Shown: in pieces, positions 1 to 40,999 of the stretch
Position numbering within the stretch: position 1 is the stretch's first letter
Layout of the letters: every line of letters begins with the position of its first letter
DNA from: a virus
Strand: one strand, 5' to 3'
DNA: 40,999 bases
Virus record (IMG/VR): IMGVR_UViG_3300035181_001311
Span: 1-40,999 of that record
Translations under genes and position numbers: made by a program
The notes under the pieces: generated by a model
Seen by the model: only the letters and a program-made list of their open reading frames with translations
Database searches by the model: none
Told to the model about the DNA's origin: nothing

Positions 1-302
1 TTTTCAGGAAGCACAATTCCAATACTCGTCATTGTTCCATTCAATGACTGTTCGTCTTCATAAAATGCTGCGTATGGATAAGGGTTGTTAATATCATCAA
101 CAAAAGACCACAATTCAAGCAGGTCAGCGTTATTTCCACCGTTCATACACATGAATGTTTTGTAGTTTTCAGCCCAATCATAAAGAATTTTTACTACGGA
201 AGAGTGGTGATATTTAACAAACAACTCAACGGCAGCGTGGCCAGGTTGAATTCCTTGTTGAATCGGCCGAAGCATCCAGTTTGTAAAACTATAAAATCTC
301 AT
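1..302 (-). CDS. Conserved phage hypothetical protein, C-terminus off the window
   Basis: Incomplete: the reading frame starts with ATG at 302-300 and runs off the left edge, so about 100 residues are visible. The start has a good ribosome site (AGAGG about 7 bases upstream) and follows immediately on the TAA of the interrupted mini-gene to its right. The product begins MRFYSFTNWM, and residues near 14-26 read QQGIQPGHAAVEL, which faintly recalls the GHA motif of type 2 peptidyl-tRNA hydrolases. It also resembles a small protein common in T4-like phages that ends in a GIVLPE segment. I assign no function; the hydrolase resemblance is weak and only suggestive. Confidence 0.75.
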   Translation of the reverse strand, partial: MRFYSFTNWMLRPIQQGIQPGHAAVELFVKYHHSSVVKILYDWAENYKTFMCMNGGNNADLLELWSFVDDINNPYPYAAFYEDEQSLNGTMTSIGIVLPE

Positions 303-435
303 TTAATTACCTCTTTCTATAATGGTTTTTAAAACGTTGACGATCTTCATCAGATAAACCACGTCCTTACTAATCCAAGATTCCAAGCCGTTTATCAATC
401 GCCCATTGTTCTTCATACTTAATAACGTTCATCAT
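303..435 (-). pseudogene. Mini-gene interrupted by two adjacent stop codons
   Basis: Downstream of thyA, an ATG overlaps the thyA stop (ATGATG at 435-430, preceded by AAGGTGAG inside the thyA end). It opens a frame of about 20 codons ending ...RLGILD, then TAG TAA (372-367), and the same frame continues as GRGLSDEDRQRFKNHYRKR to a TAA at 305-303, directly before the next gene's ATG. The second half is charged and protein-like, and the frame is kept exactly across the stops. The simplest reading is a small gene of about 42 codons broken by nonsense changes. The alternative is a genuine 20-residue peptide with a fortuitous tail. Confidence 0.45.
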
Positions 436-2195
436 ACACTCACCTTTGCTTTGATAGCTGGGAGGGGGTCATAATCATTTATCACGAAGTCATCGTATCT
501 GAAATCGTCAATATTGTCAACAGCACGAGCGAACTCAAGAGTTGGGGAAGCACGAGGAGTTCTGGTAAGTTGTTCTTTAACCTGCTCAATGTGGTTGTTG
601 TAGATATGAACATCTCCCCCGTCCCAAATAAATTCACCTGGAGCCATTTCAACAACTTCACACAACATTCTTGTTATAATACTATACTGAACGATATTAA
701 AAGGAACACCCAGGAATGTATCACAACTGCGTTGGTGCATCACACAACTTAGAGAACGAGTTGGCACATTGTGATTATTAAGCATGTCGTTAACCATGTT
801 CCAAGACATACCGTCAAGATTGTATTCCCCGAAAGCAAATTGAAACCATTTGAGTCGTTCGGGTTGTGTCATTTCAGTTGAAAAGAATTGAAACGTGAAG
901 TGGCACGGCGGAAGTCTCATTTGATCAATCTCTCCAACGTTCCAAGCACTAACCATAATTCGGCGATCGTCGGGGTTAGTTTTCAGTTTACGAACAACAT
1001 CAGCGATTTGATCGACATACAACTGATGTCTAAATACATATCCTTCACGAGGTTCAATCCGTTCAAACTTCCAATCACGAGTTTGAGAATTGGGAGAATT
1101 GTTTAATGCAGTCGAAATTATCTGACTGTGCTTAATTCCAACCTGTTTTGCGAACCACCTTGGAACAGTAAAATCATAACAATCACCAGTCTGTTTGTTT
1201 GTTGCAATATATTTGCAACCATCAAGTTTTGGAAGAACCTGATTATATTTTTTAGGGAGAAATATACAGGTGAATTTACTGTATGAAGAAGAACCAAAAT
1301 AATCTTTATCGAGATCGTATGCTGATGGATTTGCTGCCCACTTTGAAAAATAAGGTAAGTCATGAATGTCCCGAAGAAAGTTTGAAAAACATCTCCAGGA
1401 TTTATCAACAAAAACACCCCTGTGGCCGTACAAATAATATTCTGGATGAGACGGATCAAAGCAACGTCTCATCATGTTATACCAAAGATTATATGCTTGG
1501 TTTCGAATCGGTGTATATTCTCTATATTCCCCCAAACATCCCTCATTATAAACACTAATTCTATATGGATCTCGGATGTTTATTTGTTTTGTTCGTAATA
1601 CTGGACGTAACACTCTCTTAATAGTAGACGTTTGTTCAAATTGAATCACATACGTACTGTTCTTATCACCTGGTTTGCACTCTTTATTGACTACTGTAAA
1701 CCAATCACCAAACCGTGTTTGTAATTTTTTCCCAACGAAATCGTCGTCTGTTGTTTCAGGGTTCAATTTTTCATTCACAGGGGGAATGAACGGTTCATTG
1801 ATTCCTCCAGAACGCTTTTTAATTTCAACAACAGATGATAACCAATCATCCTTTTCCCAGTGTCTCCACTGGTATCCATACACCTTATTCAGATGTCCTT
1901 CAGGAGTGCACCATTCATTCCAAATTCGAATTCCATTATCTTGAAGATATTTGATGTTGCTATTTCCACTTAAATACCACAAAATTTCATGAAGTACCGC
2001 TGGAAGATGCATTTTCTTTGTTGTTAAGAGGGGGATAGTCCCATCAGAGAGATCGAACCTCATTTGTCGACTGAATACTTTAACAGTTCCAGTTCCAGTT
2101 CTATCTACACAAGCGCGTCCATTATCTAAAATGTCTCGTAAAAGAGTGAGATATTGTACATCGTGGAATTGTTTGCTTGTTGAAACTTCTGTCAT
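432..2195 (-). CDS. thyA: Thymidylate synthase ThyA with a large in-frame inserted domain
   Basis: Converts dUMP to dTMP using methylene-tetrahydrofolate, feeding phage DNA synthesis. N-terminal motifs are DRTGTG (residues 31-36) and the WNEW/YGYQW segment (92-110). After the insert come NPDDRRIMVSAWNVGE (407-422), the catalytic cysteine in PPCH (C431), HQRSCD (487-492), the FLGVPFN segment and the C-terminal DYDPLPAIKAKVSV. The product is 587 residues against about 265-310 for the family. The excess is mostly one insert at about residues 113-391, which looks like the phage HNH/AP2-type homing-endonuclease-like family. Start ATG at 2195 has TAAGGAG upstream and lies behind a sigma70-type promoter at 2230-2259. 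Confidence 0.95.
   Translation of the reverse strand: MTEVSTSKQFHDVQYLTLLRDILDNGRACVDRTGTGTVKVFSRQMRFDLSDGTIPLLTTKKMHLPAVLHEILWYLSGNSNIKYLQDNGIRIWNEWCTPEGHLNKVYGYQWRHWEKDDWLSSVVEIKKRSGGINEPFIPPVNEKLNPETTDDDFVGKKLQTRFGDWFTVVNKECKPGDKNSTYVIQFEQTSTIKRVLRPVLRTKQINIRDPYRISVYNEGCLGEYREYTPIRNQAYNLWYNMMRRCFDPSHPEYYLYGHRGVFVDKSWRCFSNFLRDIHDLPYFSKWAANPSAYDLDKDYFGSSSYSKFTCIFLPKKYNQVLPKLDGCKYIATNKQTGDCYDFTVPRWFAKQVGIKHSQIISTALNNSPNSQTRDWKFERIEPREGYVFRHQLYVDQIADVVRKLKTNPDDRRIMVSAWNVGEIDQMRLPPCHFTFQFFSTEMTQPERLKWFQFAFGEYNLDGMSWNMVNDMLNNHNVPTRSLSCVMHQRSCDTFLGVPFNIVQYSIITRMLCEVVEMAPGEFIWDGGDVHIYNNHIEQVKEQLTRTPRASPTLEFARAVDNIDDFRYDDFVINDYDPLPAIKAKVSV
1023..1859 (-). other. Homing-endonuclease-like domain inserted in frame in ThyA (approximate limits)
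   Basis: Between the YGYQWRHW and VDQIADVV motifs of ThyA lie about 279 extra residues in one open frame. They include FVGKKLQTRFGDWFTVV, a YRISVYNEGCLG segment, YNLWYNMMRRCFDP, YGHRGVFVDKSWRCFSNF and a LDKDYF...CIFLPKKYN stretch. This order is typical of phage HNH/AP2-like mobile endonuclease proteins, although no complete HNH catalytic triad is visible. There is no intein block A cysteine and no terminal HN plus nucleophile, so self-splicing is not supported. It appears to be a domain insertion tolerated in a loop of the enzyme, or a non-excised mobile element. Confidence 0.7.
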
Positions 2196-2229
2196 ACAAA
2201 CTCCTTATTATTGTTATTATAATAGGAAT

Positions 2230-2259
2230 ATTATAACATAGTTTAAACTGACTAGTCAA
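2230..2259 (-). promoter_or_regulatory. Sigma70-type promoter for thyA
   Basis: On the minus strand TTGACT (2259-2254) is followed after 18 bases by TATAAT (2235-2230), 35 bases before the thyA ATG. The -35 box overlaps the last codons of the upstream small gene. Confidence 0.7.
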
Positions 2260-2455
2260 CGAAACCAACCTCATATAAATCGTCTTGCCTAACCCACTTT
2301 TTCCATGTTGGTCCTGTTGAATCAATAGGTTTAATTTCTATTAAAGATTCTACATGAGTTTTTGAAGATAAAATAATCTTTCTGGTTGCAATACGTCCAG
2401 TTGGTGCAACTTCCACGTTTTCAAATATGTATGTTTTACTAGATTCAGTAGACAT
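2252..2455 (-). CDS. Hypothetical small protein (67 aa)
   Basis: Starts at ATG 2455-2453, which overlaps the TAA of the upstream membrane-protein gene by one base (TAATG), suggesting translational coupling. The product begins MSTESSKTYIFENVEV and ends in a charged stretch WKKWVRQDDLYEVGFVD. No transmembrane segment, cysteine motif or recognisable domain is visible. It lies last in the leftward transcript that begins at the late promoter at 3228-3235. The end of the gene contains the -35 element of the thyA promoter. I do not recognise a family. Confidence 0.65.
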   Translation of the reverse strand: MSTESSKTYIFENVEVAPTGRIATRKIILSSKTHVESLIEIKPIDSTGPTWKKWVRQDDLYEVGFVD

Positions 2456-3189
2456 TAAATAATAACTTTTTTATCAAGTTCCCGAATGTGATTTGAATTC
2501 CAAATTTTGGGAAATTGTTTTAAACTTGTGGTAGTAATGAACATGTAATAAACGAAGACCCAAACATTGGAAACAAACAAAAGATCGACACAAAAAGATA
2601 CTGTTGGAACAATAATCATTCCCAAAACATTGAAGATTAGAACACTTGAAGTAATTCCCATATGGATTCTATCGCATTTACGAAGTATTAAATTTGGATG
2701 AAAAAAGTCTGGTGCATCATTAAAATTATCCTGTTCTTCTTTTTTTACTAAATCCATAATTTTTTTTAGGGAAAGAATAATAAAAATTCCCCAACAAATG
2801 AATATTGACGTTGAAAATATATACAATGATGGTATATTTGTTACAAACCAAACCATTATTTGTTCTATAGTCATTTTATTGTCCTGTGACATTTTTTTTT
2901 GTGAGAATCTATTTCTGTTTTCTATCTCACTAGATTGTTGATCGACTCTTTGTCCCATTAGATCAGCTTTTGTTTGAAGTTGATCTACTCGAGCGTTAGT
3001 ATAATTAATTTTTTTATCAAAATATGACTGTGAATCAACAATTTGTTTAGACAATACAACAAACGCTGGTTCTGGGTGAATGTTGGACATTGACAATCTA
3101 AACAAACCAATTAAAGTTCCAACGGTAATATTAACGGTTAAAACTATTAACCAGAAGTATATTTTGCTATGATCTTTAGTACTATTCAT
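2455..3189 (-). CDS. Multi-pass membrane protein with coiled-coil, late-promoter driven
   Basis: The longest frame opens at 3243, but a late promoter at 3228-3235 lies inside that extension, so the internal ATG at 3189 (MNSTKDHSK, with GCAGAAGA upstream) is preferred, giving 244 residues. A transmembrane helix lies near residues 10-32, followed by a polar Gln/Asp-rich coiled-coil around 60-110. At least three further hydrophobic segments follow (FVTNIPSLYIFSTSIFICWG, an IFNVLGMIIVPTV region, and VWVFVYYMF). No catalytic motif is visible. It is divergent from the plus-strand porin operon and could act in the envelope late in infection; function unknown. Confidence 0.7.
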   Translation of the reverse strand: MNSTKDHSKIYFWLIVLTVNITVGTLIGLFRLSMSNIHPEPAFVVLSKQIVDSQSYFDKKINYTNARVDQLQTKADLMGQRVDQQSSEIENRNRFSQKKMSQDNKMTIEQIMVWFVTNIPSLYIFSTSIFICWGIFIILSLKKIMDLVKKEEQDNFNDAPDFFHPNLILRKCDRIHMGITSSVLIFNVLGMIIVPTVSFCVDLLFVSNVWVFVYYMFITTTSLKQFPKIWNSNHIRELDKKVII

Positions 3190-3227
3190 ATAATGTCTTC
3201 TGCAATGAGATAAATTGTAATTAAATG

Positions 3228-3235
3228 TATTTATA
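3228..3235 (-). promoter_or_regulatory. T4-type late promoter (exact TATAAATA), leftward
   Basis: Exact TATAAATA on the minus strand, about 39 bases before the chosen ATG at 3189. It sits back to back with the plus-strand copy at 3250-3257. In T4 this octamer is the late -10 box recognised by gp55. Confidence 0.75.
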
Positions 3236-3249
3236 AAATACACAAAAAT

Positions 3250-3257
3250 TATAAATA
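3250..3257 (+). promoter_or_regulatory. T4-type late promoter (exact TATAAATA), rightward
   Basis: Exact TATAAATA on the plus strand, about 35 bases before the ATG at 3292. It is the apparent promoter of the three-gene plus-strand operon and is divergent from the minus-strand copy 15 bases away. Confidence 0.75.
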
Positions 3258-3291
3258 GTATGACACGAATGAAAGTATAGGATGGTGTGTG

Positions 3292-3570
3292 ATGGCTGAA
3301 GCAAGGGAAGGAGAACTTCTTAAATACTCTAATGTTATTACGTTAAAAGATATAGTCACCTTTGTCTCAATAGTAGTTGCCATGACTATGGCATGGGGAG
3401 TATTTGGAACTCGGTTGACTGTTGCTGAAAAAGAATTGGTATATCAAACACAGAATTCTGAAAAAATGCAAAAACAAATTGATAGTGTATCAGATAAAGT
3501 AGACAAATTACAGATGAGGATTATAGAAGATGAAGACACAATTCAATCACTATGGCAGAAATCACATTAA
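3292..3570 (+). CDS. Small membrane/coiled-coil protein (92 aa)
   Basis: First gene of the only plus-strand operon. A GTG lies one codon upstream, but ATG at 3292 has AGGA about 9 bases before it. After a short polar N-terminus there is a single hydrophobic segment (IVTFVSIVVAMTMAWGVF, about residues 20-38). A heptad-rich helix follows, with MQKQIDSVSDKVDKLQMRI and an acidic end, so it probably has the N-in, C-out topology of a single-pass protein. This layout recalls small phage holin-like or tether proteins, but nothing specific is conserved. Its end overlaps the start of the next gene by 41 bases. Confidence 0.65.
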   Translation: MAEAREGELLKYSNVITLKDIVTFVSIVVAMTMAWGVFGTRLTVAEKELVYQTQNSEKMQKQIDSVSDKVDKLQMRIIEDEDTIQSLWQKSH

Positions 3571-4009
3571 TTCGTTACGATCATTGGGTTTACTGTTGTT
3601 GATGTTTTTGTTTCCGACAATCCTCTCTGCATCAAATAATTTTACCGTTCCCATTACAAGCATTGATGTCCCCGAAAATACGATATCTGTAACAGATTTG
3701 TGGGCAATATTCACATTAACGACTACAAGATGGAGTAATGGAAATAAAATAATTGTAGTGTTGTATACTCAAGATACTCCAATAATGAAAACGTTTGTTA
3801 GAGAATATTTCGGGATAAATATTTATAGATTCGAGGAAGCGATCGACAGCAAAATAAACAACGGAAGAGGTGTTCCACCAACAGTCGTTGGTTCAGAAGA
3901 ACAGATGATCCACGAAATCTCTACCAAACCTGGTAGAATTGGATTTGTAAAATCGTATATTGTAGTGGGAGATGGACATCGTGGAATCAGGCGTATTGCA
4001 GTCAATTAA
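3530..4009 (+). CDS. PstS-like periplasmic substrate-binding domain protein
   Basis: The N-terminus holds a signal peptide (LLLLMFLFPTILSAS, cleavage near residue 34), so the product should be periplasmic. The mature part matches the short PBP-like family related to phosphate-binding PstS: the DLWAIFT segment, RWSNGNKIIVVLY, a FVREYFG helix, GRGVPPTVVGSEEQMI and the pattern KPGRIGFV (family form PGAIGYV). Length (159 aa) fits the short bacterial members. It overlaps the genes on both sides, implying coupled expression with the membrane protein and the porin. The ligand is unknown, and phosphate is only a family-based guess. The chosen ATG has AGAAG close upstream; a later start is possible. 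Confidence 0.7.
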   Translation: MKTQFNHYGRNHINSLRSLGLLLLMFLFPTILSASNNFTVPITSIDVPENTISVTDLWAIFTLTTTRWSNGNKIIVVLYTQDTPIMKTFVREYFGINIYRFEEAIDSKINNGRGVPPTVVGSEEQMIHEISTKPGRIGFVKSYIVVGDGHRGIRRIAVN

Positions 4010-5168
4010 ATTAATTATTGTTACTTTATTTTTAAGTGTGCCAGTATATTCATATGGAAATGATACTTCAAACTTTCACTTATTCGGGACATTCGCATCT
4101 ACAATATTGAATACCAACAATAGTGCTTATAATACCAGATCTGGAACTTCATTGGATAATCAATTAATATTAAACACTACTTATGATATCACAGAAAATG
4201 TTGGGTTTGTAGCAGCAATTGACATAACAAAGGGTATCCGAAAGGATTATGAAGCTGATATAGATTATGCTACACTGTCATATTCAACATCTATTTGTTG
4301 TGATACAGTTGGAACAATTGGAGTAGGTCGAGTTAAATATGATATTGGTTTGTTAGAAAACCAAAGAAATAACCCACATTCTAGAACAACTATATATCTT
4401 CCTTTTTCTACTTATTGGCCAGCGTCAAATTATTGTGCACAATCTGTAGATGGAATTCAGCTTGATATTACTAAAGAAATCAAGGGAATAGGAAGTGTTT
4501 CTTTTACTTCTTCTTATGGGAACGGAGTAATGAAAAACCAAGATCAAGCTCCTGCTTTTTATGGATATTTTCATGATCAATTATTTGAAGGTGATTCGTT
4601 TGCTTTAACAAGTCCCGTTCTCTCGAATACAATAAAATTTGAAAACCTTAATTGGACTATACAATACAACCAAACGGAACTTAATGGAGAATATAATCAG
4701 AACTATACTATTCCAGGGTGTGATCCTTTGAAACACAGAAGTTGTAATGGTAATCCATATCTTCCAAAAAATTATTCGTTTTTTCACAAATACAGTACAC
4801 TGGGAATTAGATATACAGATGGTGATTGGACCATAATGGGAGAATATGTTAAACACAATTTTCCGACAGAACCTGTTGGATATTTTGTTAGAGTTGAAAA
4901 ACAGCTATCTTCAGACTTTACAGGATTTGCGGGTTATTCAAAATTTGAACACACAAACAAAAATGCTCCATCTCCATCTGCTGTTGCAACGTGGGCCAGA
5001 GAAGGAAGAGAAGTCGTTGTTGGGGGTGTATATCACTACGATCAAAACAATGAACTTAAAGTTGAATATCATCAAGGGTATGGAACGGGTTGGTTCCCCT
5101 ATCCAGCCGATAAACCAAATTGGAATATGTTTGCTGTCCAATATGTTCACTCATTTTCTATAAGATAA
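3972..5168 (+). CDS. Porin-like outer-membrane beta-barrel protein
   Basis: About 398 residues with a signal peptide near the start (LIIVTLFLSVPVYSYG). A series of alternating amphipathic strands follows, rich in Tyr, Asn, Gly and Thr (for example VGFVAAIDI, GTIGVGRVKYDIG, WTIMGEYV, EVVVGGVYHY). The last strand, MFAVQYVHSFSIR, is barrel-like. Proteins with this layout are outer-membrane porins of Gammaproteobacteria. The ATG at 3972 has GGGAG too close; a GTG at 3981 with proper spacing may be the true start. The 5 prime end overlaps the PBP gene by 38 bases. A porin in a phage genome is unusual and suggests acquisition from a host. Confidence 0.75.
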   Translation: MDIVESGVLQSIKLIIVTLFLSVPVYSYGNDTSNFHLFGTFASTILNTNNSAYNTRSGTSLDNQLILNTTYDITENVGFVAAIDITKGIRKDYEADIDYATLSYSTSICCDTVGTIGVGRVKYDIGLLENQRNNPHSRTTIYLPFSTYWPASNYCAQSVDGIQLDITKEIKGIGSVSFTSSYGNGVMKNQDQAPAFYGYFHDQLFEGDSFALTSPVLSNTIKFENLNWTIQYNQTELNGEYNQNYTIPGCDPLKHRSCNGNPYLPKNYSFFHKYSTLGIRYTDGDWTIMGEYVKHNFPTEPVGYFVRVEKQLSSDFTGFAGYSKFEHTNKNAPSPSAVATWAREGREVVVGGVYHYDQNNELKVEYHQGYGTGWFPYPADKPNWNMFAVQYVHSFSIR

Positions 5169-5195
5169 ACAAAGGGAGATAATCTCCCTTTGTTT
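5167..5195. terminator. Bidirectional terminator between porin and PhoH genes
   Basis: A 13-bp perfect inverted repeat (AAACAAAGGGAGA and its complement) with a 3-base loop lies between two convergent genes, with T-runs on both sides. It serves both the plus-strand porin operon and the leftward PhoH transcript. Confidence 0.8.
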
Positions 5196-5204
5196 GATAT
5201 AGAT

Positions 5205-5972
5205 TTATTCTTCTACAGATTCACTTGCAATAATCCAAGACTTAACAAACTCACTTCTCACGATATCATCAACCGTGAAATATACAGAAGAGAATTCTTT
5301 CATTTTTTCAGCAATCTTTAACATGCGCTTCATTCCAGAACTTTCGGCCCTCTTCCCGTTTGTGAGATCGTTTTGAGCTAAATCTCCTGTAAAGATAACT
5401 CGAGAGTTGTTTCCAATTCTCGTCATTATACTATGAATTTCATGACTGGTCATATTCTGCCCCTCATCAATAACAACAAGGGCATTATCCCATGTTACAC
5501 CACGAACGTATGATGTAGTTACAAAGCGTATTAAATTCGCTTCCTTCATGTTATCATAAGTGCCAAACCGTCCGAACAGCTCATTGAGTATATCTCGGTA
5601 TGGGTTTTCAAATAACGAGACTTTCTCTTCAAGTGTTCCTGGCATGAAACCTAACTCTCTGGTTGTTACAGCCGAACGAACAATAATAACGTGATCTTGA
5701 GGTTTATTTCCATCTAAAACATCACACAAAGCAAGGTAAAGTGCAAGAAATGTTTTTCCGGTTCCAGCAGAACCATAAGCAACAAGGTTATCCCCTTGAA
5801 AATATTGACTGAACATGTTATGTTGATTAGCTGTTAAAGGACGAATTGTTTTGATATCATGCTTGGTCCAATGTTTCCTGACTGGACCTTCTTCAACTGC
5901 TTTTATGTTATTGTTTATTAATATAAGTTCTGATGATCTGTTACTTTGACGACGATTTCTTTTTGCGGACAT
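5205..5972 (-). CDS. phoH: PhoH-like ATPase
   Basis: Cytoplasmic P-loop NTPase of the PhoH family, common in large phages and often linked to RNA metabolism or phosphate stress. Walker A is GSAGTGKT (residues 67-74), the family signature VRSAVTTRELGFMPGT spans about 98-113, Walker B is VVIDEGQN (166-173), and sensor motif FTGDLAQ follows. At 255 residues it is a single PhoH domain with a short basic N-terminus (MSAKRNRRQSN), without the PIN or KH domains of longer homologues. The start has AAGGAGAGG upstream. The gene ends at the bidirectional terminator. Precise activity in phage infection is not established. Confidence 0.93.
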   Translation of the reverse strand: MSAKRNRRQSNRSSELILINNNIKAVEEGPVRKHWTKHDIKTIRPLTANQHNMFSQYFQGDNLVAYGSAGTGKTFLALYLALCDVLDGNKPQDHVIIVRSAVTTRELGFMPGTLEEKVSLFENPYRDILNELFGRFGTYDNMKEANLIRFVTTSYVRGVTWDNALVVIDEGQNMTSHEIHSIMTRIGNNSRVIFTGDLAQNDLTNGKRAESSGMKRMLKIAEKMKEFSSVYFTVDDIVRSEFVKSWIIASESVEE

Positions 5973-6050
5973 AGACCTCTCCTTATTGTTATTGTAAAAT
6001 TCAAACGATTAAGATTGTGGTAAGGCATTTCCTCCTTTCATAAAAGATTG

Positions 6051-6608
6051 TTATTCAATAAATTGATTGATTATTTCTTTTCGTTTTTCTGTATTCTGAT
6101 TACTTTGAACAATTTTAGAAGCAAGTTTCATTATGTCGAGCTGATTTCGGTTAGAGGATGTTTTGGTTAAACGATCTACGATTGCATTAAATGTCTGTTG
6201 AACATCATCAACAGATTCAGCTTTTCCTCTTAACGATTTAATAACTTCAGTAGTAAGATCGATGATACTAACATCCACACCACCATCTTCAGAAGCGGAA
6301 GATAGTTTTTGTGCGGTTTTGTCAGTTATATGATCATAAACTTTTTGTAGGAGAGAGTATTTTTTGTAACGTTTTTTACGTTCCACTATCTCTTCCATCA
6401 TCTTTGAAAATAGTATAGTCTTTGCAAGTGTATTTGCAAGATGTGGTGATATGTCTTTGTTTGTAACTAAAACCTTCTTAATCACACCATTAAGATTGTT
6501 TTTAGACTCCAATAATGAAGAGTCACTCAACACATCTGAACACAATACTGTCATGTTCTCGATAATCGAGTCTTTTGTGTTTTGTTCATTATTGAGTTTA
6601 CTTAACAT
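6051..6608 (-). CDS. Hypothetical helical protein (185 aa)
   Basis: A polar, largely helical protein with no signal peptide or membrane segment. It starts MLSKLNNEQNTKDS and contains a basic stretch (MMEEIVERKKRYKKYS, about residues 70-85) and a C-terminal helix ending EIINQFIE. A late-promoter-like AATAAATA at 6642-6649 lies 34 bases before the ATG, so it is probably expressed late and may be a structural or assembly protein. No homology is evident to me. The stretch between it and phoH (5973-6050) holds only the phoH ribosome site and no convincing gene. Confidence 0.7.
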   Translation of the reverse strand: MLSKLNNEQNTKDSIIENMTVLCSDVLSDSSLLESKNNLNGVIKKVLVTNKDISPHLANTLAKTILFSKMMEEIVERKKRYKKYSLLQKVYDHITDKTAQKLSSASEDGGVDVSIIDLTTEVIKSLRGKAESVDDVQQTFNAIVDRLTKTSSNRNQLDIMKLASKIVQSNQNTEKRKEIINQFIE

Positions 6609-6641
6609 TAATTTGAGTCTTTATGTGTCTCCTGTTAAATG

Positions 6642-6649
6642 TATTTATT
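6642..6649 (-). promoter_or_regulatory. Late-promoter-like box (AATAAATA)
   Basis: One mismatch from TATAAATA on the minus strand, correctly placed 34 bases before the start of the 185-residue gene. Confidence 0.5.
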
Positions 6650-6688
6650 GTCTTTTTTCAAAAAAATTAGATGTGTAAATTTATGGAG

Positions 6689-6832
6689 TTACAGTTCCGT
6701 AAATAAATCGACTGGAGGATCGTGTCGAATACTACTCAACGCAACTCCAATATAATAACACACATACAGGTTCCAAGCATTTAACTTATCTTTAAAAGAC
6801 TGAATAACACAAAACAGTTCAAATAATTTCAT
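6689..6832 (-). CDS. Small hypothetical protein (47 aa)
   Basis: ATG at 6832-6830 has GGGAAG about 8 bases upstream and follows a strong sigma70-type promoter at 6863-6891. A longer frame upstream would overlap the next gene and pass through the promoter, so it is rejected. The product begins MKLFELFCVIQSFKDKLNAW and contains a moderately hydrophobic aromatic centre (LYVCYYIGVALSS). A polar tail, DPPVDLFTEL, follows. Because it has its own promoter, it may be an early, host-directed peptide; function unknown. Confidence 0.6.
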   Translation of the reverse strand: MKLFELFCVIQSFKDKLNAWNLYVCYYIGVALSSIRHDPPVDLFTEL

Positions 6833-6862
6833 TTTTCTTCCCTTGAAGTGATAGCAAACTGC

Positions 6863-6891
6863 ACTATACACTAAAAGGGGAGAAAAGTCAA
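6863..6891 (-). promoter_or_regulatory. Sigma70-type promoter for the 47-aa gene
   Basis: TTGACT (6891-6886), 17-base spacer, TATAGT (6868-6863), on the minus strand 31 bases before the ATG. Confidence 0.7.
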
Positions 6892-6893
6892 CA

Positions 6894-7487
6894 TTAAACT
6901 CCAGCCTGGGCGGCTGGTGGTGTGTTTCCGGTTGGAGCTCGAGATGGTTGAGCAGGAGCTTGTTGAATTTGTGCATCCAGTTGTTTGAACGTATTTGCAA
7001 GGCCTATCAATTGATTGGCCTTTGTCGCTCTTGCTTTCTCGTCCATATTACCCAATCCCGTCAGCATTTGGGTATTCTGGGTTACACCAGATTTTCCAAC
7101 TTTATTTGCTAATGCAATCAAAACCTTATCCACTTGACCCACGGGTTGATCTGATCCAGAAGCTTGTTTCATGATTATGGATAACTTTTTAGCTGCATCT
7201 GCACCAGCAATAACAGATAACGCTGAACTTCGAGTTCCAGGATTTGCCAACAACTGAAGAGCAGCAAGTTTTGCACCCATCGCGCCAGCTTGATCAGGGT
7301 CTAAATCCTTTCCTGTTTTAATAATGTCAGCCATTTGATTCAAAAATTGTTCTGCACTCTCAAACAATTCAGAATGATATTCCTTTTCTAAAACTGTTTC
7401 TATTTTTTCATATAAAGCACCAAAGAATTCTTCTTCAGCTTTAATGTGATCTTCCAACGCAGTATTGATTTCTCTAATTAATCCCAT
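6894..7487 (-). CDS. Probable late structural or virion-associated protein (197 aa)
   Basis: The N-terminal 60 residues are acidic and helical (HIKAEEEFFGALYEKIETVLEKEY). The centre is rich in Ala, Lys and Gly (GAMGAKLAALQLLANPG), and the tail is low-complexity Gln/Ala/Pro (QAPAQPSRAPTG...PPAAQAGV). No catalytic motif is seen. An exact late promoter at 7520-7527 lies 33 bases before the ATG, which supports late expression and a structural or packaging-related role. This is inference from position and composition only. Confidence 0.7.
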   Translation of the reverse strand: MGLIREINTALEDHIKAEEEFFGALYEKIETVLEKEYHSELFESAEQFLNQMADIIKTGKDLDPDQAGAMGAKLAALQLLANPGTRSSALSVIAGADAAKKLSIIMKQASGSDQPVGQVDKVLIALANKVGKSGVTQNTQMLTGLGNMDEKARATKANQLIGLANTFKQLDAQIQQAPAQPSRAPTGNTPPAAQAGV

Positions 7488-7519
7488 TTAAAATCTCCTT
7501 CATGACCAAGTATAATAGA

Positions 7520-7527
7520 TATTTATA
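7520..7527 (-). promoter_or_regulatory. T4-type late promoter (exact TATAAATA)
   Basis: Exact octamer on the minus strand, 33 bases upstream of the 197-residue gene and just beyond the end of the spoVR gene (stop at 7529). Confidence 0.75.
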
Positions 7528-7528
7528 C

Positions 7529-9787
7529 TTATAAGGAATAATGTGTAGCTTTTACCTGTCCTCTATCATCAACAGAGCATAATACCACATCGTATTTCCA
7601 AAGAGTATGTATTAATGATACTACTCTATCAGCTTGTTTCGCATCCAATAACTTCCCATCAACGATATTGTGTTGAAGTAATAATTTTCGTGTTCCCCAC
7701 TTGTCAACCCTTACAACTTGAATATCTGGGATTAACAAAGATGGGTTGTGTTGTTCGGAAAGAACTCTACGAATATGTTTAAATCCTTCATCATTATGAA
7801 TTGCTGTTACTTCATAGTTATGTTCATTGCGAGAATCTTTCAAAGAAAACATCTTCATGTTGCGCATTACTGTCGGAGACAAGAACTGTAAAATGAAACC
7901 GTCATCTTTAAAATTCACAACGGCATGCTTGACAACGCTTATCCAGTCAGGATCCCCAGCCCATTCAGGGAACCAACGTTTGTCTTCTTCAGTAGGATTC
8001 TCACAAATACGTCGAATGTCCTGAAACATTGCAAATCCGAGTGCATATGGATTTAGTCCACTAAAATATTTTGACTCAAATGATGGTTGCATTACAACGT
8101 TAGTATGATCCCGAAGAAATTCCATCATAAACCCATCCGTAATTAATCCTTTTTCTCTCAACCGTTGCATGATTGTGTAATGGATAAAGGTCGCAAAACC
8201 CTCATTCATTACTTTTGTGGCTCTCTGAGGGTGGAAATATTGAGCGATCTTACGAACAATACGAATAATCTCTCGTTGCCATGTTTCAAGGTTCGGGGAA
8301 TGTTTCTCCAAGAAATATAATATATTTTCCTGTGGTTCAGCAGGGAACACATCATTCGTTCCCTTGTCCACAACAACATCTTGGGAACCTGAAATTGTTC
8401 TCCACAAATCGTTTAGTTGACTTTGAACATAAATCGCTCGTTCATTCTGTTTTGCTCGTTCTTTTTCAACAGACAATTTTCCAGAACGGTGGTATTTGTC
8501 CACACCATAATTTTGGAGAGCGTGGCAAGCATCCAACAAACTCTCAACTTGTTGAACACCATATTTCTCCTCACACTCGGAAATATAATGCTTCGCGAAT
8601 ACCAGATAATCAACGATTGTGTCGGCTTGCGTCCATTCTTTAAACAAATAGTTATTCTTAAAAAAAGCATTGTGTCCAAAAGCAGCATGAGCTATAACCA
8701 ATGCTTGCATCATCATGGTATTCTCTTCCATTAAATACACAAGGCATGGATTAGTATTCAATACAATTTCATATGCAAGACCCATTTGACCTTGTTTGTA
8801 GCCATTATTGTTTGTGATGAAGTCTTTACCAAACGACCAGTGGTTGTACATAATTGGCATCCCAACACTTGAATTGTGCATTGGATAACCATCACAAACG
8901 AAGGTGCCGGTTGATGTTGTAATCTTTACAATTTCAAGGTCACCAATTAATTGTACTGATTCCACCTCTTCGTAATTGGACGTCTTCATTAAACCTAGTT
9001 GGTCAAAAGATATCTTTGAAATAATTCGTTCAGGACGAATTTCTCCTAAGAAACGAAGTTGATCTGCACTGGAAGAACCAGTTAATCCAATTGTCTTACA
9101 AATCCCCCGTCCTGACTTTTTATCAGCTTGATAGAACGTATATCCCAATTCGCCAATTATTTGTTTGATTTTGTTTAAGGTCGGACCTTCATTCTGGGAA
9201 ATACACAACGCCTGTACTGATCCACGAATAATATTTCCTTCACCGTCATACATACCAGCCAGCCAGCCAGCGTCTTTGGTGTTTATTTCAGACCACACAT
9301 CCATTAATTTAGGTATACGAGATGCGGAAAATCTTGTATCTTTTGTTGTTCGTAGTTGTGTTGTTGCTCTCCACTGAAGCACAGATGTTGCTCCCTTTTG
9401 CTGTCGAACAAGCCACAAGTGATTACCTGTTACTTTAAATTGCTTTCCAGATGATAAAGTAACACAATATACCGGTTTTGTAACTCGTTCTGCACCTTGA
9501 ACGATCGCAGAACGATATCTACGATGAGGTCCATGTTCGTCAAATCCTAACACCACATCACCAACCTTAATATTACCTGCCTCAATCCAACTCAAATCTT
9601 GTTTTAACAATTTGTGGTCAGGAGTTATACAATATGCGTCCAACATCTGCTCTGCAGAAATCACTTCAATTTGGTTTGGATATACGTCCAAACCCAGTTC
9701 TTCTACAGCAATGGTTTCTATTTCTTTATAAAACTTTTCAATTAATTCAAAATTCCAATCACTTGACGTGGTAATTGGTTCACTCAT
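7529..9787 (-). CDS. spoVR: SpoVR/YcgB family protein interrupted by an intein
   Basis: The mature protein after intein removal is about 499 residues, close to E. coli YcgB (about 510). Extein motifs include ending QMLDAY before the intein, then SSVGMPIMYNHWSFGKDF, GLAYEIVLNTNPC and AYLMEENT-like LVYLMEENTMMMQALV. HAAFGHNAFFKNNYLF and a long conserved C-terminal region follow. SpoVR acts with the PrkA kinase and the YeaH protein in bacterial stress and sporulation responses; its biochemical activity is unknown. The ATG overlaps the yeaH stop (ATGA, 9784-9787), so the two are translationally coupled. The intein occupies residues 53-305. Confidence 0.93.
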   Translation of the reverse strand: MSEPITTSSDWNFELIEKFYKEIETIAVEELGLDVYPNQIEVISAEQMLDAYCITPDHKLLKQDLSWIEAGNIKVGDVVLGFDEHGPHRRYRSAIVQGAERVTKPVYCVTLSSGKQFKVTGNHLWLVRQQKGATSVLQWRATTQLRTTKDTRFSASRIPKLMDVWSEINTKDAGWLAGMYDGEGNIIRGSVQALCISQNEGPTLNKIKQIIGELGYTFYQADKKSGRGICKTIGLTGSSSADQLRFLGEIRPERIISKISFDQLGLMKTSNYEEVESVQLIGDLEIVKITTSTGTFVCDGYPMHNSSVGMPIMYNHWSFGKDFITNNNGYKQGQMGLAYEIVLNTNPCLVYLMEENTMMMQALVIAHAAFGHNAFFKNNYLFKEWTQADTIVDYLVFAKHYISECEEKYGVQQVESLLDACHALQNYGVDKYHRSGKLSVEKERAKQNERAIYVQSQLNDLWRTISGSQDVVVDKGTNDVFPAEPQENILYFLEKHSPNLETWQREIIRIVRKIAQYFHPQRATKVMNEGFATFIHYTIMQRLREKGLITDGFMMEFLRDHTNVVMQPSFESKYFSGLNPYALGFAMFQDIRRICENPTEEDKRWFPEWAGDPDWISVVKHAVVNFKDDGFILQFLSPTVMRNMKMFSLKDSRNEHNYEVTAIHNDEGFKHIRRVLSEQHNPSLLIPDIQVVRVDKWGTRKLLLQHNIVDGKLLDAKQADRVVSLIHTLWKYDVVLCSVDDRGQVKATHYSL
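8873..9631 (-). mobile_element. Intein with LAGLIDADG-type endonuclease motif in SpoVR
   Basis: Residues 53-305 (253 aa). Block A begins CITPDHKLL with cysteine as first nucleophile; IKVGDVVLGF follows. Block B is FKVTGNHLWLV, a LAGLIDADG-type motif is AGWLAGMYDGEGNI (173-186), and block G ends DGYPMHN before serine as the +1 nucleophile. Removing it restores DAYSSVGMP, which matches the uninterrupted bacterial family. Only one LAGLIDADG copy is clear, so the second may be diverged or the endonuclease may be degenerate. The splicing residues (C1, block B T and H, terminal HN, S+1) are all present. Confidence 0.93.
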
Positions 9788-11103
9788 TTGGATGTGTCCT
9801 TTTCGAATAGGTTGTGGAAAACAGGATATATATCACTTGGTTCTTCAATTATAGCCATTGCAAAATTCTCATGTTTCCCCAATAAGTAATGTTGGTATAC
9901 CTGCGACATGATGTTATCAGGATTATTAACTTGGACGTAAGCATAATATTGTGACATAGGAAGAATATCTTTAATAAGCGTTTCGACAACCTGTTGACAA
10001 TCATCCACATCGTTATCTCCATCACTTGCTTGGCACACATAAATGTTCCATTTCGATGGATCATATCGTTCTTCAATTATGTTTTTCACGAGAGTTGTTG
10101 CGGAAGAAACCATGGTTCCGCCTGATTCACGAGAATAAAAGAAGTTTTCTTCGTCTACTTCAAAAGCTGCTGTGTGATGTTTAACAAATACGACATCCAC
10201 ATATTTGTAATTTCGGTGTAGAAATAAATACAATAACATGAAAAATCGTTTTGCTAAATCTTTTTCATATTCACCCATACTACCAGATACGTCCATGACA
10301 CAAAACATCACAGCTTGAGTAATTGGGGTTCGAACTATCTCAAATCTGTTATAACGCAAATCAATTGAATCAATAAATGGAACAGCCTTAATTTTCTTTT
10401 TAAGAACAGCTATTTCATGTTCAAGTTGAATAATCCGAAGTTGTTGTTCTTCACACTCCGTTATTAGATTTCCATTTTCATCTTTATTATTTTCAATGAA
10501 TTCATAAAGTTCCGAAAGTTCTGTTTCTAGCTCTCGTAGTTTTCGTTTTTTTGGAGTACGTAAAGCAGCCCGCCGTCCAACTGACTGTCGAAGAGAACGT
10601 ACGTAGTTTAATTTACTTGGATTACCATCAACAGCAAACCCAGCTCGTTTTACCTTTATTTCTTCTGTTTGAGCAAGCCCCTTTTTAACTAAATCGGGAA
10701 GCTCCAAATCTTCAAAGAACACATCCATGTATTCGTCGTGAGTAATAGCGAACTCAAAGTCATCGTTCTGTTCACCACCTCCACCGGAACCATTCCCACC
10801 CTTACCATCTTGAGGAGGTGGTTTTGGGATTCTGTCTCCTGGAACATATTTTTTATTTCCAGGTAAGATACGTTCAAGTTCACCTGAATCAGACGAATGA
10901 GTAAAATGAGGTTCATTAATATCTTTTGTTGGGATATTAACATTCTGGTCGCCAGGTGAAATAATATCACGAATGTTTCCCGATGTGATAGATTTCTTAA
11001 CAGCTTCCCGAACTCTACTTTTTACTCGCCGGATAAAACGCTGACGATTTGCAGAGCTTTTATTTTTACCATTCTTTCTTCGGTCCAAAATTTGAAAACT
11101 CAT
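9784..11103 (-). CDS. yeaH: YeaH/UPF0229 (DUF444) vWA-domain protein
   Basis: 439 residues, close to E. coli YeaH (about 427). The basic N-terminus (MSFQILDRRKNGKNKS) and a Gly-rich linker (GKGGNGSGGGGEQ, about 100-112) are typical. A coiled-coil lies around 185-238, and the MIDAS metal site DVSGSMG is at residues 271-277 with the SGGT and SDGDN segments after it. Family members act with PrkA and SpoVR in stationary-phase and nitrogen-starvation responses. The gene has a sigma70-type promoter at 11130-11158 and a start with GGAGT upstream. It overlaps spoVR by 4 bases and lies 222 bases downstream of prkA. Confidence 0.93.
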   Translation of the reverse strand: MSFQILDRRKNGKNKSSANRQRFIRRVKSRVREAVKKSITSGNIRDIISPGDQNVNIPTKDINEPHFTHSSDSGELERILPGNKKYVPGDRIPKPPPQDGKGGNGSGGGGEQNDDFEFAITHDEYMDVFFEDLELPDLVKKGLAQTEEIKVKRAGFAVDGNPSKLNYVRSLRQSVGRRAALRTPKKRKLRELETELSELYEFIENNKDENGNLITECEEQQLRIIQLEHEIAVLKKKIKAVPFIDSIDLRYNRFEIVRTPITQAVMFCVMDVSGSMGEYEKDLAKRFFMLLYLFLHRNYKYVDVVFVKHHTAAFEVDEENFFYSRESGGTMVSSATTLVKNIIEERYDPSKWNIYVCQASDGDNDVDDCQQVVETLIKDILPMSQYYAYVQVNNPDNIMSQVYQHYLLGKHENFAMAIIEEPSDIYPVFHNLFEKDTSK

Positions 11104-11129
11104 TCTGTACTCCGTGAATAATAGTTTCT

Positions 11130-11158
11130 ATTATATATCAAAAATTGCCCCCTTACAA
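11130..11158 (-). promoter_or_regulatory. Sigma70-type promoter for yeaH-spoVR
   Basis: TTGTAA (11158-11153), 17-base spacer, perfect TATAAT (11135-11130) on the minus strand, 27 bases before the yeaH ATG. The rest of 11104-11325 contains a hairpin at 11282-11306 and no convincing gene. Confidence 0.65.
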
Positions 11159-11281
11159 CAGATGTTACTTTTGAAGTATGAAGTGTGAACAGTGATACTG
11201 TGTGTGGTTTACGTTGTTTATCGAATCTGCAAATATTAACAGCGACAGAAAATAACAAAAAGAAGTGTAAGTATGAACAAT

Positions 11282-11306
11282 AGAGAGGAACCAATGGTTC
11301 CTCTCT
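11282..11306 (-). terminator. Hairpin after prkA
   Basis: AGAGAGGAACCA pairs perfectly with TGGTTCCTCTCT across a one-base centre, 20 bases downstream of the prkA stop. The T-run after it is poor, so it may be a weak terminator or an mRNA-stabilising hairpin. Confidence 0.55.
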
Positions 11307-11325
11307 AACTCCTCGATTATAAAGA

Positions 11326-13248
11326 TTAATTATTTTTGCGCCATCTAAGGAACCACTCCACCAATAATCTTACTTGTTTTTCAGTGTATCCTTTTTCAAC
11401 CATACGCTGAACAAACCCATTATGTTTTTTCTGATCTTCAGAACTTCCCTTTGAAGTAAAGGTTATTACGGGCAATAATTCTTCTGTTGAAGCGAAGATT
11501 CGTTTTTCGATTACATCTTTAATCTTCTCATATGATTTCCAGTCAGGAGTCTTTCCACCATTAGCAGCTCGTTGACGAAGAACGTAACTGACAACTTCAC
11601 TGCGAAAATCTTTTGGATTGGCGATTCCGCTTGGTTTCTCAACTTTTTCCAATTCTGAATTCAAAGCACTCCGTTCGTACATTTCACCTGTATCAGGATC
11701 TCGAAAATCAACATCTTGAATCCAAGCATCCGCATATGTCAAGTACCGCTCGAATAGATTTTGACCATATTCATCTGCATTTTCAAAGTATGCAGTCCGT
11801 ATTTCTTTGTCCAAATATTCTGCATATTTTGGAGCCAGAACACTTTTAATGAAATCAATATATCTTTCTTCTGTGTCTGGTGGAAATTGTTCTTGTTCGA
11901 TCTGTTTTTCGAGAACATACATTAAATGAACTGGATTCGCAGCAACTTCTTGAGAATCATAATTGAACACCCTCGAAAGGATCTTATATGCAAATCGAGT
12001 TGATAATCCACTCATGCCCTCATCTACACCTGCTTCGTCGTGATACTCTTGAATGGGTTTCGCCTTAGGATCACTATCTTTCAGATTTTCTCCATCATAT
12101 ACACGCATCTTTGAATACAAAGCAGAATTACCAGGTTCTTTCAATCGTGTCAATACAGCGAAACGAGCCATCATTTCCAGTGTTCCAGGCGCACATGGTG
12201 ATGCATACAAAGCACTACCTCGAAGAAGCTTGCGGTAAATTTGGGTTTCATCTGATACACGCAAGCAATATGGAACTTTAACAATATAAACACGATCCAA
12301 AAATGCTTCATTCGTTTTATTGTTTCGGAAAGCAGTCCATTCACTTTCGTTACTATGTGCAAGAATTACACCACTAAATGGAATAGCTGCACCCTCAACA
12401 CCATTATAATTGCCTTCTTGTGTCGCTGTTAACAGAGGATGTAAAATTTTGATTGGTGCTTTGAACATTTCAACGAATTCAAGAATCCCCTGATTGGCTA
12501 AACACAGACCACCACTATAACTGTATGCATCTGGATCATCTTGAGAGTATTCTTCCAATTTTCGAATATCTACTTTACCAACGAGAGACGAAATATCTTG
12601 GTTGTTTTCATCACCAGGTTCTGTTTTTGTAATTGCAACTTGGTTAAGACGAGAAGGCCAACGTTTAACAACTCGGAATTTGGAAATATCTCCATCAAAT
12701 TCACGTAAGCGTTTTGCGGCCCAAGGAGACATAATGTGTCCAAGATAACGGCGATCAATACCATAATTATCTTCTAAAAACTTTCCGTGTTCTGTAACGT
12801 TGAATAATCCAAGAGGTGATTCAAAGATTGGAGAACCTTCAATCGCATAAAATGGAATTTTTTCCATTAATTCTTTCAAACGTTCTGCAATACTAGACTT
12901 GGAACTTCCGACAGGACCAAGCAGATAGAGGATTTGTTTCTTCTCTTCTAGACCTTGAGCAGCGTGTGTAAAAAATGAAACTATCTGCTCAACAGAATCT
13001 TCAATACCATAAAAATCTTCAAAAGCAGGATAAACTTTAATGACACGATTCATAAAAATACGGCTAAGGCGGGGATCGTCTTTCGTGTTTACCATTTTTG
13101 GTTCCCCTATTGCTTGTAACATACGCTCTCCAGCTGTAGCATATGTTAACGGCTCTTTTTTGCATAATTCAAGATACTCTTGAATACTCATAGTTTCAGT
13201 TGAGTGTTCTTTATATTGTGAGCGATACAAGTCAAAGATATTTTCCAT
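11326..13248 (-). CDS. prkA: PrkA/YeaG serine protein kinase (AAA+ type)
   Basis: 640 residues, essentially full length against E. coli YeaG (644). Walker A GPVGSSKSS is at 111-119, with the family segments EGSPIFESPLGLF, YLGHIMSPWAAKRL, the GLCLANQGILEF region with EMFKAP, and GVILAHSNESEW. The C-terminal region includes GLSTRFAYKILSRVFN. Bacterial PrkA is an AAA+ protein with reported serine kinase activity, encoded next to yeaH and ycgB. Here the three genes keep that order. A sigma70-type promoter lies at 13295-13323 and AGGAGAT precedes the ATG. No obvious loss of motifs is seen, so it is probably active. Confidence 0.95.
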   Translation of the reverse strand: MENIFDLYRSQYKEHSTETMSIQEYLELCKKEPLTYATAGERMLQAIGEPKMVNTKDDPRLSRIFMNRVIKVYPAFEDFYGIEDSVEQIVSFFTHAAQGLEEKKQILYLLGPVGSSKSSIAERLKELMEKIPFYAIEGSPIFESPLGLFNVTEHGKFLEDNYGIDRRYLGHIMSPWAAKRLREFDGDISKFRVVKRWPSRLNQVAITKTEPGDENNQDISSLVGKVDIRKLEEYSQDDPDAYSYSGGLCLANQGILEFVEMFKAPIKILHPLLTATQEGNYNGVEGAAIPFSGVILAHSNESEWTAFRNNKTNEAFLDRVYIVKVPYCLRVSDETQIYRKLLRGSALYASPCAPGTLEMMARFAVLTRLKEPGNSALYSKMRVYDGENLKDSDPKAKPIQEYHDEAGVDEGMSGLSTRFAYKILSRVFNYDSQEVAANPVHLMYVLEKQIEQEQFPPDTEERYIDFIKSVLAPKYAEYLDKEIRTAYFENADEYGQNLFERYLTYADAWIQDVDFRDPDTGEMYERSALNSELEKVEKPSGIANPKDFRSEVVSYVLRQRAANGGKTPDWKSYEKIKDVIEKRIFASTEELLPVITFTSKGSSEDQKKHNGFVQRMVEKGYTEKQVRLLVEWFLRWRKNN

Positions 13249-13294
13249 TCGAACGATCTCCTGCGTGATGTGTTATTTTGTATTTCTGATTACG

Positions 13295-13323
13295 ATTATA
13301 TTAGATAATTGTGTTAAAGTAAA
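13295..13323 (-). promoter_or_regulatory. Sigma70-type promoter for prkA
   Basis: TTTACT (13323-13318), 17-base spacer, perfect TATAAT (13300-13295), minus strand, 47 bases before the prkA ATG. Confidence 0.65.
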
Positions 13324-13329
13324 CAAAAT

Positions 13330-13358
13330 AAAAAGGGGATTATTTATTTCCCCTTTTT
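13330..13358 (-). terminator. Terminator after the tail-fibre operon
   Basis: AAAAAGGGGA pairs with TCCCCTTTTT across a 9-base loop, flanked by A and T runs. It lies just beyond the stop of the gene at 13367, separating it from the prkA promoter. Confidence 0.75.
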
Positions 13359-13366
13359 ATATTATT

Positions 13367-13696
13367 TCAATTACCTCTCTTGTGTTTTAAATATGAATTT
13401 AATAACCCCTCGATGTTTGCTTTTCCGGTTGGGTTTGCTGAGTGGACAAAAAATTTAAAATTAGAAGGAATCCAGTCTCGTTTCCCTTGTTCTTCTTTAT
13501 CTAAATCTGTGTTTACAATCCACTTTGCTACTTTCATCGCAGTATCATCTTCACCCAAATCATGATCAAAACTTATTATTGATGGGAACCCCAAGTTCTT
13601 TATTAAACTTATAGCTTTTTCAGACGAACGAGCGATTACCCAATCATTTTTGTCGTTAGGTGTTCGAATATCATCAATATAAAGTTTATAATTCAT
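13367..13696 (-). CDS. Cyclic-phosphate processing receiver-like domain protein
   Basis: 109 residues. It starts with LYIDDIRTP (residues 5-13), followed by ISFDHDLGED and a final region with FFVHSANPTG. These three blocks are the hallmark of the small receiver-like family described as cyclic-phosphate processing receiver domains, often found in phages and RNA-repair or nucleotide-signalling contexts. The acidic pairs IDD and FDHDLG would form the metal site. It is the last gene of the tail-fibre transcript and ends at a terminator. The exact substrate is unknown; an RNA-end or cyclic-nucleotide role is inferred from the family only. Confidence 0.7.
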   Translation of the reverse strand: MNYKLYIDDIRTPNDKNDWVIARSSEKAISLIKNLGFPSIISFDHDLGEDDTAMKVAKWIVNTDLDKEEQGKRDWIPSNFKFFVHSANPTGKANIEGLLNSYLKHKRGN

Positions 13697-13699
13697 ATA

Positions 13700-14032
13700 T
13701 TATGTTCCTGGTGGATAAGAAGGTCGAGTTGGAAGAACTGTACTCGTTGTATCTGTTCCGTTTACTATTCCTCGTAAACTATTTCTATATGTATTCCATT
13801 CAGAAGGTACGGGAATAGATGATGAATAACACCTAATAACCACGAGGTCTGATGCAGCGAGTGCATTAGACGCTTGTGTTTTAAGGGGTGCTATGAACGT
13901 TCCATTTTGATACAAATATCCCTCTTTCACATCTGTTCCTTCGGTTACCAAAATAGCGTCATACCAAGTATCATCGTTGGTCTTTATTAATCCAACTACC
14001 ACTGAATCTCTAATGTTTGCAAATAAATTCAT
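13700..14032 (-). CDS. Putative tail-fibre partner or assembly protein
   Basis: 110 residues. The C-terminal pattern SEWNTYRNSLRGIVNG, followed by a Pro-rich PTRPSYPPGT end, is common in phage tail-fibre assembly and chaperone-type proteins. The rest is beta-rich and has no catalytic motif. It lies 10 bases downstream of the tail fibre gene and 3 bases upstream of the next, in the same late transcript. Assignment relies on this tail motif and on the gene order; it could also be a small structural tail protein. Confidence 0.55.
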   Translation of the reverse strand: MNLFANIRDSVVVGLIKTNDDTWYDAILVTEGTDVKEGYLYQNGTFIAPLKTQASNALAASDLVVIRCYSSSIPVPSEWNTYRNSLRGIVNGTDTTSTVLPTRPSYPPGT

Positions 14033-14042
14033 TTTATCTCCC

Positions 14043-15455
14043 TTATATTAACGAAACGTAGGATGCTTTTAAAAGTGGAATACCTACGAGGTCTGCTCCG
14101 CTATAGTCACTACCACCACTAACGGTAGCTGACACACTGAATGTTTGTTTCGAACTTGGTGGAAGTGTTTGGGTGTATGTTCTTGAGAATACTCTCCAAG
14201 TTTGGCCCGCTCCACCTGATACAATCTGATCAATTAATGTTGAACCAGCATATACATCCATTATTGCTGTATCATCAGTATTAGTTATAAACGTAACATC
14301 TAATTGGATCGTTAACGTTTTACTACTGCTATAATTTACTAAAACTATTTGAGCAGGTCCTGCATTATACCAAGTGGTTGAAATAGTCTGAATATCAAAA
14401 GACCCAGTCGTGGTCTGTGTCACGCCATACATTAGATTAGCACCATAGTTCCCTCTAGAGATAAAAGAATCGTAGAATAACAAATAATACGTGTATGTGG
14501 TTCCGTATAAGGTAACTGTTGTATATATACCATTTGCACGTGGGGTATTTGGTAAGATAATGGGAACGGGAGCAACAATTGCAGGGTTAGCTGTGTTAAA
14601 ATTATAAATCAGTGTATAGGTATCTAGGAAATCTTGTGTTGTTGTTGTTGGTGGTGTTATGCTTAAAATTCCTGAAGGGTCAATCGATAAACCCGTTCCA
14701 ACCTTAATTCCGCCTAATACAGAACTAGAAGCGATCGGTAGAGTGTATGTATATACAGGTCCAGGAGTAAATCCTAAAGCTGAAATAACATTAGTCGGAG
14801 TTAACGAAATTGTCCCATCACCAGATTCCGTAATATTAGAACCAACTTTAACTCCCCCCAACACAGAACCGGTTGATATTGGTAAAACATAATTTGATGA
14901 ATCTACATATTGTTTCGTAGCAGCTTGAAGATTCGTTGTTGGATCACCCGACAATGTAAGCAAACCAGTCATTGTATCGCCAGCTTTATTTACAGGAGTA
15001 AACCCCAAAGCTGGTTGTTTTGTATCAACATATTGTTTTGTTGCTGCTTGAAGGTTTGAAACAGGATCTGCATTTAATGTCAAAAAACCAGTCATTGTAT
15101 CGCCAGCTTTAGACACTTTCGCATTTATTAGAGATTGAATGGCTGACATGTCTAAATTTGAAGGAGTAGTCCAATCACCCGTTGGACCAATTTGGTCATC
15201 CCAAACTTTTAGACCTCTTGTGTATGTTCCATCAACAGTGTTAAACCACATTTGTCCGGCTGTTGGATGTAAAGGAGGTATATTATAAGCAAAATTTTCT
15301 AGTAATCGAAGTAAATTTTCTTGAGTTCCTTCACCATAACTTCTCGCACCACGACCATATAATTTAAAACTGGTGGAAGACAAATCGATTGTTTGATCAG
15401 GAATGACGATGGGGGGTTTGGAACTATCTGCCCAATAAAGTGTATATGTTGACAT
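14043..15455 (-). CDS. Tail fibre protein
   Basis: 470 residues from the ATG at 15455 (MSTYTLYW), chosen because GAGGAAA lies just upstream; a longer GTG start is unlikely. The N-terminus includes TLYWADSSKPPIVIPDQTIDLSSTS, then YGRGARSYGE. Two long repeats follow, each KAGDTMTGxLTL..DP..NLQAATKQYVD (about residues 116-144 and 157-185). Two shorter repeats of the form LPI..SSVLGGIKVG come next, and then a beta-rich receptor-binding-like end. These repeats are typical of phage distal fibres. A late promoter-like CATAAATA lies at 15525-15532. Confidence 0.9.
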   Translation of the reverse strand: MSTYTLYWADSSKPPIVIPDQTIDLSSTSFKLYGRGARSYGEGTQENLLRLLENFAYNIPPLHPTAGQMWFNTVDGTYTRGLKVWDDQIGPTGDWTTPSNLDMSAIQSLINAKVSKAGDTMTGFLTLNADPVSNLQAATKQYVDTKQPALGFTPVNKAGDTMTGLLTLSGDPTTNLQAATKQYVDSSNYVLPISTGSVLGGVKVGSNITESGDGTISLTPTNVISALGFTPGPVYTYTLPIASSSVLGGIKVGTGLSIDPSGILSITPPTTTTQDFLDTYTLIYNFNTANPAIVAPVPIILPNTPRANGIYTTVTLYGTTYTYYLLFYDSFISRGNYGANLMYGVTQTTTGSFDIQTISTTWYNAGPAQIVLVNYSSSKTLTIQLDVTFITNTDDTAIMDVYAGSTLIDQIVSGGAGQTWRVFSRTYTQTLPPSSKQTFSVSATVSGGSDYSGADLVGIPLLKASYVSLI

Positions 15456-15524
15456 TGTTTTTCCTCTGTGCCGGTTCACAAAAAATGAAACTGATAATTC
15501 CGGTATTATAATATCAGTTTCATT

Positions 15525-15532
15525 TATTTATG
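15525..15532 (-). promoter_or_regulatory. Late-promoter-like box for the tail-fibre operon (CATAAATA)
   Basis: One mismatch from TATAAATA on the minus strand, 70 bases before the fibre ATG at 15455. A palindrome-like AAATGAAACTGATA/TATCAGTTTCATTT flanks the space between it and the gene. Confidence 0.5.
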
Positions 15533-15547
15533 ATCAAAAAGAAAACA

Positions 15548-16039
15548 CTATTTGTTTAAAATATCCTCCAACTCATCCAAAGTGTGTTTGGTGGTTCGAT
15601 GAAGAATTCCAATACCACCAGCATGTTTCCAAGCTTCTATATTATCATTCCGGTCGTCTATTAAAATAAATCCATCTTTTGCATAGAGGTGTTTATCTTT
15701 TGATGGACACACGATTACAGGAACGTTTTCACCGAGATGGATTTTACACCATTCTTCTTTTTGCATTTTCCCGTTCCTGCTTGTTGGTAGGCCAGTAAGA
15801 ATAGTCGGATGATACGTCTTGATTGCATTCCAAAGTGCTTTACCATCAGGTTCCCAATCAAGCGTAGAAAAGAAGTCAGGAATGCTGTAAATCGCTTCCC
15901 ACATATCTTTCTTTGCAAGTTCAGAGGGCAGTTTTCCGGTGAGTTTCTTTACACCTGCGTCAAAAGCGCAAAGGCAACCATCCAAATCACACCAGATTTT
16001 AACTTGTCGTTTTTGTTGTGAAAATTCTTTTAGTAACAT
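15548..16039 (-). CDS. HAD-family 5'(3')-deoxyribonucleotidase-like hydrolase
   Basis: 163 residues. HAD motif I is CDLDGCLCAF (D18 and D20), motif II is the Thr in TILTGLP (about 79-85), and motif III/IV is the Lys/Asp-rich KDGFILIDDR (121-130). This arrangement, with a small cap, fits the phage and bacterial 5'(3')-deoxyribonucleotidase group that dephosphorylates nucleoside monophosphates. The start ATG at 16039 is followed by MLLKEFSQQ. A sigma70-type promoter at 16103-16130 carries the shared TGCTTTGTT spacer word. Role: trimming of nucleotide pools during infection (inferred from family). Confidence 0.8.
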   Translation of the reverse strand: MLLKEFSQQKRQVKIWCDLDGCLCAFDAGVKKLTGKLPSELAKKDMWEAIYSIPDFFSTLDWEPDGKALWNAIKTYHPTILTGLPTSRNGKMQKEEWCKIHLGENVPVIVCPSKDKHLYAKDGFILIDDRNDNIEAWKHAGGIGILHRTTKHTLDELEDILNK

Positions 16040-16102
16040 ATATGGACGCCTTTCTATTTGATTTGCAAATACTTAAAATTGTAAAGGATTTAATGAATGT
16101 TT

Positions 16103-16130
16103 ATTCTAACCGAACAAAGCAAAAAATCAA
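16103..16130 (-). promoter_or_regulatory. Sigma70-type promoter with TGCTTTGTT spacer
   Basis: TTGATT (16130-16125), 16-base spacer containing TGCTTTGTTCGG, then TAGAAT (16108-16103), minus strand, for the HAD gene. Confidence 0.55.
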
Positions 16131-16205
16131 CACAGAAGATGAAACATTATTTTTATAACAAAAGCAGAAAAACCGTATGCTGGGTACAGGTGGAGAAAGG
16201 TCTAC

Positions 16206-16577
16206 TTACCTAAGTAATTCAACTTTTGATTTCAACAATACGGGATTATCCAGTGTTCTGTACCCATTTGTCAACAATTTATTTGAATCCACAGGTTTAT
16301 ACCCCTTGGAACGATCTAACGACCAAGTAATATGATATAAACTACCATCTGGTCTTTGTACTTTCCCATTAACAGAAACCACCAACGCTTCTATGCCTTT
16401 GTCATCATCAGCATATCCAACAACTTCTGTCTTATGTTGATGTTTTGGCAAAGGAGTGTTTTTTGGAACACCAAAATCAAGTGTTATGTGATGACCTATA
16501 AAGTCACCATATTTTGGCGGAAAGTCAACCTTCAACATTTTCCTGGATCGTTCATCCAACACGAGTGCTATATACAT
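16206..16577 (-). CDS. 2H-phosphoesterase-like protein (123 aa)
   Basis: The start is placed at ATG 16577 (MYIALVLDERSR), since a longer frame has no better ribosome site. Two H-x-T-like elements are visible: GHHITLDFGV (about residues 29-38) and YHITWSLD (about 85-92). These are spaced as in the 2H phosphoesterase superfamily and the C-terminal part of phage and fungal-type RNA ligases. The second element has W where T or S-hydrophobic is usual. Such proteins hydrolyse 2',3'-cyclic phosphates of RNA or related linkages. Together with the receiver-like protein at 13367 it hints at RNA-end processing, but that is inference. Confidence 0.6.
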   Translation of the reverse strand: MYIALVLDERSRKMLKVDFPPKYGDFIGHHITLDFGVPKNTPLPKHQHKTEVVGYADDDKGIEALVVSVNGKVQRPDGSLYHITWSLDRSKGYKPVDSNKLLTNGYRTLDNPVLLKSKVELLR

Positions 16578-16611
16578 TTCTTTAAGGAGGTAGTTTGTAA
16601 GTGTTATTTTC

Positions 16612-16641
16612 ACAATACCCCAACAAAGCACAAAATGTCAA
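16612..16641 (-). promoter_or_regulatory. Sigma70-type promoter with TGCTTTGTT spacer
   Basis: Perfect TTGACA (16641-16636), 18-base spacer containing TGTGCTTTGTTGGGG, then TATTGT (16617-16612), minus strand, for the 2H-phosphoesterase-like gene. Confidence 0.6.
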
Positions 16642-16646
16642 CGTAT

Positions 16647-16817
16647 TTATTTTATAGATTTTTTCAGTTTAGCTGGAAGAGATTTGAGTTGAACTTCCCA
16701 CCCTCGAGCACCAAGGTTTCCATCGATGTTGTAATATGATGCTTCTATTCCTGAAAGAGTTAATGTTCCAACTACTTTACTACCATCTTTTACTGTAAAA
16801 ACAAACGCATCTTTAGA
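16647..16817 (-). pseudogene. In-frame extension of the 99-aa gene beyond its TAA stop
   Basis: After the TAA at 16820-16818 the frame stays open for 56 codons, beginning SKDAFVFTVKDG and continuing with LTLSGIEASYYNIDG and ending LKSLPAKLKKSIK. It ends at TAA 16649-16647. It has normal protein composition and no usable ATG, GTG or TTG near its start. It is therefore either the former C-terminal half of the upstream gene, lost through a nonsense change, or is made by stop readthrough. A separate gene with a non-canonical start cannot be excluded. Confidence 0.5.
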
Positions 16818-17117
16818 TTATTCATCAATTTTTCTAACTTGTTCTGGTGCAGCTACCACAATACCATTTACATACCGAACATTTTTCTTCAAAAGTCCAA
16901 CAGGTTCAATTGTTAATGAACCATCTTCGAAGACGTCCACAACATTATGTTTAATTCCTTTATGAGGTCCAACATTTGGAATAACGATATCATCAACTTT
17001 AAAGCCTTCCAAAACAAAGGTTTTTCCATAAACTTTTTTCTGTTCTTCGTATTTTTCTTCTTCTTCTGTCTCAACAAGATATTTACCTTCTACAATTTTA
17101 AGTGCTTGTTTTAACAT
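16818..17117 (-). CDS. Hypothetical protein (99 aa), possibly the front half of a longer gene
   Basis: ATG at 17117 is preceded by AGGATAAC and overlaps the upstream gene by 20 bases. The product begins MLKQALKIVEGKYLVE and contains a Glu-rich stretch. YGKTFVLEGFKVDDIVIPNVGPHKG follows, and the end is VVAAPEQVRKIDE. The region around 35-75 looks like a small beta-rich (SH3-like) fold. A same-frame extension of 56 codons follows the stop. It belongs to the late transcript starting near 18654. No family name can be given. Confidence 0.65.
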   Translation of the reverse strand: MLKQALKIVEGKYLVETEEEEKYEEQKKVYGKTFVLEGFKVDDIVIPNVGPHKGIKHNVVDVFEDGSLTIEPVGLLKKNVRYVNGIVVAAPEQVRKIDE

Positions 17118-18630
17118 AATTGTTATCCTTACCATACTTAACTTCACGGAATATCTTTGTAAGTGGAACAGATTTTCTCTGTTCAGGAGATTTATACATA
17201 TCAACAGACAAGAACTTCCACAAACTATCAGGTATTTCTGCAAGAGCAACATTTTCATAGGACTGAAGTTTTGTCGCTACCTCTTTAAATGCTTCATCTG
17301 TTCCTAACTTTAACATGTCCATAATTTTTTCAAGTTCAATAACAAACTGAACCCAATATCCCTGTGACTGATATGTTGGGTCTATATGTGAAAGGTGTTC
17401 AATTTTAAATTTAATTTCTTTAATCTTTTCACCTAAATCTTTTGTGACTTCAGAAGGCACTTTTTCGGTTTCTGGTTTTGTTTCGGCTTGTTTTTCCAAG
17501 TCCCCTTGTTCATCATCAAGTTGAGAAACTTTTGGTTCATCATTTTCGTTTAAATTGTAAATTGAACCTTCTGCTCCATCCCACTCTCCAATCGATTTTG
17601 TTTCACCTCTCTTGTATGGTTTTGGTCCAACCATAGCTTGAGCTATGTCTGCGTCACCGTCAAACCAAACTTCCGAATTAACTTGTTTACAAGCTTTTTT
17701 CCATCCAGCAAATGTTTGAAAAGTTCTTTCTCCCATATGATTCGTTGGATTCACAGATTCCTTGGTTAACTTATCGACAGCCTTTTCAATTCCTGCTTGA
17801 CGTTTAAACGCTTTTTTATCAACCTTTGGTCTAGCAGGGTTTCTGGGACTCATTTCACCTGCTGTAAATGAATTATACGAAACATCATCAACAGCTTTTT
17901 TGATATATGAACTTAACGTCTTTTTGGATATCTCATTAAGCTGATTTAACGTTTCCAAATCTAACGATTCCTTTTTAGTGTGTTGGGCATTATCATATTC
18001 TTCTTCATCTTCAGGAGCAAGTTTTGAATCATGAAGACGATTTTGTGCTAAATCCTGGGCTTGTTTTTTCTGGGATATTGGAAAAATAGAAATCTCCCCC
18101 AACTTATCTTTAGGTGTACCAATAATAATATTTTTAAGTTGGGATGCCGTAACTTCAGCATATACGTCCCCGAACGTAGAATTTTCTGTAGCATCAAGAA
18201 CAACACAAAATTCTTTGTTTTCTGATTCTTTCAAAAATTGTTCACTCTCGTGTAACAACTTCGCACCAAGGTATTTTGCAACAACAGTTCGAGCTTCAGA
18301 ATCTTTTACTACATCAAATATATGATCTTTCGAGCCTGTATCTAAATTAGCCCATGCTCTTTTTGCAGCATCCCTGTGGCCTTGCATAACCAATTCAAGA
18401 ATATGATCATAGTCATCAGCATCTTGTTTGTATAGTTTTGTTAAAGAAGGTCGTTGTGCATTTCGAGCTTCTCTCTCAAGATATTTTAACGTTTGAACAA
18501 CAGCGTGACGGACAAACTTCATCTCTTCTGGAGAGAAATCTTTATCAGGTTCCACAGATTCCGTTTTTAATTTTGTTGTTTTTTTGATTTGAACACCAGC
18601 CAATTTTGAAAGGTCATTAATAAGAGACAT
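17098..18630 (-). CDS. Large late protein of unknown function (510 aa)
   Basis: A long, charged, mostly helical protein starting MSLINDLSKLAGVQIKK, a pattern like other phage virion-associated proteins that begin with a short conserved helix. It has a middle region rich in Glu, Asp and Lys, and a long linker (about 330-380) followed by a helical C-terminal domain. No enzymatic motifs are visible. A late promoter-like CATAAATA at 18654-18661 lies 24 bases before the ATG. Overlap with the next gene suggests coupling. A structural or internal head protein is plausible but not shown. Confidence 0.75.
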   Translation of the reverse strand: MSLINDLSKLAGVQIKKTTKLKTESVEPDKDFSPEEMKFVRHAVVQTLKYLEREARNAQRPSLTKLYKQDADDYDHILELVMQGHRDAAKRAWANLDTGSKDHIFDVVKDSEARTVVAKYLGAKLLHESEQFLKESENKEFCVVLDATENSTFGDVYAEVTASQLKNIIIGTPKDKLGEISIFPISQKKQAQDLAQNRLHDSKLAPEDEEEYDNAQHTKKESLDLETLNQLNEISKKTLSSYIKKAVDDVSYNSFTAGEMSPRNPARPKVDKKAFKRQAGIEKAVDKLTKESVNPTNHMGERTFQTFAGWKKACKQVNSEVWFDGDADIAQAMVGPKPYKRGETKSIGEWDGAEGSIYNLNENDEPKVSQLDDEQGDLEKQAETKPETEKVPSEVTKDLGEKIKEIKFKIEHLSHIDPTYQSQGYWVQFVIELEKIMDMLKLGTDEAFKEVATKLQSYENVALAEIPDSLWKFLSVDMYKSPEQRKSVPLTKIFREVKYGKDNNYVKTST

Positions 18631-18653
18631 ATTTTACTCCGAGTTTGTTAATT

Positions 18654-18661
18654 TATTTATG
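18654..18661 (-). promoter_or_regulatory. Late-promoter-like box (CATAAATA)
   Basis: One mismatch from TATAAATA, minus strand, 24 bases before the 510-residue gene and overlapping the stop of the gene to its right. Confidence 0.5.
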
Positions 18662-19202
18662 AGTCGAATATTGATTTCCAACTATCGCTTCGAATTCCTT
18701 TATCAGTTGCTTTCTGTAACATCTGAACTGAATATAGTAAATTGGCTTCATACTGCTCCCAAGCATCTCTCATAGAGGGGACAGGACGTTCAACATCAGC
18801 AACTTCATATGCTCTGTGGACCAAATCGAGTGCATCTTTCCATTCATGATCAGGGTCCATAGCTCCCTTCTTAATTAGTTTTCGAATTTCTTCATTTTTC
18901 CCATATGGAATTTGATCTTCAACGTCATCACTTTCTTTTAAAGGAACAACAGAACTAACTGAAAGTTCTTCTCGTCTCACAGGTAAACGGATTGAAAACG
19001 TAACACCTTCTTCATGTTTTTCATCCCACTCTCCGAACTTTTTCAATAATGGAATAGTAATATCGCTTATTGCGATACGTTTTCGTTTATTAGCAGACAA
19101 AACCAAACTCTTGGCTCCAAGTGACCGAACAGCTTTCGACCATGTGTCAAAATCATCGAATGTTTTTGCCACACCTTCTGAAATAAAATCAATAAAATTC
19201 AT
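18657..19202 (-). CDS. Hypothetical protein (181 aa)
   Basis: Starts MNFIDFISEGVAKTFDDFDTW, again with a short amphipathic N-terminal helix like the neighbouring large protein. The middle has a beta-rich segment (VTFSIRLPVRREELSVSSVVPL) and an acidic linker; the end is helical. The start has GGAACGG upstream. It lies between the large late protein and the o-spanin gene and is probably late. I do not recognise a family. Confidence 0.7.
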   Translation of the reverse strand: MNFIDFISEGVAKTFDDFDTWSKAVRSLGAKSLVLSANKRKRIAISDITIPLLKKFGEWDEKHEEGVTFSIRLPVRREELSVSSVVPLKESDDVEDQIPYGKNEEIRKLIKKGAMDPDHEWKDALDLVHRAYEVADVERPVPSMRDAWEQYEANLLYSVQMLQKATDKGIRSDSWKSIFDS

Positions 19203-19225
19203 ATTAAACCGTTCCTCATATAAAA

Positions 19226-19612
19226 CTAATTACTTTTCTTGGTACTATCAATTTCGTTTTTTATACTTTCATTAAATAAAGCATTTATGTCTGTTGGTTT
19301 TAATGCTGGATTTACATTTTGTACATGTTGTAAATCCTTATAAGCTTGAATTATTACATCTCTCGAATGAATTTCACCGAGCAATTGAATCACAACAGCT
19401 TTATAATATTTAGCAACTTTACCTGGTTCACTTATATCTGCTGGACTTAAATCAGACGTCACTAACCGACCCAAAGAAACATCTGGTGGATTTGGACAAT
19501 ATAAAATGGGCTTATCTACTGAAACGTTTTGAATTGTTGGATCGGGTTTTTGAGGATTGTTACCACATCCCACCAAAATAAATAATGTAAAAACAAATAA
19601 AAAATATCTCAT
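19226..19612 (-). CDS. o-spanin-like outer-membrane lipoprotein (Rz1 type)
   Basis: Signal peptide with lipobox LFILVGC (lipidated Cys at 16), then a Pro/Asn-rich start to the mature chain (GNNPQKPDPTIQN). A helical C-terminal half with QLLGEIHSRDVIIQAYKD follows. It overlaps the i-spanin gene by 4 bases (ATGA at 19612-19609), the usual arrangement for separated Rz/Rz1 pairs. Spanins fuse the inner and outer membranes after the endolysin has cut the wall. At 128 residues it is longer than lambda Rz1 but in the range of other phage o-spanins. Confidence 0.8.
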   Translation of the reverse strand: MRYFLFVFTLFILVGCGNNPQKPDPTIQNVSVDKPILYCPNPPDVSLGRLVTSDLSPADISEPGKVAKYYKAVVIQLLGEIHSRDVIIQAYKDLQHVQNVNPALKPTDINALFNESIKNEIDSTKKSN

Positions 19613-20064
19613 TTTTTCTCTCCCACAGGTTTATATGATTTACTTTCATCGAAACTTCCTGCTGCGTCAATCAAATATTTAATTGCTGCAGAACAATCTT
19701 TTGGAGTAGTTTCAGCGAATATGCTATCCATTTCTTTACCATACGCCTTACGCATTCTAATGATATCACTGTTTACTTGATCAAGTTTATGTTGGTTATT
19801 GTTTACCTGATTTTGGAATGCCTGAATAGCAACATTTTGTTGTGTTATTTGTTCAACTAATAACTGTTTGTCTCTTTTACAGTTTGTTTTTTCCGTAGCA
19901 AGATCCGTTGTTAAAGTTGAAATTTGTGATTGTTGGTCCTCGATTAACTTTGTTCTGTTATGCCAATAGAAAAAGAGGAATATAACAAGTAAAGCCAATA
20001 CAATTATTTGCCAATAATCAGCAACAAATTTAAACACCATTTTCATTATTAACGTTCCACTCAT
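19609..20064 (-). CDS. i-spanin-like inner-membrane protein (Rz type)
   Basis: 151 residues. A single transmembrane helix near the start (IIVLALLVIFLFFYW, about residues 20-34) is followed by a long periplasmic coiled-coil (KLIEDQQSQISTLTTDLATEK and Gln/Asn-rich heptads). The start ATG 20064 has AAGGAGT upstream. With the downstream lipoprotein it forms a two-component spanin pair for the last step of lysis. No holin or endolysin gene is obvious next to it, although the L,D-transpeptidase-like genes at 30-32 kb might act on peptidoglycan. Confidence 0.8.
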   Translation of the reverse strand: MSGTLIMKMVFKFVADYWQIIVLALLVIFLFFYWHNRTKLIEDQQSQISTLTTDLATEKTNCKRDKQLLVEQITQQNVAIQAFQNQVNNNQHKLDQVNSDIIRMRKAYGKEMDSIFAETTPKDCSAAIKYLIDAAGSFDESKSYKPVGEKK

Positions 20065-20065
20065 G

Positions 20066-20215
20066 TTAGGACTCCTTTTTTCTAGTTATTTGTGATACTT
20101 TTAATTCAAGAGAAGAAGACTTCCTACGTTCAATACGAAGTCTTCTTTCCAAGTCTTTTATATATTTTTGTTGTGTAATGACTATCTGTGTTAACTTTTT
20201 TTCTTTTATTTCCAT
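20066..20215 (-). CDS. Small coiled-coil protein upstream of the spanins (49 aa)
   Basis: ATG at 20215 opens a 49-codon frame ending one base before the i-spanin start region (TAA at 20068-20066). The product is highly charged (MEIKEKKLTQIVITQQK, then ERRLRIERRK) and probably a single helix. Within it lies a perfect 10-bp inverted repeat (20114-20123 with 20137-20146), which could fold in the mRNA just before the spanin genes. A late-promoter-like GATAAATA lies at 20238-20245. It may act in lysis control or merely be a leader peptide. Confidence 0.6.
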   Translation of the reverse strand: MEIKEKKLTQIVITQQKYIKDLERRLRIERRKSSSLELKVSQITRKKES

Positions 20216-20237
20216 ATAATACACCGAGTATTTTATG

Positions 20238-20245
20238 TATTTATC
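20238..20245 (-). promoter_or_regulatory. Late-promoter-like box for the spanin cluster (GATAAATA)
   Basis: One mismatch from TATAAATA on the minus strand, 23 bases before the 49-residue gene. Confidence 0.45.
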
Positions 20246-20262
20246 AATCTCTCAACTAAGAA

Positions 20263-20400
20263 AACCCCAGATGCTTCAACATCTGGGATGAATTAGTTGT
20301 GGACGACCACCTTGAGTTTCAATATAACGCTGAATTGTTTCTCTGCTTGCGTCTCCAACTTAACAAGCAAAATATCCAAATGCTTCGAATGAATTAACAT
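20263..20400 (-). pseudogene. Relic of an IS200/IS605-type transposase end with its hairpin
   Basis: The minus strand reads FEAFGYFAC, a TAA, then VGDASRETIQRYIETQGGRP. This resembles the C-terminal end of IS200/IS605 TnpA (pattern YF..SVG.....I..YIE.Q). Directly after it is a hairpin (CCCAGATG / CATCTGGG with a 6-base loop, about 20264-20288), placed like the subterminal hairpin of such elements; followed by a T-rich stretch it may also terminate transcription. The N-terminal HUH part is absent and a stop lies inside, so the element is dead. The surrounding 20216-20537 contains no intact gene. Confidence 0.5.
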
Positions 20401-20479
20401 ACATATATATGAATACAAGTGATATAATAAACTATTTATGATTTCGTTTAAGTACAGAATTTACCCAAACAAAGCACAG

Positions 20480-20502
20480 ATTGAGTTCTTTAATAACTCA
20501 AT
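20480..20502 (-). terminator. Hairpin after the 152-aa gene
   Basis: ATTGAGTT pairs perfectly with AACTCAAT across a 7-base AT loop, 36 bases beyond the stop at 20538. It is followed by a TGTGCTTTGTTTGGG word shared with two promoters, so the region may combine end and start signals. Confidence 0.45.
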
Positions 20503-20537
20503 TGGGTGTTGATTTTGTGTATATTCTGTTTTCATTA

Positions 20538-20996
20538 TTATATCCCATATCCATATTTTTGTTGTAATCTTTCAAATTCTGCGCGTTCTCTTTTTTCTTT
20601 TGCCAACCGGTTTTGTTCATCTCGAACTGCTTGTTCTGCTTCTTCTTTTAAACGTTTCTCTTCAAGAACTTTTGAATCTTTATCCAATTTTTCTTTACGA
20701 AGTCGCGAACACTCTTCTTGTGCATCAGCCGAAATCTTATCCCACTCTTTTTCCACTGTTGAACCATATTCAGCTTCAGACATATCCAAACCATTACACA
20801 GAAGAGTAAATTCAGGATAACTTCTTGCACTTTCCCAAGCATACATCATTTCACCCCACTTCTTTACGACCTCATGTGAATCTTGAAAATAATAAATTTC
20901 AAGATTGGATTCTTGTTCATCTTGTTCATAATAACCACACCGAGACCAACTTCCTTCTGCACTGGGTAAATATCCAATTAAAGTATAATTAATCAT
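20538..20996 (-). CDS. Hypothetical protein with charged helical tail (152 aa)
   Basis: ATG at 20996 (MINYTLIGYLPS) has a strong GGAGG upstream; the longer frame lacks support. The N-terminal half is compact with aromatic residues and cysteines (GSWSRCGYYEQ, LEIYYFQDSHEVV), and the C-terminal third is a long Glu/Lys/Arg helix (KRLKEEAEQAVRDEQNRLAKE) ending QKYGYGI. No known family is evident. It is the last of three tightly packed genes (20538-21740). Confidence 0.7.
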   Translation of the reverse strand: MINYTLIGYLPSAEGSWSRCGYYEQDEQESNLEIYYFQDSHEVVKKWGEMMYAWESARSYPEFTLLCNGLDMSEAEYGSTVEKEWDKISADAQEECSRLRKEKLDKDSKVLEEKRLKEEAEQAVRDEQNRLAKEKRERAEFERLQQKYGYGI

Positions 20997-20997
20997 T

Positions 20998-21336
20998 TTA
21001 ATCCTCCAATACAATTTTAAATTTAAAATTGTTTAATACTCGTTCTTTAACTTGAGCTTTAACCTCTTGCATAATATAATCTTCAAATGAAATATTACTT
21101 TGGTGATACTCAGATTTTCTATATCCATTTTTGAGTATATTTGTAACGAAATATAACACTCTTTGAGAGAACCACCCACCTCCAAGGAGGTGGTGTTCTA
21201 ATGTTCGTTCAGTTATTTTTTCAACTTCATCACGAACTATCTGTTCAATTCCTTCACGAGATAGTCCAAGTTCATTAAACAAAATATTACGAACGGCGCG
21301 ATGAATCTGTTGTTCTGTAATTTTTGGTTCTATCAT
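20998..21336 (-). CDS. Hypothetical protein (112 aa)
   Basis: Starts at ATG 21336, overlapping the stop of the upstream gene by 4 bases (ATGA). A helical N-terminus (ITEQQIHRAVRNILFNELGL) is followed by HHLLGGGWFSQRVLYF and a charged C-terminal half. It is similar in style to small conserved T4-type proteins, but no motif allows a function. Translation is probably coupled to both neighbours. Confidence 0.65.
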   Translation of the reverse strand: MIEPKITEQQIHRAVRNILFNELGLSREGIEQIVRDEVEKITERTLEHHLLGGGWFSQRVLYFVTNILKNGYRKSEYHQSNISFEDYIMQEVKAQVKERVLNNFKFKIVLED

Positions 21337-21740
21337 ATTACAAGTCCTTTATTATAGTATGGGTGAAGTTTCATCATATCATTAAACGTTTCTTCCAAAC
21401 GAGGTAATAAAGAAGCTACCATTTCTACTGTAATTATATCACCAAAAAGTGGTTGAATATTACGCGTAAAAGTGTGAGACACTTTTTCTTGTGTTGCAAT
21501 TTTTGCCATAGATACTACGGAATAATAGACATCTGCAACATTAAAATAAGAAAAATTACCACAATTGTTTTTTAATTTGTTTAAGTTTGTAACGGGAGTG
21601 AATGCTTTAAACGGATCTTTCCCCATAACTGCACAATAAAATGCGAAGTGAAAAGCTGTTAATTTTTTTGTGTTTGCTGCCTGTTTCCAAACAGCTTTAA
21701 ATTGAAGGTACTGCTCTTTTGTTTCAAAAATTGATTTCAT
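21333..21740 (-). CDS. Hypothetical protein (135 aa)
   Basis: Two adjacent ATGs (21743 and 21740) follow GGAG; the second has better spacing and gives MKSIFETKEQYLQFKAVWK. The protein looks globular and helical (FHFAFYCAVMGKDPFKAF; VEMVASLLPRLEETFNDMMK), with no catalytic signature. It begins the three-gene overlap block 20538-21740. Function unknown. Confidence 0.7.
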   Translation of the reverse strand: MKSIFETKEQYLQFKAVWKQAANTKKLTAFHFAFYCAVMGKDPFKAFTPVTNLNKLKNNCGNFSYFNVADVYYSVVSMAKIATQEKVSHTFTRNIQPLFGDIITVEMVASLLPRLEETFNDMMKLHPYYNKGLVI

Positions 21741-21829
21741 CATAATTCTCCATAAGGTTAAAAGTTGTTTTTGTATTGTACAATAAATTACAACCAACTC
21801 TTATGGTGGCCCAGTTTTGCAAATCTACA

Positions 21830-22051
21830 TCATAATACACCTCCATTGTTAACTATATTGATAAACGCTTTCGCGTCTGTTACGTACACAAACGTTATTC
21901 CTACAACTGCTTCTTCTATATATGTCTGTTTTACGAGACAGGGATAATCCTTGGGTGAATTAAAAATACAACATGATGCTATTTGTTCTGTTTGTTGAAT
22001 ATGTTTCAAAAACAAATCATACTCAAATGTCCCTCGAAGTATCTTCCACAT
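21830..22051 (-). CDS. Hypothetical small protein (73 aa)
   Basis: ATG at 22051 has AAGAGTAAG about 7 bases upstream. The product starts MWKILRGTFEYDLFLKHI and contains two cysteine-rich positions (SCCIF, YPCLV) and a hydrophobic strand VVGITFVYV. No family is recognised. It stands alone between the terminator at 22091-22116 and the next block, with about 90 bases to its left that show nothing more than the ribosome site of the next gene. Confidence 0.55.
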   Translation of the reverse strand: MWKILRGTFEYDLFLKHIQQTEQIASCCIFNSPKDYPCLVKQTYIEEAVVGITFVYVTDAKAFINIVNNGGVL

Positions 22052-22090
22052 ATATTTCTTACTCTTTTAAAGAATATACATCATAAACAC

Positions 22091-22116
22091 AAAAAGGGCA
22101 ACAGAGTGCCCTTTTT
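22091..22116 (-). terminator. Intrinsic terminator of the 22134-22932 block
   Basis: AAAAAGGGCA pairs perfectly with TGCCCTTTTT across a 6-base loop, with a T-run on the minus strand, 18 bases beyond the stop at 22134. Confidence 0.85.
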
Positions 22117-22133
22117 ATTTTCGTTATTTCGAT

Positions 22134-22283
22134 CTATTTGTTTTCTTCGGGTTTATATTTACGATACTTTCGTGTTTTGGTTTTCACATAATCTCTATGA
22201 TATACTTTAGCTGCCACATTTTTGTTCACACTGGCTTTTTCGCTTTTTTCATACAAGTTAGAAAGTTCTTTTAATAATTTCAT
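22134..22283 (-). CDS. Small basic protein (49 aa)
   Basis: ATG at 22283 with GGAATTGGGA upstream gives MKLLKELSNLYEKSEK and a strongly basic C-terminus (KVYHRDYVKTKTRKYRKYK). The composition suggests nucleic-acid binding or simple electrostatic contact, but there is no motif. It is the last gene before the terminator at 22091-22116, in the late transcript from 22958. Confidence 0.65.
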   Translation of the reverse strand: MKLLKELSNLYEKSEKASVNKNVAAKVYHRDYVKTKTRKYRKYKPEENK

Positions 22284-22294
22284 TTCCCAATTCC

Positions 22295-22567
22295 TTAATT
22301 AAATGTAGATTGATAACGAGAAACAGCTTCAAGGACAGCAGTTGGTTTATCTACAAACGTATCCACTTCATTAATAGTCTTAACAACATTTGTGGATGAT
22401 AGTGTAACAACATAACTAATTGATAACGTTGGTGCCACAGGAGAAACGACGATATCAACACGATTAACAACTGCCATTTCAGCAGTATAAGTTGATGGAC
22501 AACTTCCAGGAATTAACACACTAACAGTTGTTCCAGGATCATATTTATATGTTACTGTAGACATCAT
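22295..22567 (-). CDS. Hypothetical beta-rich protein (90 aa)
   Basis: ATGATG at 22567-22562 overlaps the preceding stop, giving MMSTVTYKYDPGTTVSVLIPG. The chain is short strands rich in Val, Thr and Ser (VVSPVAPTLSISYVVTLSS), typical of a small structural or decoration protein. It is located in a late transcript between two small genes. No specific family is recognised. Confidence 0.6.
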   Translation of the reverse strand: MMSTVTYKYDPGTTVSVLIPGSCPSTYTAEMAVVNRVDIVVSPVAPTLSISYVVTLSSTNVVKTINEVDTFVDKPTAVLEAVSRYQSTFN

Positions 22568-22932
22568 TTAACTCCTTGTTCTAACATAAGAAAATCTTTA
22601 AAGGTAAATTTTTCTCCAACGACTGGTTTTTTAACTTTTTTCTTAGACTTGATTTCGTAAGTCTTTGGGTCAATATATGCGTCACTCATATCTTCTTCTT
22701 GTGCATCTCGACTATCCATTTCACGTTGATCTGCATCCATATTATATTCGTGTTCCCGCTTACTGTTATATCCTTCATTCATCATTTTTTTAAATATCCC
22801 TGTAATATAAGCATAGTCTTCACCACGACCTTCACTTTTAGCTGCATCTTTTGCGCGATTCCATCTACGTTCTGCTGTAGATACACCCATCCCATGTTTT
22901 TTAGCTAATTTGTTTACATATGCTTGAGGCAC
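22564..22932 (-). CDS. Conserved phage hypothetical protein (122 aa)
   Basis: Begins MPQAYVNKLAKKHGMGVS. It contains a segment RRWNRAKDAAKSEGRGEDYAYITGIFKKM (given only in part here: ERRWNRAKDAAKSEG), a pattern seen in many phage proteins near capsid or scaffold genes. The second half is acidic, then basic (KSKKKVKKPVV). An exact late promoter at 22958-22965 lies 26 bases before the ATG. Probably a late virion or assembly protein. Confidence 0.7.
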   Translation of the reverse strand: MPQAYVNKLAKKHGMGVSTAERRWNRAKDAAKSEGRGEDYAYITGIFKKMMNEGYNSKREHEYNMDADQREMDSRDAQEEDMSDAYIDPKTYEIKSKKKVKKPVVGEKFTFKDFLMLEQGVK

Positions 22933-22957
22933 AATAATACTCCGCTGAATTTAGAAG

Positions 22958-22965
22958 TATTTATA
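22958..22965 (-). promoter_or_regulatory. T4-type late promoter (exact TATAAATA)
   Basis: Exact octamer on the minus strand, 26 bases before the 122-residue gene, immediately left of the stop at 22972. Confidence 0.75.
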
Positions 22966-22971
22966 CTAATA

Positions 22972-23388
22972 TCAAAGATTTATTACAATATCATTTTCAT
23001 GTGTTTTAAAATTCTTTTTAACCATAAGTGTTTTGATTATAAATTTATAACGACCGTTCCCTAAATGCTTGATTACAGTGGGAAAATTAACAAATGTATC
23101 ATCAATCGCATATCGAAACGTCACTTCGACCGATTCGTCTTGTTCAGCTTGCTTAAACACTTTCTCAACGTCTCCAGAATGTGCATCAAATTTTTTTAAG
23201 AATTTTTGGAGAGCTTGAATCAAATCTTCTTCTGCTATACTATCTCCACGTTCACCATCAACCGCCCTCTCATGTGAGTGAGTTGGAAGTCCAAGTTCTA
23301 ATTTTCGTTTTGCAAAGTTACTTTTAAAAATTGAACGAACCTTGGTAAAAGATACAGCAGCCATCTCTGTTAAGTCACGAAGTTTCAT
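22972..23388 (-). CDS. Hypothetical protein (138 aa)
   Basis: Begins MKLRDLTEMAAVSFTKVRS. A basic segment (FKSNFAKRKLELG) is followed by an acidic helix (EEDLIQALQKFLKKFDAH), and the end is beta-rich (YKFIIKTLMVKKN). It is 9 bases downstream of the kinase-like gene and shares its MK-(L/I)-(R/K)-DL start with that protein, which suggests a common N-terminal targeting or packaging helix. No function is assigned. Confidence 0.7.
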   Translation of the reverse strand: MKLRDLTEMAAVSFTKVRSIFKSNFAKRKLELGLPTHSHERAVDGERGDSIAEEDLIQALQKFLKKFDAHSGDVEKVFKQAEQDESVEVTFRYAIDDTFVNFPTVIKHLGNGRYKFIIKTLMVKKNFKTHENDIVINL

Positions 23389-23397
23389 AATTGTTCC

Positions 23398-24006
23398 TTA
23401 CAGTGGATTATATATTGGGTCCATTAATACTATCTGTGGTCCTGTTGAAGTAACTCTCACCATTATATTCCGTGAACCCATATCAGTAAAATTTGAAAGT
23501 TCTCTAACTAGTTGAACTGCGTGTTTGAAGTGCGCATCTTTAATTGCATCAGCATTTATTCTATCTAAACTAAACCCACGCCCCAACTTGTCATCTTTAA
23601 GTAATACACCATAACTTTTCAATTTTGCTTCAACAGCATCTTTGACTTTTTCATTATCTAATGGAACAAGCTTTTCCATATCAACAGCAGCTGTTTTTTT
23701 AAAGGTTACATCACTACTTATAAAAGGCTTATCATATATTCGTAGATTTTCGAACCGAGGAAAATGAATATTGCGCCTTCTTTGAGCCAATCTAACAAAA
23801 CTCAAGAACCCATCGTATTCAGAATTTATTCCAAAAACTTTTGTTACCATATTGGTTTTTTTGGTTCGTTCAACGGCAATACCTTGAGAACCTTTGCCTA
23901 ACACTTTTGTTTCTTTGGTATCTTTACCTGAATGTGACTTTTCTATAGAAACAACTCTACGATATGAATCTGCTCCAGTTAATTCAAACAAGTCCTTTAT
24001 TTTCAT
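23398..24006 (-). CDS. Protein-kinase-fold-like protein (202 aa)
   Basis: ATG at 24006 follows GGAAGACAAG and lies inside the end of the upstream gene. The order of motifs is kinase-like: a Gly-rich loop VLGKGSQGIAVE (about residues 35-46), VTKVFG after it where the ATP lysine would be, and DMGSRNIMVRV resembling the catalytic loop. VLMDPIYN near the end is in place of the DFG. It is short for a protein kinase and lacks a long C-lobe, so it may be an aminoglycoside-kinase-like or inactive relative. Stated as inference. Confidence 0.55.
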   Translation of the reverse strand: MKIKDLFELTGADSYRRVVSIEKSHSGKDTKETKVLGKGSQGIAVERTKKTNMVTKVFGINSEYDGFLSFVRLAQRRRNIHFPRFENLRIYDKPFISSDVTFKKTAAVDMEKLVPLDNEKVKDAVEAKLKSYGVLLKDDKLGRGFSLDRINADAIKDAHFKHAVQLVRELSNFTDMGSRNIMVRVTSTGPQIVLMDPIYNPL

Positions 24007-25081
24007 CTTGTCTTCCTTTAAACAAATCACTCACTTGATCTTCTGTAAATTTACCAGAATCCATTAGATGTTCTTTTGATTTTTGCTTTATAATCATTTG
24101 TTTATTTATGGGCATTTGTTCAATCAATTGAATAATCTGTTCAGCAGTTTCAACTTGAGACGTTTTTACAGGAAAACCAAACATTATCTTTAACGCATCA
24201 TCAGGTGTATCAACAGTTTCAAATTTTTTAATTTTATCAAAATTTAAACCTGGGTATGTTGCTTCTAATTCTTCAAGTGTTACTGTTTTCATTGAAACCA
24301 AATAACCTTCACCACGTTTCTTCTTTGGCCGAAGTTGAAAAATTCTACGGAGACCACAAGTCATATCCATTGAACGACCGATACGGATTATAAGGTCATT
24401 TGTTTGAGCATCATATATGAGCATATCGACACCTTCTTCGTATAAAGCAGAAGCGATAGAACGAAGTAATATAGTTCTCACAACACCTTTAAATTTTGAT
24501 TTTTGTTCCCCGGCAGAAAAATATGAAAACTTCGCCCATTCGGTGTTTTGAACATACATAAAATCAACTTGAACAAGACCTTTCTGAATATTCCCTCCAA
24601 TAGGAACTGCATAACTCCCTATTTTGTTCCCTTTATTGTAGGTAGCGTAGTCTGTCCCAAGCTTATCAACCATTAGTTGGTGAAGCTGTTCCGGATCATA
24701 TTTGTTTACATCAATACCCAAATCCATGTCTCCACTTGTTTTATTTTTCCCTGTTGAACCAAGAATATGTAAATCTTCGAGTGGAACACCAGAGAGGGTA
24801 CTGACATATTTTACCGTTGAAGAAACTTCTTCTTTTGGAATTCTGGTGACTTTAGAATTACGTAAAGCGTTACCACCTTCTTTGAAGACAGTTATAGTGG
24901 AAAGTGGTGCTACAGGGTGATGAGAGGGATTATCGTTTATATGTATTTCCAAAGCATGAGCACTAGCTTCTTGAACGCTCCTTGCTTTGACTATATAAAT
25001 CGTTGATTCGGATTGAGTTGGGCCGTGTTCAACTAAAACCCGAAACGTCTTTTCGGGTTTAACTTTTTTGTTCAGTGACAT
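23984..25081 (-). CDS. Nucleotidyltransferase-like protein (365 aa)
   Basis: The central motif LHILGSTGKNKTSGDMDLGID (residues about 104-124, key residues GS and the D-x-D pair), with a later QVDFMYV acidic strand, matches the pol-beta nucleotidyltransferase fold. A preceding N-terminal domain of about 60 residues (FRVLVEHGPTQSESTIYIV...) looks like a small alpha/beta module. The C-terminal region is helical. It has its own sigma70-type promoter at 25106-25134 and overlaps the kinase-like gene by 23 bases, so the two are made together. Substrate unknown. Confidence 0.65.
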   Translation of the reverse strand: MSLNKKVKPEKTFRVLVEHGPTQSESTIYIVKARSVQEASAHALEIHINDNPSHHPVAPLSTITVFKEGGNALRNSKVTRIPKEEVSSTVKYVSTLSGVPLEDLHILGSTGKNKTSGDMDLGIDVNKYDPEQLHQLMVDKLGTDYATYNKGNKIGSYAVPIGGNIQKGLVQVDFMYVQNTEWAKFSYFSAGEQKSKFKGVVRTILLRSIASALYEEGVDMLIYDAQTNDLIIRIGRSMDMTCGLRRIFQLRPKKKRGEGYLVSMKTVTLEELEATYPGLNFDKIKKFETVDTPDDALKIMFGFPVKTSQVETAEQIIQLIEQMPINKQMIIKQKSKEHLMDSGKFTEDQVSDLFKGRQDENKGLV

Positions 25082-25105
25082 CTTGTTCCCAGATTATTAC
25101 CAGAA

Positions 25106-25134
25106 AGTATAACTGAACATCATTTTTTAATCAA
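25106..25134 (-). promoter_or_regulatory. Sigma70-type promoter for the nucleotidyltransferase-kinase pair
   Basis: TTGATT (25134-25129), 17-base spacer, TATACT (25111-25106), minus strand, 25 bases before the ATG; the -35 box overlaps the preceding small gene's end. Confidence 0.65.
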
Positions 25135-25282
25135 CTAATATTTCTAATTCTTCTCGGAATTGTTGAAGGAGCTCCAATGCACCTTCAGTTTCAACAGGGT
25201 CCAATAAATCGGAATCTGTAAGAATATCATATAATTCGCTTGCTTTATCAATCACTGAAATTAACAGTTCTGTTTTATCCAT
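25127..25282 (-). CDS. Small acidic protein (51 aa)
   Basis: ATG at 25282 with a modest GGTTAAAAT context gives MDKTELLISVIDKASELYD and an acidic end (QQFREELEILVD). It is a helical, negatively charged peptide without cysteines. Small acidic peptides like this are common among early phage host-takeover proteins, but no family is recognised. Confidence 0.6.
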   Translation of the reverse strand: MDKTELLISVIDKASELYDILTDSDLLDPVETEGALELLQQFREELEILVD

Positions 25283-25339
25283 ATTTTAACCCCAACCAAC
25301 GATAAAAGATATTTACTACATTCACCAATTATTTTAAAA

Positions 25340-25528
25340 TTATCCAAGGAGAAGTTCTTTTCCGTCTTCATATCTCTCCACAATCTGTGGAAGTTCATTT
25401 GGGTTTTTTGGAATTTGTCCATTCATAACCATTTGTTCAGCAAACATTCGTGATGGGTAGGGACCAAATGTTCCTTTAGATGATTTAACAAAAATGATTG
25501 TCTTAGTTGGGGTTGAATCTGTAAGCAT
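25340..25528 (-). CDS. Hypothetical protein (62 aa)
   Basis: Start ATG 25528 has AAGGAGAAAA upstream. It reads MLTDSTPTKTIIFVKSSKG, then GPYPSRMFAEQMVMNGQIP, which is a compact alpha/beta pattern, and ends ERYEDGKELLLG. It is 9 bases downstream of the P-loop fragment gene. Function unknown. Confidence 0.65.
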   Translation of the reverse strand: MLTDSTPTKTIIFVKSSKGTFGPYPSRMFAEQMVMNGQIPKNPNELPQIVERYEDGKELLLG

Positions 25529-25537
25529 GTTTTCTCC

Positions 25538-25969
25538 TTATAATCTTGTTTGTAAATGACTGATTATCTCATCTGCGTCGTATTTGTAAATCTCATAAAA
25601 CTGTTCTTCGTCGTCAATAAAATAATTTGTGACATTAATTCCACATAACCCACGATACTTAACATCTTCTGGTAATATAAACATAACGTGAATTCCGTTT
25701 ACTGTTAGAAATTCAGTTTGTTTCACAAGCTGCATTCCAATAGATGAATTGTGTTCAATTTCATCTAGTACTTGAAGAATTAATTGTTTTCGCCAGTGGG
25801 AATTATGAGCGATAACTACGAATGTAGAATTTGGTTGTGCGACTTCAACAGAACCAATAAGTTGATATATCATCGATAGTGTTTTTCCACTCTGTCTTGG
25901 TAATCTAATTCCCATCTGAAGACATTCAGTTACATGATGCAATCTTTCAATATTAAGTTCGGTATTCAT
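25538..25969 (-). CDS. P-loop ATPase resembling a terminase N-terminal domain (143 aa)
   Basis: Start at ATG 25969 (MNTELNIERL) after the macro-domain gene. Walker A is MGIRLPRQSGKT (residues 19-30), and Walker B is YFIDDEEQ (116-123). The order and the acidic pair recall phage large terminase ATPase domains, but the protein stops before the coupling and nuclease parts. It may be a free-standing ATPase or a trimmed terminase-derived gene used for something else. It is not the packaging terminase itself, which would be about 600 residues. Confidence 0.6.
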   Translation of the reverse strand: MNTELNIERLHHVTECLQMGIRLPRQSGKTLSMIYQLIGSVEVAQPNSTFVVIAHNSHWRKQLILQVLDEIEHNSSIGMQLVKQTEFLTVNGIHVMFILPEDVKYRGLCGINVTNYFIDDEEQFYEIYKYDADEIISHLQTRL

Positions 25970-25976
25970 AATTTTC

Positions 25977-26441
25977 TTAGATATCACAAATATATACTGA
26001 TTTAGAAAACTGGGTTTCCAATTGTTCAAAAATCGGTTCAACGTCATTTGCCCAACGTAACCCGCCCAATCCACATCCAACCTTTCCAGAGTATATTGTA
26101 AGGTCGTTTTTGTCAGCGAACATAAAACATTTCGTTAGACCAAGTTTAATTGCCATTGGATTCGCGTATGTCTTCCCGTCATTTCCATAATATTCTTGAC
26201 TAAACAAATTTGCAACATATAATAGAGGTTCGTCGTGAACAAGAGCAAAATCAACATCACCAAGTAACTGTGTGTTATTCTCTCTGGAATTGTGGTATGC
26301 ATTCATATATGATTGGTATACAGAAGGCCACTTACGACGGATTGCACCTGCAATTCCTGACCCAAATGATCCCCTACAATTTACCCCATGTATAATTAAC
26401 CCACATTCAACGGTGGTTAAATCTTTCTTTAAATGTTTCAT
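25977..26441 (-). CDS. Macro-domain protein (ADP-ribose binding or hydrolysis)
   Basis: 154 residues, the length of a single macro domain. The first binding loop is IIHGVNCRGSFGSGIAGAI (about residues 16-34; N21 and the Gly-rich stretch are key), and the second is KVGCGLGGLRW (about 117-127). Both match the phosphate- and ribose-binding loops of the Poa1p-like macro group. Such enzymes remove ADP-ribose or act on ADP-ribose 1''-phosphate. In a phage this could reverse host ADP-ribosylation, an inference supported by other NAD-linked genes nearby. A single-base gap separates it from 26445. Confidence 0.85.
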   Translation of the reverse strand: MKHLKKDLTTVECGLIIHGVNCRGSFGSGIAGAIRRKWPSVYQSYMNAYHNSRENNTQLLGDVDFALVHDEPLLYVANLFSQEYYGNDGKTYANPMAIKLGLTKCFMFADKNDLTIYSGKVGCGLGGLRWANDVEPIFEQLETQFSKSVYICDI

Positions 26442-26444
26442 TTG

Positions 26445-26753
26445 TTATCCTATCAAAAGTGGAGAATGTATATCACGATCCTTTAAATGATATTTGTCTG
26501 ATTTTTTAATCAACAATCGACCTTTACTAAAAGGGGTAGAGCAAACTCTCCGTTTTCTGAAATCTCCCTCAATCAGTTCTTTATCCCACCGGGCACGCGC
26601 AAGAGCGTCTTCCGGACTACGACCATAAACTACACACGTGCGTCCAGAGTAGTCATAACAGTGCCCATTATAAAAATTATGAACTACAAACACTCTATAT
26701 TTTTGATCACCATCGAACGTTTGATTGGAGATTCGGTCTTCCCAATAGTTCAT
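26445..26753 (-). CDS. Hypothetical protein (102 aa)
   Basis: Begins MNYWEDRISNQTFDGDQKYRVFVVHN. The region YSGRTCVVYGRSPEDALARA looks like a small beta-alpha unit of the kind used in nucleotide-handling proteins, and the tail is basic. It lies 3 bases upstream of the macro-domain gene and one base downstream of the next gene, in a tightly packed run of minus-strand genes. No function is assigned. Confidence 0.65.
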   Translation of the reverse strand: MNYWEDRISNQTFDGDQKYRVFVVHNFYNGHCYDYSGRTCVVYGRSPEDALARARWDKELIEGDFRKRRVCSTPFSKGRLLIKKSDKYHLKDRDIHSPLLIG

Positions 26754-26754
26754 A

Positions 26755-27039
26755 TCAATCCTTTGTTACTTTTCCGTTTTCAGCTTCTTTTTCATCTTCA
26801 TAATCAGCTACTTGCTTACGATAGAACTCAAGTTTACAGCACTCCAATAACCCTATGATTTCATTGTAAATTTTATATGAAACACTTGGATATGTTTGTA
26901 ACAACATTTTGGTGATGGTATAGTTCAACATTCCGTCACGATCTCGACCTTCGTTTTTGTATAAACGAAGAATAGCTTCTGACAATTCAGAAATTGGTTC
27001 ATCCAATTCTTCACGAATGACTTGTTTCACATATGGCAT
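26755..27039 (-). CDS. Conserved phage protein, DUF6899-like (94 aa)
   Basis: ATG at 27039 (MPYVKQVIREELD) has AAGGAAAT upstream. The pattern ML-NYTITKMLLQTY, SYKIYNEIIGLLECCKLEFYRK and the closing YEDEKEAE resemble the small DUF6899 family found across T4-like phages. Its role is unknown. It lies 11 bases downstream of the small zinc-motif frame. Confidence 0.7.
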   Translation of the reverse strand: MPYVKQVIREELDEPISELSEAILRLYKNEGRDRDGMLNYTITKMLLQTYPSVSYKIYNEIIGLLECCKLEFYRKQVADYEDEKEAENGKVTKD

Positions 27040-27050
27040 TTTATTTCCTT

Positions 27051-27167
27051 TTAATGTTTGTTGGGACAACTTTTATCACTACACAACTTACTTACTCCAC
27101 TACCAATACATCTTCCACACCTGGGACAAGGTGGTATATCTATTTCCACCAAAGGAAACTTTTTCAC
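27051..27167 (-). CDS. Small zinc-ribbon-like protein (38 aa)
   Basis: A short frame from GTG (27167) or TTG four codons earlier reads MKKFPLVEIDIPPCPRCGRC and later LCSDKSCPNKH. The five cysteines and one histidine, in C-x2-C and C-x4-C arrangement, indicate zinc binding. No Shine-Dalgarno site is clear, but the TGA of the preceding gene sits 13-15 bases upstream, so coupled translation is possible. It may be an early phage zinc protein; confidence is moderate because the start codon is weak. Confidence 0.5.
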   Translation of the reverse strand: MKKFPLVEIDIPPCPRCGRCIGSGVSKLCSDKSCPNKH

Positions 27168-27179
27168 TATATTTTGCAA

Positions 27180-27923
27180 TCAAACAGCACTCGTTCTGAG
27201 TGGAGGGTCGTCTGTGGTGGCTTCGGAACTCAAACACTCAACCATGAATTCATAACGATCTTTATGCATCTCGTGTGTTTCTTTCACCAGATCGACACAG
27301 CTCTTACAATAAAGAGGGGAAACCTTTGATACATAGTGTGTTTTATTTTTCTTAAATGAGTCACCACACAAAGAACACAAATAATGATCACTTCCATGAT
27401 GATTGCCAAAAATGTCTCGTTTTAAAATTTCTCTTGGAAGAGCATTCAAATAAACATACAGTTCATCAAATGAATCAAATATTTTGGTTGATAGCGCAAA
27501 CAACCACCCACTAACCCGTTCACTTTGTGGGAGAGCATTAACGACAAAGATGGGAATATCTTTTGTGTATGCAAATTGACACTCTGAAATTGTCCCTGCT
27601 CCTTTTTGAACCCCTTCATCGAGAAGAACAATTAATGCATCTGAATCCTTTTCGATTAACTGTAAGTCGGTGTAGACAAAGTGTTTTCTAATATGCATTT
27701 TTCGTTGCAACGGATCAGTTTTATCGATGACTCGAAAAATATCACCATGTTGTTCAGAATACGCAACATCAAGCGCTGTGATATCCAAAGGATAGTATCC
27801 CATCTTTTTTAGTTCAACGGAACACTGTTCCCTCCACAGTTTCCCAAATTGTCCATCGCTAGCAAACTCCATAGCACCAGATAAATAGATGTTACCTCTA
27901 TTAAACGTTGGATGGGATATCAT
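27180..27923 (-). CDS. Nucleoside 2-deoxyribosyltransferase-like protein with zinc finger
   Basis: Residues 11-19 NIYLSGAME and 106-119 QKGAGTISECQFAY place it in the nucleoside deoxyribosyltransferase-like superfamily, with E114 as the likely nucleophile and FVYTDLQLIEKSD-type acids before it. The C-terminal part adds a zinc ribbon: CSLC (183-186) and CKSC (206-209). The fold is shared with TIR-like and DNDT-like enzymes that act on nucleosides or NAD-type N-glycosidic bonds. Its place among NAD genes makes such a substrate worth testing. It has 247 residues and overlaps the next gene by one base (TAATG). Confidence 0.75.
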   Translation of the reverse strand: MISHPTFNRGNIYLSGAMEFASDGQFGKLWREQCSVELKKMGYYPLDITALDVAYSEQHGDIFRVIDKTDPLQRKMHIRKHFVYTDLQLIEKDSDALIVLLDEGVQKGAGTISECQFAYTKDIPIFVVNALPQSERVSGWLFALSTKIFDSFDELYVYLNALPREILKRDIFGNHHGSDHYLCSLCGDSFKKNKTHYVSKVSPLYCKSCVDLVKETHEMHKDRYEFMVECLSSEATTDDPPLRTSAV

Positions 27924-28129
27924 TAAATTTTTCTTTCATTAATCAGTCGTTCAAATACATTAACCGTTTTTTCACAACGAAGGTCATGAAGTCCCGCTAA
28001 TCCTATCAACATATTTAAAATTTGATCTGTTGAAAGGTTCTGTTCAGTAATATATTCGATCACCAACCGAAGGTCATCACTGGTGTGCCACGCCATTAAT
28101 ATTGCTTGCTCTAAATCAAATTTATCCAT
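27923..28129 (-). CDS. Conserved small phage protein (68 aa)
   Basis: Begins MDKFDLEQAILMAWHTSDDLRLV and continues with a helical second half (GLAGLHDLRCEKTVNVFERL). The pattern of acidic residues and DLR/FE repeats is seen in small T4-type proteins of unknown role. Its ATG at 28129 overlaps the end of the NADAR fragment (stop at 28122) by 8 bases. Confidence 0.65.
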   Translation of the reverse strand: MDKFDLEQAILMAWHTSDDLRLVIEYITEQNLSTDQILNMLIGLAGLHDLRCEKTVNVFERLINERKI

Positions 28130-28340
28130 CTATAGTCTCCTCAATAAACTTTTTATGTATTAAATCTAGTCGAACTAGAGATAATATTTGTCCAAGCCAG
28201 TTTGTTCCAATACCATTACACACTCCCCAAACTGTATCATGCCAAGTATTTGTTTCTTCCAGATAAGCATCACCAGTAGCTATTAATCGTTCAGCTAAAT
28301 CTTTATTCTGAAAAAATTTTGCTTTTACAATCTCAAACAT
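28122..28340 (-). pseudogene. C-terminal fragment of a NADAR (DUF1768) protein
   Basis: From the internal ATG at 28340 the frame reads MFEIVKAKFFQNKDLAERL, ATGDAYLEETNTWHDTVWG and GTNWLGQILSLVRLDL. This is the classic C-terminal half of NADAR/YbiA proteins (KF.QN..L...L..TGD..L.E....D..WG.G....G.N.LG..LM.VR). The N-terminal half (EH.yQ.K) is absent; a matching N-terminal piece is present 2 kb to the right at 30301-30378. NADAR enzymes remove ADP-ribose from nucleic acids and modify NAD-linked intermediates. A TTG at 28373 would give 11 extra residues. It lacks half of the domain, so activity is doubtful. Confidence 0.7.
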
Positions 28341-28379
28341 AATATCAAATTTAACTGCAAATGGAATCGTCAAGCAGCA

Positions 28380-28466
28380 TCAAACATATCTATAATATGG
28401 TAATGTGTGGTAGTAACGATGTGGCTCCATATAAGCCTTTGTTATTTTAGCAATATTAATATTCAT
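28380..28466 (-). pseudogene. Frameshifted remnant of an HD-type phosphohydrolase N-terminus
   Basis: ATG at 28466 reads MNINIAKITKAYMEPHRYYHTL, the characteristic start of the predicted metal-dependent HD-like phosphohydrolases (YMEPHR.YH.L.H). Then the frame is lost after TTA: the next frame continues HIIDMFDAA and a stop. Two missing bases (for the expected Asp) explain it exactly. A second copy of the same start lies at 30315-30485. Both are truncated, so the gene is decayed in both copies. Confidence 0.65.
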
Positions 28467-28478
28467 GAAATTCCCTTT

Positions 28479-29309
28479 TTAAGATAACCAACCCATTTTC
28501 GTCGACAACACATCAAAAAAGTTCCAATCTTTACTTAAAATAGCTTTAGCCTTTTGATCTGATTGTTTAACTGTAATCTCTACTTCTTTTGTATCACTCG
28601 ATTGGACAAAGGCTTTTTGTCCGTCGGAACGAATCACAACCGGTAACCCTTGTGAGTATTTTGCTTCAATTCGAATCGTGGAGTGTCCACTCACAACAAT
28701 AGGTCGGGAAGCCATTTTCAAAGAGGCAACTGGGACAATTTCAATAGCTTCCATAGAAGGATGTAAAATTGCGCCACCTGCTGATAATGCATATGCTGTT
28801 GAACCCGTTGGTGTAGATATTACCACACTGTTTGCACGGTGACTTCCAGCAAATTCACCATCTATAAATAACCCAAAGTTTAAAATAGTATCTGACTCTG
28901 AATGGGCAATTGTTAATTCATTCATCGAAATAAATTCAGACCCACAAACAGAAGTTTTTAACATCATTCGTAGAAGAATTGGTGGAACGTATGATTGATC
29001 AGACAATAATGGAGCCAGTGTTGTAAATAATTGTTCACGAAAAACATCTGTCAAAAAACCAACTTTCCCAGCATTTACACCAATAGCAAGAGCCCCAACA
29101 GCAGCTGCTTTTTTTAGGGTGTATAGCATTGTTCCATCCCCACCTACTGCTATAAACAATGTGTTTGAATTATAAGTAGAATTTGAATCTAACACAACAG
29201 GAATATTGTATTTTTCAACTAAATGAATCATAGACGATACAATGTGTTTTACAATAACATCTTCTTTATTATCCAGTTTTTGGATAATAACCACTCGATC
29301 AAACTTCAT
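28479..29309 (-). CDS. nadK: NAD kinase
   Basis: Phosphorylates NAD to NADP. ATG at 29309 (MKFDRVVIIQ) has GGAG 7 bases upstream. The nucleotide motif GGDGT is at residues 56-60, the NE pair is at 130-131, and TPTGSTAYALSAGG spans 166-179. At 276 residues it matches bacterial NadK. Downstream is a decayed HD/NADAR pair; upstream is a terminator and a likely sigma70-type promoter. A truncated second copy is at 31079-31736. In infection it could raise NADP or change NAD pools for nucleotide reduction or anti-defence; inference. Confidence 0.93.
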   Translation of the reverse strand: MKFDRVVIIQKLDNKEDVIVKHIVSSMIHLVEKYNIPVVLDSNSTYNSNTLFIAVGGDGTMLYTLKKAAAVGALAIGVNAGKVGFLTDVFREQLFTTLAPLLSDQSYVPPILLRMMLKTSVCGSEFISMNELTIAHSESDTILNFGLFIDGEFAGSHRANSVVISTPTGSTAYALSAGGAILHPSMEAIEIVPVASLKMASRPIVVSGHSTIRIEAKYSQGLPVVIRSDGQKAFVQSSDTKEVEITVKQSDQKAKAILSKDWNFFDVLSTKMGWLS

Positions 29310-29339
29310 GTAAATCTCCAACCGATTTTAATATTTGAC

Positions 29340-29368
29340 ATAATACTATAAATATTTAATAAACACAA
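29340..29368 (-). promoter_or_regulatory. Candidate sigma70-type promoter for nadK
   Basis: TTGTGT (29368-29363), 17-base spacer, TATTAT (29345-29340), minus strand, 31 bases before the nadK ATG. An ACACAAC/GTTGTGT hairpin (29364-29387) overlaps the -35 region. Confidence 0.4.
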
Positions 29369-29409
29369 CACTTAGGACCGTTGTGTAGTTCGGGGAACGG
29401 AACGCCCCA

Positions 29410-29440
29410 AAAATAAAACCCCGAAAAGGGGTTTTATTTT
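29410..29440 (-). terminator. Intrinsic terminator after the copy-1 lipoprotein gene
   Basis: AAAATAAAACCCC pairs perfectly with GGGGTTTTATTTT across a GAAAA loop. The stem overlaps the lipoprotein stop at 29439 by two bases. It separates that gene from the nadK promoter. Confidence 0.85.
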
Positions 29441-29897
29441 ATTGAGGGGCGTATCTTAATTTGGTTGACATTTTAAGTTGACCAGCAAAAGGAGACAACT
29501 GTTGGTTCCAACTGGGTGCTAAATCTTCAAGTTTCTCACTGTTTGTTTGTTCAACGATAATTTGTTGTTTGCTGACCTCTCTTAAAGTAACTAATAGATT
29601 GTTGTATCCCCCATCCAAACACTTAGTATATAATACAGTAAACGCTTCCGTTGGTGTTTTGTAATTATTAGAATAAACATTAAGTCTTACTGCTTTATAA
29701 GGAAAAGTTAACACACTCGATTTAACAGAATATTGGTCTAAGTCTTCTATTCCCACATTCATTCTTTTTAACGTATCAACTGTTCTTGCATATGAAGCTA
29801 CAACTTGGCACTGTGTATCAACTACCGGTTGCTGTGTTGGGATTTCACTACAAGCTGAAAGAGTTAATACAAAACATACTGCTATAAATTTCTTCAT
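29439..29897 (-). CDS. Phage lipoprotein, copy 1 (152 aa)
   Basis: Signal peptide with lipobox (VLTLSAC, lipidated Cys 16), then CQVVASYARTVDTLKRMNV and LTFPYKAVRLNVYSNN, AFTVLYTKC, GGYNNLL. The mature part is probably a small helical periplasmic domain with a conserved Cys. It is a clear paralogue of the protein at 31785-32177. It lies between a (damaged) L,D-transpeptidase-type gene and nadK, and its start overlaps the small membrane gene stop (TAATG). Function unknown. Confidence 0.75.
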   Translation of the reverse strand: MKKFIAVCFVLTLSACSEIPTQQPVVDTQCQVVASYARTVDTLKRMNVGIEDLDQYSVKSSVLTFPYKAVRLNVYSNNYKTPTEAFTVLYTKCLDGGYNNLLVTLREVSKQQIIVEQTNSEKLEDLAPSWNQQLSPFAGQLKMSTKLRYAPQ

Positions 29898-30043
29898 TAG
29901 AAAATGAACTTATATATCTGTTTAGCATAATGGATTAAACCGGTCCCGATTACTATACCAATTGCTATACCAATTGCTATACCAATTACTATACCAACTA
30001 GTGCCACAGTTACAAATTCCCCAAAAAATACTAGAATCTTCAT
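29897..30043 (-). CDS. Small membrane protein with Gly-Ile repeats (48 aa)
   Basis: ATG at 30043 overlaps the upstream stop (ATGA). The product reads MKILVFFGEFVTVALV, then GIVIGIAIGIAIGIVIG, a hydrophobic span coded by four copies of a 12-base repeat, then a short basic tail (YAKQIYKFIF). It is probably a single-pass inner-membrane peptide. It has no counterpart in the second copy of the duplicated block. Confidence 0.6.
   Translation of the reverse strand: MKILVFFGEFVTVALVGIVIGIAIGIAIGIVIGTGLIHYAKQIYKFIF
29953..30000 (-). repeat. Four tandem 12-base repeats (ctataccaatt + g/a)
   Basis: CTATACCAATTG occurs twice and two near copies follow, in frame inside the small membrane gene, encoding GI-x-I units. 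Such a run can expand or contract by whole codons, changing the length of the hydrophobic span. Confidence 0.9.
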
Positions 30044-30300
30044 TTTCTTATTTCCAATTTATCAGTTAAACAACAATTTACCAACTTATCATAAACTTCA
30101 GGTTCCACATTAATACAACCATGTGTTATCATGTGTTGTTTGGGATTCTCTGATAATATACGAGCAGCACGATGTTCAGATGGTCTCAAAAGCCAAAGTC
30201 GATGAATTGCGTATACTTTTTTTGAATCCTCGTAAAACTGCAAAACGTCTCCACCGTAACCCGGATCTTTTGGTGTTGAAAGTTTCGAAAACTTCAACAT
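30040..30300 (-). pseudogene. L,D-transpeptidase-like protein, copy 1, lacking its N-terminal part
   Basis: Reads TPKDPGYGGDVLQF, then VYAIHRLW and ITHGCINVEPEVYDKL, the YkuD-type H...S/THGCI motif with the catalytic Cys (THGC, about residue 62). The intact copy at 32208-32564 begins with TPIGTFPI before PGYGGD; here that part is replaced by NADAR-derived sequence (30301-30378) in the same frame. The catalytic Cys and His are kept, but the fold is incomplete. It could be a new fusion or a decaying gene; I favour decay. Confidence 0.7.
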
Positions 30301-30378
30301 CTTGTCTTTATCTTTCAGCTTCGCAGCTTGATATGCGTGCTCAGAAGATGTCCAAACAATCCCTTGGTTGCATCCAGC
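30301..30378 (-). pseudogene. N-terminal NADAR fragment fused in frame to the copy-1 transpeptidase remnant
   Basis: The 26 codons before ATG 30300 read ...GCNQGIVWTSSEHAYQAAKL, the EH-x-YQ-A-K hallmark of the NADAR N-terminal half, after a TAA at 30381-30379. They run straight into the L,D-transpeptidase remnant without a stop. The matching C-terminal half of a NADAR lies at 28122-28340. This pair of halves brackets the copy-1 block, as expected from recombination between two copies of a duplicated unit. Confidence 0.65.
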
Positions 30379-30485
30379 TTATGATCACGAATTGTATTCA
30401 ACATACGAATAATGTGATCAAGGGTATGGTAATGTCGGTGAGGTTCAAGGTATGCCCTTGTGAGTTCTGCAAATTGAGCTATCAT
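30315..30485 (-). pseudogene. N-terminal fragment of an HD-type phosphohydrolase, copy 2
   Basis: ATG at 30485 (AAAAGGAAA upstream) gives MIAQFAELTRAYLEPHRHYH and TLDHIIRMLNTIRDHK. Here the homology stops and the remaining 20 residues are out-of-frame NADAR sequence. Family: predicted metal-dependent HD-superfamily phosphohydrolases (normally about 200 residues). The homologous start is also present at 28380-28466, showing that both belong to a duplicated unit. Only 56 residues are encoded, so it is non-functional unless the peptide has another role. Confidence 0.65.
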
Positions 30486-30496
30486 TATTTTTCCTT

Positions 30497-30910
30497 TTAT
30501 ATTACAACATCGTCACCGATTCCGGTGTCTATTTTCATCCACTTTTTTAGTTGATCTTTTGTCCAAACTGGACAATTGTCAAACAGTACCATTTCATCTT
30601 GAGTCAATTTAGACTCAGGAGAGTATCTATCTTTTATCTTATATTTGTGTGTCAGATCCCAAACCCTATCTGCCAAAGCAATTGGTTGAAAACCAATTCT
30701 TTCTGACAACGAAGCACGAAAAATACTTGGAGTGCATCGTGCAAACAATGCAACACGCGACCGTTTGACAAATAGTGATTTCAATTTATTGTACAAACAT
30801 TCAAACACGTTGAACTTTGGTACATCTTTTTCAACGTGAAGAATTACCATAAGAGATGAAGGATGTGAAAACTCAAACCCCAACTCAACCACTTCTTTAT
30901 GGAACTTCAT
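30497..30910 (-). CDS. Hypothetical protein (137 aa)
   Basis: ATG at 30910 (MKFHKEVVELGFEFS) follows AGGAGTGG; a GTG three codons earlier is possible. The chain includes VILHVEKDVPKFNVFE, a basic segment LKSLFVKRSRVALF, and a C-terminal half with VWDLTHKYKIKDR and PVWTKDQLKKWMKID. It has a compact alpha/beta look but no catalytic motif I can name. It lies between the NAD kinase copy 2 unit and the HD fragment and has no counterpart in copy 1. Confidence 0.65.
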   Translation of the reverse strand: MKFHKEVVELGFEFSHPSSLMVILHVEKDVPKFNVFECLYNKLKSLFVKRSRVALFARCTPSIFRASLSERIGFQPIALADRVWDLTHKYKIKDRYSPESKLTQDEMVLFDNCPVWTKDQLKKWMKIDTGIGDDVVI

Positions 30911-30938
30911 AAACACCACTCCTTATCCATACTGCCAT

Positions 30939-31070
30939 CTAAAGTTCACCAAGGTAGAATGCTGACCCTGACCACAGAATAGTGATCAATATACCAAACT
31001 GGGACCAAAAGAAAAAGGAAACCCCCATTGTTATTAATGAACCCAATATCATACGTCCAACGATTCTCAC
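30939..31070 (-). CDS. Small membrane protein (43 aa)
   Basis: GTG at 31070 has a strong AGGAGG upstream (the longer ATG frame has no ribosome site). The product reads (V)MRIVGRMILGSLITMGVS, then FFFWSQFGILITILWSG, i.e. two hydrophobic spans. It is not related to the repeat protein at 29897. It lies 8 bases downstream of the truncated NAD kinase copy. Confidence 0.55.
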   Translation of the reverse strand: MRIVGRMILGSLITMGVSFFFWSQFGILITILWSGSAFYLGEL

Positions 31071-31078
31071 ATGACCTC

Positions 31079-31736
31079 CTAAGTCAACCAACCCATTTTT
31101 GTAGACAGAACATCGAAAAAGTTCCAATCGTTCGAGTGAAGCATTTTCGCTTTATTTTCAGTACATTTTACAACAATTTCGATTGCTTCACGACTATTAT
31201 TCCAGGTCAGCACTTTTTGTCCATCAGATCGAATGATGATGGGACCTTGCCGTTCGTTACTATTAGCAACGATTCTGACAACAGATTTTCCACTAACGGC
31301 AATCGGCCGAGAAGCCATTCGCAGAGAAGCAACAGGAACGATTTCGATTGCATCCATATACGGATGTAGTATCGCCCCTCCAGCAGACAAAGAGTATGCC
31401 GTAGATCCAGTTGGGGTCGCTACGATCACACTGTTCGCTCGGTGACTTCCGGCAAAACGATCATCAATGAACATATCAAAACTCAGAATTGTATCTGACT
31501 CGAGATGAGCGATCGAAAACTCATTGACAGATACGGCAATATTATAGTCAATTTCAGTCTTGGTCTCGATAGAAACAGAAAGAAGCAATCGTTCATCCAC
31601 ATCAACAAGTGGTTTAGTGAATAGTTTTTCTAAACTGTTCACTAAAAATTCACGAACAGAAGAGAAATCATTCAAAAACCCTAACCTGCCGGTGTTAATT
31701 CCGATTGTGTGCCCCATAGGCAGCGGCTAATTTCAT
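31079..31736 (-). pseudogene. Truncated, frameshifted second NAD kinase copy
   Basis: The frame from ATG 31717 encodes 212 residues equal to NadK from GIN-T-GRLGFLN onward, including NEFSIAHLESD, TPTGSTAYSLSAGG and the C-terminal FDVLSTKMGWL. The GGDGT motif is absent: upstream ATG 31736 gives MKLAAAYGAH, the expected next piece of NadK, but in another frame. A missing CA in the CACACA run would restore the frame. Everything before that piece (about 60 residues) is gone, replaced by the end of the lipoprotein gene. It cannot be a normal NAD kinase. Confidence 0.75.
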
Positions 31737-31784
31737 CGTTGAGTAATATATGGGTTGGCCTTATTCATTTTTTCAACCATCTCA

Positions 31785-32177
31785 TTAATAATTCGTTGTT
31801 GACGTGTTGCTTCTTCCTCCGCTGCTTTTTTTCTTCTCTTCTGCAATTCTTCTTCGTTCATCTTCTTGGAGTGCTTGTAAAAGTGTTGAATATCCAGCCT
31901 CATCACATCTGTGATAAAACTTAGTAAACGCATCCGCAGGGGTTTCAGTTTTTGTAGCATATACTTCACTTCTCACCTTTCGATACGGAAATGTGAGTGC
32001 AATAGGAACTTGCGAAAATGAATCAATGTCTGATTCAGAAACATTCATATCACGAAGTGTAGCAACTGTTCGAGCGTACTTTGCAACTTGGATACATTCA
32101 GTATTTTCAGGTTTTGGTGGGGGCGACGAGCTACAACCAAAAACAAACAGGGGTAAAGCAAACAAAATCGATTTCAT
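31785..32177 (-). CDS. Phage lipoprotein, copy 2, with frameshifted C-terminus
   Basis: ATG at 32177 follows GGAGGA. Lipobox is PLFVFGC; mature part contains CIQVAKYARTVATLRDMNV, LTFPYRKVRSEVYA, ADAFTKFYHRC and GYSTLLQALQED, paralogous to 29439-29897. After EEKKK the frame runs through seven A bases to a short Ser/Thr end. Removing one A would instead continue as AAEEEATRQQRIINEM and end YITQR, with TGA at 31735-31733 overlapping the ATG of the truncated nadK. The homopolymer may reflect a real mutation or a sequencing slip. Confidence 0.7.
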   Translation of the reverse strand: MKSILFALPLFVFGCSSSPPPKPENTECIQVAKYARTVATLRDMNVSESDIDSFSQVPIALTFPYRKVRSEVYATKTETPADAFTKFYHRCDEAGYSTLLQALQEDERRRIAEEKKKSSGGRSNTSTTNY

Positions 32178-32207
32178 AAAGTCCTCCATGGGGATATTAT
32201 ACACGAT

Positions 32208-32564
32208 TTACTTCTTGATTTCAAGTGGTTCTTTTGAACAACACGCTGTTAATCGTTCGTACACTTTAGACTCAACGTTAATACAACCACTTGTGATTAT
32301 ATTATCTTTTGGGGTAGCTGTTGCTAAACGTTGCTCACGTTTTTGCTTAGGGTTAAATTTCCAGAGACGATGAATAGCATAAAGGGTGGTTGATGTTTCT
32401 TTGAATACTAAAATATCTCCACCATACCCTGGTTTCTTTGTAGTCATATGTGTGATTGGAAACGTTCCGATTGGAGTATTTTTACCAATTAATATAGGGT
32501 GGCATTCCTCTATGTTGTTAACAGAGAAACAAATTGTTGCCACTAAAATGCTTACAGTAATCAT
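32208..32564 (-). CDS. L,D-transpeptidase (YkuD)-like protein, intact copy
   Basis: ATG at 32564 (MITVSILVATICFSV, a signal peptide) is preferred, because an earlier ATG would translate through the terminator at 32593-32618. Family motifs: KNTPIGTFPITH, PGYGGDILVF, LYAIHRLW and IITSGCINVESKVYERL, matching YkuD H...SxGC with catalytic His and Cys. Such enzymes cross-link or edit periplasmic peptidoglycan; a phage version might remodel the wall or act in lysis. At about 118 residues it is compact. It is the first gene of the duplicated unit, followed by the lipoprotein. Confidence 0.8.
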   Translation of the reverse strand: MITVSILVATICFSVNNIEECHPILIGKNTPIGTFPITHMTTKKPGYGGDILVFKETSTTLYAIHRLWKFNPKQKREQRLATATPKDNIITSGCINVESKVYERLTACCSKEPLEIKK

Positions 32565-32592
32565 ATGTGTATAGTTTATAGTATTAGAATAA

Positions 32593-32618
32593 AAAATGGG
32601 GACCGAAGTCCCCATTTT
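32593..32618 (-). terminator. UUCG-type intrinsic terminator of the exported-protein operon
   Basis: On the minus strand the RNA would read GGGGAC UUCG GUCCCC, then a run of Ts: a tetraloop hairpin extended by AAAAT/ATTTT pairing. It lies directly after the stop at 32621. Confidence 0.9.
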
Positions 32619-32620
32619 CA

Positions 32621-33061
32621 TTAACCACCAATTTTCTTGTCGGGCGCTGGAGGCAGCGTCTCAGGTGCCACTACTGGTTGAGCAGGTAGCGGAACTGTCA
32701 CCACTCGTTCTATCGTGTTTGTTACGATAATCGGAGCAGGAGGAACTGGTTTGTTAACTGGAACGATGAAAATATATTCACCACGTCCCAATTTAGGCGT
32801 CCATTGGTATCCGTCACAAACTGTGACTTTATCTTTCAACTCACACTGAACTTCAACAACCCTCGGCCAGATGACCGCAGCTGTTGGAAAGCTAGGAAGA
32901 TATTGAGGAGCAAACAGCATTCCATCTGGCATGAGATATGTTGCTTCTCTACCTTCAAGACCTGGAGTTCCGGAACCAAGAGGCGTACGTTCTATTACCA
33001 AATCTCCTGCCAGGGCAGAGAACGAAGCCGCTGCAAGTAGTGTCGTAATTAAAACTTTCAT
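32621..33061 (-). CDS. Exported protein (146 aa), third gene of the riboswitch operon
   Basis: Clear signal peptide (MKVLITTLLAAASFSALA, cut after ALA). Mature part includes a Gly/Pro loop and PRVVEVQCELKDKVTVCDG, with two Cys likely forming a disulfide, then YIFIVPV and a Pro-rich, Val-rich tail (PAPIIVTN, VPLPAQPVV). Similar exported proteins occur in phage operons of unknown role. Its codon use is richer in G and C than the AT-rich neighbours to its left. It ends at the terminator. Confidence 0.75.
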   Translation of the reverse strand: MKVLITTLLAAASFSALAGDLVIERTPLGSGTPGLEGREATYLMPDGMLFAPQYLPSFPTAAVIWPRVVEVQCELKDKVTVCDGYQWTPKLGRGEYIFIVPVNKPVPPAPIIVTNTIERVVTVPLPAQPVVAPETLPPAPDKKIGG

Positions 33062-33088
33062 GTTACTCTCCTTTCGTTGGGTTATGGA

Positions 33089-33646
33089 TTACTTGTCTTC
33101 TTTTTTGGTAGGGCAAGTAAAACCAGTCAGTTCCAACGCCTCGCGATTCTCACTGTCCATGCACATGCGAGCCATAGAAGCAGCACGCATACCCATGTTC
33201 CAAAGTTCACGAGAGTTCTTCAACATTTTGCAGTTCTTGTCAGTCCACGTAGAACCGAGACTGAAACCGAAGCCAGCAACACCGATACCACCAGAAGTAG
33301 AACCCATACAAGTGTCGTTCGAGCTTGTTAGAGCAGGACCGCCAACAGAAGGCACGTTTTTAATGGTCTGTGTTCCACTGTAGTTCACGTTTTGACCGGT
33401 TGTTCCTGACTGGACAATGTTCTGAGTCGTGGTACCGTTGACTGTTGTGTTCACATCAGATGTTGTTCCACCAGAGTAGTTAACATTCTGTGTGGTTGTA
33501 GTTGGAATGGCCGGGTTGTTGTAGATAATGGTTTGGGAGTTACCATCACTCGACGCATACGAATCAGACGTAGAACTCGAACTTGTACCAGCAGCAAACA
33601 CCGGCATCGACATTGTCAACACGATAATAAGAGCAATTTTTTTCAT
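33089..33646 (-). CDS. Exported protein with repeats (185 aa), second gene of the riboswitch operon
   Basis: Signal peptide MKKIALIIVLTMSMPVFA. The mature N-terminal half is Ser/Thr/Asn-rich with repeated NVNYSGTT-like units (QNVNYSGG and QNVNYSGTQ) and TTTQN; the C-terminal half contains SSNDTCMGSTSGG, GSTWTDKNCKML, SRELWNMGMRAASMARMCMD and GFTCP, with four cysteines. Such C-terminal blocks occur in other phage exported proteins. No enzymatic motif is seen. Its position after the riboswitch-controlled gene suggests it is made when c-di-GMP changes. Confidence 0.8.
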   Translation of the reverse strand: MKKIALIIVLTMSMPVFAAGTSSSSTSDSYASSDGNSQTIIYNNPAIPTTTTQNVNYSGGTTSDVNTTVNGTTTQNIVQSGTTGQNVNYSGTQTIKNVPSVGGPALTSSNDTCMGSTSGGIGVAGFGFSLGSTWTDKNCKMLKNSRELWNMGMRAASMARMCMDSENREALELTGFTCPTKKEDK

Positions 33647-33675
33647 TTACTTTTTCCTTTTTGATGGAATTGTTG

Positions 33676-33702
33676 TACTATGCGTGGTTACCACGCATAG
33701 TA
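33676..33702 (-). other. Perfect intercistronic hairpin in the riboswitch operon
   Basis: TACTATGCGTGGT and ACCACGCATAGTA form a 13-bp stem around one base, between the first and second genes. No T-run follows, so it is more likely an mRNA-stabilising or processing element than a terminator. Confidence 0.7.
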
Positions 33703-33720
33703 ATTCAGTCAACTTAACTA

Positions 33721-34479
33721 TTACTGAGGAATGTTGCCGTAGGTAACGTTAGTCAGTGTAGTTGCGTTCGCATTGGTGTAGCTACCAGCATCATCATTAC
33801 CTGGACCAGTTTGGCAACCACCGTGGCAACCACCGTTGCTCAAGCTATACACCTGATGTGCAGCAGGAACGTCAGAGGTACCAGTGGATGCAGCACCAAC
33901 TCCAACGTAGTCAACGTGAGGAATAGTGACGGTGTGGTGATGGATGCTGGCGGTCTCGTCGTGGGTAACAATCAACAAACCAGTTGCACCCTGTGCTTCG
34001 AAGTTGGCGCTTTGTGAAGCAAAAGACGAGTGACTTTGATCAGTTCCGGCATTTGCCCAAGTTTTGGTCAACGCGCTTGCAGTTCCACCAACACCATTAC
34101 GTGTTTTAGCTACGTCGGAAACAGCTACACCAAGTGCGTGGGCTTCACCAGTACCGTTTCCTGTAGAAACGTTCTTAGCAAACGAGCCACCCATAGTGGA
34201 TGCTTCACCAGTTACTGTAGTGACATCACCAAACACAGTAGCTGTGGTTGGAACGTTACAGTTGGGAACGGTAACGGACAACATCCCACGACGAACATTA
34301 GAATCGGTGTCGCCAGCGCCAACTGCAAAGTTGCCAGCAGTTGAATGGGAAGTACCACCATTACCAGCTTGGGCATAGGTAGACGTTTGACTATTTGCAT
34401 AAACAGTAGCGTCGGAACCAGTAGCAAAGGCAGCAGTAGAGATTGAAGCAAGAGCAAGAGCAATAAGGGTTTTTTTCAT
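33721..34479 (-). CDS. Exported Ala/Ser/Thr/Gly-rich protein under the c-di-GMP riboswitch
   Basis: ATG at 34479 follows TTGGAGATCC. Signal peptide MKKTLIALALASISTAAFA, then a long low-complexity chain rich in Ala, Gly, Ser, Thr and Asn (for example AQAGNGGTSHSTAGNFAVGAG), with a His-rich part (SIHHHTVTIPHVDY) and two Cys near GGCHGGCQTG. It looks like a surface or matrix protein and recalls the style of biofilm or adhesion proteins, without a defined family. As the first gene after the aptamer, it should be the main riboswitch target. Function unknown. Confidence 0.8.
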   Translation of the reverse strand: MKKTLIALALASISTAAFATGSDATVYANSQTSTYAQAGNGGTSHSTAGNFAVGAGDTDSNVRRGMLSVTVPNCNVPTTATVFGDVTTVTGEASTMGGSFAKNVSTGNGTGEAHALGVAVSDVAKTRNGVGGTASALTKTWANAGTDQSHSSFASQSANFEAQGATGLLIVTHDETASIHHHTVTIPHVDYVGVGAASTGTSDVPAAHQVYSLSNGGCHGGCQTGPGNDDAGSYTNANATTLTNVTYGNIPQ

Positions 34480-34522
34480 TTTTTGGATCTCCAATTAGAT
34501 TAGTGTTACATCTAAGAAGATT

Positions 34523-34602
34523 CCAGGTAGTTCCGCTGCCATGGATTTCTCTTTAGGCCGGGTTACTTTGCGTCCCAATCTTTCGAATTGGTTTGCCCTT
34601 TA
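34523..34602 (-). promoter_or_regulatory. c-di-GMP-I (GEMM) riboswitch aptamer
   Basis: On the minus strand the leader contains the ordered GEMM hallmarks: AGGGCAAACC, a stem closed by CGAAAG (tetraloop GAAA), GGGACGCAAAGTAACC, then CGGCCTAAA and, after a loop, ATGGCAGCGGAACTACC. These match the conserved Vc2-type c-di-GMP-I aptamer core, including the tetraloop and its receptor. Downstream, TTAGAT/ATCTAA can form a hairpin just before the ribosome site (34496-34516), a plausible expression platform. It lies between the strong promoter and the start at 34479. Confidence 0.9.
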
Positions 34603-34662
34603 CAAGAACTTTCTTTTTCTTTTTAGTTCAATGTCAGAACTAAATTTCTAACATCTGACACA

Positions 34663-34691
34663 AGTATATATTATTAAAATATCTATGTCAA
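34663..34691 (-). promoter_or_regulatory. Strong sigma70 promoter of the riboswitch operon
   Basis: Perfect TTGACA (34691-34686), 17-base spacer, TATACT (34668-34663), minus strand. The start site near 34656 falls in an inverted repeat (TGTCAGA...TCTGACA, 34632-34660), which might be an operator or a 5 prime hairpin. Confidence 0.8.
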
Positions 34692-34751
34692 CATGCAATT
34701 TTAGTGGGTAAAAGGGTATTTAAGCTCAGAAGATGATGTAGTATTTTTACA

Positions 34752-35072
34752 CTATTCTTTAGAAGCAACGACGCGTTGAACATTGCTCTTCAATACTTCC
34801 AACGTCAGCAAATCGATTAGCATTTTTGTCTTCAGCTCTTTATGAAATTCAAGAAGCAACTCAATTGACTCACTAAGAGTCATGTTCTCCCAACCCCTTA
34901 TTTTGTTATATCGATCTTCCAGTTCATCTACTACAGTAGTAGAAATTCTGAAGGCTTCACTGGAGTCAATTGTGGATGCATATTGCTCAATGTATCCACA
35001 TAACGTCTTTACATCTTCCCGACGTTGGGTCACAATATCCGCTGGTGTTGGAAATTTCAATACGTTGCTCAT
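34752..35072 (-). CDS. Hypothetical helical protein (106 aa)
   Basis: Begins MSNVLKFPTPADIVTQRRED, then mostly acidic helix (TVVDELEDRYNKIRGWENMTL; ELLLEFHKELKTKM). No motif. Its ATG at 35072 lies 2 bases after the purA stop, so it is probably made from the purA transcript. Its end is close to the promoter of the riboswitch operon, with only a short spacer (34692-34751) between. Confidence 0.7.
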   Translation of the reverse strand: MSNVLKFPTPADIVTQRREDVKTLCGYIEQYASTIDSSEAFRISTTVVDELEDRYNKIRGWENMTLSESIELLLEFHKELKTKMLIDLLTLEVLKSNVQRVVASKE

Positions 35073-35074
35073 GA

Positions 35075-37597
35075 TTACACCAATCTGGACATTAAATTCC
35101 TGGTTGGACTATACGACAACAGCACCGAATCAAATTTTTTACCAAAAGACGAAAGGTTGTAAATCAAATCAAATTTACATCCAGTGACCACTTCACCGTC
35201 TTCTACATACTTAACTTTTTCAGGAAGTTGGTTCATGCACGTAACAACAAGTTTCGGACTCAATCTAACACCTGCCACTGTTTCCAAATCATTGATGATA
35301 CTTTCTTCCAACAAATCAAAGTTCAGTGGTGCATACCGCAACGTTCCTTGGTGTTCATTGGGAACGTTCGTATTATCAATAATTCCTTCATAGATTGGTC
35401 CATCTACTTCAAACGGCAAGGGCCCTGCTCCGTGTCTTGTCAGGTACGACCGAGTGATATAGAACACTTCGGCTTCATGAACTCCAATCTCTTTCAAAAT
35501 TTCACAAGCGTTGAACACACCTGTCCTTGACCGAGTTACATGAGGAAACCAGTGGTGAAATTCATCAAGCAACAATCCCTGCGCACCTTCAAAAACAACC
35601 GTATCGTAGTTGTGTAGGAACTCCGGGTTGGTAACTGTGGTTATGTTTTCCAGCATATACATACACCGATCAATGAACCATTCGATTGCTTCAACAAACA
35701 TATAAAACTCATCAAGAGCACCACATGCAACCCCAAGTTGTTCAAGGCGGCTTTGTGTATAATCATCTCGAATTTGTTTTAATTTCTTACGAAGTTCGTC
35801 TGGATTAAGAATATCAGCAACAGTTGTACCAAACCCAGGAAATGCTCGAGTCGTATTGCGCTCAACAGTTTCATTGATTCCAAACCCACAACTTCCATGT
35901 TTACGTTCTCCACGAGCGCGTTCAACAGTTTGATTGATTGCTACATCAAATGGAGTTACAAGATAGGCATTCACATCAACAAATACTTTTGGCTTGATTC
36001 CCTTATGATTAAAAGAATTATGCTCAGAATAGAAAGCAACTGGGTCCACGACAAAAAACCTTGACAGATATGTCGGTTTTCCAATTAATGTCCCTGATCC
36101 AAAATGATGGAACACATGACGAAGGCCTTCGGGAGTTTCTACTGTGTTATGAGATATACATCCATTGGCAATATAACTATGTGTTATAGGCATCGTAACA
36201 TCATATACCTGTTCGATACTAAAATTCATGTCAACAGATTCAATATTGATTATATGATAGTTCGTTGCTACGTTTACAATATTTTCAAAATTTTCAATCT
36301 TTTCGTTGACCACAAACCCAGTTCGGATTCCTTCACTATCATGACATACACAATTTAGTTGTTTATATATTGCCTTTTTGATATTTGGGGGGACTTTAAG
36401 TACATATCCTTTGGTGTTACAATTACTATTTGCGTTTTGTTTATACGCCAACAACTCAACCACTTTATTGTTTTTAATATCAGACTGGAATCCTATGTTT
36501 TGTGCAAACAATTCAATAGCATCATATGATGCAATAATTAAATCATACGATCGTTGACAATTTGACCGCTTTTTATTTAATTTATTTGTTATAACTTTTG
36601 AGTGAATTCCAAATAAATACAGCAATTGTTGGACCTCTGACACCAGTTCCCAAGATATGTTAGAAAACCCAATTTGACCATATGTGGTTGTTTTTTGTTT
36701 ATGAAATTTAATAGTTCCGTCTGCGTCAAACAAACCTCGTATATAACTACGAATTATACCTCTGGTACCCTGTAATACAAACTTTGGGGTACACTTGTTA
36801 ACACCAGTTGTAATTGCAACCCCCAATTGGTCTCGTAAAATGTTAATAAGGTCACTACTCTCAAACGCAATAGTAATACATTGGTCACTCGAATGATGGG
36901 ACTGTGTTTTTACAGGAATGTTCATGAGTGTCAACGCAGAAACAACATAATCAATTGTGTCCTGTTGAGAAATGTGACATTGGATCGAAATTCGGCTTCC
37001 ATGAGAAGCATAATGTCCATCTCCATTAATAATTCCAGTTAAAAAAGCTAAAAATTCAAGATCGATAATATCAACATCAATCTTTCGTTTATTGTGAACA
37101 TGATCAGTTTCTGATTGAACGTACTGAATGTTAGGAATAACACCCAAATATTGGTCGAAATATCTTGGAACTATAAATTGGTGGACATTTGGGTTTAAAT
37201 CTCCTATTTTAACCCACTCAAGTTGAGCAGTATTCCCATTCCAAACATAGTATTTGTGTGCATGAGTCCCTTTAAGTACTACTCCATTTTGAAGGGTTAT
37301 TCGGTTTACTTGTTTTGAGTGTTCGGTGAACAGCCAACTCGTGTGTTCAATATCTCCGTTCATATTAATTAGCGGAAAACTTACATCGCTGTTAGTAATA
37401 TTTCCCACAACATCTTTAATATATTTAAGTCCAAACTGAGTTGTGATTAAAGTATCTCCAGTTTGACAATGTCCTGCCTGAGAGCCTCCATTAAACCGAA
37501 CAACAATCGTATTATCAACTTGGGAAGCAAGATAATCAACTGTGCCACCTTTCCCTTCGTCTCCGAAATTTGCCCCAATTACTATCTGTGCTTTCAT
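35075..37597 (-). CDS. purA: Adenylosuccinate synthetase interrupted by an intein
   Basis: Extein about 399 residues. The active-site loop IGANFGDEGKGGTVDYL (residues 7-23) keeps D13, G15 and K16, and GGSQAGH (37-43) is the second active-site loop. Later extein parts include ETVERNTTRAFPGFGTT, EGAQGLLLDEFHHWFPHVT and FYITRSYLTRHGAGPLP, all PurA-like. The enzyme makes adenylosuccinate from IMP, Asp and GTP. D13, commonly replaced in PurZ enzymes of Z-genome phages, is retained here. The intein spans residues 44-484. The start has AAAGAGAG upstream and a sigma70-type promoter at 37635-37663. Confidence 0.93.
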   Translation of the reverse strand: MKAQIVIGANFGDEGKGGTVDYLASQVDNTIVVRFNGGSQAGHCQTGDTLITTQFGLKYIKDVVGNITNSDVSFPLINMNGDIEHTSWLFTEHSKQVNRITLQNGVVLKGTHAHKYYVWNGNTAQLEWVKIGDLNPNVHQFIVPRYFDQYLGVIPNIQYVQSETDHVHNKRKIDVDIIDLEFLAFLTGIINGDGHYASHGSRISIQCHISQQDTIDYVVSALTLMNIPVKTQSHHSSDQCITIAFESSDLINILRDQLGVAITTGVNKCTPKFVLQGTRGIIRSYIRGLFDADGTIKFHKQKTTTYGQIGFSNISWELVSEVQQLLYLFGIHSKVITNKLNKKRSNCQRSYDLIIASYDAIELFAQNIGFQSDIKNNKVVELLAYKQNANSNCNTKGYVLKVPPNIKKAIYKQLNCVCHDSEGIRTGFVVNEKIENFENIVNVATNYHIINIESVDMNFSIEQVYDVTMPITHSYIANGCISHNTVETPEGLRHVFHHFGSGTLIGKPTYLSRFFVVDPVAFYSEHNSFNHKGIKPKVFVDVNAYLVTPFDVAINQTVERARGERKHGSCGFGINETVERNTTRAFPGFGTTVADILNPDELRKKLKQIRDDYTQSRLEQLGVACGALDEFYMFVEAIEWFIDRCMYMLENITTVTNPEFLHNYDTVVFEGAQGLLLDEFHHWFPHVTRSRTGVFNACEILKEIGVHEAEVFYITRSYLTRHGAGPLPFEVDGPIYEGIIDNTNVPNEHQGTLRYAPLNFDLLEESIINDLETVAGVRLSPKLVVTCMNQLPEKVKYVEDGEVVTGCKFDLIYNLSSFGKKFDSVLLSYSPTRNLMSRLV
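36146..37468 (-). mobile_element. Large intein with two LAGLIDADG motifs in PurA
   Basis: Residues 44-484 (441 aa). Block A begins CQTGDTLITT; block B is VVLKGTHAHKYYVW (T-x-x-H). LAGLIDADG copies are LAFLTGIINGDGHY (183-196) and RSYIRGLFDADGTI (283-296). Block F is VYDVTMPITHSYIANG, and the end CISHN precedes Thr as the +1 residue. Removal rejoins QAGH with TVETPEG, matching the uninterrupted enzyme. It is inserted exactly at the conserved AGH active-site loop. All splicing residues and both acidic residues of the endonuclease (D in GDG and DADG) are present, so it looks active. Confidence 0.95.
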
Positions 37598-37634
37598 GTG
37601 TTAAACTCTCTTTGGATTTGTTACAGATGTGGGA

Positions 37635-37663
37635 ATCCTACAGTGAACTATACATAGAGTCAA
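37635..37663 (-). promoter_or_regulatory. Sigma70-type promoter for purA
   Basis: TTGACT (37663-37658), 17-base spacer, TAGGAT (37640-37635), minus strand, 38 bases before the purA ATG and directly after a terminator. Confidence 0.65.
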
Positions 37664-37690
37664 CAAGAAAGCCGCTAAGCGGCTTTCTTG
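37664..37690 (-). terminator. Terminator after the vWA gene
   Basis: CAAGAAAGCCGCT pairs with AGCGGCTTTCTTG around one base, 23 bases beyond the vWA stop at 37713. A moderate T-rich tail follows on the minus strand. Confidence 0.75.
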
Positions 37691-37712
37691 ATCACTACCA
37701 TAAATGAAACAA

Positions 37713-38600
37713 TCAATCAAACAACGCGTGTTTCACAGTTTTACGAACACCAGCATCTTGCCACGACGCCACAACTTCTTCAGGATCTGCCCCCTCGGAT
37801 ACTTGCATTGCAGACAGAATCACTTGGGAAAGGTGGTTGTAATCAGAAAGACAAATGGCGCGCTTTCCGAGCAACTTACCCCAAGCAGCCTTCACTGCAG
37901 GCAGGGCACGCTTGGCAAAGTTTCCTTGTTCCACAATGATGTGAAACACGAAGTACTTTTCTTCAGCACGAGCCAACAGATCTTCCGAACTGATGTCGGC
38001 TTGTTCAGTCATACCGAAGATTCGTTCAATGTTTCGCTTTTCCAGTTGCTTCGGAGGATTCTCATCACCGATCGTGAACAGGTACCCCTTCTCACCACGC
38101 TTGTCAAAGCTGTCGATCTTCGTGCGGGTTGCCGCGAAGTACCAAGGGAGGTGGTAACCTTCGACATCATTTCCACCACCGCCACCTTCAACGAAGATGT
38201 CCTTCAGTTGCTGCACGATACGAATATCGGGCTCAAACTGTGATACTTGAAGAGGAGACGAGTCATAGATTTCGTCACCAATTGCCATAAACATGATGTG
38301 TGGATCTTCAACAGGTTTCGTGTCAATGATCCCTTCAATCAAAGTTCCAAGACCCTCTTTCGCCATCTCGTGAGCAATTACACCCATCGATCCGGTCACA
38401 TCCAAACCGATGATGATTGGCCTGGATTTCGGGTTTTCTTCACTATCACAACTTTCGCGAACCAACACACCCTTAGGATCAAGATCTTTGTTGATTGATC
38501 GGCTCGTGTATACATCCCTCACATTTTTTGTTGCAGATGCAGTATCTGCAAAAGACCTGTATGCGGTCCTACTATCTTCATCCCATCGTCCGCGTCCCAT
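37713..38600 (-). CDS. vWA-domain protein (295 aa)
   Basis: After a charged N-terminus (MGRGRWDEDSRTAYRSF) the MIDAS site is GLDVTGSMG (65-73). Later acidic and Gly-rich blocks are FVEGGGGGNDVEGYHL and LFTIGDENPPKQLEKR. The layout is that of free-standing vWA proteins in bacteria, which act in metal-dependent protein assembly rather than as enzymes. The gene stands 11 bases downstream of the Met-rich protein gene and probably works with it. It has ATG 38600 with AAGGAGAACG upstream. It is distinct from the YeaH-type vWA protein at 9784. Confidence 0.8.
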   Translation of the reverse strand: MGRGRWDEDSRTAYRSFADTASATKNVRDVYTSRSINKDLDPKGVLVRESCDSEENPKSRPIIIGLDVTGSMGVIAHEMAKEGLGTLIEGIIDTKPVEDPHIMFMAIGDEIYDSSPLQVSQFEPDIRIVQQLKDIFVEGGGGGNDVEGYHLPWYFAATRTKIDSFDKRGEKGYLFTIGDENPPKQLEKRNIERIFGMTEQADISSEDLLARAEEKYFVFHIIVEQGNFAKRALPAVKAAWGKLLGKRAICLSDYNHLSQVILSAMQVSEGADPEEVVASWQDAGVRKTVKHALFD

Positions 38601-38611
38601 AGTCGTTCTCC

Positions 38612-39289
38612 TTACTTGTCACGGTCAAAAAAGTTGCTCATCGGGTTTTTCCCACTTCCATCCTTGTTCTTGCTCATCATACCCATCATCATCATCATTG
38701 GCAACATTTGTCCCATTCCACCCATTGCAGGAGCGGTAGTTCCATCAGCAGCCGTCACACCAGCGCCCATTTGCGACATCAAGATCATCGGCATCATGCT
38801 TTCCATGTCCATACCATCCCCACCCATCATCATCATGGGAAGCAACATGCTTTGCATACCTTGCAGTCCAGTGTTACCACCAGGCAGCATATTCATCAGA
38901 CTACGAAGAACCATCACACCTGAATCGAATCCCAACATTGCAACCTTCGGCGGGATAAACGACGTACGAGTGCCATCAGCCTTGAGAATTTTGAAACCTT
39001 TTGGCAGCTTTTCAACGACCCAACCTGTGGTTCCTTTTGCACTATAAATCAGGTCCCCAACATTAACCGAGTCAATCGGTGTGTTTTGTGCAAATGCGGG
39101 AACTGGCACACCGAACTGATCAAACAAATTCAGTACCGGTTGCGCATCATCACCTTCGCCGTCAACAGTGACGATACCGTCAGCAGTTTGAATGCCCACT
39201 TTTCCGGACATCAAATCCCAAACTACATTATCAACTCTCTTAAAGAAACGATCCATCAACTTATTGCTATTGAACATATTTTTCATCAT
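38612..39289 (-). CDS. Met-rich protein with Gly/Met repeats (225 aa)
   Basis: The chosen ATG at 39289 follows AGGAGTGAAAATC; an upstream GTG is less likely. Residues 1-110 form a normal domain (VWDLMSGKVGIQTADG, VNVGDLIYSAKGTTGW, KGFKILKADGTRTSFI). From about 110 the chain is dominated by Met and Gly (QGMQSMLLPMMMMGGDGMDM, then GGMGQMLPMMMMMGMM). Such Met-rich tails could bind copper or other soft metals, or act as a hydrophobic adhesive. Paired with the vWA gene. Phage and bacterial proteins with this pairing are of unknown function. Confidence 0.75.
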   Translation of the reverse strand: MMKNMFNSNKLMDRFFKRVDNVVWDLMSGKVGIQTADGIVTVDGEGDDAQPVLNLFDQFGVPVPAFAQNTPIDSVNVGDLIYSAKGTTGWVVEKLPKGFKILKADGTRTSFIPPKVAMLGFDSGVMVLRSLMNMLPGGNTGLQGMQSMLLPMMMMGGDGMDMESMMPMILMSQMGAGVTAADGTTAPAMGGMGQMLPMMMMMGMMSKNKDGSGKNPMSNFFDRDK

Positions 39290-39323
39290 GATTTTCACTC
39301 CTAAATGTTAAAATTACTTTTGT

Positions 39324-40784
39324 TTAATCAACCTGAGCACGTGCTCGGACCTCATCAAAACTTTGACTGAACGTCTGATATCCGTCCCTCGACCAAAGTC
39401 TCCAACCTGGCTCTGAATGTTCAAACCTGTGAATACCTTCGATTAGAGCATCAAACACTTCCAATTCACCCTTCTCGTTTTCACGACAACGAATCAAACC
39501 CGAAAGAGATTTTTTACCAGAGTCAGTTTTCGGATCTTTGAGTAATCGATGCCAAGTTCCATTCACCTGATTTGCAATAGCCTTCATACTCCAACTGAAG
39601 TCATCGCGTTGGCAGTCGTTCGTGGTTCCACTTCCCATTCCAGTGAGAAAGTTATCAACACTGAAACCAGCGGCGATCCATCCGTCGATCACACTCTCTA
39701 GAGTACTGATTCGAATACCATCACCTTGAAGAACACCAACTGTCGGAGAAAGAACTTTGTATCCAGCCTCGTTTACAGTATAACCAAATTTTTCTGCCAA
39801 TATATTTCCGATGATTCCGGGTTGGACGGTTGGATCTCCACTGTCAGGACGCACAACCATCATTCCACCACTATTGACAATCTCGTCTTTGAGAATTGTT
39901 CCAAGGTACTCACCAACAAACCGTTCATCATCGTATGTGTCAATGACCACACTTACCACAGGAATACCAATTCCGTTTTTGGCAGTATTGACCACATCTT
40001 TCAAGCGTTCCACAGCTACAACTGCAGCCCCGAAGTCATCTTTTGTTTCTGCATTAGAGTTTGCACAAATTGTACTGTGTTCAAACGCTTCAACAGAAGA
40101 CAAATACGCCTTTGATGTACGATATAGTTTTTTAATATAACTATTGGTTCGTAGACTGTCACTACCACTAAAAGATGTAGCATGTGCAATACCAGCAATA
40201 ACCACAGCTTCTTCTGGAGAACCAGCTGCTCGGTCACCGAAATTGTGAAGTTTGTAATCTAACATCGCCATATTGGAACCTGTTCGTTCCATACGATCTT
40301 TAAAAATTTGTCGTGCACGGCGGCAGATCGATGCAACAGTGGACATCTTCCACACGGTTCCTTGAACCCAACTTTCAACATAAGCAGGAAGCCAAGCAAA
40401 CCGTGGATGGGTGTTAACCAACCCCATTACAGGAGTTTGAGGTTTAACTACTCGCCCTTCCTCAACTGCATACATTGCAATTGGAAGGCGACCGTCAAAC
40501 TCTTGAACAATCATCTCCCAATCCCGACGGTTAAAACGATACCCCTGTTCAGTGATTTCAATTTCTGCTTCATCGATCATATCCATCGTAATGCGAACCT
40601 TAGCCAGAATGTTAGCTACGAATGTTTGACCCATCGCAACAATTTCTGTAGCGTAACTACTTGATTTACGTGGAACAATTGCTGAATAAGTGTATTCAGT
40701 TTCCGGAGGAAGTTCAAGATAGTGACCAGCTTTATACGAATCGACAGCAAGAATGAAATTAAATGGTTTTACAAGTTCCAACAT
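39324..40784 (-). CDS. nadV: Nicotinamide phosphoribosyltransferase NadV (NAMPT type)
   Basis: 486 residues. DSYKAGHY (15-22), NFGDRAAGS (181-189), FSGSDSLRTN (205-214), EHST (235-238, the catalytic His H236), DSGDP (314-318) and GDGIRIS (354-360) are all present as in bacterial and human NAMPT. It converts nicotinamide plus PRPP to NMN, the first step of NAD salvage. Phages use NadV in NAD reconstitution against NAD-depleting defences, with an NMN adenylyltransferase or an alternative partner, which is not seen in this window. The start has AAGGAGTTTATC upstream. Intact and likely active. Confidence 0.95.
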   Translation of the reverse strand: MLELVKPFNFILAVDSYKAGHYLELPPETEYTYSAIVPRKSSSYATEIVAMGQTFVANILAKVRITMDMIDEAEIEITEQGYRFNRRDWEMIVQEFDGRLPIAMYAVEEGRVVKPQTPVMGLVNTHPRFAWLPAYVESWVQGTVWKMSTVASICRRARQIFKDRMERTGSNMAMLDYKLHNFGDRAAGSPEEAVVIAGIAHATSFSGSDSLRTNSYIKKLYRTSKAYLSSVEAFEHSTICANSNAETKDDFGAAVVAVERLKDVVNTAKNGIGIPVVSVVIDTYDDERFVGEYLGTILKDEIVNSGGMMVVRPDSGDPTVQPGIIGNILAEKFGYTVNEAGYKVLSPTVGVLQGDGIRISTLESVIDGWIAAGFSVDNFLTGMGSGTTNDCQRDDFSWSMKAIANQVNGTWHRLLKDPKTDSGKKSLSGLIRCRENEKGELEVFDALIEGIHRFEHSEPGWRLWSRDGYQTFSQSFDEVRARAQVD

Positions 40785-40811
40785 GATAAACTCCTTATCA
40801 AAGATTGATTG

Positions 40812-40833
40812 ATTCGTCTATCGAATCAATTTT
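40812..40833. other. Hairpin between the right-edge gene and nadV
   Basis: TTGATTCG and CGAATCAA form an 8-bp stem with a 5-base loop; a T-run follows only on the plus strand. It may be a weak terminator or leader hairpin of nadV. Confidence 0.4.
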
Positions 40834-40866
40834 TATTACGTTACTGCAGTTACTTCAAAAAATCAA

Positions 40867-40999
40867 CTACTCAAATCTTTCTTTCAATTCCAAATATTTC
40901 TCATATTCTGGGTCTGTTTCTTTCATGTATGCTTTATAGTAGTCGTCCCATTGATGCGGGAAACTATTTACCATTCCATGAAAATAGATTTCGATTTGA
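40867..40999 (-). CDS. C-terminal end of a hypothetical protein, cut by the window edge
   Basis: The minus-strand frame ending with TAG at 40869-40867 reads QIEIYFHGMVNSFPHQWDD and YKAYMKETDPEYEKYLELKERFE. It is charged and helical at the end. The N-terminal part lies beyond the right edge, so the length and family are unknown. Since it stands just before nadV, it could be a functional partner, but nothing in these 43 residues shows it. Confidence 0.6.
   Translation of the reverse strand, partial: QIEIYFHGMVNSFPHQWDDYYKAYMKETDPEYEKYLELKERFE

Follow-up and report, generated by a model that had tools for sequence, protein, structure and literature searches.

The window analysed here is the whole 40,999-base stretch of DNA in IMG/VR record IMGVR_UViG_3300035181_001311. 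On its minus strand, a leader with a c-di-GMP-I (GEMM-I) riboswitch aptamer lies between a sigma-70 type promoter and a run of genes for exported proteins. The first-pass annotation had placed this arrangement at 34490-34692, which is the correct span from the promoter to the Shine-Dalgarno (SD) sequence; the aptamer proper occupies 34523-34607. The promoter TTGACA-17-TATACT (34691-34663) is present as that annotation described and matches the consensus at 11 of 12 positions. This is the best score in the region, tied with one other site, and the whole region holds 21 promoter-like sites where 13.6 are expected by chance. By sequence, the SD is GGAG (34489-34492, minus strand), located 9 nt before the ATG at 34479.

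A cmscan search of the Rfam library matched 34607-34523 (-) to RF01051, the c-di-GMP-I family, with a score of 64.2 bits (E 1.9e-10) against a gathering cutoff of 35 bits. The covariance search that the annotation had recommended as a check is thus significant, and the match covers model positions 1-87 of 87, which is the full length. RF01051 is the single Rfam family at curated cutoff in the window. The same search gave no match to the c-di-GMP-II riboswitch in the window and no match to RF01051 in 14 named control genomes. All of the GEMM-I motifs quoted in the annotation are found in the order given there. In the model alignment, the P2 loop reads UC-GAAA-GA (GNRA) and P3 carries the receptor-like letters CCUAAA/CAUGG, a resemblance at the level of sequence. 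The c-di-GMP-I aptamer at this locus is genuine, an ordinary member of RF01051 with nothing new within it.

Exported-protein cassette downstream of the leader

Gene 1 (33721-34479, minus strand) starts where the annotation had placed the first exported-protein gene. It encodes 252 aa, with a signal peptide followed by low-complexity sequence rich in S/T/A/G/N (59%), and is hypervariable past the signal peptide. The protein has no Pfam or PHROG match. Because gene 1 is hypervariable, sequence searches of named phages and IMG/VR yielded no relative, and its relatives were recognised solely through the neighbouring gene 2. Gene 2 (33089-33646, minus strand; phrog_20531) encodes an exported protein with a variable N-part and a conserved, Cys-containing C-part, and has distant relatives in Pelagibacter phages. 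Gene 3 (32621-33061, minus strand) encodes a small exported protein that is a conserved partner in the cassette. For genes 2 and 3, AlphaFold2 gave models of unusable quality (mean pLDDT of 48 and 52). The three signal-peptide proteins foreseen downstream correspond to genes 1-3, and a YkuD-like protein and a lipoprotein then follow.

Gene 4 (32208-32621, minus strand; phrog_38499) is YkuD/L,D-transpeptidase-like, a resemblance at the family level. PF03734 (YkuD) is matched by 8 of 12 members of the gene 4 family (best E 1.6e-5), with the window copy among those unmatched. In the YkuD motif HxnGC, the His and GC are invariant in the family, and the second His that normally precedes GC is lacking. 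A gene 4 profile gave nothing significant against solved structures, where YkuD entries appeared only at E about 0.3. Gene 5 (31785-32204, minus strand) encodes a lipoprotein and is the probable end of the same gene run. We infer from spacing and strand that genes 1-5 form one operon; gene 2 may have a ribosome site of its own and escape the switch.

The segment 28479-32621 contains two diverged copies (31079-32621 and 28479-30300) of a block of NAD kinase-like, lipoprotein and YkuD-like genes, and the first NAD kinase-like copy is without its N-terminal part. A weak PHROG match of the second lipoprotein (29897-29439) to 'Cor superinfection exclusion' (E 0.0019) was rejected as support for superinfection exclusion, as it covers the lipoprotein signal only.

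An S/T/A/G/N-rich ORF lies 3-92 bases upstream of gene 2 in 32 of the 39 IMG/VR and bacterial-contig loci in which gene 2 was callable, several of the exceptions being cut by contig ends or fused-looking. A signal peptide is recognisable in 30 of these 32 ORFs. The cassette is therefore widespread and has a hypervariable lead gene. No published name was found for this series of gene 1, gene 2, gene 3 and a YkuD-like gene. Of about 60 cassette loci only three have the riboswitch, which is therefore an addition that the cassette can do without.

Predicted expression platform

The aptamer can be closed by an extended P1 helix, in which the 5' strand AAGAAAGUUCU (34615-34605) pairs in register with GGAAUCUUCUU (34524-34514) at 10 of 11 positions. 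The strand GGAAUCUUCUU could instead serve as the 5' arm of a hairpin that sequesters the SD (34485-34524, minus strand; -9.9 kcal/mol). The 5' arm of this predicted expression platform is GGAAUCUUCUU continued to 34510, and the 3' arm is AUCUAAUUGGAGAUCC (34500-34485), which contains GGAG. The two pairings are mutually exclusive, and the form that buries the SD is the minimum-energy fold of the whole free leader. The annotation's hairpin adjoining the ribosome site is real: the segment 34530-34470 folds at -12.5 kcal/mol (z = -3.07), which was equalled in 1 of 200 shuffles. When both flanks were shuffled (n=2000), the strength of P1 was equalled in 1.5% of cases, the burial of the SD in 2.8%, and both together in 0.

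In the thermodynamic model, opening the SD in the window costs 6.5 kcal/mol in the free leader and 3.2 kcal/mol once the aptamer and P1 are fixed. A small UUGG/CCAA hairpin at the SD is still possible in the P1-held state. In the nearest-neighbour model, ligand and tertiary contacts must contribute about 9-12 kcal/mol before the bound fold is favoured, a large amount but one in line with the very tight binding reported for GEMM-I RNAs. No terminator-like site was found in the leader. The modelled folds point to a translational expression platform with a predicted direction of ON.

The preferred reading, to which we assign a probability of roughly three in four, is that a c-di-GMP-I riboswitch in the leader of a large-phage exported-protein cassette frees the SD upon ligand binding and turns translation ON. 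Without ligand, the strand 34524-34514 would pair with the ribosome-site region and gene 1 would go untranslated. Binding of c-di-GMP to the nascent aptamer would keep P1 closed and the strand occupied; since P1 is transcribed ahead of the SD, the ligand would have time to hold it. GGAG would then be free and translation of gene 1 would start, giving an ON switch that works without a transcription terminator. The variable exported protein would be made mainly in hosts rich in c-di-GMP (sessile or biofilm state), and the envelope proteins encoded behind gene 1 would probably be made under the same condition, if the effect is polar onto genes 2-5. This suggests that the phage times an envelope programme by the free-living or biofilm state of its host.

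Conservation of the leader and alternative readings

The comparative set for the leader consists of three sequences: the window and two relatives, G017 (IMGVR_UViG_3300037010_002052) and G029 (IMGVR_UViG_3300037010_003923). G017 was reached both by the GEMM-I pattern search of IMG/VR and by the search for gene 2 relatives. Its flanks are 98-99% identical to those of the window. Between the flanks, the aptamer (98.8% identical) and the platform (97.7%) stand out, followed by the stretch between promoter and aptamer (91%), against 63% for the upstream gene and 53% for mature gene 1, which makes the leader the most conserved stretch of a region that is otherwise 53-75% identical. The region between the flanks has either diverged or undergone exchange, and the mature gene 1 product of G017 is in effect a different protein from the window copy.

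The hypervariable block at 33387-39247 has sharp bounds between these nearly identical flanks. In G017 other sequence takes the place of gene 1 and of the 5' part of gene 2, and several genes that surround the adenylosuccinate synthetase in the window are missing. The window's adenylosuccinate synthetase-like gene (35075-37597; PHROG 1211, 2-aminoadenine pathway type) carries a large intein/endonuclease-like insertion.

The G017 promoter, TTGCCA-17-TATACT, is in the same place as that of the window. The G017 aptamer scores 58.2 bits and has one A.C mismatch in P3. P1 is kept despite an altered 5' strand, in which a G.U pair becomes A-U, a C bulge replaces an A.C mismatch and 5 nt are inserted. 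The modelled SD opening cost falls from 5.9 to 3.3 kcal/mol with the aptamer and P1 held. G029 has a diverged GEMM that, at 34.9 bits, misses the cutoff by 0.1 (E 3.2e-5 in a search of 501 bases); it lies 41 bases ahead of gene 1 in the same gene 1-gene 2 pair. The G029 leader is unlike that of the window in sequence; its P1 3' strand, AGUUAGUUAC, likewise shares bases with the 5' arm of an SD-burying hairpin (SD AAGGA), and holding P1 lowers the modelled opening cost from 3.4 to 0.8 kcal/mol.

These results bear on the possibility that the RNA does bind c-di-GMP and the switch is OFF, or acts mainly through transcription or RNA decay and not through ribosome access. Many c-di-GMP-I riboswitches, including those of C. 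difficile prophages, are OFF by termination (PMC7699646), which gives this possibility its precedent. However, the leader has no terminator-like hairpin, the reason for which transcription attenuation is ranked second, and the SD-burying hairpin is the one stable structure downstream that can replace P1. Since a held P1 also cuts the SD opening cost in all three leaders, an OFF or transcriptional switch is unlikely.

It could also be argued that the aptamer is a decayed or decoupled remnant of a bacterial leader that controls nothing important to the phage now. The rarity of the riboswitch among the cassette loci is consistent with decay, as are the sub-cutoff score of G029 and the P3 mismatch of G017. 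Against this, the leader is the stretch best conserved between the window and G017, an identity that a recent recombination tract could mimic or add to. Such a tract could not produce the parallel layout of G029, where the P1/SD logic is kept with unrelated sequence, and decay is accordingly given a low probability.

The ligand contacts of the class, which we take to be G20, A47 and C92 in the numbering of the V. cholerae Vc2 structure, have their equivalents kept in the alignments and sequences of the window, G017 and G029. Position 20 is G in all three, indicating c-di-GMP identity, and the mark of 3',3'-cGAMP GEMM-Ib (A at position 20) is absent from them. G20-type GEMM-I RNAs can bind cGAMP at lower affinity and cyclic dinucleotides may rise on phage infection of CBASS hosts; it is nevertheless very improbable that the RNA senses another cyclic dinucleotide (3',3'-cGAMP, a CBASS-type signal) to trigger an envelope or counter-defence response, given the G at the specificity position and a cassette in which no function related to defence was found.

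Phage setting and comparison with known systems

The window encodes a tail fibre protein, a tail-fibre-assembly-like protein, an Rz-like spanin, PhoH, NadV, a phage thymidylate synthase with an HNH insertion and a phage-type adenylosuccinate synthetase. Its PrkA-like kinase is 60-63% identical, over its length, to those of the uncultured phages LR745206, LR756502 and LR756504 (634-642 kb). The likeness of these phages to the window lies in this kinase; they have no c-di-GMP-I riboswitch and no gene 1 match. The kinase is also 68% identical to one in an entry named Enterobacter phage LAU1, where the gene is at the record edge, beside YeaH and away from the tail genes, and possibly belongs to host flank. 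Contigs of 257, 311, 350 and 415 kb from the gene 2 search carry a PrkA-like kinase at 57-62%. The full layout of genes 1-4 was confirmed in the 257-, 311- and 350-kb contigs; in the 415-kb contig, only a fused-looking exported protein was seen, with no clear gene 3 or gene 4. Jumbo phages are those with genomes above 200 kb; the record analysed here is a 41-kb fragment that has the kinase and the cassette in common with the 257-350 kb contigs, and from its gene content it is read as a fragment of a large tailed phage. The host is probably Gram-negative.

Several other features of the window were observed. SpoVR-like, YeaH-like and PrkA (YeaG)-like genes occur together at 7529-13248, and the SpoVR-like gene appears to carry an intein. 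The ORF at 3972-5168 is the sole long plus-strand ORF among the genes read; it has a signal peptide and the look of an outer-membrane porin-like barrel, and has no Pfam or PHROG match. The segment 13367-13696 clearly matches the cyclic-phosphate processing receiver domain cREC (PF20274, E 5e-24).

The annotation's remark that phage examples are rare is broadly right, although precedents come from C. difficile prophages (PMC3649979, PMC7699646) as well as from other IMG/VR contigs. In the part of the literature that was covered, the C. difficile prophages are the only phages with a described GEMM, and no large phage of the window's kind was found described as having a c-di-GMP riboswitch. The leader DNA gave only short chance matches to named phages. 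A GEMM pattern matched 24 IMG/VR contigs, 18 of which pass the Rfam cutoff; several of these 18 look like Bacillota prophages or host flanks.

Three other IMG/VR contigs, with gene roles assigned by reading their sequences, carry c-di-GMP-I riboswitches. In the 237-kb contig IMGVR_UViG_3300028797_000094, tandem riboswitches (2275-2462) lie ahead of exported-protein genes; this contig may read TGA as a sense codon, with 4 TGA inside a weak terminase match. The 150-kb contig IMGVR_UViG_3300014039_000016 has a riboswitch at 8261-8334, also ahead of exported-protein genes. The 14-kb contig IMGVR_UViG_3300028025_000878, which has phage coat-like and tail genes, has a riboswitch of 79 bits (10088-10170) directly before holin-, spanin- and peptidase-like lysis genes, where c-di-GMP control of lysis is possible.

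c-di-GMP is the master signal in the switch between motile and biofilm life, and these findings open to direct test whether phages sense it and adjust the expression of envelope proteins to it. The short leader, the simplicity of the predicted switch and the obvious choice of test mutations all favour such an experiment. If the preferred ON switch is true, gene expression would respond to host lifestyle in phages other than the temperate ones of Bacillota, and there would be a first clue to what the widespread, unnamed exported-protein cassette of large phages does. A broader and tentative proposal is that large phages have taken up c-di-GMP riboswitches on repeated occasions and use them to time envelope programmes according to how the host lives, with the window cassette ON at high c-di-GMP and exported proteins or a lysis cassette controlled elsewhere. 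Such repeated recruitment would amount to a general phage strategy in which the motile/biofilm decision is read directly through RNA.

The closest precedents are Cdi1_4 and Cdi1_5, the c-di-GMP-I riboswitches of the C. difficile prophages phiCD630-1/-2, in a phiCD119-type lysis module, where c-di-GMP lowers the downstream antitoxin transcript by termination (PMC3649979, PMC7699646). They share with the window the same aptamer class in phage DNA. However, they belong to temperate phages of a Gram-positive host and are OFF by termination, upstream of an antitoxin RNA encoded in the lysis region, whereas the window's riboswitch probably has a Gram-negative host, is predicted to be ON by SD release and precedes exported proteins. 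The aptamer resembles the V. cholerae Vc2-type GEMM-I in its full-length match, P2 GAAA tetraloop, P3 receptor and ligand-contact letters; it differs in being set before a large-phage exported-protein cassette and in having a platform sequence of its own. The cassette itself shares its gene order and protein types with IMG/VR contigs of up to 385 kb, nearly all copies of which, unlike that of the window, are without a riboswitch. The aptamer class and its presence in phages are known already; what is new here is the setting in a large-phage exported-protein cassette.
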